Of a DNA stretch of 64,000 bases, positions 1 to 64,000 are shown piece by piece; positions within the stretch are counted from its first letter, which is position 1; the number at the start of each line of letters is the position of its first letter. The position numbers were made by a program, and so were the translations under genes. This stretch comes from an uncultured Hoeflea sp. (GTDB taxonomy: Bacteria > Pseudomonadota > Alphaproteobacteria > Rhizobiales > Rhizobiaceae), in NCBI RefSeq assembly GCF_947501405.1, contig NZ_CANMVK010000001.1:1-64000 (forward strand). The letters are read 5' to 3'. Below the pieces are notes generated by a model that saw nothing but the letters and a program-made list of their open reading frames with translations, did not search any database and was not told the origin of the DNA.

Positions 1-28
1 CATTTGAAAAAACCCGACATGGGGACAA

Positions 29-279
<251 letters not shown>

Positions 280-283
280 AATT

Positions 284-316
284 AACCCGCCATCTCAATG
301 AGTTGGCGGGTTTTTT
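284..316 (+). terminator. intrinsic terminator after tRNA-fMet
   Basis: The stem AACCCGCCA/TGGCGGGTT (284-292 and 304-312) has an 11-nt loop and runs into a T tract at 311-316. It begins six bases after the tRNA CCA end. Confidence 0.85.
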
Positions 317-348
317 GATTCTTAAGATACATCTCGAAACGAAACTGG

Positions 349-563
349 TGACCTGCTCCCCTGAATTGTCCTCGCTTTGAGGTTAGCCTGGTCCCTGAAG
401 AAGGAGACAGGCAATGAGACGATCCAGGTTTTCCGACGAGCAGATCATCGGCATTTTGAAAGAGCATCAGGCGGGCATGTCGGCCGCCGATCTGTGCCGC
501 AAATACGGCGTCAGCGACGCGACCTTCTGCTTCGCTGTCCACGAAGGTCAGACGCTGGATTGA
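349..563 (+). pseudogene. truncated IS3-family insertion sequence (left end and orfA 5' part)
   Basis: A 49-codon reading frame starts at ATG 414 behind AAGGAGA and ends at TGA 561. Its first ~39 residues (MRRSRFSDEQIIGILKEH..., then DLCRKYGVSDATF) are the helix-turn-helix N-terminus of IS3-family (IS407-type) OrfA. Intact OrfA proteins are about 85-100 aa, so the match stops after the HTH and the tail is unrelated sequence. TGACCTGCTCCCC at 349 is probably the outer inverted repeat of the element. No orfB follows. Together with the orfB fragment at 8019-8225 it shows IS decay at both ends of the island. Confidence 0.8.
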
Positions 564-592
564 GGCCAGTCTCTTGTTGTACCAATATGGGC

Positions 593-1342
593 TCACTTGA
601 TAATCCGCTCAGTGGTTAGCATCACCCGCCGCGGGTGATTGATCGATGTCATGTATTCAATGGGCTTGGAGCGGGCGTCGGATGCTATGACGTGAATTAC
701 CAGCGCTGCTTCGCCGCGCTTAAGACCAAGCAGTTCCGCATCGTGCAGCTGGGTCGGTACAACACCGATGATGGCATTGGTGCTCTCAGTCACAATGCTA
801 TAGCGATCATGCAACAGGGTGTATAGCGAGACGTCGCCGACCAAGTCATCGGCCGCCAGACCACGAACCAGCCCAACCGGCAAACAACTTGTTTCGATGC
901 AGAACGGCAGGTCACTGACGGTGCGAAGCCGCTTGATCGCCACCACTGGCGCGCCCTTTTCTATCTGCAGACGTTCCGCGACCCGTTGATTGGCGTCGCG
1001 CTGTTCAAAGAGCAAAAGGCGACTGCCTGGTACACCTCCACAGCTCCTGACGATCTCCGAAATACTGTATGGGGGAGAAAGGCCAGCAACCGGCCTTTTG
1101 ACAACCGGCGCCGGCAGGAACGTGCCGCTGGTGCCACGCCGTTCCAGAATGCCTGACGACACCAGTTCGTCAATTGCCTTGCGCAGAGTCATGCGATGTA
1201 CGCCAAAACGCTCGGAGAGTTCGCGCTCGGAGGGTATCCGGTCGCCGGGCAGATAGTCCCGTAGCTCAATCATCTCCAAAATCTTTTGTCGTGTTTGTTC
1301 GTAAACGCGCACCGGCTGCACGTCGATGATCGCGTTGGACAA
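593..1342 (-). CDS. GntR-family regulator with UTRA domain (FrlR-like)
   Basis: Transcription factor, 249 aa from the preferred start. The winged-helix GntR domain covers about residues 12-80 (PSERELSERFGVHRMTLRKA). A UTRA effector domain of the HutC/FrlR type follows, about 95-240, where a phosphorylated sugar or amine would bind. I chose TTG at 1342 because GGAGAGG precedes it at good spacing and the length then matches the family. An upstream extension to 1495 would add 51 residues outside the domain. It is divergent from the frlB-like gene, and the 16-bp inverted repeat at 1555-1593 is its likely operator. By analogy with Bacillus FrlR it should repress the cluster until an Amadori-derived phosphate appears. 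Family is certain; the start and ligand are inferred. Confidence 0.88.
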   Translation of the reverse strand: MSNAIIDVQPVRVYEQTRQKILEMIELRDYLPGDRIPSERELSERFGVHRMTLRKAIDELVSSGILERRGTSGTFLPAPVVKRPVAGLSPPYSISEIVRSCGGVPGSRLLLFEQRDANQRVAERLQIEKGAPVVAIKRLRTVSDLPFCIETSCLPVGLVRGLAADDLVGDVSLYTLLHDRYSIVTESTNAIIGVVPTQLHDAELLGLKRGEAALVIHVIASDARSKPIEYMTSINHPRRVMLTTERIIK

Positions 1343-1547
1343 TGACCCTCTCCATTCTGTTTGAGTTCGCCGTCGCGCGCTTTGGTCTATTTGAGCGTTG
1401 GAGCGCCGCTGAAAAACTCTCGATACATCAATCATAATTAAGTTGAAAGACCATCTCGCACATAGACCAAAATGATCAAGCTCCTCAAACCGCATATGGC
1501 AGATCTGTTCGAGTTACACACAAATGATTCCAGTTAACCCGAGGGTC

Positions 1548-1593
1548 TTGACATTTGGTGTGTGTACCAATTAGTTTTTGGTACACACACCAA
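1548..1593 (+). promoter_or_regulatory. frl promoter with overlapping 16-bp inverted-repeat operator
   Basis: A consensus -35 box TTGACA lies at 1548-1553 and a weaker -10 (TTAGTT) at 1571-1576 after a 17-bp spacer. A perfect inverted repeat overlaps them: TTGGTGTGTGTACCAA at 1555-1570 and its exact complement at 1578-1593, separated by 7 bp. Each arm is itself nearly palindromic (GGTGTGTGTACC). A repressor bound here would cover the spacer, the -10 and the start site. It could also fold as a 16-bp hairpin in the leader. The likely protein is the divergent GntR regulator. Confidence 0.75.
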
Positions 1594-1605
1594 TATGAGG
1601 CAAAC

Positions 1606-2619
1606 ATGGCAACGGACGTGGATGGATCAACGATAATCGAGGCACTATCGACATCGTCGAAATGCGTTCGGGAAGCTTCTGCATTAGGCCATAGTTTGGC
1701 GCAACAGGTGGACCGCGTATATTTTGTTGGCTGCGGGGCTCCGAACAGGATCATGCTCGGTCTGGAGTACTGGTCTCAACGGATCAGTCCGAGCCTGGAG
1801 GTTCGACGCTATTTTCCGGCCGAATTCATGACCCAGGATCCAGCACGCATGGACGGTCGCACGCTTGTCCTGCTTGGTTCAAAATCAGGCACCACACAGG
1901 AAACTGTTGCAGCGGCCGAATTCCTGCGTGACCAGCCGGCGATCACGGTCGGCGTCACTCAGACCGAAGACAAACCGCTGGCGCACGCTGCACACCACGC
2001 TTTGCTGATGGGCGAGACTACGCAGGCGCACTCCGGCATGTTCATGATCATGCAGGCTCTCATGGGTGGTTTATGGGCTGAGCGCGACGACTGGAAGTTC
2101 GAGGAGCAATTGCTTTCGTCGCTCGAAGCGCTGCCGTCCGTGCTTGCCAACACACAGGTGAACAATGATGATCGTGCTGCCGAGGATGCAAGAATCTACA
2201 AGGACGACCGGATCATCTACCACGTGGCGTCCGGCCCCATGTTCAGCACCGCATACGTGTTTGGCGTATGCGTGCTCATGGAGATGCAGTGGATGCACAG
2301 CTATCCGATCGAAGCGGCTGAGTTCTTTCATGGCCCGTTCGAGATCGTCGACAAGGACACACCGCTGGTGCTGTTGCTTGGAGAAGATCCGAGCCGCCCG
2401 CTGATGGAACGGGTCGAGCGGTTTTGCAAGAAGTACACCGAGCGGCTCATTGTTTACGATTCGCGCGATTTTGAGATGCCCGGAATTGCCGAAGACATGA
2501 GAGCGATCGTCGCCCCTTATGTTCTACAAGCCGCGCTGCAACGCATGGCCGAACGTCTGGCAGTCTGGCACGCACAACCGCTGTCGACCCGCCGCTACAT
2601 GTGGAAGACGGAATACTGA
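1606..2619 (+). CDS. frlB: FrlB-like SIS-domain deglycase (fructosamine-6-phosphate deglycase)
   Basis: 337-aa cytoplasmic sugar-isomerase (SIS) protein expected to split a 6-phosphofructosyl-amino acid into glucose-6-phosphate and the free amine. Two SIS halves are visible. RVYFVGCGAP near residue 42 matches the RIYFVACGSP region of E. coli FrlB. The catalytic-face motif AAEFFHGPFEIV carries Glu239 and His242, like EFRHGPLEIV in FrlB. The C-terminus ends RRYMWKTEY, like RRYYGGLVEY. ATG 1606 is chosen because the region upstream is the operator. The kinase gene begins one base after the stop codon. Another SIS substrate (AgaS or FraB type) is possible, but the whole cluster has the frl composition. 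Confidence 0.85.
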   Translation: MATDVDGSTIIEALSTSSKCVREASALGHSLAQQVDRVYFVGCGAPNRIMLGLEYWSQRISPSLEVRRYFPAEFMTQDPARMDGRTLVLLGSKSGTTQETVAAAEFLRDQPAITVGVTQTEDKPLAHAAHHALLMGETTQAHSGMFMIMQALMGGLWAERDDWKFEEQLLSSLEALPSVLANTQVNNDDRAAEDARIYKDDRIIYHVASGPMFSTAYVFGVCVLMEMQWMHSYPIEAAEFFHGPFEIVDKDTPLVLLLGEDPSRPLMERVERFCKKYTERLIVYDSRDFEMPGIAEDMRAIVAPYVLQAALQRMAERLAVWHAQPLSTRRYMWKTEY

Positions 2620-2620
2620 G

Positions 2621-3508
2621 ATGGCGCGGCTGCTCGGCATAGGCGACAACACCGTTGACATCTATGTCGATCAGGGCGTCCAGTTCCCAGGCGGCAATGC
2701 CGTAAATGTGGCCGTCCTCGCCGCACGGCTCGGAGCTCGCGCGTCATACATTGGCTGCGTCGGCCGCGATCATTTCGGTACGTTGGTCCGCAATGCGCTC
2801 GAGACCGAGAATGTAGATATCAGCCATTTGCGCGTGATTGACGCGCCCAACTCATGGTCACGCATCCGGCATATCGGCAATGATCGCGTGTTCGATGGCA
2901 GCAGGCCCAGTTTACGCGGTGCCTATGCACTGACGGCCGGTGATTTCTCCTACATTGCCAGGCACGACATCGTCCATTCCAGCATCTACAGCAAGATCGA
3001 AGATGATCTGAATGCGATCAGTGCCGCCGCACCCTGCATGTCTTTCGATTATTCGAGCGAGTACAACACGTCTTACATTCGTGACACCGCACCGAGTCTG
3101 AAAATCGCATTCCTGTCCGATGCCGACAGCAGTGAGTCGGCCTGCCGGTCGCTGTGCCGAGATGTCTCAGCGCTTGGTCCAGAGACCGTTGTCATTACAC
3201 GCGGACGCAAGGGCGCCATCGGCTATCATTGCGGCGCTTTCCACGACCAGTCAGTTTTGGACGGTCCGGTTGTCGATACACTTGGCGCCGGCGATGGCTT
3301 CATCGCCGCGTTTCTTCTGGCCGTGTGGTCCGGACAACCGCTTTCTGTGGCCCTGCAACGAGGAGCAGAAAGCGCTTTGCGCGTTTGCGCCGAATGCGGC
3401 GCTTTTGGCCATGGGAGCCCAATCCGACCGGGCCAGCCCGGACTGACGCATCCAGGACCTAATTCGGATCACAAGCAACGACCGACGCGCTGCAACAATC
3501 ACGCGTAG
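2621..3508 (+). CDS. frlD: FrlD-like PfkB-family fructosamine kinase
   Basis: 295-aa ribokinase/PfkB kinase that would phosphorylate the imported Amadori product at C6 before FrlB cleavage. The N-terminal GIGDNTVDIY and PGGNAVNVAV motifs match E. coli FrlD (TIGDNCVDIY, SGGNAVNVAV). The ATP-site motif DTLGAGDGF carries the catalytic Asp225. FrlD is about 260 aa, so the extra ~30 residues here are a C-terminal tail rich in Pro, Gly and His after residue ~260, of unknown use. The start ATG follows the upstream TGA by a single base, implying translational coupling. Substrate is inferred from the neighbours; the kinase family is certain. Confidence 0.85.
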   Translation: MARLLGIGDNTVDIYVDQGVQFPGGNAVNVAVLAARLGARASYIGCVGRDHFGTLVRNALETENVDISHLRVIDAPNSWSRIRHIGNDRVFDGSRPSLRGAYALTAGDFSYIARHDIVHSSIYSKIEDDLNAISAAAPCMSFDYSSEYNTSYIRDTAPSLKIAFLSDADSSESACRSLCRDVSALGPETVVITRGRKGAIGYHCGAFHDQSVLDGPVVDTLGAGDGFIAAFLLAVWSGQPLSVALQRGAESALRVCAECGAFGHGSPIRPGQPGLTHPGPNSDHKQRPTRCNNHA

Positions 3509-3559
3509 ACGAAGTATCTAAGGGTAAATCCGCCCAGCAAAACCGATGGAGGAAAGTCA

Positions 3560-4837
3560 ATGAGACATCATCGAGTAACCGCCCTGGCAATGATAACACT
3601 TTTCGGGTCTGCAGCATTCAGTGTCGCGCTGGCAGATACGACGATCAACTTTCTCCACAAATGGCCCGAGCCGGAAAACATGGCATATTTCGAACCGGCC
3701 GTTGAAGCGTTCGAGACCGCCAATCCTGACATCGACGTCGAGATGGAAGCGGTCGCCGACGAACCGTACAAGGACAAGATTCGCGTCTTGATGGCTTCAC
3801 GCCAAGTGCCGGATGTGTTCTTCTCCTGGTCGGGCGAGTTCGGCAAGAATTTCGCGCGCGGCGGACGTGCCTATGACATCACCGACTACGTCTATGACGG
3901 TGAATGGGAAAAGGTGTTCCCAGAAGCGGCGCTGCAACCCTTCAAGTTCGAAGGCCGACTCTATGGTGTTCCGATCAATGTCGACGCCAAATTCATGCTG
4001 TACAATACCAGCGTTTTTGAAGAGCATGGCATCGAGGTGCCCGAAACGTTCGACGACCTTCTTGCGGTTTGCGCGACGCTGAACGAAGCTGGCGTGGTGC
4101 CGATCAATTTCGGCAACCAGTTTCCATGGGCAGCTTCACACTACATCGGCGAAATCATCGCCAAACTGGTACCCAATGATGTGCGGACCGCTGACTATGC
4201 GCTGACACGTCCTGCCGATGAGCTCTACACGCATACCGGTTACGTCGAAGCGCTTACAGCGTTTCAACAGCTCAATGACGAAGGCTGCTTCAACCGTGGC
4301 TCCAACGCGTTAACCCATCCGATCGCACGCGGTTCGTTCTTGGCCGGTCGTGGTGCAATGATCTACATGCAAATGGTTGAGTTTGGGCGTATTTCCGGAT
4401 CGCCGATTGACGAATCGGGATGGGACTTCTTCACCTTGCCGGCGTTCTCGGATGGCGCCGGTGATCCTGGCATCATAACCGGCGCTCCAGACGGATTCAT
4501 GATCTCGTCAGAAACCGAAAACATCGACGAAGCTATCCAGTTCTTGAAGTTTCTGACCACGCCGGAACAGGCCAAGCAATATGTTGACATCACCGGCATG
4601 ACCAGTTCGGTTAAGGGCGCGGTTACCGCCGAAAACGCCGATGAACGCGTTCTGCAAGGACTTAAATATCTCGATGCGGCGTCAGGCTTGGCGCTGTGGT
4701 TGGATACGGACATGGACGCCCGCTCAACCGAGGTGCTTCTGGCCGGGGCACAGGGCATTATCGGCGGCACCGAGACGCCCGAAGGCGTTATGGAAGAGGT
4801 CCGCCACACTGCCAAGCTGGTCCAGCAGGAACGCTGA
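3560..4837 (+). CDS. family 1 sugar-type ABC transporter substrate-binding protein (FrlO-like)
   Basis: 425-aa periplasmic binding protein. A Sec signal peptide (about residues 1-25, ending SVALA-DTT) is followed by an extracellular solute-binding family 1 fold (NFLHKWPEPENMAYFEPAVEAFETANPDIDVE). GGAGG stands 7 nt before the ATG. It heads the transport half of the operon and is followed by two permeases and an ATPase, the same gene set as Bacillus frlO-frlN-frlM plus MsmX. Likely ligand: fructosyl-amino acids or glycated peptides; a plain oligosaccharide is the alternative. Confidence 0.85.
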   Translation: MRHHRVTALAMITLFGSAAFSVALADTTINFLHKWPEPENMAYFEPAVEAFETANPDIDVEMEAVADEPYKDKIRVLMASRQVPDVFFSWSGEFGKNFARGGRAYDITDYVYDGEWEKVFPEAALQPFKFEGRLYGVPINVDAKFMLYNTSVFEEHGIEVPETFDDLLAVCATLNEAGVVPINFGNQFPWAASHYIGEIIAKLVPNDVRTADYALTRPADELYTHTGYVEALTAFQQLNDEGCFNRGSNALTHPIARGSFLAGRGAMIYMQMVEFGRISGSPIDESGWDFFTLPAFSDGAGDPGIITGAPDGFMISSETENIDEAIQFLKFLTTPEQAKQYVDITGMTSSVKGAVTAENADERVLQGLKYLDAASGLALWLDTDMDARSTEVLLAGAQGIIGGTETPEGVMEEVRHTAKLVQQER

Positions 4838-4871
4838 GACTGATGGCTGATTTAACCTGGGGCACGATTTG

Positions 4872-5750
4872 ATGTCATCGCGCATACACCGAATCGTGCC
4901 CTATCTGTTCGTGCTCCCGCCGCTCATCCTGCTTGCTGTCTTCGTCTATGGACCAGCGTTCGAAAATGTCATCTTCAGCTTGCATTCGTGGAGTTCGATC
5001 AATCCTGACTGGGAGTTTGTCGGGCTGCGGAACTACCGACAACTCTTTGCCAATCCGGTTTTCTGGGTCTCGCTGTCCAACAATACGCTATATGCAGTAA
5101 TTTCCGTTATCGTTCAGGTGTTCGTCGCCTTGGGGATTGCTGCGGTGCTGTCAGCTGGCATCTTCCGGCCAAGGCTCAACACTTTTTTTCGCACATCTGT
5201 GTTTCTGCCCGCCATCCTGCCGGTGACGGTGGTCGGTCTTTTGTGGCAGCTCATTTACCAGCCGTCGATCGGTCTGATTGATCAATTCCTGTTTTCCACC
5301 GGCCTCGGCAACCTCTCCCGTGTTTGGCTCGGCGAGGAACAAACGGCGATCTACGCCATTATCCTGGTCTCGCAGTGGCAGTGGACGGGTTACATGGTGG
5401 CGCTGTTCATGGTGGCGATTGCTGCAATTCCAACCGATCTTTATGAGGCGCTCGAAATGGAGGGCGCCACGCGTATTCAGCAGTTCCGCTACGTAACTTT
5501 GCCCGGAGTGCGAGAGTCGACATTGATCTTCACGGTCATCACTATTTTCGGCGCCTTCAAAGTGTTCGACATTGTCTGGGTGATGACGGCCGGCGGCCCA
5601 AATCGGGCCAGCGAGGTGCTCGGCACGCATATGTATCGCTCGGCGTTCCGCGACGATGTGGTGGGTTATTCGTCTGCTGTTGCAACTGTGATCTTTGTCA
5701 TCACGATCTGCGTCGGCATAGTTCAACTCATGTTGCAGCGAGACGAGTGA
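4872..5750 (+). CDS. ABC sugar permease (MalF/FrlN type)
   Basis: 292-aa inner-membrane permease with six predicted helices (for example FVLPPLILLAVFVYGPAF at the N-terminus). A MalF-type EAA loop appears at ALEMEGATRIQQFRYVTLPG, the contact site for the ATPase. The start is ATG 4872; a TTG one codon upstream is less likely. The gene ends within the next permease start, so the two subunits are translationally coupled. It forms the heteromeric channel with the following permease for the frl substrate. Confidence 0.9.
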   Translation: MSSRIHRIVPYLFVLPPLILLAVFVYGPAFENVIFSLHSWSSINPDWEFVGLRNYRQLFANPVFWVSLSNNTLYAVISVIVQVFVALGIAAVLSAGIFRPRLNTFFRTSVFLPAILPVTVVGLLWQLIYQPSIGLIDQFLFSTGLGNLSRVWLGEEQTAIYAIILVSQWQWTGYMVALFMVAIAAIPTDLYEALEMEGATRIQQFRYVTLPGVRESTLIFTVITIFGAFKVFDIVWVMTAGGPNRASEVLGTHMYRSAFRDDVVGYSSAVATVIFVITICVGIVQLMLQRDE

Positions 5751-6610
5751 AAATGGCCCAAGCCATGGCTCATAGAGTACAGCGGTCACGGCGTCGCGCG
5801 ATTGTCAACCATGGTGGTCTTCTGCTGCTGTTCTGGATTTTAACGGCGATTTCAATCTATCCATTGATTTGGCTGGTTCTCAGTTCGCTGAAAACGTCCT
5901 CTGAGATGTTCGGTAACTCCTGGGCGTTCCCGGAGGTCTGGCAGTGGGACAACTACGTCCAGGCATGGAACGCCGGCATTTCGCGCTATTTGCTGTCAAG
6001 CGTCATCGTCACGTTGATCTCGACACTGTTGGTTGTCTATCTGTCGGCGGCCGCTGCCTATGCCTTGGTGGTGCTGCGGTTCCGCGGCAAAGCAGCTATC
6101 TACGCCCTGATCCTTGGCGGGCTGATCCTGCCGCCAGAGGTCGCTCTATTCCCGCTTTTCCAAACGCTGACGTGGCTTGGTATCTACAACACCTATTGGG
6201 CGCTGATCATTCCTTACACGGCGTTCGGAATTCCCTTCGCCACCTTTCTGATCCGCGCTTACATGGTGAAGATACCGATCGAACTTTCGGAGGCCGCAGC
6301 GATGGATGGTGCCGGTCCGCTCTGGTCCTTCCGCAACATCTATCTGCCATTGTGTCGACCAGTGTTAGCCTCTGCGGCACTCATTCAATCCATGCGCAGC
6401 TGGAATGAATTCATTTTCGCGTTGTCCTTCGTCGAGAGCGAGAACGTCAAGACCATCACGATCGGCATGATGAGTTTCGCAAACGCGTTGCGCAGCGATT
6501 GGTCAGTGTTGATGGCGGGTCTCGTGATCTCCATCATTCCGGTGCTGCTGGTCTTCATTGTGCTTCAACGGCAATTCATCGGCGGGCTGACGCAGGGCGC
6601 GGTTAAATGA
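5747..6610 (+). CDS. ABC sugar permease (MalG/FrlM type)
   Basis: 287-aa inner-membrane permease, six helices, with the MalG-type EAA loop ELSEAAAMDGAGPLWSFRNI. GTG 5747 overlaps the preceding TGA (GTGA); ATG 5753 two codons later is an equally possible start. Its conserved C-terminal RQFIGGLTQGAVK is typical of carbohydrate transporter CUT1 permeases. It pairs with the upstream MalF-type subunit and the downstream ATPase. Confidence 0.9.
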   Translation: MKMAQAMAHRVQRSRRRAIVNHGGLLLLFWILTAISIYPLIWLVLSSLKTSSEMFGNSWAFPEVWQWDNYVQAWNAGISRYLLSSVIVTLISTLLVVYLSAAAAYALVVLRFRGKAAIYALILGGLILPPEVALFPLFQTLTWLGIYNTYWALIIPYTAFGIPFATFLIRAYMVKIPIELSEAAAMDGAGPLWSFRNIYLPLCRPVLASAALIQSMRSWNEFIFALSFVESENVKTITIGMMSFANALRSDWSVLMAGLVISIIPVLLVFIVLQRQFIGGLTQGAVK

Positions 6611-6620
6611 GGGATTGGAG

Positions 6621-7739
6621 ATGATCAAACTGGAAGCTCAGTCGCTAACCAAGGACTTTGGCTCCGTGCGCGCTTTGGACGATATTTCATTCACCGTTGC
6701 CGAGCGGGAGTTCGTGGTCTTGGTCGGCCCCTCCGGATGCGGAAAGTCCACTCTGCTCCGTCTGATCGCCGGCCTGGAAGAAATCAGCAATGGCAAACTG
6801 ATCATTGAAGGCTCCCGCGTCAATGACGTTCCAGCCTCGCAGCGCGGGCTGGCCATGGTGTTTCAGTCCTACGCGCTTTATCCGCACATGACTGTCGAGG
6901 AGAACATGTCAGTCGGTCTGCGTATCGCGGGAAAGCCGAAAGACGAAATTCGCCAGAAAGTGAAGACCGCCGCCCAGATCCTGCAACTGGACGAACTTCT
7001 TGCCCGCAAACCAAAGCAATTGTCTGGTGGACAACGCCAGCGCGTGGCAATCGGACGCGCCATCGTCCGCGATCCGACCGTCTTTCTGTTCGACGAACCG
7101 CTTTCCAATCTCGATGCGGCGTTGCGTCTGCAAATGCGTCTGGAGATTGCAAAGCTGCACAAGCAACTCAATGCAACGATGATTTATGTGACGCACGACC
7201 AAGTCGAAGCGATGACGCTTGCCGACAAGATTATTGTACTCAACAATGGCAAGATCGAGCAGACGGGATCGCCGCTCGAACTCTATCGCCAGCCGCTTAA
7301 CCGGTTTGTTGCCGGTTTCATCGGTAGCCCGCAGATGAACTTTCTCGACGGGCGGATCACCGCGGCGGGCGACAAAAAGGCGACGATTAATCTGGACTGC
7401 GGTCTTTCGGTGCCGCTCGAAGATTTGGACGCCAGCCTGGCAGGCAAGCGCGCCACGCTCGGCATCCGGCCAGAGCACATCGTGATCTTGAGTGAGGAAA
7501 GGCAAACGGTTGCCCCTGCGTGCGCCAACGTGCAGGTCGTCGAGCACCTTGGATCCCAGACAATCATCTATGCTAACCTGGAAGATGGGACCGCATTGAG
7601 CATCATTGATGACGAGACAACGGAGCAATGTCCTGGCGAGTTGATTGCCATCGACGTCCCATCAAACGCTGCTTATCTGTTTGACGAAAACGGCATTGAA
7701 CGACTCAGGAGCAGTCGTATCTCCGAGCGAAAAAAGTAA
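6621..7739 (+). CDS. ABC sugar-transport ATPase (MsmK/UgpC/MalK type)
   Basis: 372-aa nucleotide-binding subunit. Walker A GPSGCGKST is near residue 37, the Q-loop is VFQSYALYPHM, the signature LSGGQRQRVAIGRA, Walker B VFLFDEPLSNLD and the switch His VTHDQVEAM. A C-terminal TOBE/MalK regulatory domain follows (LGIRPEHI). The start ATG 6621 follows GAGGGA at 6-nt spacing. It powers the two upstream permeases. In Bacillus the frl importer borrows the shared ATPase MsmX; here a dedicated copy sits in the operon. Confidence 0.92.
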   Translation: MIKLEAQSLTKDFGSVRALDDISFTVAEREFVVLVGPSGCGKSTLLRLIAGLEEISNGKLIIEGSRVNDVPASQRGLAMVFQSYALYPHMTVEENMSVGLRIAGKPKDEIRQKVKTAAQILQLDELLARKPKQLSGGQRQRVAIGRAIVRDPTVFLFDEPLSNLDAALRLQMRLEIAKLHKQLNATMIYVTHDQVEAMTLADKIIVLNNGKIEQTGSPLELYRQPLNRFVAGFIGSPQMNFLDGRITAAGDKKATINLDCGLSVPLEDLDASLAGKRATLGIRPEHIVILSEERQTVAPACANVQVVEHLGSQTIIYANLEDGTALSIIDDETTEQCPGELIAIDVPSNAAYLFDENGIERLRSSRISERKK

Positions 7740-8018
7740 GGCGGCCATTCAAAAAGACTGCTTCCGTTCATACAGCTAAGATCGATCGTTGGCGTTACCC
7801 AAGTCGATGCCTTCTGGTCGTGGATTTTTGACACCACTGGTGGCTAAGCGGAAGTTGCGCCACCGCAGTTTTTCGGAACTCCGGAGACATCCGTTCCCGG
7901 GTAGGATTGCTGGCGAATGACGAACTAATGCCGTCATTCGGTGCATATCTGGATATAGCCATTGAACCGCACCGGGTGTCTAGCCCCCTGTCTCTGGATC
8001 GCTGATGTGGCGTTTCTT
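7740..8018. other. intergenic stretch between frl operon and IS fragment
   Basis: 279 bases with no convincing reading frame, terminator or recognisable IS end. The last ~50 bases (TGTCTAGCCCCCTG near 7977-7990) may include the outer end of the decayed IS3-type element that follows; no matching opposite end was found. Confidence 0.4.
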
Positions 8019-8225
8019 TCATATGGTTTCTGGCATGGGCGGACACATGTTGAGCGCCTGATGGGGACGGGTGTGATTGTATTGTCTGAGCCAGTGATTG
8101 ATGACGATCTGGGCCTGCTTTGTTGTTGTGAACCACTCTGCATTGAGAACCTCCCGGCGTAGTGTGCCATTGAACCGCTCGTTGTATCCATTCTCCCAGG
8201 GCGATGCCTCCGGCTCTTTTACTGG
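8019..8225 (-). pseudogene. C-terminal fragment of IS3-family OrfB transposase
   Basis: Reading the minus strand from about 8225 to the TGA at 8019 gives about 65 residues of the integrase-core C-terminus: PWENGYNERFNGTLRREVLN, then a TTTKQAQIVINHWL helix and the ending YNHTRPHQALN. This is the rve/rve_3 end carrying the last catalytic Glu of the DDE triad (in PWEN). The N-terminal ~200 residues are missing and the frame is closed upstream, so the element is inactive. A different subfamily from the orfA scrap at 414 is possible. Confidence 0.85.
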
Positions 8226-8240
8226 CTTTCAGGATCACGA

Positions 8241-8677
8241 CTATTGCCCGCCCTTGGTTCCAAGCGCCTCAATCAGCTCAACACGCATGAAGGCGATATA
8301 GCCGCAGGTTTCCTTGATCTCCGCTTCCGCTGCCTCATCCAACAACAACGTGCCACGATTGGCATGATAGGCAATCTGATTGAGATTGTTCGCGATGTGG
8401 GTTTGACCCAGCATGCTCAGAATCCTGCCCAGTGCTTCTTGATTCGTAACCGGGGGTAAGAGCGCCGTTTCCGCTGTGCGGCTTCCGCACCAAACAGCCA
8501 TTTGCGGATATAGGCGCTGACTGACATGCCATCGGACAGATTTTGTAGTTTCGCCAGCTCCTCCTCTGTCAACCGAAGTGTCACACGTGGCGGCTTAGTT
8601 GATTTTGGCAATTGGGTAGCGCTCTTGAAAGAACTGCTATGATCGCTATTGCCGACGCTATGTCCATGATTACTCAT
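8241..8677 (-). pseudogene. mobC: frameshifted mobC-like plasmid mobilisation protein
   Basis: MobC-type relaxosome accessory protein split by one base. From ATG 8677 the frame reads a ribbon-helix-helix N-terminus (PPRVTLRLTEEELAKLQNL, then SVSAYIRKWLFG) and stops after KKHWAGF. The adjacent frame continues the family sequence (TNQEALGRILSMLGQT, ANNLNQIAYHANRG, CGYIAFMRVELIEALG). Adding one C to the C5 run (G5 on the + strand, 8452-8456) restores a single ~145-aa protein. No relaxase gene is nearby. It indicates that mobilisable plasmid or ICE material was once present. A sequencing indel in the homopolymer is the alternative. Confidence 0.8.
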
Positions 8678-8743
8678 ATGGAAAGCCCTCGCTGCTGTGC
8701 TCGGGTAACATCCCAAGCGGCATACAACAAACGGCGCTGGTTG

Positions 8744-8761
8744 CCTGCCCCCGTAACCAAA
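8744..8761 (+). other. putative attR: duplicate of the tRNA-fMet 3' end
   Basis: CCTGCCCCCGTAACCAAA matches the tRNA 3' end at 263-280 (CCTGCCCCCGCAACCAAA) at 17 of 18 bases, in the same orientation and without a tRNA body upstream. A strong terminator follows at 8791, as would be expected for the ancestral tRNA downstream sequence. It would bound an ~8.5-kb island (frl, IS scraps, mobC) inserted at the tRNA. No integrase is present between the copies. Confidence 0.6.
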
Positions 8762-9005
8762 TCAAACAAAAATGCAAAACAACAAATGCAAAAGCCCTGC
8801 CCCTAACGGACAGGGCTTTTTTGTTATGCGGCGTTGTGCGCATCAACAAGACTGCATTCCTCAGACCCTTTGGACAGTGTAGGGACGGGATGTAAGGCCG
8901 ACCAATGAACATGACGCCGGCAAGCGGGTGCGGAAGGCGGACAGAACCGGACACCATCCGAATACCTGATCCTTTCGTCCTGGAGCGATTTCCAGTCGAG
9001 AAAAT
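8762..9005. other. intergenic region between putative island end and sqr operator
   Basis: Apart from the terminator at 8791-8822 I see no gene or repeat here. Short frames on both strands lack family features and ribosome-binding sites. Confidence 0.4.
8791..8822 (+). terminator. intrinsic terminator downstream of the att-like site
   Basis: The stem AAAGCCCTG/CAGGGCTTT (8791-8799 and 8811-8819) continues into a run of six T. It is probably the original terminator of the tRNA-fMet locus before island insertion. Confidence 0.8.
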
Positions 9006-9025
9006 ACATTCAAATATCTGAATGT
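9006..9025 (+). promoter_or_regulatory. SqrR/BigR-type ArsR operator (ATTC-N8-GAAT)
   Basis: ACATTC (9006-9011), eight bases, then GAATGT (9020-9025) form a symmetrical site with exactly the ATTC-N8-GAAT spacing reported for the persulfide-sensing repressor SqrR of Rhodobacter. It lies 71 bp before the sulfide:quinone-reductase-like gene, which fits repression relieved by sulfide. No ArsR gene lies in this window, so the regulator must be elsewhere. Confidence 0.7.
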
Positions 9026-9096
9026 GATTGATGCAGATCAAGCAAATTCGGCGCTGCCTGTGGCAACAATGCAGGACATTGTCGAAGGAAGCCGCC

Positions 9097-10410
9097 ATGA
9101 CCTCATCAGAGTTTTTGACTTCACGCCGTATGTTTCTCGGGCTGGCGGGCACCGCTCTTGCAGCGGTAACAGCAAATGCGCCGGCCCGCGCGGCGCGAAC
9201 CAAAACCTCGGCACGGGTGGTGATCATCGGCGCGGGCGCTGCTGGCACAGCGCTGGTCAACCGGCTGGTGCAGCGTTTGGACGGCGCGCAGATCACCGTC
9301 CTTGATGCCCGCAAAGAGCATCTTTATCAGCCGGGCCTGTCGCTGGTGGCGGCGGGACTGAAGCCGGCCTCATATACGGTCAGTCAAACCACCGACTGGC
9401 TGCCCCAAGGGATCACCTACTTCAATGAGGCGGCGGCCGGGATCGATCCCCTGACCCAGAAAGTCACGACGTCGTCAGGCAAGTCGATCTACTATGATTT
9501 CCTTGTTGCCGCACCCGGCCTGGTGCTTGATCACGATGCGATTGAAGGATTTTCACTGGATCTGGTGGGAACCAACGGTATCGGCGCGCTCTACGCCGGG
9601 CCGGAATATGCCGCGAAAACCTGGGTGGCGGCTTCCAGATACACCGAGGAAGGCGGGGTTGGCCTGTTCACCCGGCCGGGCACGGAAATGAAATGCGCCG
9701 GCGCGCCGCTCAAGCATGCGTTCCTGATCGATGACATCGCCCGTACCGCCGGCAATGCAGGCAAGACCGAAATCATCTATGCCGCAAACAACGACAGCCT
9801 GTTTGGCGTGCCAATCGTCTCGGAAAAGGTGCGTATGCTATTCGGCGACCGCGGCATCAAACCCGTCTACAGCCATGTGATAAAATCCATTGATCCGGGC
9901 GCCCGGCGTGCCACATTCTCGACGCCCGAAGGTGAGACCGAACTCGATTATGACTATCTTCATGTGATCCCGCCACAGCGCGCGCCCGACGTGATCCGCC
10001 AGTCGGGGCTGTCCTGGGCCGACAAATGGACCGACCAGGGCTGGGTCGAGGTCGACAAACAAACCCTGCGGCACCTGAGGTATCCAGAGATTTTCGGGCT
10101 CGGTGATGTGGCAGGCGTGCCCAAGGGCAAGACCGCGGCCTCGGTTAAATGGCAGGTGCCGGTGGTTGAAGACCACCTGGTGGCAGCGATTGAGGGGCGG
10201 GAGGGCACGGCGGCCTATAACGGCTATACTTCCTGCCCGCTGATCACCCGGGTCGGCCGCGCCATGCTGGTTGAATTCGATTACCAGAACAATCTGACTC
10301 CATCGTTTCCAGGGGTGATCGCGCCGCTGGAAGAATTGTGGATCAGCTGGCTAATGAAGGAGGTGGCGTTGAAAGCCACCTACAACGCCATGCTGCGCGG
10401 CAAGGCCTGA
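9097..10410 (+). CDS. Tat-exported sulfide:quinone oxidoreductase-like flavoprotein
   Basis: 437-aa FAD/NAD(P)-fold oxidoreductase expected to oxidise sulfide and pass electrons to quinone or a cytochrome. A twin-arginine signal (TSRRMFLGLAG) occupies residues 1-35, then the FAD dinucleotide fold VVIIGAGAAGTALV. Two conserved cysteines of the SQR/FCSD family are present: Cys200 (KCAGAPLKHAF) and Cys380 (TSCPLI). The C-terminal helix LEELWISWLMKEVALKATYN resembles the membrane-docking tail of SQR. ATG 9097 is chosen for its GAAGGA site and the Tat signal. Export suggests a periplasmic SQR or a flavocytochrome c dehydrogenase subunit without an adjacent cytochrome. The upstream SqrR-type box supports the sulfide role. 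Confidence 0.85.
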   Translation: MTSSEFLTSRRMFLGLAGTALAAVTANAPARAARTKTSARVVIIGAGAAGTALVNRLVQRLDGAQITVLDARKEHLYQPGLSLVAAGLKPASYTVSQTTDWLPQGITYFNEAAAGIDPLTQKVTTSSGKSIYYDFLVAAPGLVLDHDAIEGFSLDLVGTNGIGALYAGPEYAAKTWVAASRYTEEGGVGLFTRPGTEMKCAGAPLKHAFLIDDIARTAGNAGKTEIIYAANNDSLFGVPIVSEKVRMLFGDRGIKPVYSHVIKSIDPGARRATFSTPEGETELDYDYLHVIPPQRAPDVIRQSGLSWADKWTDQGWVEVDKQTLRHLRYPEIFGLGDVAGVPKGKTAASVKWQVPVVEDHLVAAIEGREGTAAYNGYTSCPLITRVGRAMLVEFDYQNNLTPSFPGVIAPLEELWISWLMKEVALKATYNAMLRGKA

Positions 10411-10421
10411 GGAGAGCAATC

Positions 10422-10772
10422 ATGAAGGAACTCACTTTAGAAACCCTGATTGCGGTGTTTGAGGAAATCTTCGGCGGCGGCCTGTTCTGGGCAATAGTGA
10501 TCGTCGCGGCTTTGGTCACGCTGGCCTATCTCTATGTGCTGATCCGCGACCGGTCGATGTCGATGCGGAAGTTCCTGCTGGCGCAATTGTCGATGCCGTT
10601 CGGCGCAATCGCCGCGGTTCTGTTCGTGCAAGTCATGACCAATTCCGGCTTCAGCGATGTTGGCGGCCCGATCGATCTGATCGTTCTCCTCGGGGTTGCT
10701 GTTGTCGGGGCAATTGGAATTGCCGTGCTGGTCTATACGTTGCAATCCCTGATGCGCCGCAGCCCGGGCTGA
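10422..10772 (+). CDS. DUF5368 family membrane protein
   Basis: 116-aa integral membrane protein with three hydrophobic segments (about 20-42, 55-75 and 88-110). It resembles the DUF5368 family, which I recall beside sqr genes; function unknown. It starts 11 bases after the SQR stop behind GGAG, so it is co-transcribed and probably assists quinone-linked sulfide oxidation at the membrane. That role is inferred from position only. Confidence 0.7.
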   Translation: MKELTLETLIAVFEEIFGGGLFWAIVIVAALVTLAYLYVLIRDRSMSMRKFLLAQLSMPFGAIAAVLFVQVMTNSGFSDVGGPIDLIVLLGVAVVGAIGIAVLVYTLQSLMRRSPG

Positions 10773-10908
10773 GGCCCGCTGCCTTCCACATCGGCCATGC
10801 CGACATCGGGTGGAATGCCAATCAGGCAGACCGGTCTGCTTCTGGCTCATAGCTCCGGACTTGTCGGCAACTTCGATTGCCAGCCTTGCGGTTTTAGCCG
10901 TCTTGCGT

Positions 10909-11766
10909 TCACAAGGCCTGCCAAAATGCTTCGACCGCCGGGCTGACCTGGCCTTGGGGTCGCTTTATCTTGCGCAGTTGACGCAAGGTGATGGGATCTG
11001 ACGGAACTATGAACCGAACCTGGTCAATCTGCTGATGGAGGACGCTGTGAGGCAGTATGGTGGCGCCGAGTCCGGCACTGACAAAAGACAGCAATGCACT
11101 GGTGTTGCGCACCGACAGATTGCATTGCGCTAGCGCGCTGGTGACTGTTGGATGTTGAACCAGGTGGCAGAGCGGGTTGGCGATCAGCGTTTCCAGTTGT
11201 AAAACATCCCAGGAAACGTGATCGGATCGCTCCGCTTCTTGCGCGATTGGGCCACCCTCGCGGTACACTATGCCCAGCTCATCCTCGAGTATGGCCACGC
11301 CATCGCTGGAACCGGCCGCGGCCGAAATGATTCCGATGTCGGCTTCATCCAATAAAACACGGCGGTGCACGGACTGGCTGTCCGTATCACTGATTTCCAG
11401 TCGAACCTCAGGCCTTTCGGCGCGGAAAGCCGCAATGACGTGCGGCAGAAGCATCGTTGTTGCCGATGGCGTGGCCGCCACGCGGACGGTTCCGGCAAGC
11501 GAGGATGCATGGCGGCGTATGGCTTCGACACTTCGGCCGAATGCATCGGTTGCACGCGCGCTTTCATCAAGGACATGTTGGCCAAGCGGCGTGAGCCGGT
11601 TCTTCCGATCGGTTTCAAACAATGGCGCGCCGATATCGTCCTGAAGCTGTGCCAGCATCATTGATAGAGCAGATGGAGTGCGCCCCAGCTCCTCGCTGGC
11701 GCTTGCCAAACTGCCTTTCTCGGCCACGATGCGAAAGACCCGAAGCATCTCCAGTTTAATCGCCAT
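10909..11766 (-). CDS. LysR-family transcriptional regulator
   Basis: 285-aa LysR regulator: N-terminal winged helix (LRVFRIVAEKGSLASASEEL, residues ~7-60) and a substrate-binding co-inducer domain (about 90-280, starting GTVRVAATPSATTMLL). Divergently transcribed from the aldehyde-dehydrogenase operon with 90 bases between starts, the usual layout for an activator of the facing operon. The start ATG 11766 gives the family length and puts the HTH at residue 7; upstream in-frame sequence runs into the opposite gene. Ligand unknown. Confidence 0.9.
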   Translation of the reverse strand: MAIKLEMLRVFRIVAEKGSLASASEELGRTPSALSMMLAQLQDDIGAPLFETDRKNRLTPLGQHVLDESARATDAFGRSVEAIRRHASSLAGTVRVAATPSATTMLLPHVIAAFRAERPEVRLEISDTDSQSVHRRVLLDEADIGIISAAAGSSDGVAILEDELGIVYREGGPIAQEAERSDHVSWDVLQLETLIANPLCHLVQHPTVTSALAQCNLSVRNTSALLSFVSAGLGATILPHSVLHQQIDQVRFIVPSDPITLRQLRKIKRPQGQVSPAVEAFWQAL

Positions 11767-11856
11767 TTCAATTTCCCTGAAATTAGTTTGAGAAATTTGA
11801 GATTGTCTTAAATATCTTCTTGCGTCTAGCCTTGTTCCTAATCTGGAGAGGCATTC

Positions 11857-13308
11857 ATGACGCAAAACACAGGCATCTATATCGACGGGCGTTGGCATGA
11901 CGGTGCGGGCACAATTGAGAACCGCAATCCATCGGATCTGTCGGATGTGATCGGCAATTACGGTCAGGCCTCCGGAGCTGACCTGGATGCAGCACTGGCA
12001 GCAGCCAGGAACGCGCAGCCGGTTTGGTGGCGTGCCGGCGTCCAGAAGCGCCACGACGTTCTGATGAGCATTGGCACCGAGCTTATGGCGCGGGCCGAAG
12101 AGATCGGGAGGCTTCTTTCTCGCGAGGAAGGCAAGCCGCTGGCGGAAGGGAAGGGCGAGGTCTACCGCGCCGGTCAGTTCTTCACCTATTTTGCTGCGGA
12201 GGTTCTGCGTCAGCAAGGCGATTTCGCAGAAAGCGTGCGGCCCGGAATTGAAATTGATGTGCGCCGTGAGCCGGTGGGCGTTGTCGCCATCATCAGCCCC
12301 TGGAACTTTCCCGTCGCCACCCCCGCCTGGAAAATTGCGCCGGCCCTGGCGTTCGGCAATGCGGTGGTCTGGAAGCCAGCCAATCTGACGCCAGCGAGTG
12401 CCTGCGCGCTCACGGACATTATTGCCCGTCAGGACATACCATCAGGCCTTTTCAATCTGGTCGCCGGACCAGGGCGCGATGTTGGCCAGCGCCTTGTCGA
12501 GAGCGCCGACGTGGATGCAATTACCTTCACCGGCTCGGTTCCTGTCGGACGCCGGATTGCAGGCTCAGCCATCGGCAACATGCCCAAATTGCAGATGGAG
12601 ATGGGGTCCAAAAACCCATTCCTGGTTATGGATGACGCAGACCTTGATCTTGCGGTTGGCCATTGTGTCAATGCCGCGTTCGGCGGAACCGGACAGAAAT
12701 GCACCGCCGCCTCACGCCTCATCGTTCATGAGTCCGTGCATGATGCTTTTGCCGAAAAGTTTGTGGCTGCGACCAAAACCTTGCAGGTCGGCCATGCGCT
12801 AGAAGATGGCACACAGATCGGCCCGGTCGTGAGCCAGGACCAGTTCGACCAAAACCTGGACTATGTCCGCATCGGGCAGGACGAGGGCGCCGAGCTTGTC
12901 TGCGGTGGTCAGCGCCTGGAGCGTTCCACCGAGGGATATTTCATGGATCCTGCGGTCTTTGTCGGCACCAGCAACGATATGCGCATCAATCGCGAGGAGA
13001 TGTTCGCGCCGATTACCTGCATCATCAAAGCGGGCGGCTATGAGGAAGCTCTGGCGATTGCCAATGACACCCAGTTCGGCCTGACGGCGGGCATCATGAC
13101 CACATCGCTGGCCCGTGCCGGCCATTTCCGCGCCAACATGAAAGCTGGCTGCGTGATGGTGAACCTGCCCACCGCTGGCACCGACTATCATGTGCCCTTT
13201 GGCGGGCGCGGCGCCTCATCCTATGGACCGCGTGAACAGGGCAGATATGCGGCTGAGTTCTACACCACCGTGAAGACGGCCTACACCGCGTCCGGGTCGC
13301 CCCAATGA
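11857..13308 (+). CDS. NAD(P)+-dependent aldehyde dehydrogenase
   Basis: 483-aa ALDH-superfamily enzyme oxidising an aldehyde to the acid. The N-anchor ISPWNFPVATPAWKIAPAL, catalytic Glu248 (QMEMGSKNP) and nucleophile Cys282 (GQKCTAAS) are intact. The EMGSKNP variant is typical of the 2,5-dioxovalerate (alpha-ketoglutarate semialdehyde) dehydrogenase branch, which I give as the best guess. It is first gene of the LysR-controlled operon; GGAGAGG precedes ATG 11857 and its stop overlaps the next start by 4 nt. In context it probably oxidises a semialdehyde from the same catabolic pathway. Confidence 0.88.
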   Translation: MTQNTGIYIDGRWHDGAGTIENRNPSDLSDVIGNYGQASGADLDAALAAARNAQPVWWRAGVQKRHDVLMSIGTELMARAEEIGRLLSREEGKPLAEGKGEVYRAGQFFTYFAAEVLRQQGDFAESVRPGIEIDVRREPVGVVAIISPWNFPVATPAWKIAPALAFGNAVVWKPANLTPASACALTDIIARQDIPSGLFNLVAGPGRDVGQRLVESADVDAITFTGSVPVGRRIAGSAIGNMPKLQMEMGSKNPFLVMDDADLDLAVGHCVNAAFGGTGQKCTAASRLIVHESVHDAFAEKFVAATKTLQVGHALEDGTQIGPVVSQDQFDQNLDYVRIGQDEGAELVCGGQRLERSTEGYFMDPAVFVGTSNDMRINREEMFAPITCIIKAGGYEEALAIANDTQFGLTAGIMTTSLARAGHFRANMKAGCVMVNLPTAGTDYHVPFGGRGASSYGPREQGRYAAEFYTTVKTAYTASGSPQ

Positions 13309-14318
13309 GTACGCGTATCGACGGCCTGCAATATGCCAACTGGTCGGAAAAGATATTCCGTCAGCTGCGCGAGGGTGCCGTCGATGCCATCCATGTGACG
13401 ATCACATATCATGAGAATTTCCGCGAGACCGTGCTCAATGTCGAGCGCTGGAACCGCTGGTTCGAACGCTACCCGGACCTGATCTTTCAGGGCCGCACGG
13501 CAGATGATGTCGTGCTTGCCAGAAAAACCGGACGCACGGCGATCTTCTTCGGCTCACAAAATCCCTCCTGCATGGAGGATGACATTGGTCTGGTCGAAGT
13601 GCTGCACACACTGGGGCTGCGCTTCATGCAACTCACCTACAACAACCAGTCGCTGCTCGCGTCCGGCTGCTACGAGGATGAAGACACAGGTCTCACACGC
13701 ATGGGCCGTCAGGTGGTTGCCGAGATGAACCGTGTTGGTCTGGTCGTTGATATGAGCCACTCGGGGGAACGCTCAACGCTGGAAGCCATCGCGCATTCCA
13801 GCCGCCCCATAGCCATCACCCACGCCAATCCATCCAGCTGGCACCCTGCCTTGCGCAACAAGTCCGACACAGTGCTCAAGGCTCTGAGCGAAACTGGCGG
13901 TATGCTGGGCCTCTCGCTTTATCCCCATCATCTTAAACATGGCAGCGACTGCCAGTTGCAGCAATTCTGCGACATGGCGGCACGCACGCTTGAGCTGATG
14001 GGTGACGGGTGCGTGGGCATTGGCAGCGACCTTTGCCAGGACCAACCCGACAGCATCGTGGAGTGGATGCGCGTCGGGCGATGGACCAAGCAAGTCGATT
14101 ATGGCGAGGGCAGTGCGCAGGCGCCTGGTTTCCCGCAAATGCCGTCCTGGTTTGAAGACAATCGAGATTTCGGATCGCTTGAACAGGGATTGCGCGCCGC
14201 CGGTCTAAGCGACCAGCAGGTCGCGGGCATCCTGGGCGAGAACTGGCTTCGATTTTTCGTGAAGAGCTTCGGTGCTCAGGGGACAGGTCCGGGGGCAGTT
14301 CACAGCATCTCTGAGTAA
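13305..14318 (+). CDS. M19 family membrane (renal-type) dipeptidase
   Basis: 337-aa zinc dipeptidase of the amidohydrolase superfamily. Conserved features include LRFMQLTYNNQS, the zinc-binding VVDMSHSGERS and AITHANPSSWHPALRNKSD, and GIGSDLCQD near residue 240. Its ATG overlaps the ALDH stop (ATGA). It lacks a signal peptide, so it should act in the cytoplasm on a dipeptide-like or amide-linked substrate delivered by the BCCT carrier. M19 genes also occur in Pseudomonas glycine-betaine loci, which fits a quaternary-amine link but does not prove it. Confidence 0.88.
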   Translation: MSTRIDGLQYANWSEKIFRQLREGAVDAIHVTITYHENFRETVLNVERWNRWFERYPDLIFQGRTADDVVLARKTGRTAIFFGSQNPSCMEDDIGLVEVLHTLGLRFMQLTYNNQSLLASGCYEDEDTGLTRMGRQVVAEMNRVGLVVDMSHSGERSTLEAIAHSSRPIAITHANPSSWHPALRNKSDTVLKALSETGGMLGLSLYPHHLKHGSDCQLQQFCDMAARTLELMGDGCVGIGSDLCQDQPDSIVEWMRVGRWTKQVDYGEGSAQAPGFPQMPSWFEDNRDFGSLEQGLRAAGLSDQQVAGILGENWLRFFVKSFGAQGTGPGAVHSISE

Positions 14319-14387
14319 CAGTCTGCAGAGTTCGATTTGCATGGCCCATCGCGGGCCGGGATCTAAAACGTTCTGGGAGGAGCGGAT

Positions 14388-15935
14388 ATGACTGACGTGA
14401 CACATTCGCCAGGCAAAGGTGCCTGGCACGAGGGGATCGACAAGCCTCTCTTTGCCGTAACCGGCGGGTTTATCCTGCTGTTTTGTCTGTTGACGCTGAT
14501 CGACATTGATTTGCTGTCGTCTCTTGTCGATGCGGGCTTTGCCTGGTCTGCCAAGTGGTTTGGCCTGTATTGGCAGCTTTTGCTTTTGGCCACGTTCCTT
14601 ATCGGGCTGGTGCTTTGTTTCCTGCCGGGCGCGAGCACCCGCATGGGGGCATTGGCGGCGCCGGAGTTCACCACGTTCCAATGGGGCGCAATGATCATGT
14701 GCACCCTGCTGGCAGGCGGCGGGGTGTTCTGGGCTGCCGGTGAGCCGATTGCCCACTATCTTTCGACGCCACCGCTCTTTGGAGACCTTGGTGATGATCC
14801 GCAGGCGCGCGCTCATGCCGCGCTCGCCCAGAGCTTTCTGCATTGGGGGTTCCTCGCCTGGGCTATTCTGGGCGCGCTGACCACCGTCATGCTGATGCAC
14901 TATCATTATGACAAAGGCCTTCCGCTGGCGCCGCGCACGCTGCTCTATCCGGTGTTTGGTGACCGGGCGATCAACGGATGGATCGGCGTTGTTGCCGATG
15001 CCAGCTGCATTATCGCCGTTGTGGCAGGCACGGTGGGTCCCATCGGTTTCCTGGGCCTGCAAATGTCTTATGGCCTCAACGCGCTGTTTGGGCTGCCTGA
15101 TACTTTCGCAACGCAAACGGTTGTGATCCTCGCGCTGGTAAGCATCTACACGGTCTCGGCGATCACAGGGCTCACCAAGGGCATCAAGCTGCTTTCACAG
15201 GTGAATGTGATTCTGGCCGTCGCGCTGCTCTTGTTCATGCTGGTCGCCGGACCGACCGCAGCAATCCTGAGCAGTTTCACTGGCGGGTTTGGCACCTACA
15301 TGTCCGAGTTCTTTGGCTTGGCGATGTTTCGTGGCGATGCCGGCCTCTTCGGCGAGCCGGGCTGGCTTGGCTGGTGGACGGTGTTCTTCTGGGGCTGGTT
15401 CATGGGATATGGACCGCTGATGGCGATCTTCATCGCCCGCGTGAGCCGGGGCAGATCCATTCGCTCAATCATTGTTTTGCTGGCGATCATCGCGCCGATC
15501 ATCACCAATTTCTGGTTCACGATCATCGGTGGAACGGGCATTGCCCTGGAGCAGGCCAATCCCGGCATCATCTCTGGCCCGTTTGAAGGCTTCAACCTGC
15601 CTGCCGGCCTGCTGGCGATCACCCAGGCCTTGCCTCTGGGCTTTCTGGTATCGGTTCTGTTTCTGGTCCTGACGATGGCTTTTGTCGCCACAACCAGTGA
15701 CTCCATGAGTTACGTCATCGCGACATCCATGTCGGATGACAATCCCTCACCAATGCTGCGTGCTTTCTGGGGCATTTCCATGGGTATCATGGCCCTTATC
15801 CTGATCTCGACGGGAGCAGGCGGGATTGGCAAACTGCAAAGCTTCATCGTGGTCACCGCCGTACCGGTGTCCTTGATCCTTTTGCCATCATTGTGGGACG
15901 CGTTGCGGATCACCTTGGCGCTGGGACGCAAGTGA
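14388..15935 (+). CDS. BCCT family betaine/choline/carnitine-type transporter
   Basis: 515-aa carrier with about twelve helices. The BCCT signature is present in altered form at WWTVFFWGWFMGYGPLMAIF followed by IARVSRGRSIR. The substrate-box region FWAAGEPIAHYLSTPP is clear. It imports a zwitterionic, usually quaternary ammonium, solute driven by Na+ or H+. GGGAGG precedes ATG 14388. A 19-bp tandem repeat duplicates the stop region and a hairpin follows, so expression beyond it may be reduced. Confidence 0.9.
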   Translation: MTDVTHSPGKGAWHEGIDKPLFAVTGGFILLFCLLTLIDIDLLSSLVDAGFAWSAKWFGLYWQLLLLATFLIGLVLCFLPGASTRMGALAAPEFTTFQWGAMIMCTLLAGGGVFWAAGEPIAHYLSTPPLFGDLGDDPQARAHAALAQSFLHWGFLAWAILGALTTVMLMHYHYDKGLPLAPRTLLYPVFGDRAINGWIGVVADASCIIAVVAGTVGPIGFLGLQMSYGLNALFGLPDTFATQTVVILALVSIYTVSAITGLTKGIKLLSQVNVILAVALLLFMLVAGPTAAILSSFTGGFGTYMSEFFGLAMFRGDAGLFGEPGWLGWWTVFFWGWFMGYGPLMAIFIARVSRGRSIRSIIVLLAIIAPIITNFWFTIIGGTGIALEQANPGIISGPFEGFNLPAGLLAITQALPLGFLVSVLFLVLTMAFVATTSDSMSYVIATSMSDDNPSPMLRAFWGISMGIMALILISTGAGGIGKLQSFIVVTAVPVSLILLPSLWDALRITLALGRK

Positions 15936-15956
15936 CCGGCGCTGGGACGCAAGTGA
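15917..15956 (+). repeat. 19-bp direct repeat duplicating the BCCT stop region
   Basis: GGCGCTGGGACGCAAGTGA occurs at 15917-15935 and 15938-15956. The first copy encodes the last residues (LALGRK) and stop; the second is non-coding. It looks like a recent slippage duplication. Confidence 0.85.
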
Positions 15957-15963
15957 TCAAAAA

Positions 15964-15991
15964 CCCTGGCGCGGCGGATGTCGCGCCAGGG
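15964..15991 (+). terminator. GC-rich hairpin between BCCT gene and the unknown gene
   Basis: A perfect 10-bp stem CCCTGGCGCG/CGCGCCAGGG (15964-15973, 15982-15991) with an 8-nt loop. Only a weak T run (CCTTTG) follows, so it may act as an attenuator or mRNA-stability element rather than a full terminator. Confidence 0.6.
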
Positions 15992-16011
15992 CCTTTGACG
16001 AGGAGAGAGCG

Positions 16012-17679
16012 ATGACCACGACATCAACCGATCAGTGCGACGATCCAGGCGCGTTTCGCCGCCCGCCTTCAGACGTCATGCGCCTTGCGCGCATGGGGGC
16101 GGCTCATCCGACACGCCTTTCGTTCCTGCGGATGCTGTTGCGGCGTGTTGTGGCTGAGCGTTGGCGTTTTGATCGCCCGGTTTGGCAGATGGACGCCAAA
16201 GGCGTCGGCCGTGCTGTCTACCGTGCAATCGGGCCTGAGCGCACCTACTCGCTCGTCGCTTTTGCCCATGACCTGCCTGAAGAGATGCGCACCGATCGTG
16301 TCATCGCGACAGCTTGGGACGCGACCTTCGCCCTGTTTGACGGCACACCAAGCGAGAATGACCTGGATCGGCTGGAGGCCAATGTACCGCGTCAGGAGGC
16401 GGGTCGTGTTGGTCCGAGCGAATTGAGTTTGAGCCGCGCCAATCGGTCTGTTCGCCTGTTTGCCCATGTTGTCGACAGGCTTGCCAGCGGACGCCAGCCG
16501 GACCGTTCTGAAATGGCAGCGGTTGGCTACCTCATGCGCACCACGGCAGTCTATGGATCGGGCAAATTCGGTGCTGCTGACCGCGAGCGCATTGCCGATC
16601 GAGCTGAACTGAGCGAGCCTTTCCAGGCGGAAATGCTGTCGGTTTGGCTGACGCGGGAATTCAGCACCGACCTGGTGGAGCATATAGCCGCTGCCAAGGG
16701 AGGCGAAAAAGCCGCGCGTCTTGATGCGGACATCAAGCGCGAACTGGGCGTTGGCAATTCCACAGGACTTGGCATGGCGCCGTTCCTGGTGCGCCACCCT
16801 GTCTTGCTCAACAATTGGATGGCTGCCCGCGAAGAGGCTTTGGCGCGGGTGCGGGCGCTGGAATTTGCGTCACCGCAAAGCGTTCAATCTCTTCACGATG
16901 CGCTCGAAGACGCTCAATCAAATGCCACCGATTGGCATTCCGAGCATCCCATCCAGGTGGCCAAACTGGCCGACTTGCGAACGGACCTTGGACGCATAGC
17001 CGCGCGTTTGAAGACCTGGCCAGGCGAAGAACCCCGACCTTGGGATGCGCTGTGGCGCTGGGGTGAAGAGCTTTCCCTGGAGGGGCAGGAGGCATTGCTT
17101 GCCCTGCTTCTGGAGCCCCATGGTGCCATTGTCGATGAACTGGCCGATGAAATGAGCGCCGATGAGGCCGATTGCTTTCGCATCGACGGTCGCATGACTG
17201 TCAGCACGCTTCGACAGGCGCTCGAGGAGGGCTTCGATTGGGCGTTGGCCATCAATTTTGACGATCCGCAGCAGACTGCGCGGTTTTGGTATGTTTCAGA
17301 AGAGAAGCTGGAACCGCGTCTGGGCAGCCGCGCGCGGGAGGCCGGTGCGGAACTGGAGCAGCCGCTGTGCATCGCACGGCTTGCACAAGGTCTCCACCGA
17401 GCGCTGGGAGGCTGGGATCAAAACGCCTTGGTGGCTGAATTCCTGCTCGCTGAACCCGAGCACCGCTTCATGGTGCGCCGCGCCCAGGTTCAGCAGCGGT
17501 ATCCCTATGCTGAGGTGCGCGACAATCTGATTGCCGAAGACATGCTGCCCATCGACCTGATGCGGTGCAAGCTCGCCTTCTTTGGCGCAAGCCGCTTCGA
17601 CCCCCGGTCAGACAAGTGGGTGCGTATCAGTCTGTTTCAGGGCGAGCCTTATCCCTCTGACATGGAGTATGCAGGATGA
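16012..17679 (+). CDS. conserved-looking 555-aa protein of unknown function
   Basis: I do not recognise this protein. It is 555 aa, soluble, rich in Arg, Glu, Ala and Trp, with no signal peptide, membrane segment or nucleotide-binding loop. Distinctive stretches are YLMRTTAVYGSGKFGAADRE near residue 180, HPVLLNNWMAAREEALARVR near 265, and a C-terminal RRAQVQQRYPYAEVRDNL region. GGAGAGAG precedes ATG 16012, and its end overlaps the DUF3726-like gene by 4 nt, so the two are translated together and probably form a complex. Its place between a BCCT carrier and RidA points to a catabolic enzyme or its large subunit. Coding quality is good; function is open. Confidence 0.75.
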   Translation: MTTTSTDQCDDPGAFRRPPSDVMRLARMGAAHPTRLSFLRMLLRRVVAERWRFDRPVWQMDAKGVGRAVYRAIGPERTYSLVAFAHDLPEEMRTDRVIATAWDATFALFDGTPSENDLDRLEANVPRQEAGRVGPSELSLSRANRSVRLFAHVVDRLASGRQPDRSEMAAVGYLMRTTAVYGSGKFGAADRERIADRAELSEPFQAEMLSVWLTREFSTDLVEHIAAAKGGEKAARLDADIKRELGVGNSTGLGMAPFLVRHPVLLNNWMAAREEALARVRALEFASPQSVQSLHDALEDAQSNATDWHSEHPIQVAKLADLRTDLGRIAARLKTWPGEEPRPWDALWRWGEELSLEGQEALLALLLEPHGAIVDELADEMSADEADCFRIDGRMTVSTLRQALEEGFDWALAINFDDPQQTARFWYVSEEKLEPRLGSRAREAGAELEQPLCIARLAQGLHRALGGWDQNALVAEFLLAEPEHRFMVRRAQVQQRYPYAEVRDNLIAEDMLPIDLMRCKLAFFGASRFDPRSDKWVRISLFQGEPYPSDMEYAG

Positions 17680-18368
17680 CCGAGGACGGCAGCGACCCCA
17701 TACAATCGGGTTTCACCCCGCCGCCAACCGACCTGGCTCTGTTGTCGAGCAATGAAGCAGGTGCCCTTTGCCTCAAAGCTGCCAGAGGCGCCGGGATGTC
17801 ATGGGGACTGGCCGAAGAAGCGGGCTATGCTGCCGCCTGGCTTTACACCCGCGGGATAAATGGGCCCGAGCTGCTTCTCCGGCATCTCAACTGGATCGCT
17901 GATCGCGCATACGGTAACGTGCGGCCGGCGGGCCATGAGAACCCGGTTCCGTCCGATGGCACTGCATTGTGCCCGGTTGCTCTTGGCGCCAGCCTGTCGG
18001 ATGGTTGCACGATCCCGCAAGGCACCATTGGTCCGGTTCAGGTGCCTGTGTTGCTCTTGCCGTTTGTCCATCAATTGGCCGTTTCCGCTGCCAGCGCGCT
18101 CCGGCTGCGATGGAATGGCGGGCATGTTTCGGTCAGTCCTGAAGGGTATGTGTCAGGCGATATGGATGACCTGACCGCTCTCGACGTCACAGAGCTGACG
18201 CTTCAAACCGACGACACTTCAGACGTTGTTCCGGTGTCGCAGATCGCGCCGGTTCCGATTCGCCGGTCGGTTCTCTCCGACCTCAACGCTTACGCCATGC
18301 AAACCACCGTTCCTGCTTCCAGCGCTTCGCGTGAAGACGCCGGGTCAGCGGCCGGTGACAACGATTAA
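17676..18368 (+). CDS. DUF3726-like protein
   Basis: 230-aa soluble protein. The N-terminal part (SSNEAGALCLKAARGAGMSW, then GLAEEAGYAAAWLYTRGI) resembles DUF3726, a family without known function. Four Cys lie at LCLKAA, ALCPVAL, and DGCTIP (third), plus none clustered as an Fe-S motif. Start ATGA overlaps the preceding stop and RidA follows 15 bases after its stop. It probably is the small partner of the 555-aa protein. DUF assignment is from memory of the family pattern and needs a profile search. Confidence 0.7.
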   Translation: MTEDGSDPIQSGFTPPPTDLALLSSNEAGALCLKAARGAGMSWGLAEEAGYAAAWLYTRGINGPELLLRHLNWIADRAYGNVRPAGHENPVPSDGTALCPVALGASLSDGCTIPQGTIGPVQVPVLLLPFVHQLAVSAASALRLRWNGGHVSVSPEGYVSGDMDDLTALDVTELTLQTDDTSDVVPVSQIAPVPIRRSVLSDLNAYAMQTTVPASSASREDAGSAAGDND

Positions 18369-18383
18369 AGGACTGCAATTGCC

Positions 18384-18737
18384 ATGAAACTTGAAAGACT
18401 AAATCCCGGTGCGCGTATGAGCCAGGTCGTTTGTGCAGGTGAGCTTGCCTTTCTGGCAGGCCAGGTTCCCAATGATCTGGGCGGCGATATCACGGCGCAG
18501 ACACAAGAGGTTCTGGCCAAAATCGATGGCATCATGGAGCAATTGGGAGGCAGCAAGGCCGACCTGATATCGGTGCAGATCTGGCTGGCCGATATGGAGG
18601 ATTTCAGCGGCATGAATGCGGTCTGGGACGCCTGGGTGGATCCGGAAAACCCGCCCGCCCGCGCAACCGGCGGTGTGGCTCTGGCGCGCGCAGGCATGCG
18701 GGTGGAGATGATTGCCGTGGCGCGCTTGCCCGGCTGA
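18384..18737 (+). CDS. RidA/YjgF-family enamine/imine deaminase
   Basis: 117-aa RidA-fold protein. The family core is visible in VCAGELAFLAGQVPNDLGGD, LGGSKADLISVQIWL and the catalytic-site Arg93 in NPPARATGGVAL, which anchors the carboxylate of 2-aminoacrylate-type intermediates. It hydrolyses reactive enamines/imines released by PLP enzymes or amine oxidases. Last gene of the LysR-side operon. A diaminopropionate ammonia-lyase homologue, which generates such an enamine, lies 6 kb away in the same locus, giving a plausible substrate. A more specific deaminase role is possible. Confidence 0.88.
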   Translation: MKLERLNPGARMSQVVCAGELAFLAGQVPNDLGGDITAQTQEVLAKIDGIMEQLGGSKADLISVQIWLADMEDFSGMNAVWDAWVDPENPPARATGGVALARAGMRVEMIAVARLPG

Positions 18738-18835
18738 CGGCCCTTGAGCGCTTGTTTGACCGGCGTCATGATACACCGCCCGATCACCAGGAGGTGGTCG
18801 GGCGCGCCATAGAGCCGCCTGTGGCGAGCCTTATC

Positions 18836-18941
18836 CTAGCGCATTTCCACTCGAAGTTGGGTCAGAAATTGCTGCCGCTCGCGATGCTCGCCCGCATTTT
18901 CTGACACGCTACTGATTCAAGCTGAAGTGGAATTGCGCTAG
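18836..18941. repeat. ~106-bp palindromic (MITE/REP-like) element
   Basis: The outer arms CTAGCGCATTTCCACT (18836-18851) and its near-complement at 18926-18941 differ at one of 16 positions. An inner pair, GTCAGAAA (18861-18868) and TTTCTGAC (18898-18905), is also complementary. The whole can fold as a long imperfect stem. The right arm supplies the stop codon of the Lrp gene (18938-18940). No reading frame. It has the look of a non-autonomous repeat; other copies must be sought outside the window. Confidence 0.65.
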
Positions 18942-19387
18942 ATGATATCCAGGGACACTTTCACGCGGTCCATAACGATCGACGACACGAATTTGTTGAC
19001 GTTGGATTCGTCGAAAAAGTACTCTTGTGTGAAGGCTTCATACTCGTTGATGTCTTCGACCATCACAATCAAAATGAAATCCGCCGAGCCGGTGGTGTAG
19101 TAGCATTGCTGCACAGCGGGGGCGCTGCGCATCCGTCGCTTGAAGGAGTCGAGATGCATCCGGCTTTCTCGCTCAAGCATAACCTGCACGATCACAGTCA
19201 TCGAGCGCCCAAGTTTGCTGGGCGAGAGGACTGCGATTTCCTTTTCGATCACACCAGTGTCGCGTAGCCTCTTGAGCCGCTTTTGAACGGCTGGCGTCGA
19301 CAAGCCAACTTCATGGCCCAGGGTTTCCGCGGTCAGACGGGCGTTGGACTGGAAGTGTGTGAGGATTTCGAGGTCTTTGTCATCCAT
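18938..19387 (-). CDS. Lrp/AsnC-family transcriptional regulator
   Basis: 149-aa regulator. HTH at about residues 5-50 (LTAETLGHEVGLSTPAVQKRLKRLR) and an AsnC effector/oligomerisation domain (about 68-140, with the QQCYYTTGSADFILIVMV strand). Start ATG 19387 gives family length. It faces the Ehu-like transporter genes with 274 bases between, as EutR/DoeX-type AsnC regulators do in ectoine-utilisation loci. It probably senses the imported compound or its product. The stop codon lies inside a palindromic repeat. Confidence 0.88.
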   Translation of the reverse strand: MDDKDLEILTHFQSNARLTAETLGHEVGLSTPAVQKRLKRLRDTGVIEKEIAVLSPSKLGRSMTVIVQVMLERESRMHLDSFKRRMRSAPAVQQCYYTTGSADFILIVMVEDINEYEAFTQEYFFDESNVNKFVSSIVMDRVKVSLDII

Positions 19388-19661
19388 GATCGCACTTTGA
19401 TCGGCATGATGGGTCACAGCAACTGTTTTTATCAAATATCCTCAATCTTCGAGGAAAAGCATCCCTGGCTGGCCGATAGCCTTCTTCGCAAGCTAAGCAG
19501 AACGCCGAGGGGAAAGCGTAACGTGAAGCGGGCAAATTCTGCTTCGCGGATCGTCATTGGGTCAAGCTCGCATCGCGTACAACGCCATGCGCGTTGAGGT
19601 CCGTCAAAAAAAGACGCGTTCTGCAAAGCTCACCGAGAATTCAGCTTACTGGGAGAACAAT
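19388..19661. promoter_or_regulatory. divergent Lrp / ehuB-like control region
   Basis: 274 bases between the regulator and transporter starts. AT-rich around 19420-19445 (ACTGTTTTTATCAAATATCC), which should hold promoter and Lrp-binding sequences. I see no strong inverted repeat and cannot place exact -10/-35 boxes. Confidence 0.35.
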
Positions 19662-20510
19662 ATGCCAATTCAACTGACCAAGATCGCCGTGATTGCCAGC
19701 CTTGTCCTTGGGTCGACTGCAGTCACAGCAACCGCAGATACGATTACCGAGCGGCTTGCTGCCGGCGATCCCATTCGCATCGGCTTCTCCAATGTTCCGA
19801 TCTGGGGTTACCCGGATGAGAATGGCGAGGCCAAAGGCTTCGTCAATGCGATTGCGCTGGGCATTTTGGCCGAGATGGGTATCACCGACGTTGAAACCAC
19901 GGTTACCGATTGGGCCGGTCTCATTCCCGGGCTGCAAGCTGGCCGCTACGACCTGATCACCGGCGGCCTGTATATCCTCAACAGCCGTTGCGCCAACATT
20001 GCCTTCTCCGAGCCAATTGGTTCGATGGGCGACGCTTTCATCGTACCGGCCGGCAATCCGCGCAATATCAACAATTACAAGGATGTCCTGGCGCTGGAAG
20101 ATGCTGTGTTGGTTACACCGACTGGCTACAACAGTGTTGAAGCGGCACGCCGCGAGGGACTGGATGACGATCAGCTCATGCAAGTGCCGGGACCATCGGA
20201 AGTTCTGGCAGCTGTGCGGGCGGGCCGTGCCGATGCCGGTGCTGTGACGTATTTTGAAGCCGACTTCCTGGCCGGCGAGTCAGATGGCACCATTGATGTG
20301 ACCGATCCTTCGGCTTTGCCGGAATGGACACTCAACTGGGTCGGCATTGGCATGCGGTTCGACGACAGCGCCTTTATGGCCGACTTCAACACCGCTTTGG
20401 CCAAGTATGTCGGCACCGAGGAGATGTTGGCGTCTGTTGAGGAATATGGGTTTACCGCGGCGCATCTGCCGGGCGACAAATCCACCGAATGGGTCTGCGC
20501 CAACCGCTAA
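19662..20510 (+). CDS. EhuB-like amino-acid/ectoine ABC substrate-binding protein
   Basis: 282-aa periplasmic binding protein, family 3. Signal peptide residues 1-25 (ending VTATA-DT). The mature sequence follows rhizobial EhuB closely: RIGFSNVPIWGYPDENGEAK, WAGLIPGLQAGRYDLITGG, SRCANIAFSEPIG, GDAFIVPAGNP, GRADAGAVTYF and LNWVGIGMRF. EhuB binds ectoine and hydroxyectoine. GGGAG precedes ATG 19662. It heads the ehuBCDA-order transporter. The enzymes around it are not the canonical eut set, so the true ligand may be a related cyclic or diamino compound. Confidence 0.85.
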   Translation: MPIQLTKIAVIASLVLGSTAVTATADTITERLAAGDPIRIGFSNVPIWGYPDENGEAKGFVNAIALGILAEMGITDVETTVTDWAGLIPGLQAGRYDLITGGLYILNSRCANIAFSEPIGSMGDAFIVPAGNPRNINNYKDVLALEDAVLVTPTGYNSVEAARREGLDDDQLMQVPGPSEVLAAVRAGRADAGAVTYFEADFLAGESDGTIDVTDPSALPEWTLNWVGIGMRFDDSAFMADFNTALAKYVGTEEMLASVEEYGFTAAHLPGDKSTEWVCANR

Positions 20511-20579
20511 CCCCGATATGGCGACGGCGGGCCCTTGCGGCTCGCCGTTTCGCCAAGCCCATGCTGAAAAGGCGGGCCA

Positions 20580-21245
20580 ATGACGTTCTTTGAATTTCTC
20601 GTTCAGTACTGGCCGCGGCTCCTATCGGGGGCCGGCGTTACGGTTGTTCAGTTTTTCCTTGCTGCCGTGCTGGGTATCGCGCTTTCCGTGACAATGGGAT
20701 TGATGAAGCTTTCGCCCAACCGATTGGTGAGCGGCGCGGCCATCACATACATCGAGTTCTTCCGAGGCACCTCGCTGCTGGTTCAGCTCTACTGGATCTT
20801 TTTTGTCCTCCCGCTGTTTGGGCTGACGATCGACAAGTTCACCGCCGGTTACATTGCCGTGGGGATGAACATCGGCGCCTATGGAGCGGAGTTGGTGCGC
20901 GGCGGCATACTGAGTGTGCCCAGGGGGCAATGGGAGGCAGCGCTTGCGCTTAACATGACGCCGGCGAAGCGAATGTGGCGGATCATCCTTCCACAGGCGC
21001 TGGTCAACATGTTGCCGCCCTGGGGCAATTTGATGATCGAGCTGTTGAAGGGTACCGCGCTTGTTTCACTGATTTCGGTCGCGGATCTGATGTTCGAGGC
21101 GCGGCAGATCAACAGCAGTACGTTCCTGTCTGCACAGGTCTTCGGTGCTGCGCTGATCATCTACTACATCATGGCGCGTTTCATGTTGACGCCTTCAATG
21201 CGCTGGCTGGAGCGCTTTATGGCCCGCAAGATGGGGAGGGCTTAA
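20580..21245 (+). CDS. EhuC-like polar amino-acid ABC permease
   Basis: 221-aa inner-membrane permease of the HisMQ/GlnP type. Helices near 13-40, 55-80, 90-110 and 185-205; EAA-loop region GQWEAALALNMTPAKRMWRIILPQA (position ~120). The start ATG 20580 lies 69 bases after the binding-protein stop. Forms the heterodimeric channel with the following permease. Confidence 0.9.
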   Translation: MTFFEFLVQYWPRLLSGAGVTVVQFFLAAVLGIALSVTMGLMKLSPNRLVSGAAITYIEFFRGTSLLVQLYWIFFVLPLFGLTIDKFTAGYIAVGMNIGAYGAELVRGGILSVPRGQWEAALALNMTPAKRMWRIILPQALVNMLPPWGNLMIELLKGTALVSLISVADLMFEARQINSSTFLSAQVFGAALIIYYIMARFMLTPSMRWLERFMARKMGRA

Positions 21246-21248
21246 GCG

Positions 21249-21914
21249 ATGGAATGGCGATGGGACTTTACCTGGGACATCCTCCCACGACTGATTGAAG
21301 CCACCGGCAACACGTTGCTGGCAGCAGGTGGCGGCTATGCCATCGCGGTGGTGCTTGGCCTGGTTCTGGCCTTGGCGCAGCGCACGCCCTACCGGGTCTT
21401 GACCTGGGTGGTACGCGAGATTGTCGAGTTCATCCGCTCAACGCCGCTGCTGCTGCAGATCTTTTTCGTCTTCTATGTCGGACCGCAGTTCGGCATCCGC
21501 CTCAGCCCCTGGGCCTCTGGCATGATCGCCATTGGACTGCACTATGCTTGCTATCTGTCGGAGGTTTATCGCGGCGGCATTGAAAGCGTTGCCAAGGGGC
21601 AATGGGAAGCGGCGACAGCGTTGAACATGACCACGATGCAGACCTACAGGCGCATTGTCATACCCCAGGCAATCCCCCCAGCCGTTTCGGGTCTTGGCAA
21701 CTATCTGGTTGGAATTTTCAAGGATACGCCGATGCTTTCCGTGATTGGCGTCACCGAGCTCATTCACACGGCCAACACCATCGGATCGGAGAATTTCAGG
21801 TTTCTTGAGCCGTATACGATGGTTGGGCTTATTTTCCTCGCGATATCGCTGCCAACAGCCGGTCTTATCCGCGCCTTTGAACGATATGTGCGTCGCAAGA
21901 TGGGATTGCAGTAA
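21249..21914 (+). CDS. EhuD-like polar amino-acid ABC permease
   Basis: 221-aa inner-membrane permease paralogous to the upstream gene, with matching EAA-loop (GQWEAATALNMTTMQTYRRI) and RSTPLLLQIFFVFY helix. Begins three bases after the previous stop and ends one base before the ATPase start, so the four transporter genes are one transcript. Confidence 0.9.
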   Translation: MEWRWDFTWDILPRLIEATGNTLLAAGGGYAIAVVLGLVLALAQRTPYRVLTWVVREIVEFIRSTPLLLQIFFVFYVGPQFGIRLSPWASGMIAIGLHYACYLSEVYRGGIESVAKGQWEAATALNMTTMQTYRRIVIPQAIPPAVSGLGNYLVGIFKDTPMLSVIGVTELIHTANTIGSENFRFLEPYTMVGLIFLAISLPTAGLIRAFERYVRRKMGLQ

Positions 21915-21915
21915 C

Positions 21916-22731
21916 ATGGACGACCTCAAGGGTTTCCCTCAGGAATTGACCGGTGCCGACCGCCCCATGGTCAGCTTTCGCAAGGTAGGCAAGGCTTATG
22001 GCCCGCTGACGGTGCTCGATGATCTTGATCTGGATGTTGCAGAAGGCGAGATGGTCTCGATCATCGGACCTTCCGGTTCAGGCAAGACAACGGTGCTGCG
22101 CATGCTGATGACGCTGGAAGAGATCAATGGCGGCTGCATCTATATCGACGGGCAGCCGCTTACCCACATGCCGAAAAATGGCGGTCTGGTGCGGGCCAAT
22201 CAGCGGCACTTGCGTGCGCGTCGTGTCGATATCGGCATGTGTTTCCAGCACTTCAACCTGTTCCCGCATATGACCGCCCTTGAAAACTGCATGGAAGGGC
22301 CTGTGCAGGTGCTTGGCATGCCGAAAACTGAGGCTCGCGCGCGATCCGAAGAGCTTCTGGAGATGGTCGGGATGATCGAAAAAAGGGATCAGCATCCCTC
22401 GCGTCTGTCCGGTGGTCAGCAGCAACGTGTGGCCATCGCCCGTGCGCTCGCCATGCGACCGAAGGTGATGCTGTTTGATGAGGTCACCTCGGCACTGGAT
22501 CCGGAAGTGATTGGCGAGGTGACCAATGTCATTCGCGGCTTGGCCAGTGAACACAAGCTCACCATGCTGATGGTCACGCACCAGATGGGATTTGCGCAGG
22601 ACATCTCCGATCGGGTCTGCTTCTTCTATGGCGGCAAGATCGAAGAGCAGGGACCGGCATCTGAGCTCTTTGGCAATCCTCAAAGAGAGCGGACGCAACA
22701 GTTCCTCAGTGCCGTCAAAGAGGCTGTTTGA
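21916..22731 (+). CDS. EhuA-like amino-acid ABC transporter ATPase
   Basis: 271-aa ATPase of the GlnQ/HisP class. Walker A GPSGSGKTT, Q-loop CFQHFNLFPHMTALEN, signature LSGGQQQRVAIARA, Walker B VMLFDEVTSALDPE and switch MVTHQMGFA are intact. Has the ~20-residue insertion after Walker A common in EhuA (HMPKNGGLVRANQRHLRARR). ATG 21916 chosen by spacing to the previous stop. Confidence 0.92.
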   Translation: MDDLKGFPQELTGADRPMVSFRKVGKAYGPLTVLDDLDLDVAEGEMVSIIGPSGSGKTTVLRMLMTLEEINGGCIYIDGQPLTHMPKNGGLVRANQRHLRARRVDIGMCFQHFNLFPHMTALENCMEGPVQVLGMPKTEARARSEELLEMVGMIEKRDQHPSRLSGGQQQRVAIARALAMRPKVMLFDEVTSALDPEVIGEVTNVIRGLASEHKLTMLMVTHQMGFAQDISDRVCFFYGGKIEEQGPASELFGNPQRERTQQFLSAVKEAV

Positions 22732-22784
22732 TCCCGCGCGCCGATCTGTCGCGCGCCCTGCCGAAATCAAGGAGTTCAAGGCTC

Positions 22785-23579
22785 ATGTTCAAACCCGGGC
22801 AGTCTCTGGCCTCCAAACCGAGAACACCAAGGATGGATTGCGGGCGTCATCACCGCGCGCAGCTTGGCTTTATCTTGATGTCAACAGATTTGGCGTGCGA
22901 GGCCGATGTCTTCGCAATGGCGCCGGAGGGCGTTGGGGTGCATATCACCCGGCTCAAGACTGAAGATCGCACGACCACTGAAACACTGGCCGACCATATT
23001 GTGCATATGGCTGATGCTGCCTCGCGTCTGCAACCGGACATGAGGCCCGATGTTGTTTGCTATGGGTGCACCAGCGGCTCCATCGTCAACGGCGAGGAGA
23101 GGGTGTTTGAGGAGATTCGCAAAGGCGCACCCTGGGCGGTGCCGATGTGCATAGCGACAGGGGTGGTTGATGCCCTGCGGGAACTTGACGCCCGAAAGAT
23201 TGTTGTCGGCACGCCTTATCTCGATGAAATCAATGTGGCTGAAGCGGTGTTTCTCGATGAGAAGGGCTTTGATGTGGTCGACATCCAGGGCCTCAATCTG
23301 AAAACCGGCCTTGAGTTCGGGAAGGTGACACCAGGCTATTGGAAAGAGTTTGCCATTGAGATCGATGATCCGGAGGCTGATGCCATCTTCCTGAGCTGCA
23401 GCGGCATTCGCGCCCTGGATGTCATTGAGGAGATTGAGGCTGCGACCGGCAAGCCGGTTATCACATCCAACCAGGCTCAGTTTTGGAGCTGCTTGCGTCG
23501 TGCCGGTATCGCCGATGAGCTTGAAGGTTTTGGCCAGTTGTTTTCGCGTCCGGGTGAGACGCTTCGGCCGACGGGTTGA
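22785..23579 (+). CDS. Asp/Glu racemase-family enzyme (EutA / maleate isomerase type)
   Basis: 264-aa cytoplasmic enzyme of the aspartate/glutamate racemase, maleate isomerase and arylmalonate decarboxylase fold. Both catalytic cysteines are visible: Cys95 in VCYGCTSGSIV and Cys205 in FLSCSGIRALDVI. The same family includes EutA of ectoine-utilisation loci. It follows the transporter by 53 bases behind AAGGAG, so is co-transcribed. It may racemise, isomerise or decarboxylate an intermediate; which of these cannot be told from sequence. Confidence 0.85.
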   Translation: MFKPGQSLASKPRTPRMDCGRHHRAQLGFILMSTDLACEADVFAMAPEGVGVHITRLKTEDRTTTETLADHIVHMADAASRLQPDMRPDVVCYGCTSGSIVNGEERVFEEIRKGAPWAVPMCIATGVVDALRELDARKIVVGTPYLDEINVAEAVFLDEKGFDVVDIQGLNLKTGLEFGKVTPGYWKEFAIEIDDPEADAIFLSCSGIRALDVIEEIEAATGKPVITSNQAQFWSCLRRAGIADELEGFGQLFSRPGETLRPTG

Positions 23580-23600
23580 TGGCACCCGGACGCGGAGATA

Positions 23601-24770
23601 TCAAATCACCGGAAGCTCCGGGGCTGCGCGCTCGGTGAGGAGCTCCGCGCCAGTCTTTCCCACCACAATGTCTTCCTCATGGACCATCATCAGGCCATTG
23701 CCATAGCTCAAGGACGGCTCCAGCGTCAGAACCATATTCTCTTGCAGGACTGTGGTATCAAACGCTGCATGGGAGGGTTGTTCGGTGAGTTGCATGCCCA
23801 GGCCATGGCCAAGGCGGCCGATGTCGCCGCCGGATGTGTCGATCTCCGCAATCACGGCCGACATCGCATCAAACAGATTACGGGTGGTGTTGCCCGGTTT
23901 GGCTGCTGCCAGACCCGCTTCTGTCGCCCGCCACAGTGTGTCGTATACTCGTTTTGCCCTGTCATCGGCCTGGCCGATGGCCCAGTTGCGATCAAAATCA
24001 CAGAAGTAACCGTCCCAGGTGCAACCGGTGTCCAGCATCATCACATCGCCGCGCTGCAGGGGGCGTTGAGAGGGCGGTGAGATCACGTCTGTATAACCGC
24101 CTTGGCCCGCGGCACCGACAAGATAGGGTGCATCATCGGCACCGTTGGCCAGCGCCTCGCGCCGAAAAGTGCGGAACACCTCATCCAGCGGCATGCCTTC
24201 GGCGACGATCTCCGGCACGCTGGCAAAAGTGGCTGAGCCGATGGCGCAGATATGCCTGAGTTTATCGATTTCCGCTGAAGATTTGACCATGCGCAGTCCC
24301 TGCACGAGGCCGGTTGCATCCGCGATCTGAAGGTCGGGCAGGGCACCTATTAGGCGTTCCCAATCCCCCAGCGGCATGCGCAGGTGAGTTTCATGGCCTT
24401 TCATAACACCGATCCGCGCCTTGTCTTTGGCCAACGGGCCGAGCAATTGGCTCAGCAAGCTGATTCCATCATCATGCGGGGCAGGTGCGGACCAGGTGCG
24501 AATATCCTCAAGCCAGGTCTGGCGCATCAGTGACGCGCCAATCTCGGGAATGATCGCGATCGGTTTGCCGCTTAAGGGGAGAAACAGGAACCAGGGCCGC
24601 GTTGGGCTTTGCCAGAACAGCGTTTGAAAGCCGGAAAAGTATCGAACATCCGGCTCAGACATCAAGAGCAGGCCGGCCCACCCCTGTTTGGCCATCAGGG
24701 CTTGAGCCTTGGCCGTCCGACTGGCGAATTCCCGCGAGGGAAACCCGCGTGCGGGCGCATCACGCGGCAT
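23601..24770 (-). CDS. M24 family aminopeptidase-fold hydrolase (Xaa-Pro / EutD-like)
   Basis: 389-aa pita-bread hydrolase. An N-terminal creatinase-like domain (about 15-155) precedes the metallopeptidase domain. The five metal ligands are seen: Asp pair in MLDTGCTWDGYFCDFDRNW, His in GHGLGMQL, Glu in TLEPSL and Glu in HEEDIVV. Relatives are Xaa-Pro peptidases, creatinase and ectoine hydrolase (DoeA/EutD). ATG 24770 behind GAGGGG overlaps the upstream lyase gene by 11 nt. Third gene of the minus-strand operon. It may open a ring or cleave an amide of the imported compound. Confidence 0.85.
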   Translation of the reverse strand: MPRDAPARGFPSREFASRTAKAQALMAKQGWAGLLLMSEPDVRYFSGFQTLFWQSPTRPWFLFLPLSGKPIAIIPEIGASLMRQTWLEDIRTWSAPAPHDDGISLLSQLLGPLAKDKARIGVMKGHETHLRMPLGDWERLIGALPDLQIADATGLVQGLRMVKSSAEIDKLRHICAIGSATFASVPEIVAEGMPLDEVFRTFRREALANGADDAPYLVGAAGQGGYTDVISPPSQRPLQRGDVMMLDTGCTWDGYFCDFDRNWAIGQADDRAKRVYDTLWRATEAGLAAAKPGNTTRNLFDAMSAVIAEIDTSGGDIGRLGHGLGMQLTEQPSHAAFDTTVLQENMVLTLEPSLSYGNGLMMVHEEDIVVGKTGAELLTERAAPELPVI

Positions 24771-25953
24771 CGCGCCCCTCCATGATGGCCTCAAAGATTG
24801 CAGGATCGGTGACGCCTTCAGAGCCGAATAGAAGTACACGCGAGCTCGAATCCAGGCCGAGTGCTTGTGAAAGGTCAGCATCATCACGTGCCAGGATCAG
24901 GGCGGACAGCCCGGCAACCGCACTTTCGCCAGCCTCAATCGCCGGATCGTTGCCTAAGGGGCGGGCCAAAAGCCGAACCGTTGGCGCAACGATCTCATCC
25001 GGGATGGTGACAAAGTCTTGCGCCTCCTCCGCCAGGATAGGCCAAGCCAGTTGCGAGGGATGGCCGCATGAAAGCCCCGCCATAATGGTCTCTTGCTCGA
25101 TTGGAACGTTGGTCAGTATGCCAGTTCTGGCGCTTTCGAACAGGCAGGCTGCGCGGTCTGCTTCAACGATGATAAAACGCGGGCTGTCGTCACCCCAGTA
25201 CTGACGAAGGGCGGCAATGATGCCGGCCGCCATCCCACCGACACCGCTTTGCAAAAACACGTGGGTCGGCGCCTGTTCCAGAGCGTCGCTGACTTCGTCG
25301 GTCATGACGCCGTAACCTGCCATAACGTGCCGTGGCGGTTCGCTGTAGCCGGGCCATGAGGTGTCGGAAACAACGAACCAATTGTTCTCTTCCGCCTTTC
25401 GTTTGGCAAGTGCGACGGACTCGTCATAATCACCTGAAATGCGGATCACCTCGGCGCCGAGGTCACGCATTGCGACCGCTCGTCCCTCGCTGACCTCGGC
25501 ATGGATATAGATTTTGCAGGGCGCGCCAAAGCGGCGACACCCCCAGGCCAATGACCGGCCATGGTTGCCGTCGGTGGCTGAAATCAGCGTAATTTGTGCG
25601 CAAATATCCGCGTATTTTCCCTTGCGGATATCGGTCAGCGTGACGTCTTGGTCCGTGATGCGCGCAACTTCATTGCGCAATAGATGCTGCGCGGCATATG
25701 CGCCGCCAAGGGCCTTGAAGCTGGCCAATCCAAACCGGGGGCTCTCATCCTTGTAAAGAATGTCTGCAACATTGATGGCCTCGGCGAGTGACGGCAGATG
25801 CAGCAAAGGCGTCGGGGCATACCCCTCCCATTGTGTGATTTCAGCCTGCGCGGTGGCAATGTCGTCGCGCGAGATGACTGTCATTGCGGCATTGCCTGAA
25901 ACACGGGTTGCGGCGACATGGTCAAGTTTGGCCGGTGGAAGAAGTCTGGTCAT
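24760..25953 (-). CDS. diaminopropionate ammonia-lyase-like PLP enzyme
   Basis: 397-aa fold-type II PLP enzyme closest in features to diaminopropionate ammonia-lyase (DpaL/YgeX), which makes pyruvate and two ammonia from 2,3-diaminopropionate through an aminoacrylate intermediate. The PLP lysine is Lys80 (GLASFKALGGAYA), and the region SATDGNHGRSLAWGCRRFGA is conserved in DpaL. The Gly-rich phosphate loop is SGVGGMAAGI. Start overlaps the M20 stop by one base (TGATG). In eut loci the comparable PLP gene is the dehydratase EutB, which is shorter. Substrate is inferred. Confidence 0.85.
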   Translation of the reverse strand: MTRLLPPAKLDHVAATRVSGNAAMTVISRDDIATAQAEITQWEGYAPTPLLHLPSLAEAINVADILYKDESPRFGLASFKALGGAYAAQHLLRNEVARITDQDVTLTDIRKGKYADICAQITLISATDGNHGRSLAWGCRRFGAPCKIYIHAEVSEGRAVAMRDLGAEVIRISGDYDESVALAKRKAEENNWFVVSDTSWPGYSEPPRHVMAGYGVMTDEVSDALEQAPTHVFLQSGVGGMAAGIIAALRQYWGDDSPRFIIVEADRAACLFESARTGILTNVPIEQETIMAGLSCGHPSQLAWPILAEEAQDFVTIPDEIVAPTVRLLARPLGNDPAIEAGESAVAGLSALILARDDADLSQALGLDSSSRVLLFGSEGVTDPAIFEAIMEGRDAA

Positions 25954-27107
25954 CAGCTATCCTGTCTAAGGGGTAGGCGATCACGAACCAGAGCAGCCCA
26001 AAAGGCAACTCCAATCGGCAAAAGCGCATCATTGAAATCGTAGGTGGCCGCATGCAGCGCTTGTCCGTGCGGTCCGGTTTCGCCATTGCCAAGAAGCAGA
26101 AAGCATCCGGGCACTCTGGCAGTGAACTGGGCGAAATCCTCTGAAAAGCTCATCGGTTCGCGCTCGGGAATGGTATCCAGTCCACAGGACTGGCTGGTCC
26201 GCACCACGGCCCGTGCTGGATCTTCGGCATTGATGGTTTCGATGAATTCGGCGTTGAACGTCATTGTGGCCGATATGCCATGGGTGGCGGCGACGCCATC
26301 GACGATTTGCCGCATGAAGCGCTCGATCGCCTGGCGGTCTTCAGGCAGGCGCGCGCGGACATCACCTTTAAGGGTGACCTGACCAGGCAAGATGTTGCGC
26401 TGCCCGTCTGACAGGAATTCGGTGACGGAGACTACAGCGCCGGCACCCGGCGGCATTTTGCGCGATATGATGGTTTGCAGGGCAAGCACCATCTCCGCGC
26501 CAACGGTGATGGCATCGACGCCCATCTGAGGCATGGATGCGTGGCCGCCGCGACCCGATATGGTGATTTCGAACAGGCTTTCGCTGGCGCAGATTTGCCC
26601 GGTGCGTGTGGACACCTGGCCAACCGGCGCTCCTGGCAGATTGTGGATTGCGTAGACTTCATCAATTGCGAAGCGTTCAAGCACACCCTCTTCGATCATC
26701 GCCTTGGCGCCGAGCCCGTGCTCTTCGTTCGGTTGAAACAGGAAAACCACCGTGCCATCGAAATCCCGCTGGGCGCTCAAGGCTTCAGCAGCGCCGAGCA
26801 GCATCGCTGTGTGGCCGTCATGGCCGCAGGCATGCATGACGCCTGGTGTTAAAGAAGCATGGTCATGTGTGTTGCGTTCCTGAATGGGCAAGGCGTCCAT
26901 ATCGGCACGCAGGCCGATTGCCCGATTGCCGGTGCCGGATCGCAGAACACCGACAACACCCACGCCCTCATGAACCTCAAGGCCCAGATCGCGCAATGTC
27001 TGCGCCACCTTGGCTTTGGTACGGTGCTCCTGAAAGCCCAGTTCAGGGTTTTGGTGGAGGTCGTGACGCAGTGCGATGAGTCTGCTGTAAAACGCGTTCA
27101 TGTTCAT
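25953..27107 (-). CDS. M20 family amidohydrolase (hippurate/N-acyl-amino-acid type)
   Basis: 384-aa zinc amidohydrolase cleaving an N-acyl or N-carbamoyl amino acid. Metal-site motifs HACGHDGHTAML and PNEEHGLGAKAMIEEG, plus ADMDALPI, are typical of IAA-amino-acid/hippurate hydrolases (AmhX/YxeP class). First gene of the minus-strand operon M20-DpaL-M24. ATG 27107 is used; ATG 27101 is also possible. Likely step: release of a free diamino acid that the next enzyme deaminates. Confidence 0.88.
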   Translation of the reverse strand: MNMNAFYSRLIALRHDLHQNPELGFQEHRTKAKVAQTLRDLGLEVHEGVGVVGVLRSGTGNRAIGLRADMDALPIQERNTHDHASLTPGVMHACGHDGHTAMLLGAAEALSAQRDFDGTVVFLFQPNEEHGLGAKAMIEEGVLERFAIDEVYAIHNLPGAPVGQVSTRTGQICASESLFEITISGRGGHASMPQMGVDAITVGAEMVLALQTIISRKMPPGAGAVVSVTEFLSDGQRNILPGQVTLKGDVRARLPEDRQAIERFMRQIVDGVAATHGISATMTFNAEFIETINAEDPARAVVRTSQSCGLDTIPEREPMSFSEDFAQFTARVPGCFLLLGNGETGPHGQALHAATYDFNDALLPIGVAFWAALVRDRLPLRQDS

Positions 27108-27444
27108 CCCAAAATCAATGTCTGGATGACGTTAGCGATGATTTTAGAGTGGAAGCGTCGAAGATTTCAAATTCTGAAATCAATTCGATCCGTTTTACCT
27201 GATTCAGAGATTATTTTGAGAAATCCGGTTGCGATTGGCGTGATCAGCCTCCTCAAGCAGGTCGTTCTGGTTGTTGGTGGATGTTCGGGCTTGTCCCATC
27301 GCAACGATGGCTTCGGGAGCGGCTGGGCTGTAGCCCGATGCACAATGGTGTCGCTCGGTGGTATCGTGAACGCAGTCTTGGTTGTGTTGGTTGCGTCAGC
27401 GTCTGTGAGGGAAATCTCCGATGCATGTGGACCTTGCGGGCGCG
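27108..27444. other. 337-base gap upstream of the M20 operon
   Basis: Holds the promoter region of the M20 operon (inverted repeat at 27163-27181) and, further right, the 3' side of the oxidase gene at 27445. No convincing gene on either strand. Confidence 0.4.
27163..27181. promoter_or_regulatory. perfect inverted repeat upstream of the M20 operon
   Basis: GATTTCA and TGAAATC flank AATTC, giving a 7-5-7 perfect palindrome 56 bases before the M20 start. An AT-rich symmetrical site here is a plausible operator, for example for the locus Lrp regulator; the protein is not identified. Confidence 0.5.
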
Positions 27445-28749
27445 CTACAGGCCCAGCCGGTCGCGCAGGCGAAACAGCGCCACCGAAGGCGCCAGGAACC
27501 AGGGGCGTCCGGTGTAAAATGGACGGCTGGTATGCGGTATCCGGGCAAAGGCACTTGGTTCGGCGTCGAGGCCGGCAGCACGGCGTCCGGCCCTGGCGCC
27601 GAGATAGCCCGCCATGCCGACGCCCGAGCCGCAATAGCCCATGGCATAGTGCAGGCCGTCGTCTTCGCCGCAATGGGCGAGGGTGTCGAAGCTGAAAGCG
27701 ACAGTGCCGGCCCAGGAATGGCTGATCCGGGTGTTTTCCAGCTCGGGAAACAAACGTACAAGTTCGGCCCGTAACTTGGGCCCGCTGAGTCGGGGATCGG
27801 TTTCCGACAGCGAAACGCGGCCGCCGAACAGCACCCGTTTGCGGTCCGGCGAGGGCCGGTAATAGTAGACCAGCTTCCTGGTGTCCGACAGGATGCGGTC
27901 GGTGGGAAACAACCGGTCCATGAGATCTTTTGAAATTTCCTCGGTGGCGATCACGTAGGAACCGATCGGAATGATGCGGCGCTGATGCCACGGCGACAGC
28001 GGGCCGGTGTAGCCATTGGTGGCCAGGATCACCCGGCCGGCGCGGATTGAACCGCTATCGGTCGCAACATCAAAGCCGCTTGCGTTGCGAGCCAGTGTGT
28101 TGACGCGGCAATGGCTGACGATGGTGACGCCGGCGCGGCGCGCCACGTCGAGCAACCCGGCGTGGTATTTCCCGGGATCGAGACTGGCGTGACGGGGAAA
28201 CACCGCGCCGCCGAAATAGGCGTCGGTTCCCAGTTCGCTGTGCTGTTGGCCGCGCTCGACCATATAGGCCCCGGTCTCAAAGCCTGGATGGCGGGTGTCG
28301 CAGTCGCGCGCCAGCGCGTCAAACTGCCCGGGCGTATGGGCTCCGTGAAACCGGCCGGTTACGGCGAAATCGCAAGCGATGCGCTCGTCGCGGATGAAGC
28401 CGCTGACATGGTCAAGCGAGGCCTGACCTTCCTTGAGGATGGCAACGGCCAGCGCATCGCCATAACGTTTTTTGAGAGTGGCGTAGGACGGTTTGACGCT
28501 GGTGGATACCTGACCGCCATTGCGGGTGCTGCAGCCCCAGCCGGCGGCCTCGGCGTCGATGACGACCGTGGCGCGCCCGGCGCGCGCGGCCTCGATGGCC
28601 GCATGCAATCCGGTATAGCCGGCTCCGACAATGACGATGTCGGTGGTTTTGGGCAATGGCGTGCCGTCGCCGGGTTGCTGCGGGCTTGCTTCCCACCAAT
28701 AGGGTTCGGGCTTGAAATCGGCGCTGAACGGATGGGCGAGCTGGCGCAT
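27445..28749 (-). CDS. FAD-dependent amine/amino-acid oxidase (PuuB/DadA type)
   Basis: 434-aa DAO-superfamily flavoenzyme. The FAD-binding motif DIVIVGAGYTGLHAAIEAARAG is near residue 37, GWGCSTRNGGQVS follows, and the C-terminal GYCGSGVGMAGYLG closes the FAD site. It resembles gamma-glutamylputrescine oxidases. It follows the second permease gene by 30 bases as the last gene of the transporter operon, so it should oxidise the imported amine. No signal peptide. Confidence 0.88.
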   Translation of the reverse strand: MRQLAHPFSADFKPEPYWWEASPQQPGDGTPLPKTTDIVIVGAGYTGLHAAIEAARAGRATVVIDAEAAGWGCSTRNGGQVSTSVKPSYATLKKRYGDALAVAILKEGQASLDHVSGFIRDERIACDFAVTGRFHGAHTPGQFDALARDCDTRHPGFETGAYMVERGQQHSELGTDAYFGGAVFPRHASLDPGKYHAGLLDVARRAGVTIVSHCRVNTLARNASGFDVATDSGSIRAGRVILATNGYTGPLSPWHQRRIIPIGSYVIATEEISKDLMDRLFPTDRILSDTRKLVYYYRPSPDRKRVLFGGRVSLSETDPRLSGPKLRAELVRLFPELENTRISHSWAGTVAFSFDTLAHCGEDDGLHYAMGYCGSGVGMAGYLGARAGRRAAGLDAEPSAFARIPHTSRPFYTGRPWFLAPSVALFRLRDRLGL

Positions 28750-28779
28750 GTCAGGCTTTCGCGGAGTCGGAACCGGCCA

Positions 28780-29637
28780 TCAGGTTTTCGGCGCGTCGCG
28801 CTGCACCAGAATGGATATCAGCGCCAGCAGCGCCGAGCCGATCATCAGGAAGAACGAGACCGCGTTGAGCACCGGCGTCGAGCCGACCTTGACCATGCGA
28901 TCATACATGGTGATCGTCAGCGGTGCTTCGGAGCCGACCAGGAACAGCGTGGTGTTGAAGTTTTCGAACGATACCAGGAAGGCGACGATGCCTGCCGCAG
29001 CCATCGCCGGAAACAGGAAGGGAAGCGTAATCGTGCGCAGCACCCGCACCCTGCTGGCGCCGAGATTGTAGGCGGCTTCTTCCATCGACTGGTCGAACTT
29101 CTTCAGCCGCGCGACAATCACCAGCGAGGTGATGGTGGTGATGAAGGAGAACTGTCCCAGCACCACGAGCACGATGCCTGGCCGTAAAAAATCGAGATCC
29201 AGTGACAGCGTTTCCTCCACCCCGTTGGCGACGGAGCTTGCCAGCAGCAGGATCGAGATGCCCAAAATCACGCCCGGGATCACCAGCGGCAGCACCATCA
29301 TGATGTAGAGGAAATCCTTGGCGGGAAACTCGCAGCGGACAAACAGGAAGGCGTTGCAGGTGCCCACAAACACCGAAAGCAGCGATACGCCGGTGGCGAT
29401 AACGAAGGAATAATAGAGCCCGCGCAGCAATCTGCGGTCATGAAACATGCCGAGCTTGGGTTCGGTGTCGTTGAAGAACCAGTCGAGCGTGAAACCGCGC
29501 CAGGGCAGCGAGGGAAACAGCGAATCGTTGAACGCGAACACGCCCGCCGCCAGAAGCGGTGCGGCGAGAAACACGAAAAACAATGCCACATAGAGCCGGT
29601 AGCTGGTCAGAAAAGCTGGGTTGGATTTGATCGCCAT
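28780..29637 (-). CDS. ABC permease (PotC/PotI type)
   Basis: 285-aa inner-membrane permease of the polyamine/opine transporter class. EAA loop EEAAYNLGASRVRVLRTITLPF near residue 180. ATG 29637 shares one base with the preceding stop (TGATG). Six helices expected, the first at YVALFFVFLAAPLLAAGVFA. Confidence 0.9.
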   Translation of the reverse strand: MAIKSNPAFLTSYRLYVALFFVFLAAPLLAAGVFAFNDSLFPSLPWRGFTLDWFFNDTEPKLGMFHDRRLLRGLYYSFVIATGVSLLSVFVGTCNAFLFVRCEFPAKDFLYIMMVLPLVIPGVILGISILLLASSVANGVEETLSLDLDFLRPGIVLVVLGQFSFITTITSLVIVARLKKFDQSMEEAAYNLGASRVRVLRTITLPFLFPAMAAAGIVAFLVSFENFNTTLFLVGSEAPLTITMYDRMVKVGSTPVLNAVSFFLMIGSALLALISILVQRDAPKT

Positions 29638-30506
29638 CAGCTTTTCGCCACGGTAGAATTGAGAGTTTGGCCGGTCAGCCGCAGTCCGGCCCAGACCACG
29701 AACGAGGTGAAACCGAGCAACAGGAAGCCGAAGGCGGCACCGGCTTCCCAATTGTAACGGGTGATGAACTGATCGTAGATCTGTTCTGTGAACCAGCTCG
29801 AATTCTTGCCGCCGAGCAGGATCGGCGTGAGATAGCTGCCGGCGGTGAGCATGAAGACCACGATGCAGCCGGCCACGATGCCTGGCATGGCGTAGGGAAT
29901 GATGATGCGGCGGAGCACCGTGGGGCCATTGCCACCCAGATTGTAGCCGGCCTCGATCATCGAATTGTCCATGCCATCAAGAGTGGAGACCAGCGGCACG
30001 ATCATGAACAGGATCACGGTGTAGACTAGGCCCATGATCACCGCGGCGTCGTTGTAGAGAAACTCGATCGGCGTATCGATCAGGCCTGCCCATTGCAGGC
30101 TTGAGGAAATCACGCCGGTTTCGCGCAGCAGCAGGATCCAGCCAAAGGCGCGGATCAGGTCGCTGACCCATAGCGGGATCAGGCACATCAGAAACAGCGC
30201 GCCGCGGGTGCGGTTGCCGGCGATCTTGGCGATGTAATAGGCGATCGGAAAACCCAGGAGCAACGCCAGCACGGTGACCAGCAGCGACATCGAGCCGGTG
30301 CGCAGCAGCGTGTTCCAGTAGATCGGCTCGTTGAAGAAATTGATGTAATTCTCAAAACCGAATTCGTAGACCCGCGGGCCAACCTTCTCACGCAGAGAGA
30401 TATAGAGCATGCCCAGATGCGGCAGAATGATCAGCAGTGCGATCCACAACGCAAAGGGTGCAAAAAGCAGATAGAGCGACAGCCGCTTGATGTCGGTTTG
30501 CTTCAT
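29637..30506 (-). CDS. ABC permease (PotB/PotH type)
   Basis: 289-aa inner-membrane permease, partner of the downstream subunit. EAA loop IEAGYNLGGNGPTVLRRIIIPY. ATG 30506 is preferred because GAGG precedes it; an ATG at 30527 would overlap the ATPase gene. First helix FAPFALWIALLIILPHLGML. Confidence 0.9.
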   Translation of the reverse strand: MKQTDIKRLSLYLLFAPFALWIALLIILPHLGMLYISLREKVGPRVYEFGFENYINFFNEPIYWNTLLRTGSMSLLVTVLALLLGFPIAYYIAKIAGNRTRGALFLMCLIPLWVSDLIRAFGWILLLRETGVISSSLQWAGLIDTPIEFLYNDAAVIMGLVYTVILFMIVPLVSTLDGMDNSMIEAGYNLGGNGPTVLRRIIIPYAMPGIVAGCIVVFMLTAGSYLTPILLGGKNSSWFTEQIYDQFITRYNWEAGAAFGFLLLGFTSFVVWAGLRLTGQTLNSTVAKS

Positions 30507-30516
30507 CGCATGAGCC

Positions 30517-31623
30517 TCATGATGCAAAACTCATGGTCTGGGCAGCTGACCAGGCAAGGGTGACCGCGTCATTGGGCTTGAGGTCCTCGGGCCCGCCGGT
30601 CAGCACCACATCGGCTTCAATCAGTTCGCCAGCGCTGTCGCGCACCAGCACACGGCTGTTGGCGCCATTGAACAGGATGCTGTCGATCTTGCCGTCGATG
30701 CGGTTGTCGGCCTGACCGGTCCCCGCGTCGGCGGATCTGGTTGCGGTGATGAATTCGGGACGCACGAACACGCTGACCGCATCGCCTGGGGCGGGGCGGC
30801 CGGCGCCACGGATTGAAGCGCGCATGGCCAGTCCGGCGCCGGTTTCGACCTCGACGGTCTCTCCCTCAAGCCGCGTCACCTTTCCCGCCCAGCGGTTGGT
30901 GTCGCCGACAAAGCCTGCAACAAAAGCGGCGGAGGGGTCATGATAGAGCTGCTGAGGCGTGCCGATCTGGACGAATTTGCCTTCGCTCATGATTGCCACA
31001 TTGTCGGACATGACAAGCGCTTCGGACTGGTCGTGGGTGATGTAAACGAAGGTGGTGTCGAACTGATGCTGCAACAGCTTGAGCTCGATCTTCATGGCCT
31101 CGCGAAGCTTGAGGTCAAGCGCGCCCAGCGGCTCGTCGAGAAGCAGCACGTCGGGATCGAGCACCATGCAGCGGGCGATGGCGATGCGCTGCTTCTGGCC
31201 GCCCGACAACTGGCTGATCTCGCGGTTGGCGACATCGGGCAGTGAAATGCGCTCGAGCACATCGTGCACCTTGGTGCGGATGACATCCTTCGAAGCCCCG
31301 GCGCAGCGCAGGCCGTAGGCGATGTTTTCATAGACATTCATCATCGGAAACAGCGCCAGATGCTGGAACACCATCTTGACATTGCGCCGGTTGGGCGGTG
31401 TGCCGATTACCGAATTCCCCTTGATCCGGATGTCTCCGGAGGAGGGTGTCTCGAACCCGGCAATCATCCGCATCAGCGTGGTTTTGCCACAGCCGGAGGG
31501 GCCAAGGATCGAGAAAAAAGAGCCTTTGGGGATTTCGAACGAAACGTCGTCGACGGCGCGGACGCTGCCGAAATGCTTCTTGACCTGAATGCACTCCAGA
31601 TCGTTTTCCGTGGTCGATGACAT
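30517..31623 (-). CDS. polyamine-type ABC ATPase (PotA/PotG)
   Basis: 368-aa ATPase. Walker A GPSGCGKTT, Q-loop VFQHLALFPMM, signature LSGGQKQRIAIARC, Walker B VLLLDEPLGALD, switch ITHDQSEAL, then a TOBE_2 domain (VSVFVRPEFI). The start is the third in-frame ATG (31623), adjacent to the conserved N-terminus. Separated from the binding-protein gene by a hairpin at 31666-31694. Confidence 0.9.
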   Translation of the reverse strand: MSSTTENDLECIQVKKHFGSVRAVDDVSFEIPKGSFFSILGPSGCGKTTLMRMIAGFETPSSGDIRIKGNSVIGTPPNRRNVKMVFQHLALFPMMNVYENIAYGLRCAGASKDVIRTKVHDVLERISLPDVANREISQLSGGQKQRIAIARCMVLDPDVLLLDEPLGALDLKLREAMKIELKLLQHQFDTTFVYITHDQSEALVMSDNVAIMSEGKFVQIGTPQQLYHDPSAAFVAGFVGDTNRWAGKVTRLEGETVEVETGAGLAMRASIRGAGRPAPGDAVSVFVRPEFITATRSADAGTGQADNRIDGKIDSILFNGANSRVLVRDSAGELIEADVVLTGGPEDLKPNDAVTLAWSAAQTMSFAS

Positions 31624-31665
31624 CGAGCACCCAGTCATGTGTATCGGCATTGCCGGAAAGTTGTG

Positions 31666-31694
31666 CGGCTGCGCATTGGTTGAACGCGCAGCCG
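31666..31694 (-). other. intercistronic hairpin between binding-protein and ATPase genes
   Basis: The perfect 9-bp stem CGGCTGCGC/GCGCAGCCG with an 11-nt loop and no T run. Such structures usually protect the upstream mRNA, giving more binding protein than membrane subunits. Confidence 0.65.
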
Positions 31695-31740
31695 CCTGGA
31701 GATTGGATGTCCGGCCCTTGAGCCGGATATCGCGCCGGGC

Positions 31741-32817
31741 TTACTCGGCGCCGGTTGCGGCCTTGATCTTCTCGAGTGTCTTGCCTTCCATGTCCTCCAC
31801 GCCGGGCGGGATGTTGGCAAAGAACTTGAGATTGTCGATGTCGGCGTCGGTGAAGGCTGCGTTGACGGCGGCTTTCTTGTCGTCGGGCAGCAGATCCTTG
31901 CCACCTTCCACCGCGGCGATTGCGCCGGAGCTTGCAGACATCATCTTCACATTGTCCGGCTCGAGCACGAAGTTGATCCACTTGTAGGCGGCGTCATCGG
32001 CCTCGCCCTTGCGCGGCAGCGCGAAGGTGTCGATCCAGGCCAGTGCACCGGTCTTGGGCGGCACGAACACGATGTCGGGATTTTCGCCAAACAGCTTGTA
32101 GGCGGTGGAATCCCAGGTTTCGGAGGCCACGATCTCGCCCGACAGCATCATTGCGGAAAGGTCGTCGCCGCCCTTCCAGTAGGCCTTGATGTTGTCCTTG
32201 CAGGTGATCAGCTTGTCAGCGACCTTGTCGAGAATCTCCTGGTACTTGTCGAGATCGGCATAGGCGGCGAAAGGATCTTCACCCATGTCGAAGGCGGTGC
32301 CCAGAAGGATGGTGCGGCGCAGGCGCATCGAGGTCTTGCCCTTGTAGGCCGGATCGCACAGATCGCCCCAGGCCTTGACGTCAGGCGCCATCGACACATT
32401 GGTCATCAGGCCCGAGGTGCCCCACTGATGCGGCACGGCGTAAACTTCACCGTCGATGGTGGTGTTGGCCTTGACGCCATCGAGCAGGCTGGACTGCATC
32501 TTCGACGTTTCGATCTTGGACAGATCGAGCGGCTTGTAGATGTTGTATTCCTGCTGGGCTGCGAAGATGCGGTCGTGGCTCGGCTGGGCCAGATCGAAGC
32601 CCGCGCCGCCGGTAGCGCGCAGTTTTGCGATCATTTCCTCATTGTTGGAAAATGTGACCTCGACGGTGATGTCGGGATACTTCGCCTCGAACTTTTTCAC
32701 CAGTTCGTCAGGAGCGTAGGACCCCCAGGTCAAAAGGCGCAGGGTTTCCGCCTGAGCCGGTACGGCCGCTATGGCGGTCGCGGCCAGAAGGCCCGCGATT
32801 GCAAGTCTGGTGATCAT
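31741..32817 (-). CDS. PotD/PotF-type periplasmic substrate-binding protein
   Basis: 358-aa binding protein. Signal peptide residues 1-23 (ending AQA-ETL). The mature start LRLLTWGSYAPDELVKKFEA is typical of spermidine/putrescine and opine binding proteins. First gene of the operon binding protein, ATPase, two permeases, oxidase, controlled by the ATTGGA repeats at 32898-32921. Ligand could be a polyamine, an opine or a betaine-like amine. Confidence 0.88.
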   Translation of the reverse strand: MITRLAIAGLLAATAIAAVPAQAETLRLLTWGSYAPDELVKKFEAKYPDITVEVTFSNNEEMIAKLRATGGAGFDLAQPSHDRIFAAQQEYNIYKPLDLSKIETSKMQSSLLDGVKANTTIDGEVYAVPHQWGTSGLMTNVSMAPDVKAWGDLCDPAYKGKTSMRLRRTILLGTAFDMGEDPFAAYADLDKYQEILDKVADKLITCKDNIKAYWKGGDDLSAMMLSGEIVASETWDSTAYKLFGENPDIVFVPPKTGALAWIDTFALPRKGEADDAAYKWINFVLEPDNVKMMSASSGAIAAVEGGKDLLPDDKKAAVNAAFTDADIDNLKFFANIPPGVEDMEGKTLEKIKAATGAE

Positions 32818-32897
32818 GATGTTCTCCCTGTGAAGTCTCTGAAAATTTGCGCATATTTGGCCGAAATTTGCGTCGACATAAATGAGCCTAGCGACTC

Positions 32898-32921
32898 ATT
32901 GGACTGCAACGCATATCCAAT
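32898..32921 (-). promoter_or_regulatory. MocR operator upstream of the PotF-like operon
   Basis: ATTGGA (32898-32903) and TCCAAT (32916-32921) form an inverted repeat. The 12-mer ATTGGACTGCAA starting here is identical to one at 34458-34469 upstream of the MocR gene, strong evidence for one regulator at both sites. Confidence 0.7.
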
Positions 32922-32954
32922 ATAGATAATTTTCCATACCAATTTGTGACACGA

Positions 32955-34433
32955 TCATTGTGTCCCGAAAAGCCTGTGGAGCATTTCGACGCCCGATCTT
33001 ATTTCGGATTCGGCCGCCGCGCCATAGCCGATCACGACCCCCTTGCGATCGATCGGCCGCAGGCAGTAGCGTCCGATACCCGACAGCGTCAATCCGGCTT
33101 CACCGGCGGCTGAGACGAAGGTGTCCTCGTCGAGCGCGGCGTTGCGGAAATAGCCAACAGTGTGAAATCCGGCTGAGGCGCGTTCGAGCGTGAGGTGTTT
33201 TCCAAGCTTCGCCGCGTGCTCATGCAACACCTTGTGACGGTGTTTGTAATGCTGGCGCATGGTGCGGATGTGGGTGGCGAAATGGCCTTCGTCGATGAAA
33301 TCGGCCACCACAGCCTGCGGCCAGGTGGGAACACCGCTGAGTGCTGCGGAAAACACGCCGGCCATGGCGTCGACCATCGAGGCCGGGGCCACGATGAAGC
33401 CCAGCCTGAGGGACGGGAACAGGGTCTTGGAGAAGGTTCCGACATAGATCACCCGGCCGTTGGTGTCGATGCTCTTGAGCGTCGGCAGCGGCTGGTCGCC
33501 GAAGTAAAAGTCGCCGTCATAATCATCCTCGACGATGAAGGCGTCGGCCCGGTCGGCGGCGTCGAGCAGCGCCAGCCGGCGCGACAGGCTCAACACCTTG
33601 CTCAGCGGCTGCTGGTGAGAGGGGGTTACGAAGGCGAGGCGGAAATCGGGCGCCTTGGCCAGACCGTCGGCGACATCGATGCCTTCTTCGTCGACCGTAA
33701 CCGGGACCAGTTCCGCACCGCGCGAAATGAAGGCGTTTCGCGCGCCGATGGCGCCGGGATTTTCGAACCATATTTTCTCACCGCGGTCGATCAGCATGCC
33801 GGCGATCACCGAAAACGCCTGTTGCGCGCCGCCGGTGATGAACACTTGCGCGGGGTCACATTGAATGCCGCGGCTGGCGTTCAAATGCGAAGCGATCGCC
33901 GCGCGCAATCGCGGCAGGCCGACCGGATTGCCGTAACCCATGACAGCATCGCGGTCCTGCCTGAGATGCCGTGCCGAAAGCCGCGCCCATTGCGCCATCG
34001 GAAAAGCGCTGAGCGCCGGCAGCGCGGTGACAAAGGCCTGCGAGCGGTGCGGCAACCGCCGGCGTTCCGCGAACAACCGCCCGGCCTCCAGGGCCGAGGG
34101 CGACAGCCGCGGTTCGCGGCCGTTCCCGGTCTCTCCTGCAGGGGGCGTGAAACGGGCGCGGCCGGTCATGGTGTGGCTGACAAAGGTTCCCGCGCCGATG
34201 CGCGATTCAAGCAGGCCTTCGGAGACAAGCCGTCCCACGGCGTCGAGTGCGGTGGTGCGCGACACGCCAACCTCGCTCGCCAGGGTGCGGGTGGCTGGCA
34301 GCCGCTCGCCGCCGTTCAGGCCGCCCGACAGGATGATGTCGCGCAGTCCCATATAGAGCTGCACGCTGATCTTGCGGTCCAGCGAGCGGTCGATGCGGAT
34401 CGAGGAGAGGATTGCGCCGGCCTTGGTTTTCAT
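32955..34433 (-). CDS. MocR-family regulator (GntR HTH fused to PLP aminotransferase-like domain)
   Basis: 492-aa fusion. The GntR winged helix spans about residues 15-80 ([24 protein letters not shown]). The fold-type I PLP domain follows, with the Schiff-base Lys336 in [15 protein letters not shown]. MocR proteins use PLP to sense an amine or amino acid. ATG 34433 is chosen; a TTG 12 codons upstream lies inside the operator. It sits between the transporter operon and the enolase-family gene, with ATTGGAC sites in both control regions, so it probably regulates both. Confidence 0.9.
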
Positions 34434-34457
34434 CACGGTGTTCCGCAGTGTTGAGAA

Positions 34458-34503
34458 ATTGGACTGCAAGCTTTGCCATATTGGACCTTATCGTAAGTCC
34501 AAT
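34458..34503. promoter_or_regulatory. MocR operator array between mocR and the enolase gene
   Basis: ATTGGAC at 34458-34464 and 34480-34486 (22-bp spacing, two helical turns) and GTCCAAT at 34497-34503. The last two form a perfect 7-10-7 inverted repeat. TTGGAC on the minus strand also resembles a -35 box for mocR. One direct plus one inverted half-site is the pattern expected for MocR/GabR-type dimers. Confidence 0.7.
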
Positions 34504-34545
34504 TGTTCCGCTACGGGTGAAGTCTCCTCCAGCCGGGTACTGACC

Positions 34546-35652
34546 ATGAACATTGCGCATATCGAAACCTTCACCAACGAATTCGTCTGTTTCGTCAAAG
34601 TCACCACCGACAGTGGCGAGACCGGTTGGGGGCAGGTGGCGCCCTATTATGCCGACATCACCGCGCAGGTGCTGCACCGGCAGGTGGCGCCCTATGCGCT
34701 GGGGCAATCGGCGCTGGACATCGATTATCTGGTCGACATCATTCTGGAGCGTGAGCACAAGTTTCCGGGCTCCTATCTGCGCCGGGCGCTGGGCGGGCTC
34801 GACACCGCGCTGTGGGATCTGCGTGGCCGGCTCGAAGGCAAGCCGGTCTGCGCCCTGATTGGCGGGACACCGGGGGAGGTGCGTGCTTACGGGTCCTCGA
34901 TGAAACGCGACATCACGCCAAGGGATGAAGCCGCACGGCTTTCGCGTTTGCGCGACCAATTCGGTTTCGATGCGTTCAAGTTCCGCATCGGCGCCGAGTG
35001 CGGCCGCGGTCAGGACGAGTGGCCCGGCCGGACGGAGGAGATCGTGCCAATGATGCGCGGTGCCATGGATGACAGCGTGGCGCTGCTGGTGGATGCCAAT
35101 TCCTGCTATGCGCCGGATCAGGCCATCGAAGTGGGCAAGATGCTCGAGCAGCACGGCATCAGCCATTACGAGGAGCCGTGCCCCTACTGGGAGTACGAGC
35201 AGACCAAACAGGTCACCGATGCGCTGGACATCGACGTCACCGGCGGTGAGCAGGATTGCGAGTTGCAAAACTGGCGGCGAATGATCGAGATGCGGGCGGT
35301 CGATGTGGTGCAGCCAGATATCTGCTATCTGGGCGGGCTTACAAGGACGCTGCGGGTGGCCGACATGGCGCACAAGGCGGGGCTGCCCTGCACGCCCCAT
35401 TGCGCCAATCTTTCGATGGTGACGCTGTTCACCATGCATCTCATGCGCGCCATTCCCAATGCCGGAAAGTATCTCGAATTCTCGATCGAGGGCGATGATT
35501 ACTATCCCTGGCAGGACGATTTGTTCGTGGTCTCGCCCTATGCGATTGCCGAGGGCAAGGCCACGGTGTCGGACCAGCCCGGATGGGGCGTCGAGATCAA
35601 TCCTGAATGGCTGGAGAAGTCGACGCACCAAGTCAGCACATGGGAGCGTTGA
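34546..35652 (+). CDS. enolase-superfamily (mandelate racemase/muconate-lactonizing type) enzyme
   Basis: 368-aa TIM-barrel enzyme that abstracts a proton alpha to a carboxylate. Metal ligands Asp183 (VDANSCY), Glu209 (YEEPCP) and Glu235 (GGEQD) are spaced as in the family. The second-strand base motif is K145-F-R147, and His285 (TPHCANLS) may be the opposite base. It could be a sugar-acid dehydratase, racemase or epimerase. It is divergent from mocR and shares its operator, linking it to the amine transporter and oxidase. Confidence 0.88.
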
Positions 35653-35772
35653 TAGCGGCACCGCTTCTGTCTGGCTTGGTGGTCTATATTACAAGAGTTT
35701 AACTTGGTTCGGATTGCATGTCGGACTACTCCTTCCTGTGGCACGGGTGCCGCGAAAGGTAGGAGTTTTCCG

Positions 35773-36375
35773 ATGGGGCGGGTTCTGTCATCAAAGTACT
35801 TTTTCTGGACCGTGCTGGCGTTGCCCGGCATTCCGATGCTTGTTTCGGTGCTGGCCGATCCAGGAAATGCAGAAGGCCTCCTGCATCCGACGGGAGAGTT
35901 TGCCGCGCGTTTCATGATCATCGCGATGATGATCACGCCGCTCAGGATGATGTTTCCAACCGCCCGATGGCTCAACTGGCTGATGCGCCGGCGCCGGCCG
36001 CTCGGCGTTGCAGCGTTTCTTTATGCATTGCTGCATACCGTGTTCTACGTCATGGACAGCGGCGCGTTTCAGCCAATGCTCGAGGAATTCTGGGAGCTTG
36101 GCATCTGGACCGGCTGGTTGGCCTTTGTCATCTTCATTCCACTTGGGCTGACCAGCAACAATGCCTCTCAGCGGTGGTTGTTGGCAGGGTGGAAAACACT
36201 GCAGCGGTTTGTGTATCCGGCTGCCGTGCTGACATTGCTGCACTGGATTTTCGTGCACAATAATCTGGGACCGGCGCTGGTTCACTTCATTCCGCTTGCC
36301 GCGCTTGAGGCCTGGCGGATCTGGAAAAACCTCTCAAGCGTTGCTGAAAAAGAGATGACGGTGGTAGGCCGTTAA
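35773..36375 (+). CDS. ferric-reductase-like transmembrane protein (YedZ/MsrQ-like)
   Basis: 200-aa membrane protein with about six helices. Paired histidines in ALLHTVFYV and LLHWIFVHN could bind haem b, as in YedZ/MsrQ. AGGAG stands 8 nt before ATG 35773. No msrP partner is adjacent, so the role (haem-based electron transfer to a periplasmic reductase) is tentative. Confidence 0.75.
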   Translation: MGRVLSSKYFFWTVLALPGIPMLVSVLADPGNAEGLLHPTGEFAARFMIIAMMITPLRMMFPTARWLNWLMRRRRPLGVAAFLYALLHTVFYVMDSGAFQPMLEEFWELGIWTGWLAFVIFIPLGLTSNNASQRWLLAGWKTLQRFVYPAAVLTLLHWIFVHNNLGPALVHFIPLAALEAWRIWKNLSSVAEKEMTVVGR

Positions 36376-36480
36376 GAGACCGGCGCGTGTTATCCCCGGC
36401 CGGGATCTGACTTAAACTGCCTGCGTACGCTTTGGAGTATGCGGCGGCGAAAACTGTCTGCCGGCACTGGCCCAATCTGT

Positions 36481-36951
36481 TCAGCTGCGCAACTCGATCA
36501 TGCTGGTTTCCTTGACCATCTCCATGACGGCAAAGGAATGGGTCTGCATGACCGAGGGCAACTGGCTGATCTGCTCTCCGAGCACTTCGCGAAACTGGGT
36601 GATATCGCGGGTCCGGACCCTGAGCATGTAGTCGAACGGTCCGGCGATCATCAGGCAGCTTTGCACTTCGGGGATGAGCTTGACCGCGCGGTTGAACTCC
36701 TCAAGCGAGGAGTCACTGGTCTTGGACAGGTTCACATGGACGATCATGACGTGGCCCATGTCCACTTCCGCCGGATTCAGATTGGCGCTGTAACCGGCGA
36801 TGATCCCGTCGCGCTCGAGCCGCTTCACACGCTCCGAGCAAGGCGTCTTTGTCAGGTGCACACGTTCGGCAAGATCAACGATGGACAGTCTTCCGTGAAC
36901 TTGCAGCACGTTGAGGATGCGCCGGTCGATGGCGTCGAGTTTCCTGTTCAT
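36481..36951 (-). CDS. Lrp/AsnC-family regulator (PutR/AldR-like)
   Basis: 156-aa regulator. HTH at residues 5-50 (LDAIDRRILNVLQVHGRLSI, then TPCSERVKRLERDG), AsnC domain with VQSCLMIAGPFDYMLRVRT. It is divergent from a stress protein and an alanine/glycine symporter, so it likely controls amino-acid uptake in response to an amino acid. Confidence 0.88.
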   Translation of the reverse strand: MNRKLDAIDRRILNVLQVHGRLSIVDLAERVHLTKTPCSERVKRLERDGIIAGYSANLNPAEVDMGHVMIVHVNLSKTSDSSLEEFNRAVKLIPEVQSCLMIAGPFDYMLRVRTRDITQFREVLGEQISQLPSVMQTHSFAVMEMVKETSMIELRS

Positions 36952-37171
36952 TTGGTCTTTTTTCCTGATTATTCCTGCATTTTGGTCGAATGATCTAATA
37001 ATTGACCAAAGTAAGGCCCAATTACCAGTCTTTTCGACTATCCTGTTCCAAGTGAGGTGGCCCAAAAAGAACATCTGTTCTCCCTGGCCGGTTTCGATCC
37101 CTTGATTGATCGAAATGGGCCGCTTCTCAGAAACCGGCGTTGTTGCGGGGAGCGGATGGGAGGGACCCAAG

Positions 37172-37609
37172 ATGACAACAAAGCTGGTGGTTGGCCTTGA
37201 TGGCCACAAGTCCGGTGATCGAGCCGTGGACCATGCGACGATGCTGGCAAGCCTCATTGGCGATTGCGAGCTGATAATCGTCTACGTGGTGGAATGGTCG
37301 CCCTATTCCTTTCAGACCGCAGAGGAAAACGAGCAGCGGCACAAGCGCCGCGAGCAGGAAATCTCGATGGCCATGGAGCGTGTGGTGGATCCGGCCGTCG
37401 CCAAATTGAAGGCCGCCGGGGTCAATGCCAGGGGGCTGGTGCGGCACGGTGATGTCGCCTCCATCATCATGGCCATCGCCGAGGAAGAGGGCGCGGCGCA
37501 GATCATCGTCAGCCGGTCGTCGGAAGGCGGATTCGTCAATCGCATTTTTGGCAGCGCGACATCCAACCTGGTCATGCACGCATCCGTGCCCGTGACCGTC
37601 GTGAGCTGA
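37172..37609 (+). CDS. universal stress protein (UspA family)
   Basis: 145-aa USP domain. The strand-1 VVGLDGHKSGDRAVDHA and the ATP-binding SEGGFVNRIFGSATSNLVMH with a terminal VPVTVVS strand are clear. GGGAGGG precedes ATG 37172. It ends 11 bases before the symporter gene, so the two share an mRNA. Confidence 0.88.
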   Translation: MTTKLVVGLDGHKSGDRAVDHATMLASLIGDCELIIVYVVEWSPYSFQTAEENEQRHKRREQEISMAMERVVDPAVAKLKAAGVNARGLVRHGDVASIIMAIAEEEGAAQIIVSRSSEGGFVNRIFGSATSNLVMHASVPVTVVS

Positions 37610-37620
37610 AGGGGACCATC

Positions 37621-39168
37621 ATGAATTTCTTTAAGACATCGATGCTGTCCGCTTTTGCGACAGCCACGCTTCCCGCCAGCGTTTTCGCGCAGGAAGCTAT
37701 GACACTGGACCAGAAGGTCAACGAGACTTTCGCTGCCATCACGGGGCCTTTTGTCAGCTTTATCTTCGCCCCCATTCCCGGAACCGCTTTTCCCTGGATC
37801 GTCATGTGGCTGGTGATCGCGGCGACGGTTTTCACGCTCTATTTCGGTTTTGTGCAGTTCAGGTTTTTCAAGCACTCGATCTCGCTGGTCAAAGGTGATT
37901 ATGCCGACCCGAACGACGCCGGCGAAGTCAGCCATTTCCAGGCGCTGGCGACAGCGCTGTCAGGGACCGTGGGGCTGGGCAACATCGCCGGGGTGGCGGT
38001 GGCCGTCGGCATCGGCGGTCCCGGTGCAACGTTCTGGATGATTCTTGCGGGCCTGCTGGGCATGGCCTCCAAATTCACCGAATGCACGCTTGGTGTGAAG
38101 TACCGCAACGAGTATCCCGACGGCACGGTGTCGGGCGGCCCGATGTATTACATCTCGAAGGGCTTTTCCGAACTGGGCCTGCCCGGCGGGAAGATCCTGG
38201 CCGTGCTGTTCTCGATCTTCTGCATTCTCGGTGCGCTTGGCGGTGGCAACATGTTCCAGGCCAACCAGGCGCATGCGCAGATCGCCGGTATCACCGGTGA
38301 TTATCCGGGTTGGATCACCGGGATCGTGTTCGCGGCTGTGGTTTACGCGGTGATCATCGGCGGGGTGAAATCCATTGCGCGGGTGACCGAGAAGGTGGTG
38401 CCGTTCATGGGCATTCTCTATGTCGGCGCGGCGTTGATCATCCTGGTGATCAATTACGACATGATCGGCTGGGCCTTCGGCCAGATCTTCGCTGGCGCCT
38501 TTACGGGTCTTGGCGTGGCGGGCGGCATGGTCGGCGCGCTGATCCAGGGCTTCAAGCGGGCGGCCTTCTCCAATGAGGCGGGCGTCGGATCTGCGGCGAT
38601 CGCCCACTCCGCGGTGCGGACCAAGGAGCCGATAACCGAGGGTTTCGTGTCGCTGCTGGAGCCGTTGATCGACACCGTGGTGATCTGCACCATGACGGCG
38701 CTGGTGATCATCATCACCGGTCAGTTGATCAACGATCCCGAAACCGGCCTCTATGTTCTCGATGGCTCTCGCATCGCGACCGTCGATGGCAACACCGGCG
38801 TCGCGCTGACCTCGGCGGCCTTCGGGGCCTCGATCAGCTGGTTTCCTTATGTGCTGGCGATCGCGGTCATTCTCTTCGCCTTCTCAACCATGATCTCATG
38901 GTCCTATTACGGATTGAAGGCGTGGACCTATCTGTTCGGGGAGGGCAAGAACTCCGAGCTGATATTCAAGCTGATCTTCTGTGTGTTCATCGTCATCGGG
39001 GCGGCCGCCAGCCTGGGGCCGGTTATCGACTTCTCCGATGCGGCGATCTTCGCCATGGCCGTGGTCAATATTCTGGCGCTCTACTTCCTGATGAAGCTGG
39101 TCAAGGCCGAGCTCGAATCCTACAGCGAGCGGCTGAGGGCGGGACAGATCAAGAAGTTCAAGCACTGA
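37621..39168 (+). CDS. alanine/glycine:cation symporter (AGCS family)
   Basis: 515-aa membrane carrier with about 11 helices for Na+-coupled alanine or glycine uptake. AGCS landmarks: SGTVGLGNIAGVAVAVGIGG, PGATFWMILAGLLGMASKF, GGPMYYISKGF, and FKRAAFSNEAGVGSAAIAHS. An N-terminal signal-like segment (ASVFA-QEA) is usual for the family. The divergent Lrp is its likely regulator. Confidence 0.92.
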   Translation: MNFFKTSMLSAFATATLPASVFAQEAMTLDQKVNETFAAITGPFVSFIFAPIPGTAFPWIVMWLVIAATVFTLYFGFVQFRFFKHSISLVKGDYADPNDAGEVSHFQALATALSGTVGLGNIAGVAVAVGIGGPGATFWMILAGLLGMASKFTECTLGVKYRNEYPDGTVSGGPMYYISKGFSELGLPGGKILAVLFSIFCILGALGGGNMFQANQAHAQIAGITGDYPGWITGIVFAAVVYAVIIGGVKSIARVTEKVVPFMGILYVGAALIILVINYDMIGWAFGQIFAGAFTGLGVAGGMVGALIQGFKRAAFSNEAGVGSAAIAHSAVRTKEPITEGFVSLLEPLIDTVVICTMTALVIIITGQLINDPETGLYVLDGSRIATVDGNTGVALTSAAFGASISWFPYVLAIAVILFAFSTMISWSYYGLKAWTYLFGEGKNSELIFKLIFCVFIVIGAAASLGPVIDFSDAAIFAMAVVNILALYFLMKLVKAELESYSERLRAGQIKKFKH

Positions 39169-39216
39169 CCGCCTGGAAGGTCTAAAGACCCGGGCCATCT
39201 GATGGCCCGCAAGGGA

Positions 39217-39249
39217 TGGCGCCGGCCCCTATGTGGCTGGCGCCATTTT
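39217..39249 (+). terminator. terminator-like hairpin after the AGCS gene
   Basis: TGGCGCCGGCC (39217-39227) pairs with GGCTGGCGCCA (39235-39245) with one G-T wobble, 7-nt loop, followed by TTTT. A second palindrome, CGGGCCATC/GATGGCCCG, lies just before at 39191-39209. Confidence 0.65.
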
Positions 39250-39301
39250 CATTGTGATGGAGACCGCCCGCGGCCTGCAGCCGGCTTGAGCCAGCTTCAG
39301 C

Positions 39302-40180
39302 TCAATCCGCTCTGGGTTGGGGATCAGGTTGCCGGGCCGGCAATTGCTTGCGCACGCTTTCAAGCATGCGGCGGTGGACATGCGAATGGCGGTTGCGCAG
39401 ATGCATGGCGAAATAGACGCCCTGGGGAATCCGCGGGGCGTCGCCGACATAGTTGAACCCGCCTTCGGCCACCATCTGCCCGGCCGAGTCTTCCAGCACA
39501 TAGGCCGAGCCGCCCAGCGAGGAGAGCAGGCCGCAGACCGTGATGTTCTGCCCGCTCGACAAGGGCGCCTCGGAAAGATCGGCCATCATCGGATTGTGCA
39601 CCTTCTCGAAGGCGGGCGAAAAGCGGGTGAAGATATAGCTCTGCGGCTCGATCTCGGCGATGTTCCGGGCGTAGGAGCTGATCAACCGGTAGCCGATTTC
39701 GCCAATCAACTCATGGTGCAGGTCGGGCAGGTGCTTGGGCGTGAACAGGATCGACATGTCGAGTTCGCCGGCGAGCAGATCGACGCTCATCTGGTTGGAG
39801 AAATCGAGGTCGATGTAGAAAGCGGCATTGGGCAGGATCTTGCGAAAGCCCGCCACCCAGTCGGCAATGTGGCTTGATGCCAGATCATGCTGGATGCCGA
39901 TGCGCAGCGACTGGGAGAAATTGCCCGTGCTTTGTACCGAGCGCCGCGCCTCGTTCCATTGGTGGCGCAGCGCGCGCGCATGGTCGTGCAACCGGTGCCC
40001 GGCGGGCGTGGGCTGGGTGCCGGCGCGGCTGCGGGTAAACAGTTTCCGCCCGAGCATGGTCTCCAGCGATTGCACCCGCGCCGAGACTGTCGACTGGGTC
40101 AGATCGAGCCGTTCGGCGGTGCGGTTGAAGCTTTTGGTCTCCATCAGGTCGAGGAAGGTTTCCAGTAGTTCGATTTGCAT
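39302..40180 (-). CDS. LysR-family transcriptional regulator
   Basis: 292-aa LysR protein. Winged helix residues 1-60 (LETFLDLMETKSFNRTAERL, then TQSTVSARVQSLE), co-inducer domain to about 290. Divergent from the DMGDH-like operon; ATG 40180 gives the HTH at the exact N-terminus as usual. The AT-rich TTTATCGATTAATAAA near 40220-40236 lies between the two starts and may hold its site. Confidence 0.9.
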   Translation of the reverse strand: MQIELLETFLDLMETKSFNRTAERLDLTQSTVSARVQSLETMLGRKLFTRSRAGTQPTPAGHRLHDHARALRHQWNEARRSVQSTGNFSQSLRIGIQHDLASSHIADWVAGFRKILPNAAFYIDLDFSNQMSVDLLAGELDMSILFTPKHLPDLHHELIGEIGYRLISSYARNIAEIEPQSYIFTRFSPAFEKVHNPMMADLSEAPLSSGQNITVCGLLSSLGGSAYVLEDSAGQMVAEGGFNYVGDAPRIPQGVYFAMHLRNRHSHVHRRMLESVRKQLPARQPDPQPRAD

Positions 40181-40311
40181 GACCGGTTCCCCAGAATTGC
40201 TGCTTTGCACACTAATCGCTTTTATCGATTAATAAAGGCATTTGCGCCCAATTGCGAATTGGAAAGCCGCGCCGGATACTCCCGCAAACCAGTTGTGGTC
40301 AGGAGGTAGCG

Positions 40312-42759
40312 GTGAGCGAGATTGCAGGTCAGGCGCGGGTCGTCATTATCGGAGGCGGGGTGGTTGGTGTCTCGGCGCTTTATCATCTGGCCAAGGCCGG
40401 CTGGACCGATTGCGTATTGCTGGAAAAGAACGAGCTGACAGCCGGCTCGACCTGGCATGCGGCGGGCAATGTGCCGACGTTTTCATCCTCATGGTCGATC
40501 ATGAATATGCAGCGCTATTCGGCGGAGCTTTACCGGGGGCTCGCCCAGGCTGTCGATTACCCGATGAACTACCATGTCACCGGTTCGATCAGGCTCGGAC
40601 ATTCCAAGGAACGGCTTCAGGAGTTTGAGCGGGTGGCAGGCATGGGCCGCTATCAGGGCATGGATCTCGATATCCTGACGCCCGACGAGATCAAGTCACG
40701 CTATCCTTTCGCCGAAATCCATGATCTGACCGGCGCGCTCTATGATCCCTATGACGGCGACATCGATCCCGCGCAGCTGACCCAGGCGCTGGCCAAGGGT
40801 GCGCGGGATCTCGGCGCCCGGATCCACCGGTTTTGCCCGGCCACCGGCGCGCGCCGCGACAACGGTGAATGGGTGATCACCACGCCGAAAGGCGAGATCC
40901 GCTGCGAATATGTGGTCAATGCGGCGGGCTATTATGCCCGTGAAATCGGCAAAATGTTCGGCCGCGACGTGCCGATGATGGTGATGAGCCATCAATATAT
41001 GCTGTTTGACGAAGTGCCCGAAGTGGCGGCCTGGAGCAAGGAGACCGGCGGCAAGCTGCCGCTGCTGCGCGATGTCGACAGCTCCTATTATCTCAGGCAG
41101 GAAAAGAACGGTTTCAATCTCGGGCCCTATGAGCGCAATTGCAAGGCTCATTGGGTGACGCCAGATGATCCGATGCCGGAAGACTTCTCGTTCCAGCTCT
41201 ATCCAGACGATCTCGAGCGGCTGGAATGGTACATCAATGATGCGGTCGAGCGGGTGCCGTTGCTCGGCACCGCCGGTCTGACCAAGAACATCAACGGCCC
41301 GATCCCCTATACGCCCGATGGCATTCCGCTGATCGGACCGATGCCGGGCGTCCCCAACGCCTTCGAGGCCTGCGTTTTCACCTTCGGCATTTGCCAGGGT
41401 GGCGGCGCCGGCAAGGTGCTGGCCGAATGGATCACCGAGGGCGAGACCGAGTGGGACATGTGGTCGTGCGACCCGCGCCGTTTCACCGCGTTTTGTGACG
41501 AGGACTATTGCGTAGCCAAGGGCATGGAAGTCTATGGCCACGAATACGCGATGCACTTCCCGCATCACGCCTGGCCCGCCGGCCGCAACAAGAAGCTGTC
41601 GCCTGTCCACGACCGGATCGCCGCGCTCGGCGCACAATTCGGTGCTTACAATGGCTGGGAACGGGCCAACTGGTTTGCCCGGCCGGGCGATGATGTAAGT
41701 GAGGAAGCCACCCAGACCTGGCGCCGCGAGGGGCCCTGGTTCGAGGCGGTCAAGGAGGAATGCCTGGCGGTGCGCGACGCGGCCGGTATCCTCGATCTGC
41801 CGGGCTTCTCGCGCTTCCGGGTCGAAGGCACCGGCGCGCGTGATTGGCTCGCCACGCTGATTACCGGCCTGGTGCCGAAGCCCGGCCGGATCGGGCTCGG
41901 CTATTTCGCCGATGCTCAGGGCCGGATCATCACCGAAATGTCGATCATGGCGATCAGCGAGGAGTTTTTCTTCCTGATTACCGCGGCGACCGCCCAGTGG
42001 CATGATCTCGAATGGCTGCAGAAGCATCTGCCGGACGGGCTCGAGGTTTCCATCGAGGATGTGACCGAGGCCTATTCCTGCCAGATCCTGTCCGGACCGA
42101 AATCGCGCGATATCCTGTCCGGCATCACCGACGCGGATCTGAGCAAGCCCTGGCTCACCCACCAGTCGGCGCAAGTGGGCGGCACCTGGTGCCATCTGGT
42201 GCGGGTGTCGTTCGCCGGTGAACTGGGCTGGGAGATCCACACCAAGGTCGATGATACGCAAGCGATTTTCGACGTGGTGATGGAGGCCGGTGCTCCGCAT
42301 GGATTGAAGCCGTTTGGCATGTTTGCGCTCAATTCGATGCGGCTTGAGAAAAGCTACCGGGCCTGGAAGGGCGATCTGTCGACCGACTACTCGGTGCTTG
42401 AGGGCGGGCTCGACCGGTTCGTCAAATGGGAAAAGCCCGAATTTGTCGGCAAACAGGCGCTGGAAGCCGAGCGCCAGCGCGGGGTATCCAAACGCTTTGT
42501 TACGCTGTTGGTGGAGGCCGGGGATTGCGATGCGCCATATATGTCGACGCTCTGGCATGACGGCCAGGTGGTCGGCGAAACCACCTCCGGCGGCTGGGGC
42601 CACCGGACCGGCAAATCGATCGCGCTCGGCATGCTGCGCGCCGATCTGACTGAACCGGGAACGGCGCTCGAAGTCGAGATCTTTGGCGAACGTTTTGCCG
42701 CAACCGTGCAGGCTGATGCGCCGCTTTGGGACCCGACAAACGAAAGAATTCGCGCGTGA
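40312..42759 (+). CDS. dimethylglycine/sarcosine dehydrogenase-type FAD-GcvT fusion protein
   Basis: 815-aa flavoenzyme removing a methyl group from an N-methylated glycine-like amine. N-terminal DAO/FAD domain (VVIIGGGVVGVSALYHLAKAG), with His49 in STWHAAG at the covalent-flavin position of dimethylglycine dehydrogenase; FAO_M central part; C-terminal GcvT folate-binding domain from about residue 425, where formaldehyde equivalents are captured as methylene-THF. GTG 40312 is chosen because AGGAGG lies 5 nt upstream. First gene of the LysR-controlled operon. Confidence 0.88.
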   Translation: MSEIAGQARVVIIGGGVVGVSALYHLAKAGWTDCVLLEKNELTAGSTWHAAGNVPTFSSSWSIMNMQRYSAELYRGLAQAVDYPMNYHVTGSIRLGHSKERLQEFERVAGMGRYQGMDLDILTPDEIKSRYPFAEIHDLTGALYDPYDGDIDPAQLTQALAKGARDLGARIHRFCPATGARRDNGEWVITTPKGEIRCEYVVNAAGYYAREIGKMFGRDVPMMVMSHQYMLFDEVPEVAAWSKETGGKLPLLRDVDSSYYLRQEKNGFNLGPYERNCKAHWVTPDDPMPEDFSFQLYPDDLERLEWYINDAVERVPLLGTAGLTKNINGPIPYTPDGIPLIGPMPGVPNAFEACVFTFGICQGGGAGKVLAEWITEGETEWDMWSCDPRRFTAFCDEDYCVAKGMEVYGHEYAMHFPHHAWPAGRNKKLSPVHDRIAALGAQFGAYNGWERANWFARPGDDVSEEATQTWRREGPWFEAVKEECLAVRDAAGILDLPGFSRFRVEGTGARDWLATLITGLVPKPGRIGLGYFADAQGRIITEMSIMAISEEFFFLITAATAQWHDLEWLQKHLPDGLEVSIEDVTEAYSCQILSGPKSRDILSGITDADLSKPWLTHQSAQVGGTWCHLVRVSFAGELGWEIHTKVDDTQAIFDVVMEAGAPHGLKPFGMFALNSMRLEKSYRAWKGDLSTDYSVLEGGLDRFVKWEKPEFVGKQALEAERQRGVSKRFVTLLVEAGDCDAPYMSTLWHDGQVVGETTSGGWGHRTGKSIALGMLRADLTEPGTALEVEIFGERFAATVQADAPLWDPTNERIRA

Positions 42760-42817
42760 AACCGTCCGCAGCCCTCATGTGCCGCAGTTGGCAAGCCCCT
42801 TTCGGGAGTGCTGTCCA

Positions 42818-43717
42818 ATGGCCGGCATAATCCTGCTTGACGGCGGCATGGGGCAAGAGCTGATCCGCCGCTCGTCGCAACCCCCGTCTCCGCTTTGGTC
42901 CGCCAAGGTGTTGATGGATGAACCCGAAATCGTCGAAGCGGTTCATCGTGATTTCATCGACGCCGGTGCCCGTGTGCTGACGCTCAACGCTTATTCTGCT
43001 ACGCCCGAGCGTCTTGCGCGAGACGCCAGCGAAGACCTGTTCAAGCCGTTGCAGGCCAAGGCTGTTGCGGTTGCCCTGGCTGCCCGCGGCGACCGGCAGA
43101 TCACGATTGCCGGTTGCCTTCCGCCGCTGCACGGCAGCTACTATCCCGAATGGGCGCCGGCCTTCGAGGAATGTCTTGCGACCTATCGCAGGGTGGTCGC
43201 CGAGCAGCGCGCGGCGGTGGATGTGTTCGTTTGCGAGACGCTGTCTTCGGTCAAGGAGGTCAGGGCGGCGGTGCAGGCGGGTGTGGAAACCGGCAAGCCG
43301 GTCTGGTGCGGCATGTCGGTGATGGATGCAGACGGAACCAGGTTGCGCTCTGGCGAAGATCTCGAGCTTGCTGCCGGCGCAGCGGCGGATGCGGGCGCGC
43401 AGGCCGTGCTGATCAATTGCTCATGGCCCGAGGCAGTCACACAGGGCCAGGCGATCCTGGCGCGAACCGGCCTTGCCCATGGCGGCTACGCCAACGGGTT
43501 TACCAAGGCCGATGATCTGGGAATCGGCGGCACGGTTACCGCGCTCAAGGCCCGCACGGATCTGGATCCTGAAGCCTATGGCGATCACGTCATGGAATGG
43601 ATCGAGGCCGGTGCGACGATTGTCGGAGGTTGCTGCGAGGTCGGTCCCGCCCATATCGCTCATCTCGCAAACCGGCTCGTACAATCAGGTCATGAATTGA
43701 AAGGCGCGTTAAACTGA
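42818..43717 (+). CDS. homocysteine S-methyltransferase family protein (MmuM/BHMT-like)
   Basis: 299-aa zinc methyltransferase that would move a methyl from betaine or a methylsulfonium donor to homocysteine. N-terminal ILLDGGMGQELIRR and zinc ligands Cys201 (INCSWPE) and Cys272/273 (VGGCCEVGP) are intact. Its stop overlaps the next ATG by one base. With the two dehydrogenases it would give betaine to dimethylglycine to sarcosine to glycine; donor is inferred. Confidence 0.88.
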   Translation: MAGIILLDGGMGQELIRRSSQPPSPLWSAKVLMDEPEIVEAVHRDFIDAGARVLTLNAYSATPERLARDASEDLFKPLQAKAVAVALAARGDRQITIAGCLPPLHGSYYPEWAPAFEECLATYRRVVAEQRAAVDVFVCETLSSVKEVRAAVQAGVETGKPVWCGMSVMDADGTRLRSGEDLELAAGAAADAGAQAVLINCSWPEAVTQGQAILARTGLAHGGYANGFTKADDLGIGGTVTALKARTDLDPEAYGDHVMEWIEAGATIVGGCCEVGPAHIAHLANRLVQSGHELKGALN

Positions 43718-46170
43718 TGGCGCAAGGTAAATCTGTTCCAACCCATGCCCGGGCCGTCATCATCGGCGGCGGGGTTTCGGGCTGCTCGGTCGCCTATCAT
43801 CTGGCCAAGCTCGGCTGGCGCGACATCGTGCTTCTGGAGCGCAAGCAGCTGACCTGCGGCACCACCTGGCATGCGGCAGGTCTGATCGGGCAGTTGCGGG
43901 CTTCGATCAACATGACCCGGCTGGCCAAATATTCGGCAGATCTCTACGTCAAGCTTGAAGCGGAAACCGGTGTTGCCACCGGCATGCGCCAATGCGGTTC
44001 CATCACCATTGCGCTGACGGAAGAGCGCAAGGAGGAGATCTACCGGCAGGCATCGCTGGCCCGTGCTTTCGATGTCGATGTGCGCGAGGTTGGTCCCGAC
44101 GAAGTCAAACAAATGTATCCGCATCTCAATGTCAGCGACGTCAAGGCGGCGGTGCATCTGCCGCTCGACGGGCAGTGCGATCCCGCCAATATCGCTATGG
44201 CGCTGGCCAAGGGCGCGCGGCAGAACGGCGCGACAATTGTCGAAGGCGTCAAGGTGACCTCGGTGTCGACCGCGGATGGCAAGGTCAATGGTGTCAACTG
44301 GCAGCGTGGCGAAGAGACCGGTGCTATCGAGGCCGACATTGTGGTCAATTGCGGCGGCATGTGGGGCCGCGATCTGGCCGCGCAATCCGGCGTCACGCTG
44401 CCGCTGCATGCCTGCGAGCATTTTTATATCGTGACCGAAGCCATCGAGGGCCTGCCGCGGCTGCCGGTGCTCAGGGTTCCCGATGAGTGCGCCTACTACA
44501 AGGAAGACGCCGGCAAGATGCTGCTTGGCGCCTTCGAGCCGAAGGCCAAGCCCTGGGGCATGGATGGCATTTCCGAGGATTTCTGTTTCGACCAGTTGCC
44601 CGAGGATTTCGATCATTTCGAACCGATCCTCGAACAGGCGGTCAACCGGCTGCCATTGCTGGCGGACGCCGGTATTCACACCTTCTTCAATGGCCCGGAG
44701 AGCTTTACCCCCGACGACAGCTACTATCTTGGCGAAGCCCCGGAGATCAAAGGCTACTGGGTTGCCGCCGGTTATAATTCGATCGGCATCGTTTCGTCGG
44801 GCGGCGCCGGGTTTGCGCTGGCGCAATGGATCAACGACGGTGAGCCGCCGTTCGATCTGTGGGATGTGGACATCCGCCGGGCGCAGCCGTTCCAGAGGAA
44901 CCGGCATTATCTCAAGGAGCGTGTCTCGGAGACGCTCGGGCTGCTCTACGCCGATCATTTTCCCTACCGGCAGATGGCGACGGCGCGCGGAGTGCGGCGT
45001 TCGCCGATCCATGAACAGCTAAAGGCGCGGGGCGCGGTGTTTGGCGAAGTGGCCGGATGGGAGCGGGCCAACTGGTTCGCCGACGAGGGGCAGGCGCGCG
45101 AGTACCACTATTCGTGGAAGCGGCAGAACTGGTTCGACAACCAGGCTCGCGAACACAAGGCGGTGCGCGAAGCTGTGGGTCTGTTCGACATGACCTCGTT
45201 CGGCAAGATCCGGGTCGAGGGCCGCGATGCGCTTAATTTTTTGCAGCGGATGTGCGCCAACCAGATGGATGTCGAGCCGGGCCGCATCGTCTACACCCAG
45301 ATGCTCAATGGCCGTGGCGGCATCGAGTGCGACCTGACGGTGACGCGGCTGAGCGAAACAGCCTTCCTGCTGGTGGTGCCCGGCGCCACGTTGCAGCGCG
45401 ATCTTGCCTGGCTCCGAAAGCATCTGGGCGACGACTTCGTCGTCATCACCGATGTGACGCCGGCGGAATCGGTGCTGTGCGTGATGGGTCCGAATTCACG
45501 GTCGCTGCTGCAGGCAGTCAGCCCCGATGATTTTTCCAACGAGGCGCATCCGTTCGGATTGGCGCGCGAGATCGAAATCGGCATGGGGCTCGCGCGTGCG
45601 CACCGGGTCACCTATGTCGGCGAACTGGGCTGGGAACTCTACGTGTCTTCCGATCAGGCCGCGCATGTGTTCGAGGCGTTGTGGGAAGCCGGCGGCGATC
45701 ACCGGCTGAAGCTTTGCGGGCTGCACGCGCTCGATTCCTGCCGCATCGAAAAAGGGTTCCGGCATTTCGGCCACGACATCACCGATGAGGATCATGTGCT
45801 GGAGGCCGGGCTCGGCTTTGCGGTGAAAACCAAAAAGGGCGATTTCATCGGCCGCGATGCGGTGCTGGCCAAGCGCGAAGCGGGATTGTCGCGACGGCTG
45901 GTACAGTTTCAGCTCGAAGATCCGGAGCCCCTGATGTTCCACAACGAGGTGGTCGTGCGCGATGGCGAGATCGTCTCGATCATCACTTCGGGCAATTACG
46001 GTCATCACCTCGGCGGCGCGATAGGACTTGGCTATGTGCCGTGCTCCGGCGAGAGCGCCGAGGAGATGCTGTCTTCGCGTTACGAAATCGAGATCGCGGG
46101 TGAGCGGCACGCGGCGATTGCTTCCTTGAAGCCGCTTTACGATCCAAGCTCCGCGCGTGTGCGGATGTGA
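43717..46170 (+). CDS. second dimethylglycine/sarcosine dehydrogenase-type FAD-GcvT fusion protein
   Basis: 817-aa paralogue of the 40312 gene with the same domain order. FAD motif AVIIGGGVSGCSVAYHLAKLG, His52 in TTWHAAG, and the C-terminal GcvT domain (LGWELYVSSDQA, GLHALDSCRIEKGFRHFGHD). It probably acts on the next demethylation step or on a different N-methyl amine. Coupled to the methyltransferase by TGATG. Confidence 0.88.
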   Translation: MAQGKSVPTHARAVIIGGGVSGCSVAYHLAKLGWRDIVLLERKQLTCGTTWHAAGLIGQLRASINMTRLAKYSADLYVKLEAETGVATGMRQCGSITIALTEERKEEIYRQASLARAFDVDVREVGPDEVKQMYPHLNVSDVKAAVHLPLDGQCDPANIAMALAKGARQNGATIVEGVKVTSVSTADGKVNGVNWQRGEETGAIEADIVVNCGGMWGRDLAAQSGVTLPLHACEHFYIVTEAIEGLPRLPVLRVPDECAYYKEDAGKMLLGAFEPKAKPWGMDGISEDFCFDQLPEDFDHFEPILEQAVNRLPLLADAGIHTFFNGPESFTPDDSYYLGEAPEIKGYWVAAGYNSIGIVSSGGAGFALAQWINDGEPPFDLWDVDIRRAQPFQRNRHYLKERVSETLGLLYADHFPYRQMATARGVRRSPIHEQLKARGAVFGEVAGWERANWFADEGQAREYHYSWKRQNWFDNQAREHKAVREAVGLFDMTSFGKIRVEGRDALNFLQRMCANQMDVEPGRIVYTQMLNGRGGIECDLTVTRLSETAFLLVVPGATLQRDLAWLRKHLGDDFVVITDVTPAESVLCVMGPNSRSLLQAVSPDDFSNEAHPFGLAREIEIGMGLARAHRVTYVGELGWELYVSSDQAAHVFEALWEAGGDHRLKLCGLHALDSCRIEKGFRHFGHDITDEDHVLEAGLGFAVKTKKGDFIGRDAVLAKREAGLSRRLVQFQLEDPEPLMFHNEVVVRDGEIVSIITSGNYGHHLGGAIGLGYVPCSGESAEEMLSSRYEIEIAGERHAAIASLKPLYDPSSARVRM

Positions 46171-46201
46171 ATGATCGACATTGAGACCACAGGAGCTGGT
46201 G

Positions 46202-47746
46202 ATGGACGCTGAAACAGTTGATAAGCCCAAACGCCGCTCCGGTGGCCGTGCCGGCCGCGTCGCGGTAAGAACCGCGCCGCTGGCGGACAATCTCCGGCCC
46301 GTCAGAGCCGGAATGAGCGGCGGGCAGTATTCGCCGCTCAGCGAAGCCAATGTGCTGCGCATTCATGAAGCGGCGCTTGATGCGCTGGAAACCATCGGGC
46401 TGTCGCAGGCGCCGCCGTCGGGCGTTGAGATCCTGACCGGGGCCGGAGCGCTTCTTGGCGAAGACGGTCGCATCCGCTTTCCGCGCGCGCTGGTCGAGGA
46501 CATGCTCTCGGTGGCCAAGAAGGATGTGGTGTTGATGGGCCGTGACCCGGTCCATGATCTCGATCTGTCGGGAACCCGGGTGCATTACGGCACCGCCGGC
46601 GCCGCTGTGCATGTGGTCGATATTGAAAACCGCGAGTACCGCGAATCCACCGCACAGGACCTTTACGATGCGGCACGCATCACCCATGCGCTCGACAACG
46701 TCCATTTCTTCCAGCGCGCACTGGTGGCGCGCGATGTGGTCGACAATTTCGAAATGGACATCAACACGCTTTATGCCTGTTGCGGGGGCACCAGCAAGCA
46801 TGTCGGCACCAGCTTTTCCGACCCGTCGCATGTGGCGGGCTGCATGGAGATGCTGCACATGATCGCCGGCGGCGAGGAGGCGTGGCGGGCACGGCCCTTC
46901 GTGTCCAACACCAACTGTTTTGTTGTGCCGCCGATGAAGTTCGCCGAGGAAAGCTGCATCACCATGGAGCACTGCATCCGGGCGGGGATGCCGGTGCTGT
47001 TGTTGTCGGCGGGGCAGGCGGGCGCCACCGCGCCGGCGCCGCTGGCCACTGCGATCGTGCAGGCGGTGGCCGAATGCCTGGCGGGCGTGGTCTATGTCAA
47101 CGCCATGGCGCCGGGGCACCCGGCCGTGTTCGGCACCTGGCCATTCGTCTCGGATCTGCGGACCGGCGCTATGTCGGGCGGCTCAGGCGAGCAGGCGCTG
47201 TTGTCGGCGGGCTGCGCGCAGATGCACCGGTTTTACGGCCTTCCCGGCGGTGCGGCGGCGGGCATCGCCGATTCGAAACTGCCGGACATGCAGGCGGGAT
47301 GGGAGCAGGCGATTTCCAACACCATGGCCGGGTTGAGCGGGCTCAACATGGTCTATGAAGCAGTCGGCATGCATGCCTCGCTGCTCGGCTTCTGCATGGA
47401 ATCTCTGGTGCTCGGCGACGATCTTCTCGGCCAGGTGCTGCGCTGCGTGCGCGGCATCGATGTGACCGAGGACAGCGTCAGCCTCGAGGCGATGCGGCAG
47501 GTGTGCCTGGAGGGGCCGGGTCACTATTTGGGCCATCCGCAGACTTTGAGCCTGATGCAGACCGAATATATCTATCCGGCGGTCGCCGACCGGACCAGCC
47601 CCAAGGAATGGGCGGAGATCGGCAAGCCGGATCTGATACAAAAAGCCATTGCGCGCAAGAACCGAATCCTGGAACAGTCCACCAAACCGCTGTTTGATCC
47701 GGCCACCGACGCTGCGATCCGGGAAGCGTTCAACATCTATCTTTGA
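46202..47746 (+). CDS. MttB-family (trimethylamine-methyltransferase-like) protein, non-pyrrolysine
   Basis: 514-aa TIM-barrel corrinoid-dependent methyltransferase family. No in-frame amber codon exists, so it belongs to the non-Pyl branch that includes glycine-betaine and proline-betaine methyltransferases (MtgB, MtpB). Core stretches: LYACCGGTSKHVGTSF, SAGQAGATAPAPLATAIVQA, GIADSKLPDMQAGWEQA. AGGAG stands 6 nt before ATG 46202. No corrinoid protein or MtgA-type acceptor is present in the window, so the methyl acceptor is unclear. It sits downstream of the DMGDH pair and upstream of an aldehyde dehydrogenase. Confidence 0.88.
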   Translation: MDAETVDKPKRRSGGRAGRVAVRTAPLADNLRPVRAGMSGGQYSPLSEANVLRIHEAALDALETIGLSQAPPSGVEILTGAGALLGEDGRIRFPRALVEDMLSVAKKDVVLMGRDPVHDLDLSGTRVHYGTAGAAVHVVDIENREYRESTAQDLYDAARITHALDNVHFFQRALVARDVVDNFEMDINTLYACCGGTSKHVGTSFSDPSHVAGCMEMLHMIAGGEEAWRARPFVSNTNCFVVPPMKFAEESCITMEHCIRAGMPVLLLSAGQAGATAPAPLATAIVQAVAECLAGVVYVNAMAPGHPAVFGTWPFVSDLRTGAMSGGSGEQALLSAGCAQMHRFYGLPGGAAAGIADSKLPDMQAGWEQAISNTMAGLSGLNMVYEAVGMHASLLGFCMESLVLGDDLLGQVLRCVRGIDVTEDSVSLEAMRQVCLEGPGHYLGHPQTLSLMQTEYIYPAVADRTSPKEWAEIGKPDLIQKAIARKNRILEQSTKPLFDPATDAAIREAFNIYL

Positions 47747-47755
47747 GACGGTGCC

Positions 47756-49192
47756 ATGGGCTTTGACCACAATATCGGACGCTTCTACATCAACGGCGAA
47801 TGGGTTGCGCCCTCTCAAGGCGCGACCGCGATTGATGTGATCAATCCGGCGACCGAGCGCAGTGTCGCGAAAGTTGCCATCGGTACACGCGAGGATGCGG
47901 AGCGGGCGATTTCCGCGGCGCGGGCTGCTTTCACGGAATTCAGCGCTTCGAGCAAGGCGGAGCGGCTGGCGCTGCTGCGCCGCATCCGTGATGTCTATGA
48001 AGCGCGGATTGACGACATCGCCCAGGCCATCACCATGGAGATGGGCGCGCCGGTGAAGATGGCCACGTCCGATCAGGCCGGATCGGGTCTCGGGCATATC
48101 GAAGCGACGATCGCGGCGCTTGAGGCCTATGCGTTTGACTACAAGCGCGGATCGACGCTGATCATGCATGAGGCGATCGGGGTGGCCGGGCTGATTACGC
48201 CATGGAACTGGCCAATGAACCAGATCGCCTGCAAGGTGGCGCCGGCGATTGCGGCGGGCTGTACGGTGGTGCTCAAGCCCAGCGAAATCGCGCCGCTGAG
48301 CGGCATCGTGTTCGCGGAGATCATGCACGAGGCCGGGGTCCCGGCCGGCGTGTTCAATCTGGTCAATGGTGATGGGCCTGGGGTCGGACAGGTGCTGAGC
48401 TCGCACCCGGAGATCGACGTGGTGTCGTTCACCGGATCGACCCGGGCCGGGATCCTAGTGGCCAAGTCGGCCGCCGACACGGTCAAGCGTGTGGCGCAGG
48501 AATTGGGCGGCAAATCGCCCAACATCATTCTCGACGATGCCGATCTTGAAGCGGCAGTGGGCACGGGCGTTGAGGCTTGTTTCGGCAACAGCGGCCAGTC
48601 CTGCGATGCCCCGACGCGGATGCTGGTGCCGCGTGAGAACCACGCCGCGGCGCTGGAAATCGCCAAACGGGCGGCCGAAGCGCTGGTGACCGGTGATCCG
48701 CTCGATCCCGCAACCGATCTCGGGCCGGTGATCAGCCAGGTTCAGTATGACAAGATCCAGGGCCTCATCGCCTCGGGCATCCAGGACGGCGCCACGCTGG
48801 TGGCGGGCGGACGTGACCGGCCGGAGGGTCTGGGCCAAGGCTATTTCGTCAAGCCGACGGTGTTTGGCGCGGTGACGCCCGATATGCGGATTGCACGGGA
48901 AGAGATTTTCGGCCCGGTATTGTCGATCATGCCCTATGACAGCGAAGACGAGGCGGTCCGCATCGCCAATGATACGGTCTATGGCCTGGGGGCTTATGTG
49001 CAATCGGGCAATCTCGAACGTGCCCGCAACGTGGCCCGGCAATTGCAGGCCGGGCAGGTGCATATCAACTATCCCGACTGGGACCTCACAGCACCTTTCG
49101 GCGGCTACAAGCAATCGGGCAATGGCCGCGAATATGCCGATTGGGGCATGGCCGATTATCTCGAGACCAAGGCGCTGATCGGCCACGGCTGA
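47756..49192 (+). CDS. aldehyde dehydrogenase
   Basis: 478-aa NAD(P)+-dependent ALDH. TPWNWPMNQIACKVAPAI, catalytic Glu249 (VAQELGGKSPN) and Cys283 (GNSGQSCDAPTRM) are intact. The SCDAP variant differs from the usual QC. It starts 9 bases after the mttB stop. Probably oxidises an aldehyde from amine demethylation or betaine metabolism. Confidence 0.9.
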   Translation: MGFDHNIGRFYINGEWVAPSQGATAIDVINPATERSVAKVAIGTREDAERAISAARAAFTEFSASSKAERLALLRRIRDVYEARIDDIAQAITMEMGAPVKMATSDQAGSGLGHIEATIAALEAYAFDYKRGSTLIMHEAIGVAGLITPWNWPMNQIACKVAPAIAAGCTVVLKPSEIAPLSGIVFAEIMHEAGVPAGVFNLVNGDGPGVGQVLSSHPEIDVVSFTGSTRAGILVAKSAADTVKRVAQELGGKSPNIILDDADLEAAVGTGVEACFGNSGQSCDAPTRMLVPRENHAAALEIAKRAAEALVTGDPLDPATDLGPVISQVQYDKIQGLIASGIQDGATLVAGGRDRPEGLGQGYFVKPTVFGAVTPDMRIAREEIFGPVLSIMPYDSEDEAVRIANDTVYGLGAYVQSGNLERARNVARQLQAGQVHINYPDWDLTAPFGGYKQSGNGREYADWGMADYLETKALIGHG

Positions 49193-49235
49193 GCGGGCGT
49201 AGATTTCATTTCACAGACAGAACAGGGGTGGCACA

Positions 49236-50141
49236 ATGCGCTACGGGTTTATCGGGCTGGGCAATCTCGGCGGACATCTGGCGGCGAGCCTGCTTGAGGC
49301 CGGCTTCGATGTTTCGGTCACTGACATCGATCCGGCACTTGGCCAGCGGCATCTCGACATGGAAAAAGGGTGCGTCTGGCACGACAGTCCGGCCGAGCTT
49401 GCCCGGGATTGCGATGCGGTCATTACCTGCCTGCCGTCGCCGGCTGTGTCGGAGAAGGTTCTCAATGAAGTGCTGACCACCGCCCGGGCGGGAACGACAT
49501 GGATCGAGATGTCGACGCTGGGCCGGGAGGAAATGCTGCGGCTTGGCGCCATCGCGTCGAAGAAGGGCGTGCGCGCCATGGAACTGCCGGTGACCGGCGG
49601 GGTGCACCTTGCCGCCCAGGGCCAGATCACCATGCTGGCGGGCGGCGACAAGGACCTGTTCGAATTGCATCTGCCGGCGCTTGAGGCCATGGGCAACCAG
49701 ATCTTCCACATGGGACCGCTTGGCAACGCCTCGATCATCAAGGTGATTACCAACATGCTGGCGTTCATTCACCTGAAGGCCTGCGGTGAAGCGCTGATGC
49801 TGGCCAAGCGCGGCGGGCTCGATCTCGGCCAGGCCTGGGCGGCGATCAAGGCTTCGTCGGGCAATTCCTTCGTGCACGAAACCGAGGGTGCGCTGATCCT
49901 CAACGGCTCTTATGACGTGGCGTTCAATCTGGATCTGGCACTCAAGGATCTGGGGTTTGCGATGGAGTTCGGCCGCGAATTCGGTGTGCCGCTGGAACTG
50001 GCCGCGGCAACCGCGCAGACCTATGTCGAGGCCAAGGCCGCCTATGGCGGCGACGCGCAATCACCGATAATCGCCAAACTGCTCGAGGACCGCCTCGGGA
50101 CCGATCTGCGCGCGTCGGGCTTTCCCGCGCGGCTTGAATAG
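49236..50141 (+). CDS. 3-hydroxyisobutyrate-dehydrogenase-family reductase
   Basis: 301-aa beta-hydroxyacid dehydrogenase. Rossmann motif YGFIGLGNLGGHLAASL, substrate loop ELPVTGGVHLAAQGQ, catalytic Lys in NASIIKVITNML. Acts on a 2- or 3-hydroxy acid or semialdehyde with NAD(P). 43 bases after the ALDH gene, so likely in the same transcript. Confidence 0.88.
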   Translation: MRYGFIGLGNLGGHLAASLLEAGFDVSVTDIDPALGQRHLDMEKGCVWHDSPAELARDCDAVITCLPSPAVSEKVLNEVLTTARAGTTWIEMSTLGREEMLRLGAIASKKGVRAMELPVTGGVHLAAQGQITMLAGGDKDLFELHLPALEAMGNQIFHMGPLGNASIIKVITNMLAFIHLKACGEALMLAKRGGLDLGQAWAAIKASSGNSFVHETEGALILNGSYDVAFNLDLALKDLGFAMEFGREFGVPLELAAATAQTYVEAKAAYGGDAQSPIIAKLLEDRLGTDLRASGFPARLE

Positions 50142-50279
50142 GCCCAGTTTTGGAAGCCGACAACGGGAAAACCACGACCATTTGTCGCCGGGAGTGCGTG
50201 CTAGTCTGGAGATGATGTCGATCAATTCCGAGGGGTGTAGATCAGGGCATGATGTCCGGGCACTTTATCGGGAGACGAC

Positions 50280-51419
50280 ATGTTCAAAAACGCCGTCCAG
50301 CTTTTCGAGATATTCGGGTTCAAGCTCAAGGTCGATCCAAGCTGGCTGCTGATCGCCGCGCTGATCGTGTGGAGCCTGTCGGGTTCCTATTTCCCGCAGG
50401 CGTTGCCGGGAGGATCGGCCGCGCTTCATACCATACTGGGCGTGATCGCCATGCTTGGCATGTTCGCCTCGTTGATCCTGCATGAACTGGCGCATTCGCT
50501 GGTCGCCCGGTCTCACGGGCTCAATGTCGGCGGCATTACCCTGTTCATTTTCGGTGGTGTGGCGGAGCTCGAGGAAGAGCCGCACGATCCCCGGTCGGAA
50601 TTCCTTATCGCCGCCGCCGGTCCGCTGATGAGCCTGGCTCTGGCGGCGCTGTTTTACCTGGCGGCAAATCTGGGTGACGGAGCGGGTGGCGGCGTTGTGA
50701 CGGCAGTGCTGGGTTATCTGGCGTTGATCAATCTGGTGCTGGCGGTATTCAATCTGGTGCCCGCCTTTCCGCTTGATGGCGGGCGGATGCTGCGCGCCGC
50801 GATCTGGGGGTATACCGGTGACGTGATCCGCGCCACGCGGATTTCGAGCCGCTTCGGCGCGGGCTTCGGCATGTTCTTGATGCTGACCGGTGCGCTGGCG
50901 GTGTTCGGCGGCCAGGGGGTCGGCGGGGTCTGGCAGATCCTGATCGGGTTCTTTGTGCTCAACGCGTCCAATGGCAGCTACCAGAACCTGCTGATCAAAG
51001 CGGCGCTGCGCGGCAAGACCGCCGCGTCTGTGATGAGTGAGACGGTGTGGACGGCCGAAGCCAGTGCGACGATTTCGGAGCTGGTTGACGAGGTGATGTT
51101 GCGCCACGGTGTGAGCTTCGTGCCGGTGGTGTCGGATGACCGGCTTTTGGGATTTGCCGATACCGCCGGCGCCCGGTCGGTGGATCGCGGGCAATGGGTG
51201 ACAGTGAGGGTGGCGGATGTGATGACGCCCGCGTCAGCGGACAATACGGTGTCTGCCGGGATGCCACTCGAAGAGGTGTTCAAGCGCCTTGGCGGCGAAC
51301 GGCGCAAGCTGATGGTGGCGGATGGTGATCGCCTGCAGGGCGTGATTTCACTGTCCGATCTGATGCACCATCTTACGCTTCAGCAGGAAGTCGGCCCCGG
51401 CTTGGGCCTGCGCGGTTGA
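50280..51419 (+). CDS. M50 site-2 protease with CBS domains
   Basis: 379-aa membrane metalloprotease. Active-site HELAH (His68, Glu69, His72) and the third ligand Asp166 in NLVPAFPLDGGRM. Two C-terminal CBS domains (about 240-375) may bind nucleotides and gate proteolysis. Rip3/YdcA-type proteases have this architecture. The target is unknown. Confidence 0.88.
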   Translation: MFKNAVQLFEIFGFKLKVDPSWLLIAALIVWSLSGSYFPQALPGGSAALHTILGVIAMLGMFASLILHELAHSLVARSHGLNVGGITLFIFGGVAELEEEPHDPRSEFLIAAAGPLMSLALAALFYLAANLGDGAGGGVVTAVLGYLALINLVLAVFNLVPAFPLDGGRMLRAAIWGYTGDVIRATRISSRFGAGFGMFLMLTGALAVFGGQGVGGVWQILIGFFVLNASNGSYQNLLIKAALRGKTAASVMSETVWTAEASATISELVDEVMLRHGVSFVPVVSDDRLLGFADTAGARSVDRGQWVTVRVADVMTPASADNTVSAGMPLEEVFKRLGGERRKLMVADGDRLQGVISLSDLMHHLTLQQEVGPGLGLRG

Positions 51420-51475
51420 TTTCCGTCAAGGCGAAGGGCGCGCGAAATCGGTATCGATGCGAACCCCAACCGGAA

Positions 51476-51862
51476 ATGAGTGAGGACCAGATCGTGAGCG
51501 ACGGCCTGAAACAAGTCTACAACGCGGTTTTACAGGCACGGCATATCGATGCGGACCTGTATGACGAGGTGGTCCGGGCGCTGCAGACGGCGTTTCCCAA
51601 TGAAGGATTTGGCGAATCCGGGCCGCTTTCCGGCCGCGACGCGACCGACGCAGTGCTGCATATGGTCAACACCCATCTTCCGGAATGGTCGATCGTGCTC
51701 AAGGGCAAGGCGCATGAGGCCGATGGCGACTGGAGCTGCACGCTCAGGCAGTCTGATCTGCGCGACAATGACGCAATGATTGGCACCGGTGCGGGTCCGA
51801 CGCTGGCGCTGGCGATGCTGGTCGCCTTTCTCAAGCTGCATGTGGTGCGGGCGTCGCTTTAG
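51476..51862 (+). CDS. small hypothetical protein
   Basis: 128-aa acidic soluble protein, not recognised. Starts MSEDQIVSDGLKQVYNAVL, ends in a helix-rich TLALAMLVAFLKLHVV tail with an amphipathic look. ATG 51476 lies 57 bases after the protease stop. An upstream in-frame start is possible but has no ribosome site. Confidence 0.6.
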   Translation: MSEDQIVSDGLKQVYNAVLQARHIDADLYDEVVRALQTAFPNEGFGESGPLSGRDATDAVLHMVNTHLPEWSIVLKGKAHEADGDWSCTLRQSDLRDNDAMIGTGAGPTLALAMLVAFLKLHVVRASL

Positions 51863-51886
51863 CCATTCCCGACCGGCACCAAGGTT

Positions 51887-52636
51887 TCAGCCGATCGCCG
51901 AGAGCAGGCGGTCGCGATGACGAAGGACTTCGGTAGCTGCGGTTTCAGTATCCAGCGCCTGCATGGCGACGACACCGATGCAGGCCCGCACGCCCGGTAT
52001 CTGGGCGCCGTGTGTCGGGTTGGCATACATATATATGCCATGCATCTGGCTGCTCGGGGGCGTATCGCCCGCAAGCTGATGATTGCCGTGCATCAACGGT
52101 GCGGCGAGGCCAATAGCGCCTTCCTGCAATTGCCCGCGAGTGAGGGCGTATCCCTGGTTCCGGGCGGCTGTCAGGGCGGCGCTGTCCGAGCTTTGTGGCG
52201 GCCGTTGCATGGCGATCGCCAGCCCCGCCGCTCCCCGGGAAATCGGATGTCGGGTGCCGGCGCGATAGGAAACCTTGAGCATCGGCTGCTCTGGTTCCGC
52301 CACCTCGACCGCCACACATTCATCACCCTGGGCGACGCAGAGAAAGGCAGTGGCGCCGCTGGCTTCGGCGAGGCTCACCAGCACCGGCTGCGCGGCCATG
52401 CGCAATTGCGGCTGATAGCGCCCGGCGAGCGCCACCACCCCGCTGCCGATCAGAATGCGCCCGTCATCTCCGCGCGCCACCAGCATGTGCTCCTCAAGGG
52501 TGGTCACTAACCGGTAGGCGATGGCCCGGTGAACGCCGAGCTGCCGGGCGATCTCGGCAATTGCCAGACCATCGGGCGATCGCGAGACCAGTTCCAGCAC
52601 CGTCAAGCCGCGCGACAGGGTTTGCAAGGTGCTCAT
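51887..52636 (-). CDS. IclR-family transcriptional regulator
   Basis: 249-aa regulator. HTH residues ~6-65 (GLAIAEIARQLGVHRAIAYRL), IclR effector domain after 80 (ARNQGYALTRGQLQEGAIGLAAPL). GGAAGGA precedes ATG 52636; longer starts lack a site. Divergent from the P450 gene, its likely target. Confidence 0.9.
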   Translation of the reverse strand: MSTLQTLSRGLTVLELVSRSPDGLAIAEIARQLGVHRAIAYRLVTTLEEHMLVARGDDGRILIGSGVVALAGRYQPQLRMAAQPVLVSLAEASGATAFLCVAQGDECVAVEVAEPEQPMLKVSYRAGTRHPISRGAAGLAIAMQRPPQSSDSAALTAARNQGYALTRGQLQEGAIGLAAPLMHGNHQLAGDTPPSSQMHGIYMYANPTHGAQIPGVRACIGVVAMQALDTETAATEVLRHRDRLLSAIG

Positions 52637-52764
52637 CTGATCCTTCCATGATCGTTGCGGGGTGGCTTCGAGACCGCTGTCCCAGGCAGCCGGGATGAAA
52701 CACGACGTCGAGCCGCAATGCCTTCGGTCCAAGGTCGCGGATTGACGCGAACGCGGAGTCTACG

Positions 52765-52799
52765 TTACAAATAAAGAACATATTGTGCGTTATTAGTAA
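52765..52799 (+). promoter_or_regulatory. inverted repeat before the P450 gene
   Basis: TTACAAATAA (52765-52774) and TTATTAGTAA (52790-52799) are complementary at 9 of 10 positions with a 15-bp spacer, directly before the P450 start. It is a candidate IclR operator. Confidence 0.5.
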
Positions 52800-52811
52800 A
52801 TGGAGAAAGCC

Positions 52812-55166
52812 ATGCGCGAGGGGGAATTTTCGCCCGACAAGGCCGCTGCGCCGTCTTGTCCTGCCAGTCCCGGCTCGAACGAGCAGTCCAATGGTCACCC
52901 GGGCGGATGTCCGGTCTCTCAAAAGGCCGCTGCTTTCGATCCCTTCGCGCCCGAATATCTCGCCAATCCCGCCGAAGCCCTGCGATGGTCGCGCGACCAG
53001 GAACCGGTGTTTTACGCACCCGAACTCGGCTACTGGGTGGTGACCCGTTATGAGGATGTGAAGGCGGTGTTTCGCGATAACATCACCTTCTCGCCCTCGA
53101 TTGCGCTGGAGCGCGTCGTGCCACCGAGCGATGCGGCGCTGGAAACACTCAAGCGCTATGATTACGCTATGGGCCGGACGCTGGTGAACGAGGACGAGCC
53201 GGCGCATATGGAGCGACGCCGGGCGTTGATGGAGCATTTCCTGCCGGCCAATCTCGCCGCCAAGGAAGACATGATCCGCGCGCTCACACGCGAAAAGGTC
53301 GATGCCTTCATCGACCGCGGCAACGCCGATCTGGTGGCTGAAATGCTGTGGGAGATCCCGCTCACTGTGGCCCTGCATTTTCTGGGCGTTCCGAAGGAGG
53401 ACATGGATACGCTCAAGGAATACTCCGTCGCGCATACGGTCAACACCTGGGGCAAGCCCTCGCCCGAGCAGCAGGTGAAGGTGGCTGATGCGGTGGGACG
53501 GTTCTGGCAATATGCCGGGCAGGTGCTCGACAAGATGCGCACCGAGCCCGATGGTCAGGGCTGGATGCATTACGCCATTCGCAAGAATGCCGAAATTCCC
53601 GATGTGGTGACCGATTCCTACCTGCATTCGATGATGATGGCGATCATCGTCGCCGGTCACGAAACCACAGCGCTTGCCAGCACCAACGCGCTGAAGCTGC
53701 TGTTGTCGAACCGCATCGTCTGGGACCGGATCTGCAAGGACCCCGGGCTCATTCCCAATGCGGTCGAGGAATGCCTACGGCTTGAAGGTTCGGTGATGGC
53801 CTGGCGGCGCAAGGCCACCCGCGATACCGAAATTGCCAGCGTGAAGATTCCCAGCGACGCGAAATTGCTGATCGTCAGCGCCTCGGCCAATCACGATCCG
53901 CGGCATTTCGAAAATGGCGATTTCCTCGATATCTACCGTGACAGCGCCGCCGAACATCTCACCTTTGGCTATGGCAGCCACCAATGCATGGGCAAGAATT
54001 TCGCCCGGCTGGAAATGCGGATTTTCATCGAGGAACTTGCCCGGCGGTTGCCGCACATGCGGCTGGTCGAAGGCCAGGAGTTCAGCTACCTGCCGAATCT
54101 CGCCTTCCGCGGACCCGACAAATTGCTGGTCGAATGGGACCCGTCGCAAAATCCGGAGCGTGGCGATGCCTCGATTCTTGGCCAATCGGTCTCGTTCCCG
54201 GTGGGTGCGCCGTCGGCCCGGGAAATTGCGCGCACGGTGCGGGTTTCCGAGATTTCCGACATCGCCGACGGCGTCAAGCAGGTTCGGCTCGAGGACCCGG
54301 ATGGCCTGGCTTTGCCGGCCTGGTCGCCCGGCGCCCATGTGGATCTGGAACTGGGCGATTTAAGCCGCAAATATTCGCTGTGCGGCGATCCCGACGATCC
54401 CGGCTACACCATTGCGGTGTTGCGCGAGAGCGACAGCCGCGGCGGCTCGCGATACATTCACGATGCGCTCAAACCCGGCGATCTCATTCGCTTGCGCGGG
54501 CCGAAGAACTATTTCCGGCTTGAAGAGGCGGCGGGCCGCTATGTGCTGGTTGCCGGTGGAATTGGCGTCACGCCGATCCTGGCGATGGCCGACCGGCTGA
54601 AGCGATCCGGCCGTGACTATGTGTTGCATTATTGCGGCCGCAATCGTGCCGCCATGGCGCTGCTTGACCGGGTACTCGCCGATCATGGCGACCGTACGGT
54701 TCTCTATGTCTCCGACGAGGGAAGCCGGGCCGACCTGGCCTCGATCATCAGCGGTTGTGACAAGGGCGCGCAGATTTATGCCTGCGGGCCTGATCGGATG
54801 CTTGAGGCGCTCGCCGAATGCTGCGTGGACCGGCCCGAGGGGTCGCTCAGGAGCGAGACGTTTTCTTCCGATTCCGCCGGCATGGTGCTTGCCAGCGACG
54901 AAGCCTTTGCGGTGGAGCTGGTGGATTCGGATCTGGAACTGACGGTGCCCGCAGATGCGACATTGCTTGAAACCGTGCGTGCGGCGGGCATCGATGTGCC
55001 GAGCGATTGCGAGGAAGGGCTGTGCGGAAGCTGTGAGGTCGGCGTGCTTGCGGGCGAGGTCGATCATCGCGACCGGGTGCTGGCGGCAGATGAGCGCGCG
55101 GAAGGATCGCGGATGATGGCCTGCTGTTCGCGCAGCGCGGGAGGCATGCTGCGGCTGCGGCTTTAG
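52812..55166 (+). CDS. self-sufficient cytochrome P450 (CYP116B-type, fused reductase)
   Basis: 784-aa monooxygenase fusion. P450 domain about 1-430 (I-helix GHETTA, haem Cys392 in FGYGSHQCMG), then a phthalate-dioxygenase-reductase module: flavin-binding RKYSLCG, NAD(P) GGIGVTPI, and a C-terminal plant-type 2Fe-2S domain with Cys733, 738, 741 and 771. One polypeptide carries NAD(P)H electrons to haem, as in P450RhF. ATG 52812 is preferred (GGAGA 5 nt upstream) over ATG 52800. Possible role: oxidative N- or O-demethylation, inferred from the betaine/N-methyl genes around it. Confidence 0.93.
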   Translation: MREGEFSPDKAAAPSCPASPGSNEQSNGHPGGCPVSQKAAAFDPFAPEYLANPAEALRWSRDQEPVFYAPELGYWVVTRYEDVKAVFRDNITFSPSIALERVVPPSDAALETLKRYDYAMGRTLVNEDEPAHMERRRALMEHFLPANLAAKEDMIRALTREKVDAFIDRGNADLVAEMLWEIPLTVALHFLGVPKEDMDTLKEYSVAHTVNTWGKPSPEQQVKVADAVGRFWQYAGQVLDKMRTEPDGQGWMHYAIRKNAEIPDVVTDSYLHSMMMAIIVAGHETTALASTNALKLLLSNRIVWDRICKDPGLIPNAVEECLRLEGSVMAWRRKATRDTEIASVKIPSDAKLLIVSASANHDPRHFENGDFLDIYRDSAAEHLTFGYGSHQCMGKNFARLEMRIFIEELARRLPHMRLVEGQEFSYLPNLAFRGPDKLLVEWDPSQNPERGDASILGQSVSFPVGAPSAREIARTVRVSEISDIADGVKQVRLEDPDGLALPAWSPGAHVDLELGDLSRKYSLCGDPDDPGYTIAVLRESDSRGGSRYIHDALKPGDLIRLRGPKNYFRLEEAAGRYVLVAGGIGVTPILAMADRLKRSGRDYVLHYCGRNRAAMALLDRVLADHGDRTVLYVSDEGSRADLASIISGCDKGAQIYACGPDRMLEALAECCVDRPEGSLRSETFSSDSAGMVLASDEAFAVELVDSDLELTVPADATLLETVRAAGIDVPSDCEEGLCGSCEVGVLAGEVDHRDRVLAADERAEGSRMMACCSRSAGGMLRLRL

Positions 55167-55228
55167 CCGCCCGGGTTCGCAGCCTGCCGGTTTGCGGCGG
55201 TGCGTACAGCACCTCCGGCCAGCGGCTG

Positions 55229-55268
55229 CTTTCATAAAACTGTTACGAAGATGTCATGAAGCTGCAAC
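55229..55268 (+). promoter_or_regulatory. Pho box (four 11-bp-spaced units)
   Basis: CTTTCAT, CTGTTAC, ATGTCAT and CTGCAAC start at 55229, 55240, 55251 and 55262, each 11 bp apart and separated by AT- or GAAG-type 4-mers. This is the PhoB direct-repeat pattern (CTGTCAT-N4). It ends 46 bp before the phytase-like gene. Confidence 0.75.
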
Positions 55269-55314
55269 GGTGCCGGTGGCAGATCGTCGGAGACTTAATC
55301 CGGGAGATTGCCTT

Positions 55315-57534
55315 ATGTCGCGACTGCTCAGCTTTACCTCCGTCCTCGCCCTGATCGCCGCAACGGCCTCGGCCGAGGAAATGAATTTCAACCGGGTGGC
55401 CTCGTTCGCCACGCCGTCCAACATGGCGCAGGGCGAGGATACCGACCGGGAAACCTCTGCCGAGATCATCGCCGCAAGCGAAGACGGGCAGCGACTGGTC
55501 TACACAGACAGCCCGCTGGGTGTTGTCGGCATTATCGACATCTCCGATCCGGCTGCGCCGAAGCCCTTGGGCAATGTGTCGATGGCGACTCCAGCGCCTG
55601 CCGGGGGCGAAGAGGTCGCGGCGTCCGAGCCGACATCGGTCACCATCATCGGCGCCAACGCCTATGTGGCGGTCAACACGTCTGAGAATTTCGTGGACAC
55701 CGGCGGGCAATTGCTGACCGTCGATCTCGATGGCAAATCCGTGACCGCGGCTTGCGATCTGGGCGGTCAGCCCGATTCAATCGCCCGCGCAAAGGATGGC
55801 TCGTTCATTGCCATCGCCATCGAGAACGAACGCGATGAAGATCTTGATGACGGGGCTTTACCGCAAATGCCCGCCGGCCAGGTGGCGATGATCGAGATTG
55901 CCAACGGCGCCGCCGATTGCACGAGCCTGCGCTTTGCCGATGTCACCGGACTGGCGGAAATCGCGCCGGAGGACCCGGAGCCGGAATTTGTCGACATCAA
56001 CAGCCTTGGCGAGACCGTGGTCACGCTGCAGGAGAACAACCACATCGTGGTGCTTGACCGGGCTGGCGAGGTGATCTCGCACTTCTCCGCCGGCGCTGTG
56101 ACGCTTGAAAATGTCGATCTGACGGATGAACGTGGCGCGCTGCGCTTTACCGAGACCCAGGCGGATCGCAAGCGCGAACCCGATGCGGTCAAATGGATCG
56201 ACGATGCGCATTTCGCCACCGCAAACGAGGGTGACTACGAGGGCGGCTCACGCGGCTGGACGATCTTCAACAAGGACGGAACCGTGGTGTTCGAGGCGGG
56301 CGTGTCATTCGAACATGCCGTCATCGCCACCGGTCACTATCCGGACAAGCGTTCGGACGCCAAGGGCGTCGAGCCTGAATCGATCGAGTTCGCCGAGTTT
56401 GACGGTGTGCCGCATGTGTTCGTCGCAGCAGAGCGGGCTTCGGTGATCGGCGTCTATGATGTTTCCAACCCGTCCGAGCCGGTGCTTACCCAGATCCTTC
56501 CCTCGGGCATCGGCCCGGAAGGCATGGTGGCGATCCCGTCGCGCAACCTCCTGGTTTCGGCCAATGAGGTGGATTTGATCGAAGACGGCGGCGTGCGCAG
56601 CCACGTGATGATCTATCAGCGTGAGCAGGCCCCGGCCGCCTATCCGCAAATCACCTCCGAAGGCGCCGAAGGGCTGATCGGATGGGGGGCGCTGTCGGGT
56701 CTTGCCGCCGACCCTGACGCCGACGGCAGGCTTTATGCGGTCAATGACAGCTTCTACGGCTATCAGCCCTCGATTTTCACCATCGACGCCACACAGAAAC
56801 CGGCGCGCATTACCGCGTCGGTTGAGATTACCCGGGCCGGGTTCCCGGCGCAGAAGCTCGATCTCGAAGGGGTGACAACCGATGGTCAGGGCGGTTTCTG
56901 GCTGGCCTCGGAAGGCCGCACCGGACGGCTGGTGCCGCACGCGCTCTATCATGTGAATGCCAAGGGTGAGATCAAGCAGGAGGTTCCGCTTCCCGCCGCG
57001 CTGCTGGCGCAGGAGAAGCGCTTCGGCTTCGAGGGCATCGCACGCGATGGCGATGTGCTGTGGATGCCGGTGCAACGCTCCTGGAAGGATGACGCCGAGG
57101 GTGAGGTCAAGCTGGTCGCTTACAACACCCAAAGCAAGGAATGGGGCGCGGTGCGTTACAAGCTCGACGCTCCGGCCGAAAAAGGCTGGGTCGGCCTGTC
57201 GGACATCGAGATCCATAACGGTTTCGCCTATATCATCGAGCGCGACAACCAGATCGGCCAGAAGGCGGCGATCAAGAAAATCTACCGGGTTGCCATGAGC
57301 CAGATGACGCCGGCTGAACTTGGCGGCGCATTGCCTCTCGTCGAGAAGCAGGAGGTGCGCGATCTGCTGCCGGACCTCAAGTCGCTCAATGGCTATGTGG
57401 TCGACAAGGTCGAGGGTCTGGCGATCGACAGCACGGGCAAGGCGTATCTCGTCACCGACAATGACGGCGTCGATGACAGTTCGGGCGAGACCCTGTTCTT
57501 CACGGTTGACGGACTGACCGCCGTTTCCAACTGA
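55315..57534 (+). CDS. exported choice-of-anchor/esterase-like phytase-family protein
   Basis: 739-aa secreted or periplasmic protein. Signal peptide residues 1-20 (ending ATASA-EEM). Beta-propeller-like first half, then the esterase-like activity of phytase domain (about 430-735: GLAADPDADGRLYAVNDSFY, LDLEGVTTDGQGGFWLASEG, GLSDIEIHNGFAYIIERDNQ). CGGGAG precedes ATG 55315. The Pho box suggests induction by phosphate limitation, consistent with hydrolysis of phosphate esters; activity is unproven. Confidence 0.85.
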   Translation: MSRLLSFTSVLALIAATASAEEMNFNRVASFATPSNMAQGEDTDRETSAEIIAASEDGQRLVYTDSPLGVVGIIDISDPAAPKPLGNVSMATPAPAGGEEVAASEPTSVTIIGANAYVAVNTSENFVDTGGQLLTVDLDGKSVTAACDLGGQPDSIARAKDGSFIAIAIENERDEDLDDGALPQMPAGQVAMIEIANGAADCTSLRFADVTGLAEIAPEDPEPEFVDINSLGETVVTLQENNHIVVLDRAGEVISHFSAGAVTLENVDLTDERGALRFTETQADRKREPDAVKWIDDAHFATANEGDYEGGSRGWTIFNKDGTVVFEAGVSFEHAVIATGHYPDKRSDAKGVEPESIEFAEFDGVPHVFVAAERASVIGVYDVSNPSEPVLTQILPSGIGPEGMVAIPSRNLLVSANEVDLIEDGGVRSHVMIYQREQAPAAYPQITSEGAEGLIGWGALSGLAADPDADGRLYAVNDSFYGYQPSIFTIDATQKPARITASVEITRAGFPAQKLDLEGVTTDGQGGFWLASEGRTGRLVPHALYHVNAKGEIKQEVPLPAALLAQEKRFGFEGIARDGDVLWMPVQRSWKDDAEGEVKLVAYNTQSKEWGAVRYKLDAPAEKGWVGLSDIEIHNGFAYIIERDNQIGQKAAIKKIYRVAMSQMTPAELGGALPLVEKQEVRDLLPDLKSLNGYVVDKVEGLAIDSTGKAYLVTDNDGVDDSSGETLFFTVDGLTAVSN

Positions 57535-57817
57535 CCAGTCCCGCGTGGGGCACATGAACCGGCCGGGCGACTTCATTTTGCCCGGCCGTCTCATGTTCTG
57601 GGCAATCGCATGCCGCGGCAAGTGACGGTTCGATAGCAGATCCGCCTGCAGGATTATACGCACCAGCCGCGCCGCAGGTTGCGATCGGATGGCGTTGGCC
57701 GACCTGAGGGGCTGGCAGGGTGTCGCGCCCGGCCCTATGCTGCATCCTCATCCGGATTGATTCTCTCAGCGCCGGTTTTCGGACCGGGTCTTGCCCATGA
57801 AACAGGAGGCCAGCGCA
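57535..57817. other. intergenic region with a hairpin at 57560-57588
   Basis: A 9-bp stem CGGCCGGGC/GCCCGGCCG with an 11-nt loop but no T run may end the phytase-like transcript. The remainder shows no gene or repeat; the AbrB gene promoter should lie here. Confidence 0.5.
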
Positions 57818-58852
57818 ATGCCGTCGGGGTCGTGGCAAGCGCCATTGCTGACGCTGGGCATTGGCGCGGCGGGTGCTGCGGTTTTTGTGGCGCTGTCGTT
57901 TCCGGCACCGTATCTCACCGGGCCGGCGACCGCCGTGACGCTCGCCGGTCTTGCGGGTATCAAGACCGCGGCGCTGCCGCAGCACCTACGCGACGTGGTC
58001 TTCATCATTCTCGGACTGACCATCGGGCAGGGGGTGACACCGGAGGTTCTCGACGCCATCCGGGCCTGGCCGATTACCTTGATTTCGCTTGCCGGCAGCC
58101 TGTTTGCGATCATCTTCCTGACCCGCGCCCTGTTGATCCGGTACTGGTCGATGGACCGGTTGACCGCCTTCCTGTCATCGTCGCCCGGACATTTGAGTTA
58201 TGTTCTGGGGCTGACCGAGGGCGTGAAGGCGGATTTGACCACCGTCTCGATCGTGCAGTCGATCCGGGTGCTGGCGCTCACGCTTCTGGTTCCCGCGGCC
58301 ATCGCGGTGACCGGCCGGATCCCCGAACGCCCCGCGGTTGCGCCTCAGGAGACCGCCGCCATTCCGCTAATTGTGATGATCCTGATCGCGGCTGCAGCGG
58401 GCTATCTGCTCAAGCGGGCCGGCTTGCCTGCCGCCTATCTGATTGGCGGTATGCTGGTCTCGGTCGGTCTGCATGTCACCGGGCTGGTTGAAGGGGTGAT
58501 GTCCTATTGGCTGGCGACGCTTGCCTTCGTGTCCATGGGCGCGCTGATCGGATCGCGCTTTTCGGGCGTCACCTGGCAGCAACTGCGCCTTGCCTTGAGC
58601 GCCGGCGCCGCTGTGACCCTGCTCGGTGTGGCGCTGGCGGGCGTGTTCGCGGTGATTGCATCCTGGCTGACCGGCATGGATCTGACGGCGGTGCTGATTG
58701 CTTTCGCGCCCGGCGGCCTTGAGACCATGGCGGCTATGTCGGTCATCCTTGGCATCGATCCAACCTTTGTCGCCAGCCATCATGTGGCGCGGCTGCTGAT
58801 GCTGACGGCGATCGTGCCCTTCTTCGTGCTCAAGCGGCGCAAAGCGGCGTAG
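57818..58852 (+). CDS. AbrB-family membrane protein (ammonia-monooxygenase-like duplication)
   Basis: 344-aa membrane protein with about ten helices in two AbrB-duplication repeats (PAPYLTGPATAVTLAGLAGI and the later LPAAYLIGGMLVSVGLHVTG). Function unclear; relatives are proposed permeases or regulators. AGGAGG lies 8 nt before ATG 57818, preferred over ATG 57797. Confidence 0.85.
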   Translation: MPSGSWQAPLLTLGIGAAGAAVFVALSFPAPYLTGPATAVTLAGLAGIKTAALPQHLRDVVFIILGLTIGQGVTPEVLDAIRAWPITLISLAGSLFAIIFLTRALLIRYWSMDRLTAFLSSSPGHLSYVLGLTEGVKADLTTVSIVQSIRVLALTLLVPAAIAVTGRIPERPAVAPQETAAIPLIVMILIAAAAGYLLKRAGLPAAYLIGGMLVSVGLHVTGLVEGVMSYWLATLAFVSMGALIGSRFSGVTWQQLRLALSAGAAVTLLGVALAGVFAVIASWLTGMDLTAVLIAFAPGGLETMAAMSVILGIDPTFVASHHVARLLMLTAIVPFFVLKRRKAA

Positions 58853-58944
58853 AAGACGGGGCTTTTTCGACGCGCCGGCATTTCATTGACGCGCCGCGCG
58901 CACTATGTGAAGGCGTGAGAGATAATCAAGCTGCGGAGTGCATT

Positions 58945-60111
58945 GTGAGCGTCACCAAGGAAGATGTCCTGGCCAAGCTGAAAAGCGTCAAAGGGCCGGA
59001 TCTGGAAGGCAATATCGTCGATCTCGGATTGGTCTCCGACATTTTTATTGCGGACGGAAAGGCCTATTTTTCGCTCACGGTTCCCTCCGCCCGCGCCCAG
59101 GAACTCGAGCCGCTGCGCGAGGCCGCCGAACGCGCGGCCAAGACCGTTCCTGGTCTCAAGGACGCCATGGTGGCGCTGACGGCGGCGCGCGAGCCCGGTG
59201 CCGTAGGAGCGCAACCGGGACCAGCGATACAACCCCGCCCGCAGGCGCAAGCCCGGCCCCAGCCGCAGGCCGCAGCAGCTGGCGGACAGCCGCAGGCCCG
59301 CCCCAAAATGGATGTGCCGGGCGTCAAAACCATCATTGCGGTGGCGTCGGGCAAGGGCGGCGTCGGCAAATCCACGACCTCGGTCAATCTGGCGTTGGGG
59401 CTTCAGGCCAGCGGCCTGAGCGTCGGCGTGCTCGATGCCGATATTTACGGGCCCTCGATGCCGAGGCTTCTGGGCATCTCGGGCCAGCCGGAACAGCTTG
59501 AGGGCCGGGTGCTCAAGCCGATGCAGAACTATGGTCTGAAGGTCATGTCGATGGGCTTTCTGGTCGAGGAAGACACGCCGATGATCTGGCGTGGCCCGAT
59601 GGTGATGTCGGCGCTCAACCAGATGCTGCGCGAAGTGGCCTGGGGTGAACTCGACGTGCTGGTGGTCGACATGCCGCCGGGCACCGGTGACGCGCAACTG
59701 ACGATGGCACAGAATGTGCCTTTGGCTGGCGCGGTGATTGTCTCGACGCCGCAGGATCTGGCGCTGATCGACGCGCGCAAGGGGCTCAACATGTTCAACA
59801 AGGTCAATGTGCCGGTGTTGGGCATTGTCGAGAATATGAGCTATTTTCTCTGCCCCGATTGCGGCGGCCGGCACGACATCTTCGGCCATGGCGGCGCCCG
59901 CGAGGAAGCCGCGCGTATCGGCGTGCCGTTCCTGGGCGAGGTGCCGCTGGCGATGCCGATCCGGGAGACCTCGGATGCGGGCAAACCGGTGGTCGCCACG
60001 GCCGCGGACGGGCCGCATGCCGCCGTCTACCGGGAGATCGCCGCCAATGTCCGCGCCCGTCTCGACGAATTGTCGGGAACGCGGGAAATGCCGGCGATCG
60101 TGTTCGAATAG
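58945..60111 (+). CDS. Mrp/ApbC-family iron-sulfur carrier ATPase
   Basis: 388-aa P-loop NTPase moving Fe-S clusters to target proteins. N-terminal MIP18-like domain (1-80), a Pro/Gln-rich linker (about 95-125), then the deviant Walker A ASGKGGVGKSTTS and the cluster-binding CPDC pair in FLCPDCGGRHDIFGHGG. GTG 58945 follows CGGAG; a GTG at 58915 is an alternative. Placement near rirA fits Fe-S metabolism. Confidence 0.92.
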   Translation: MSVTKEDVLAKLKSVKGPDLEGNIVDLGLVSDIFIADGKAYFSLTVPSARAQELEPLREAAERAAKTVPGLKDAMVALTAAREPGAVGAQPGPAIQPRPQAQARPQPQAAAAGGQPQARPKMDVPGVKTIIAVASGKGGVGKSTTSVNLALGLQASGLSVGVLDADIYGPSMPRLLGISGQPEQLEGRVLKPMQNYGLKVMSMGFLVEEDTPMIWRGPMVMSALNQMLREVAWGELDVLVVDMPPGTGDAQLTMAQNVPLAGAVIVSTPQDLALIDARKGLNMFNKVNVPVLGIVENMSYFLCPDCGGRHDIFGHGGAREEAARIGVPFLGEVPLAMPIRETSDAGKPVVATAADGPHAAVYREIAANVRARLDELSGTREMPAIVFE

Positions 60112-60120
60112 GCGCGGTCT

Positions 60121-61305
60121 TCAGGCCGTTGCGCTGATGGCCGCAAACATCGCCAGATAGTCCTGATCGAGCGCATCATCCTGTGGTTCATGCTGGGATG
60201 ATGTGCAGACGATGGCCGTGCCGGTGTCGGGATCGCAATAGAGGAACTGGCCGTGAATGCCTGCGGCAAGGAAGGCGTTTGACCTGCCGCCGATCTGGTA
60301 CCAGTTGCTGCGGTAGCGGCCATGTTTGAGGAAATTCCGCTGACTGCCGCGCGCCCAGGCGTCGGGGTCGCCGTTGCTCCGCATATCCTCAAGCCAGTCC
60401 GGCGATATGATCTGAAGGCCATTGGTCCGGCCGCCTGCCAGCAGCATTTCACCCAGCGCCAGAAGGTTGTGCGGGCGGAGCGACATGCCGCCTGCGGTGC
60501 GCGGCGCGCCCAGATGATCGACCGTGATCTCGGCGTCGGCCGATGCGGCCAGCGGTTGCCAGAGATGGTGCGAACACAGGTCGGAAAACCGTGCGCCGCC
60601 GGCACGTTCCACGACGATGCCGAGCATGTCCGAATTGGGTGAGAGATAGGCGTGGTCGCCACCATGGGGGCCGTCCGCCTTGGCGAGCGTGCACAGGAAA
60701 CTCAGCAGGCCGGCTTCTTCGCTGCCGTCGCCGTTTGGCGGGTTCCAGGCCATGGCGCGGCGGTAACGGGCGTAGGCGTCCTCCGAGAGGTAGGATTCAT
60801 CGAAGTTGAGGCTGACCCGCATGTCGAGCAGATGGCGCACACTGGCGTCCTCATAGGCGCTGCCCCTGGTCTCGGGCACCAGATCGCCAACCGCGGTTTC
60901 CACATCCAGAAGACCCTTATGCTCGAGAATGCCTGCGATCAGCGCGGTGATCGATTTGGAGATCGAGAACACCAGATGCGGATCGTCGCGGTTGACGCCG
61001 GGGGCGTGCCATTCACACAGTATTTCCTTGTCGCGGGACATCAGGAAACTGTCGGTCTGACCACGCGTGAGCAGCCCGGCAATTGTCTCGCCCGAGCCGG
61101 AGAACGCGGGTCGCTGCATCATGTCAGGGTTGGCGGCTTCTGCTGGCAGCGGTCGCGGAGAGCCGGTCTTGATCCTGGCGGACCGAACCATTTCGGAGAC
61201 ATGGCGGAAGGCCCAGAAATTGTATGGGCGGATGCGCCAGTTTTGGAGCGAAACCGCGTCGCGGGCAAAGCCATTGACGGTTTCAAAACGGGTGATTTCA
61301 GCCAT
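60121..61305 (-). CDS. serine hydrolase (beta-lactamase/class C-like)
   Basis: 394-aa hydrolase. The SxxK nucleophile motif is SISKS (LVFSISKSITAL) near residue 135, followed by a tyrosine motif region AYLSPNSDMLG. No signal peptide seen, so it probably is a cytoplasmic esterase or amidase rather than an antibiotic beta-lactamase. Divergent from rirA. Confidence 0.85.
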   Translation of the reverse strand: MAEITRFETVNGFARDAVSLQNWRIRPYNFWAFRHVSEMVRSARIKTGSPRPLPAEAANPDMMQRPAFSGSGETIAGLLTRGQTDSFLMSRDKEILCEWHAPGVNRDDPHLVFSISKSITALIAGILEHKGLLDVETAVGDLVPETRGSAYEDASVRHLLDMRVSLNFDESYLSEDAYARYRRAMAWNPPNGDGSEEAGLLSFLCTLAKADGPHGGDHAYLSPNSDMLGIVVERAGGARFSDLCSHHLWQPLAASADAEITVDHLGAPRTAGGMSLRPHNLLALGEMLLAGGRTNGLQIISPDWLEDMRSNGDPDAWARGSQRNFLKHGRYRSNWYQIGGRSNAFLAAGIHGQFLYCDPDTGTAIVCTSSQHEPQDDALDQDYLAMFAAISATA

Positions 61306-61371
61306 GATCGCCTCATATCGGTGGCGGGATCAGCGCCCGCGGCAAAAACTTGAATGAAAGGGTTTCCTTTT

Positions 61372-61388
61372 TCTGGAAGCATTCTAAA
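61372..61388 (+). promoter_or_regulatory. candidate ICE (Irr) box before rirA
   Basis: TCTGGAA-GCA-TTCTAAA matches the ICE consensus TTTAGAA-N3-TTCTAAA at 12 of 14 specified bases; the right half is perfect. It lies 52 bp before the rirA start. Irr control of rirA is known in Agrobacterium. Confidence 0.55.
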
Positions 61389-61439
61389 CTGGCTGGACTC
61401 GGGATTGGAAGCGCAAGCCCCGGGCGATGGAGAAAAATC

Positions 61440-61889
61440 ATGCGGCTGACACGTCAAACCAATTATGCGGTGCGGATGCTGATGTATTGTGCGGCCAATG
61501 ACGGGCAGTTGAGCCGCATCGGAGACATCGCCGAGGCCTATTCCGTCTCGGAGCTGTTTTTGTTCAAGATCCTGCAGCCGCTGACCAAATCCGGCCTGGT
61601 GGTTTCGGTGCGCGGCCGCAATGGCGGCATCCGGCTTGGCCGCGCGGCCACCGACATCACCCTGCTCGACGTGGTCAAGGTAACCGAGGAAAACTTCGCC
61701 ATGGCGGAGTGCTTCGAAAACGACGCCACCGAATGCCCGCTGGTCGATTCCTGCGGATTGAACACTGCGTTGCGCAAGGCGCTTGCGGCGTTTTTTGATG
61801 TGCTGTCGACCTATTCGATCGATGATCTGGTCAAGGCGCGGCCGTCGATCAATTTCCTTCTTGGGCTGGAAGAGCAACCGGCAGCGTAA
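61440..61889 (+). CDS. rirA: iron-responsive regulator RirA (Rrf2 family)
   Basis: 149-aa Fe-S sensing repressor that shuts iron uptake when iron is plentiful in rhizobia. The sequence follows Rhizobium RirA (MRLTRQTNYAVRMLMYCAAN, VSELFLFKILQPL, RGRNGGIRLG). The three cluster ligands are at exactly Cys91, Cys99 and Cys105. HTH residues ~25-50. GGAG precedes ATG 61440. A candidate Irr box lies upstream. Confidence 0.95.
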   Translation: MRLTRQTNYAVRMLMYCAANDGQLSRIGDIAEAYSVSELFLFKILQPLTKSGLVVSVRGRNGGIRLGRAATDITLLDVVKVTEENFAMAECFENDATECPLVDSCGLNTALRKALAAFFDVLSTYSIDDLVKARPSINFLLGLEEQPAA

Positions 61890-61897
61890 GTTTCAAC

Positions 61898-63895
61898 TTA
61901 CAATTCAAGCCCGATCTTGCGGCCATCGTAAATGGCGTAGGGCACCTGTCTGGGGGCCGCGCCATCACCGATTTCAGCAAAGCGCAGGCCTCGCGCGGCC
62001 AGTTCCAGTGCGAGACTGTTTTCGGCCATGTTGGCGGTGGCGAACACCAGGTCGTCGGCTTCAAGTCTCGTTACGCCGCCATCGAGGAAGGACTGCACCG
62101 TCGCAACGCTTCCGTCCCAGCCGGTGATGGCGCTTTCGACCACGAAGGCGACCTTGAGCTTCGCCAGGGTTTGCCGTAGCGGAAAATCCGCGGCCGTGCG
62201 CTGCAGTTCCTTGCCGATCATCGGATCGGGCGTGACGATCGTGACCTGGTGACCGTCTTCGGCAAGCTTCCAGGCGGTGCCGCAGCCTTTCCAGTTGCCG
62301 CCTTCGTCAAGAACGATCACCCGTTTGCCAGGCCTTGCCTGTCGGGCCATGACATCCTCGGCTGAATGCACCCGGCCATGGTTCAAGCCGGGCAATTCGG
62401 GATAATGGGGAATGGCCTTCTGGAAGCCGGTTTCGGGCGGCAGCGAACCGGTGGCCAGAATCACCTCATCGGCTTGTTCGGCGATCACCTCATCGGCGTC
62501 CATATAGGCGTTGAGCCGGATCTCGACCTGCAGCTTCATCAGTTGCCGTTCGTACCATTCGATCAGATCGGAGACCTGGGCGCGGCGGGGCTGCAGTCCG
62601 GCGAGCCGGAAGGCGCCACCGAGGTGGCTCGATGCCTCAGCCAGCACCACGCGGTGGCCGCGCTCGGCAGCGACGCGTGCGGCCTCGAGGCCGGCTGGTC
62701 CGCCGCCCACCACCAGTACGGATTTACGCTTGATCGCGGGTGTGAACCGGTCGCCGTTCCAGTCCGCCTCGCGGCCGACCGAGGGATTGACCACGCAGGA
62801 AATCCAGTAATCACGCGAGCGCCGGCCCCAGCACATCTGGTTGCAGGACAGGCAGCCGCGAATATCCTCAGGCCTGTTTTCGCGCGCCTTGTTGGCAAGG
62901 TGCGGGTCGGCGATCTGGCCGCGCACGATCGAGACCAGATCGGCCTGGCCTTCACCCAGCACGGTTTCGGCGTTTTCGGGAGTGCGAATGTGGCTTTCGG
63001 CGGTGACCAGCGCATGTTTGACCACCCCCTTGAGCGTGCCCGCGAGATCGGCGCCGAGCTTTTCCGGATAGAGAAAGGTCGGCATCAGTTTGTGGAAATC
63101 GAAATAGCTGCCCGAGCCGCAGGTGACATAGTCGATCATCTGTTCGCGGTCGTGGCGTTCGATGATTTCGCTGATTGCCTCGCGTTGCAGGGCGATTTCG
63201 AAATCCGGCTCGTCATTGACTGCGAGACCGATGATGAAATCGTCGCCGCACAGCTTGCGAATGCGGGTGATGATCTCGCGTGAGAACCGGGTGCGGTTTT
63301 CAAGGCTGCCACCCCATTGATCGTCGCGGCGGTTGGACCAGGGCGTCCAGAACTGGTCGACCAGTCCGTGATAGGCGGCCCAGACCTCGACGCCGTCGAA
63401 GCCCGCGTCGCGGCAGCGCCGCGCCGCCTGCACGAAACCTTCGATGGTCTCCTCAATCTCGGCCTCGCGCATGGCGTGGGAGCCGTCGCTGTCGTGATAG
63501 CTCGGCATGCCCGAGGGTGACCAGGCGGGATGGAAGGCATTGTCCTGATCGCCATGGCTGCCGATGTGATAAAGCTGCTGGATGGCGACCGCGCCATTTT
63601 GCTTGATCGCCCCGGTCACCTTTCTGAAATGCGGGATCACCGCGTCGTCGCTGTGGCGGAAATTGCCGCGGGTCAGAACCGCTGCGGCATGCACAGGCAT
63701 CGGCTCGACCACCACCATCGCCGCGCCGCCAATGGCGCGTTCGGCGTAGTAGGCAGCGTGCCGTTCGGTCGGAAAACCCTCGACAGCCATATTGGTGGTA
63801 TGCGCGCCGAAGACGATGCGGTTGCGCAAGGTGTGACCGCGCAGGTCGATGGGGGAGAACAGCCTGCCGAAACTCCGTGCGGTTGCCCTGTCCAT
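61898..63895 (-). CDS. N-methylproline-demethylase-like (StcD/TMADH-type) FMN/Fe-S flavoenzyme
   Basis: 665-aa old-yellow-enzyme fusion that oxidatively demethylates a methylated amine. FMN TIM-barrel (about 1-335), 4Fe-4S ligands Cys348, 351, 355 and 367 (CLSCNQMCWG), then a FAD/NAD(P)-like domain (VLVVGGGPAGLEAARVAAERG) as in trimethylamine dehydrogenase. StcD of proline-betaine catabolism has this layout. GGGGAGAG precedes ATG 63895. Convergent with rirA. The link to the MttB gene is inferred. Confidence 0.88.
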   Translation of the reverse strand: MDRATARSFGRLFSPIDLRGHTLRNRIVFGAHTTNMAVEGFPTERHAAYYAERAIGGAAMVVVEPMPVHAAAVLTRGNFRHSDDAVIPHFRKVTGAIKQNGAVAIQQLYHIGSHGDQDNAFHPAWSPSGMPSYHDSDGSHAMREAEIEETIEGFVQAARRCRDAGFDGVEVWAAYHGLVDQFWTPWSNRRDDQWGGSLENRTRFSREIITRIRKLCGDDFIIGLAVNDEPDFEIALQREAISEIIERHDREQMIDYVTCGSGSYFDFHKLMPTFLYPEKLGADLAGTLKGVVKHALVTAESHIRTPENAETVLGEGQADLVSIVRGQIADPHLANKARENRPEDIRGCLSCNQMCWGRRSRDYWISCVVNPSVGREADWNGDRFTPAIKRKSVLVVGGGPAGLEAARVAAERGHRVVLAEASSHLGGAFRLAGLQPRRAQVSDLIEWYERQLMKLQVEIRLNAYMDADEVIAEQADEVILATGSLPPETGFQKAIPHYPELPGLNHGRVHSAEDVMARQARPGKRVIVLDEGGNWKGCGTAWKLAEDGHQVTIVTPDPMIGKELQRTAADFPLRQTLAKLKVAFVVESAITGWDGSVATVQSFLDGGVTRLEADDLVFATANMAENSLALELAARGLRFAEIGDGAAPRQVPYAIYDGRKIGLEL

Positions 63896-64000
63896 TGCGC
63901 TCTCCCCTTGCCAATGTTGCAGTCTCGCCGAACAGTCTAGCGCGGTCAAAGCGGCGTGCTTTGCCGATTGCGCTGCGTTGTGTTCCTGCAACGCATCGAA
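63896..64000. other. window edge upstream of the demethylase gene
   Basis: 105 bases holding the promoter side of the minus-strand demethylase gene; no complete feature is visible before the window ends. Confidence 0.4.

Follow-up and report, generated by a model that had tools for sequence, protein, structure and literature searches.

A probable homarine-breakdown operon in its RidA form in an uncultured Hoeflea sp.

Introduction

Which compound is degraded by an operon whose central protein, 555 amino acids in length (P555), belongs to no recognised family? This question is raised by a locus within a window of 64,000 nucleotides (the whole stretch of DNA analysed) from an uncultured Hoeflea sp., in which P555 and a DUF3726 protein are encoded between a BCCT-family carrier and a Rid-family protein (RidA). 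The initial annotation regarded this pair as a candidate for an undescribed catabolic enzyme. On balance, and with modest confidence, we favour the view that P555 and DUF3726 form one two-subunit enzyme within an operon for the catabolism of homarine (N-methylpicolinate) or of a closely similar carboxylate of the N-methyl-pyridinium type. Passages in the literature describe homarine as a ubiquitous marine metabolite and diatom osmolyte.

Organization of the operon

The locus comprises six co-directional genes and a divergent LysR-type regulator gene (Table 1), and both their positions and their Pfam families agree with the initial annotation. The six genes are spaced, in order, by -4, 69, 76, -4 and 15 nt, and the coordinates bear out the proposed 4-nt overlap of the P555 and DUF3726 genes. 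Neighbourhoods of relatives were derived from codon-trained ORF calling, which failed to call P555 at 4 of 80 loci, in combination with tblastn; of the 80 named relatives, 55 encode a LysR protein no further than 8 kb from P555. Loci of this operon include TM1040_RS02320-RS02345 in Ruegeria sp. TM1040 and PGA1_RS19000-RS19015 in Phaeobacter inhibens DSM 17395. The assumption of a catabolic operon of co-functional genes is supported.

Table 1. Features of the P555 locus; positions are those of the window.
Feature	Position	Strand	Basis
LysR-type regulator, divergent	10909-11766 (ATG at 11766)	-	PF03466/PF00126
90-nt intergenic region, possible shared operator/promoter (putative role)	11767-11856	.	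LysR/ALDH gene positions
Aldehyde dehydrogenase (ALDH)	11857-13308	+	PF00171, 522 bits
M19-fold hydrolase, non-canonical metal site	13305-14318	+	PF01244, 241 bits (cut-off 26)
BCCT-family carrier	14388-15935	+	PF02028, 488 bits
P555, uncharacterised large subunit	16012-17679	+	No Pfam/NCBIfam match
DUF3726 small subunit, shortened Ldh_2-like predicted fold	17676-18368	+	PF12525, 63.2 bits (gathering score 22.1)
Rid-family protein (RidA), probable imine/enamine hydrolase	18384-18737	+	PF01042, 90.6 bits (cut-off 27.3)

P555 and its DUF3726 partner

Profile searches of P555 against Pfam and NCBIfam yielded no match at E values up to 0.1, in line with the initial annotation. These searches revealed neither kinship with flavin monooxygenases of the TgnA type nor a cofactor, and the same profiles recognised no flavin reductase or known oxygenase among the operon genes. 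The structure of P555 was predicted with a pLDDT of 87.1 and a pTM of 0.88, and fold searches with the whole model found no match in the PDB. P555 is not a chance ORF, since matches were obtained for 47 of 297 genomes from the window's family and for 53 of 385 from its class (near and distant copies together), almost all of them open frames with few fragmentary or stop-containing exceptions (e.g. G253, G373 and G642). M19, P555 and DUF3726 are retained in four AT-rich genomes of 1.2-1.4 Mb, and at the loci L167 and L168 neither ALDH nor Ldh_2 (type 2 malate/lactate dehydrogenase, PF02615) was recognised near P555.

The pairing with DUF3726 is conserved across genomes: DUF3726 lies beside P555 as a separate ORF in 70 of 80 loci and is fused to it in four, Mesorhizobium sp. 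131-2-1 being an example of a natural fusion, and the Pfam DUF3726 domain is present in 22 of the 25 family genomes with near-type P555 versus 5 of 272 others. For the DUF3726 part of a fused homologue from L071 an Ldh_2 fold was predicted, which points to a shortened Ldh_2-like fold for DUF3726. DUF3726 is clearly shorter than Ldh_2, and in the window's protein and three other DUF3726 proteins PF02615 is absent, DUF3726 alone being reported. Moreover, the SHG-motif histidine of Ldh_2, which we take to be catalytic, is present in 11 of 12 Ldh_2 rows, whereas no DUF3726 column holds a histidine in more than 30% of 51 rows. The claimed kinship leans on the predicted fold because the sequence comparison is weak (hhalign probability 24%, E 0.0008, 56 columns). 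The literature searched contained no mention of DUF3726.

In five of five other genomes, DUF3726 is encoded directly behind UbiH-type FAD hydroxylases, overlapping its upstream partner in L189, and both tested partners score above the cut-off of NF005599. This arrangement fits an oxygenase-like role. In these P555-less genomes DUF3726 likewise lies directly downstream of a larger protein, but the partner there is an FAD hydroxylase, a family that P555 does not match. One could instead assume that P555-DUF3726 is no enzyme at all and acts as chaperone, sensor or assembly factor for ALDH or the M19 protein, as the lack of a known catalytic family and an Ldh_2-like fold devoid of its histidine might suggest; yet P555 displays 60 invariant positions across 27 sequences, 13 of them arginines, and persists in small genomes that have no ALDH gene next to it, which renders such a role highly improbable.

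Carrier, aldehyde dehydrogenase and M19-like hydrolase

Uptake of a zwitterion, as predicted from the carrier, is in keeping with the near relatives, whose recognised transporters are mostly betaine-type (81 rows: BCCT 28, second BCCT 14, OpuAC 8, none 31); many relatives carry a different BCCT or an ABC system of the OpuAC type, while the fused form of Mesorhizobium is associated with a branched-chain-amino-acid-type ABC transporter.

Amide or ordinary dipeptide cleavage by the M19 protein, on the contrary, is not supported, as metal ligands are lost. The protein shares with M19 membrane dipeptidases the sequence family and the two histidines and the aspartate of the second metal site, which are kept in all readable rows. 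However, the window's protein features DGLQY and Q in place of the HxD motif and the bridging glutamate, presumably metal ligands as judged from renal dipeptidase, and across 108 loci in three groups the readable rows never show H, D or E at these positions but mostly L, Y or C, and Q. The closest PDB entry is 2i5g, an 'amidohydrolase'.

The ALDH stays below every NCBIfam cut-off shown. Its best models are those of 2,5-dioxovalerate and alpha-ketoglutarate semialdehyde (KGSA) dehydrogenase (KGSA/dioxovalerate scores of 490.5 versus a cut-off of 770 and 491.1 versus 750), and it also matches those of carboxymethyl-hydroxymuconic and hydroxymuconic semialdehyde dehydrogenase (395 and 321 bits, respectively).

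These scores bear on two other routes. In the first, the substrate would be a different betaine or cyclic amino acid derivative, e.g. a hydroxyproline or N-methylproline betaine: P555-DUF3726 would demethylate it or open a saturated ring, ALDH would act as 2-oxoglutarate semialdehyde dehydrogenase and Ldh_2 would reduce delta1-pyrroline-2-carboxylate. Besides the best ALDH models, the Ldh_2 of TM1040, which is nearest to delta1-piperideine-2-carboxylate reductase, MttB and an Oxidored_FMN protein adjoining the operon in L031, L039 and L071, and the MPC6 plasmid, where an ALDH and the alpha subunit of a ring-hydroxylating dioxygenase are encoded a few genes away from the M19/BCCT half, would agree with such a substrate. 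Nevertheless, we consider it rather unlikely, given that no Rieske-type demethylase occurs among the core genes, in the window or at the other annotated loci, that MttB lies within 8 kb in just 3 of 80 loci, and that linkage to sarcosine-oxidase-like genes suggests that an N-methyl amino acid is produced.

In the second, an O2-free route for an N-methylpyridine, P555-DUF3726 would hydrate the pyridinium ring and open it between N and C6, ALDH would yield 2-(methylamino)muconate and RidA would be an aminomuconate-type deaminase. Rid proteins do work as aminomuconate deaminases in known pathways, the ALDH matches muconic semialdehyde dehydrogenase models and the operon is devoid of an oxygenase family; this route by itself, however, yields no N-methylglutamate, although a number of relatives carry Ldh_2 and sarcosine-oxidase-like genes alongside the operon, so that it appears improbable.

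Exchange of RidA and Ldh_2

The Rid protein scores 57.7, 39.5 and 28.4 bits with the named Rid models TIGR00004, RutC and PRK11401, each below its curated cut-off, and its closest Rid proteins in the PDB are 9bk1, 3k12 and 9bjv. Within 8 kb of P555, 22 of 80 loci hold RidA only, 30 Ldh_2 only, three both and 25 neither; thus, the window features RidA where more of its relatives feature Ldh_2. The type changed at least nine times on the P555 tree with its 53 single-type rows, and the imine or enamine intermediate predicted by the initial annotation fits this exchange.

The operon-linked Ldh_2 compared with the PDB, that of TM1040, is nearest to DpkA (1wtj/2cwf/2cwh, E 4.8e-53; next 2.2e-38), an enzyme that makes N-methyl amino acids according to the titles of two papers (PMC6775277, PMC6110843). 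The Ldh_2 proteins near the window's own clade (L031, L032, L039, L049, L071 and L094) are only 37-45% identical to the Ldh_2 proteins used as reference and hence may have another substrate. Of the 24 intact family genomes with near-type P555, three encode a SoxA-like protein no more than 10 kb from P555 (0.37 expected, p 0.006), with distances read by eye in genomes that are related; with six small class genomes the figure of 6 of 30 (0.55 expected) is biased, as these were added after SoxA had been seen beside P555 in some. In addition, sarcosine-oxidase-type subunits flank 3 of 7 near-type plasmid loci inspected, all three with Ldh_2, while SoxA/B was seen within 8 kb in only 3 of the 80 named loci. 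Mere presence of SoxA does not discriminate (30/30 genomes with P555, 18/20 without).

GmaS, which we take as a marker for methylamine assimilation, exceeds its cut-off in 6 of 21 RidA-type versus 12 of 23 Ldh_2-type genomes (p 0.14; 44 of 52 single-type loci). This distribution is not the one expected of a RidA form that releases methylamine, and assimilation of such methylamine via GmaS is not supported.

Proposed pathway and its implications

We infer the substrate and every reaction of the homarine scheme as follows. BCCT would import the zwitterion, and P555-DUF3726 would cleave the C5-C6 bond of the ring in an oxidative step, much as trigonelline is degraded. ALDH would oxidise the resulting C5 aldehyde, and the M19-like hydrolase would take the N-formyl group off the dehydro amino acid to give 2-(methylimino)glutarate. 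In many relatives, Ldh_2 would reduce this compound to N-methylglutamate, which would then be demethylated by a sarcosine-oxidase-like or N-methylglutamate dehydrogenase, while in the window RidA would hydrolyse it to 2-oxoglutarate and methylamine. The conserved pairing, the RidA/Ldh_2 exchange, the retention of M19, P555 and DUF3726 in the four AT-rich genomes and the position of DUF3726 behind UbiH-type hydroxylases speak for this scheme. Against it count the lack of any sign of a cofactor in P555 and of a flavin reductase or known oxygenase in the operon, the ALDH scores below cut-off, the GmaS distribution, the loci L167 and L168 and the transporter of the fused Mesorhizobium form.

More tentatively, and with somewhat more doubt than belief, P555-DUF3726 might constitute a class of enzymes, new in structure, that open N-methylpyridinium rings and combine a large subunit of unrecognised fold with a worn-down Ldh_2 small subunit, which UbiH-type hydroxylases would use as well; sister clusters, encoding polyamine-type ABC transporters and, in S. 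meliloti, succinate semialdehyde dehydrogenase (SSADH), might apply the same machinery to other N-heterocycles. If the homarine reading holds, a 'hypothetical protein' family found in 53 of 385 class genomes would provide an enzyme without recognised relatives for the opening of pyridinium rings, and an annotated 'membrane dipeptidase' would be misnamed. Moreover, Ldh_2 and RidA would be interchangeable in the last step and should direct its nitrogen to different destinations, and DUF3726 would gain a predicted fold and could be viewed as a partner of enzymes that modify rings.

Comparison with known systems

The trigonelline pathway (tgnABCDE) comprises C5-C6 ring cleavage, aldehyde oxidation and N-formyl removal, the same predicted logic as in the scheme proposed here, but P555 differs in that it matches no flavin monooxygenase profile of Pfam or NCBIfam. 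In the distant clade, the cluster of S. meliloti Ak57 encodes SSADH and two RidA proteins, which would fit trigonelline as substrate; yet the region is 97-98% identical in DNA to pSymB of strain 2011, and, according to passages of PMC4207669, a strain lacking pSymA fails to grow on trigonelline. This substrate was thus rejected for S. meliloti. The distant-clade partner is likely a DUF3726 protein, judging from a colinear alignment over 193 columns (hhalign probability 5%, E 0.0072).

The operon of the 2026 homarine study by Ferrer-Gonzalez and colleagues is reportedly named homABCDER, a designation that did not occur in the papers searched for it. It is probably the present operon, as gene logic suggests: the name fits LysR plus the five structural genes of the Ldh_2-form operon. 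The word 'undescribed' in the initial annotation is doubtful because the pathway is probably that of the 2026 study. In PMC13390433, the passages on homarine catabolism name no genes beyond Mgd, which takes part in it (citing Ferrer-Gonzalez et al. 2026, Nat Microbiol 11:1531-1546). Participation of N-methylglutamate dehydrogenase and a betaine-like substrate are features of the homarine pathway that are likewise proposed for the present operon.

Organization of the operon and its families

ORF calling bore out the initial annotation in its placing of six co-directional genes and a divergent LysR gene, and Pfam confirmed each of ALDH, M19, BCCT, DUF3726, Rid and LysR, with the ALDH scoring under every NCBIfam cut-off shown. 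The 555-aa protein (P555), for which no family had been recognised, likewise gave no match in Pfam and NCBIfam profile searches. Since the gaps along the six genes are -4, 69, 76, -4 and 15 nt, a single transcript is likely; the 4-nt overlap noted earlier between P555 and DUF3726 is real.

Coordinates of the operon and of neighbouring features in the window
Positions	Strand	Content
11857-18737	+	ALDH, M19, BCCT, P555, DUF3726 and RidA genes; the divergent LysR gene (-) lies at 10909-11766
18938-27107		Lrp-type regulator, EhuBCDA-like ABC system (Ehu naming presumed), EutA-like protein, M24 peptidase, diaminopropionate ammonia-lyase (over an NCBIfam cut-off), DoeB2-like M20 protein (under its cut-off)
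9094-10407		Protein like type III sulfide:quinone reductase (199.5 bits; cut-off 525)

The genes adjoining the operon downstream make up another catabolic cluster, of ectoine-like type, and some of them also flank P555 in two relatives (L050 and L106).

Distribution of P555 and its pairing with DUF3726

P555 matches occur in 53 of 385 genomes of the class and in 47 of 297 of the family, where 25 genomes carry a near form (47-100% identity; one, G253, fragmented) and 22 a distant form (29-36%). A scan of named genomes gave at least 586 relatives, of which the best 80 are mostly Rhodobacteraceae, with Pseudovibrio, a Pseudomonas, a Chromatiales MAG and others among them. Moreover, 168 plasmid records have a match, most from Sinorhizobium (64), followed by Phaeobacter (58).

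Pairing with DUF3726 holds across genomes. Among these best 80, a separate DUF3726 ORF follows P555 in 70 loci, four further loci (L031, L039, L071, L073) encode a fusion, and the junction reads ATGA in 51; Mesorhizobium sp. 131-2-1 is annotated with another fusion, a single frame of 815 codons including the stop. Of the 25 family genomes that carry near P555, 22 have Pfam DUF3726, against 5 of the 272 others (Fisher p 2e-25, kinship ignored). Three of the fusions (L031, L039, L071) adjoin an MttB-family methyltransferase and a 681-aa Oxidored_FMN protein.

According to tblastn with reference proteins, the neighbours within 8 kb of P555 in the same 80 loci, many of them on short contigs, are M19 (75), DUF3726 (69), ALDH (64), LysR (55), BCCT of either kind (41), Ldh_2 (33), Rid (25), OpuAC-type ABC (8) and SoxA/B (3). 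Restricting the count to the 50 of these loci that extend 7 kb or more upstream and 5 kb or more downstream gives M19 48, ALDH 43, LysR 42, DUF3726 42, Ldh_2 25 and Rid 15.

The distant clade (L111-L124, L131, L187) commonly encodes P555' together with a regulator (in S. meliloti annotated as IclR), a partner protein of roughly 240 aa, an M19-like protein and a PotDBCA-type ABC system, often with RidA as well; in S. meliloti Ak57, SSADH, an aminotransferase and two RidA genes are also present. On the Ak57 replicon labelled pSymA (L131, CP090105.1), one stretch matches pSymB of strain 2011 at 97-98% identity, and the label may be swapped.

Transport

The reference proteins covered only BCCT, OpuAC-type and a handful of other systems; with them, the 81 loci (window plus best 80 of at least 586) divide into 28 with the window's kind of BCCT, 14 with a second BCCT, 8 with OpuAC and 31 with none recognised. 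The predicted zwitterion uptake fits near relatives, in which betaine-type transport is usual though not universal: the locus of the Mesorhizobium fusion carries an ABC system of branched-chain type, and that of the distant clade is PotDBCA-like.

The M19-like protein and the probable imine step

Among solved structures, the one closest to the M19 protein is 2i5g (E 1.1e-58), which bears only the label 'amidohydrolase'. In every readable row, whether from the 75 near loci (drawn from the best 80 of at least 586), the 14 distant ones or the 19 of the class, neither H nor D occupies the positions that we take to be the canonical HxD ligands, and the presumed bridging Glu is always Q, never E; the other metal site keeps its two His and its Asp. 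As HxD and bridging Glu are replaced in every readable row, the sequences make a dipeptidase reaction unlikely and do not support the ordinary amide cleavage originally envisaged; a mononuclear hydrolase acting on an enamide is what we infer instead.

On a FastTree phylogeny of 81 P555 proteins (window plus best 80 of at least 586), RidA-only (23 rows, window included) versus Ldh_2-only (30 rows) loci require at least nine changes, and so do the transporter types over the 50 rows in which one was recognised. Both enzymes together are rare (3 of the 80; Fisher p 0.0005, kinship uncorrected). This exchange of two unrelated imine-handling enzymes within one operon points to a single imine intermediate. 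The Ldh_2 of Ruegeria sp. TM1040 is closest to delta1-piperideine-2-carboxylate reductase (DpkA); other Ldh_2 proteins of its group share 69-75% identity with the TM1040 protein, those of the window's own clade only 37-45%. N-methyl amino acids have been made with DpkA, according to PMC6775277 and PMC6110843.

In TM1040, Aliiroseovarius crassostreae and Shinella sp. WSC3-e, the operon in its Ldh_2 form is flanked by subunits of sarcosine-oxidase type, which are absent beside the other four near-type plasmid loci examined. SoxA-like genes, whose SoxA/B models do not distinguish sarcosine oxidase from N-methylglutamate dehydrogenase, lie no more than 10 kb from P555 in 3 of 24 intact near-P555 family genomes, where copy number and genome size would predict 0.37 (p 0.006, genomes related), and in 3 of 6 small class genomes, picked with part of the result already seen. 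PMC13390433, with reference to Ferrer-Gonzalez 2026, gives N-methylglutamate dehydrogenase (Mgd) a part in homarine catabolism.

Proposed mechanism

Balanced by hand, conversion of homarine (N-methylpicolinate) to N-methylglutamate and formate would be a net two-electron oxidation; because the ALDH and Ldh_2 contributions would cancel out, the first step would have to be oxidative, with P555-DUF3726 as sole remaining candidate. Cleavage of C5-C6 would yield an N-formyl dehydro amino acid bearing a C5 aldehyde, which ALDH would oxidise; the M19-like hydrolase would then remove formate, giving 2-(methylimino)glutarate for reduction by Ldh_2 or hydrolysis by RidA. We consider a homarine-type reading of the operon somewhat better supported than an even bet, and ring opening by P555-DUF3726 about evenly balanced. 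Several observations weigh against this reading. Family matches (Pfam, NCBIfam) reveal no cofactor for the pair, the operon genes include no reductase, and the ALDH stays under the cut-offs shown. A methylamine route for RidA forms is unsupported, TIGR03105, which we take to mark GmaS, occurring in 6 of 21 RidA-type versus 12 of 23 Ldh_2-type genomes.

Alternatively, the operon might serve betaine demethylation, a route that would be consistent with the gene for a ring-hydroxylating dioxygenase close to the operon in Pseudomonas sp. MPC6 (L132). There, on a plasmid typed conjugative, the operon is split over two strands, with an IS6 transposase also close by.

In the five family genomes with DUF3726 and no P555 (L188-L192), DUF3726 lies directly 3' of a UbiH/UbiF/COQ6-type FAD hydroxylase (68-87% identity of the other four to that of L192); the two tested exceed the cut-off of NF005599 'ubiquinone biosynthesis hydroxylase'. 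DUF3726 therefore has a second, ring-hydroxylating neighbour, which tends to favour an oxygenase-like role for P555-DUF3726; a partnership in ubiquinone hydroxylation is possible in these five. The open-licence PMC literature searched contains no mention of DUF3726.

Comparison with known systems

M19-P555-DUF3726 is retained in four genomes of 1.2-1.4 Mb (local GC 0.28-0.36), two of which also have Ldh_2, an OpuAC-type ABC system and ALDH next to it. The homarine genes described in 2026 by Ferrer-Gonzalez and colleagues are reportedly named homABCDER, are said to lead to N-methylglutamate and glutamate, and reportedly occur in SAR11 and SAR116. Of the suggested undescribed catabolic enzyme, the lack of a Pfam or NCBIfam match for P555 stands, but the pathway is probably in print: homABCDER would correspond to the Ldh_2 form of this operon, a LysR gene with five structural genes.
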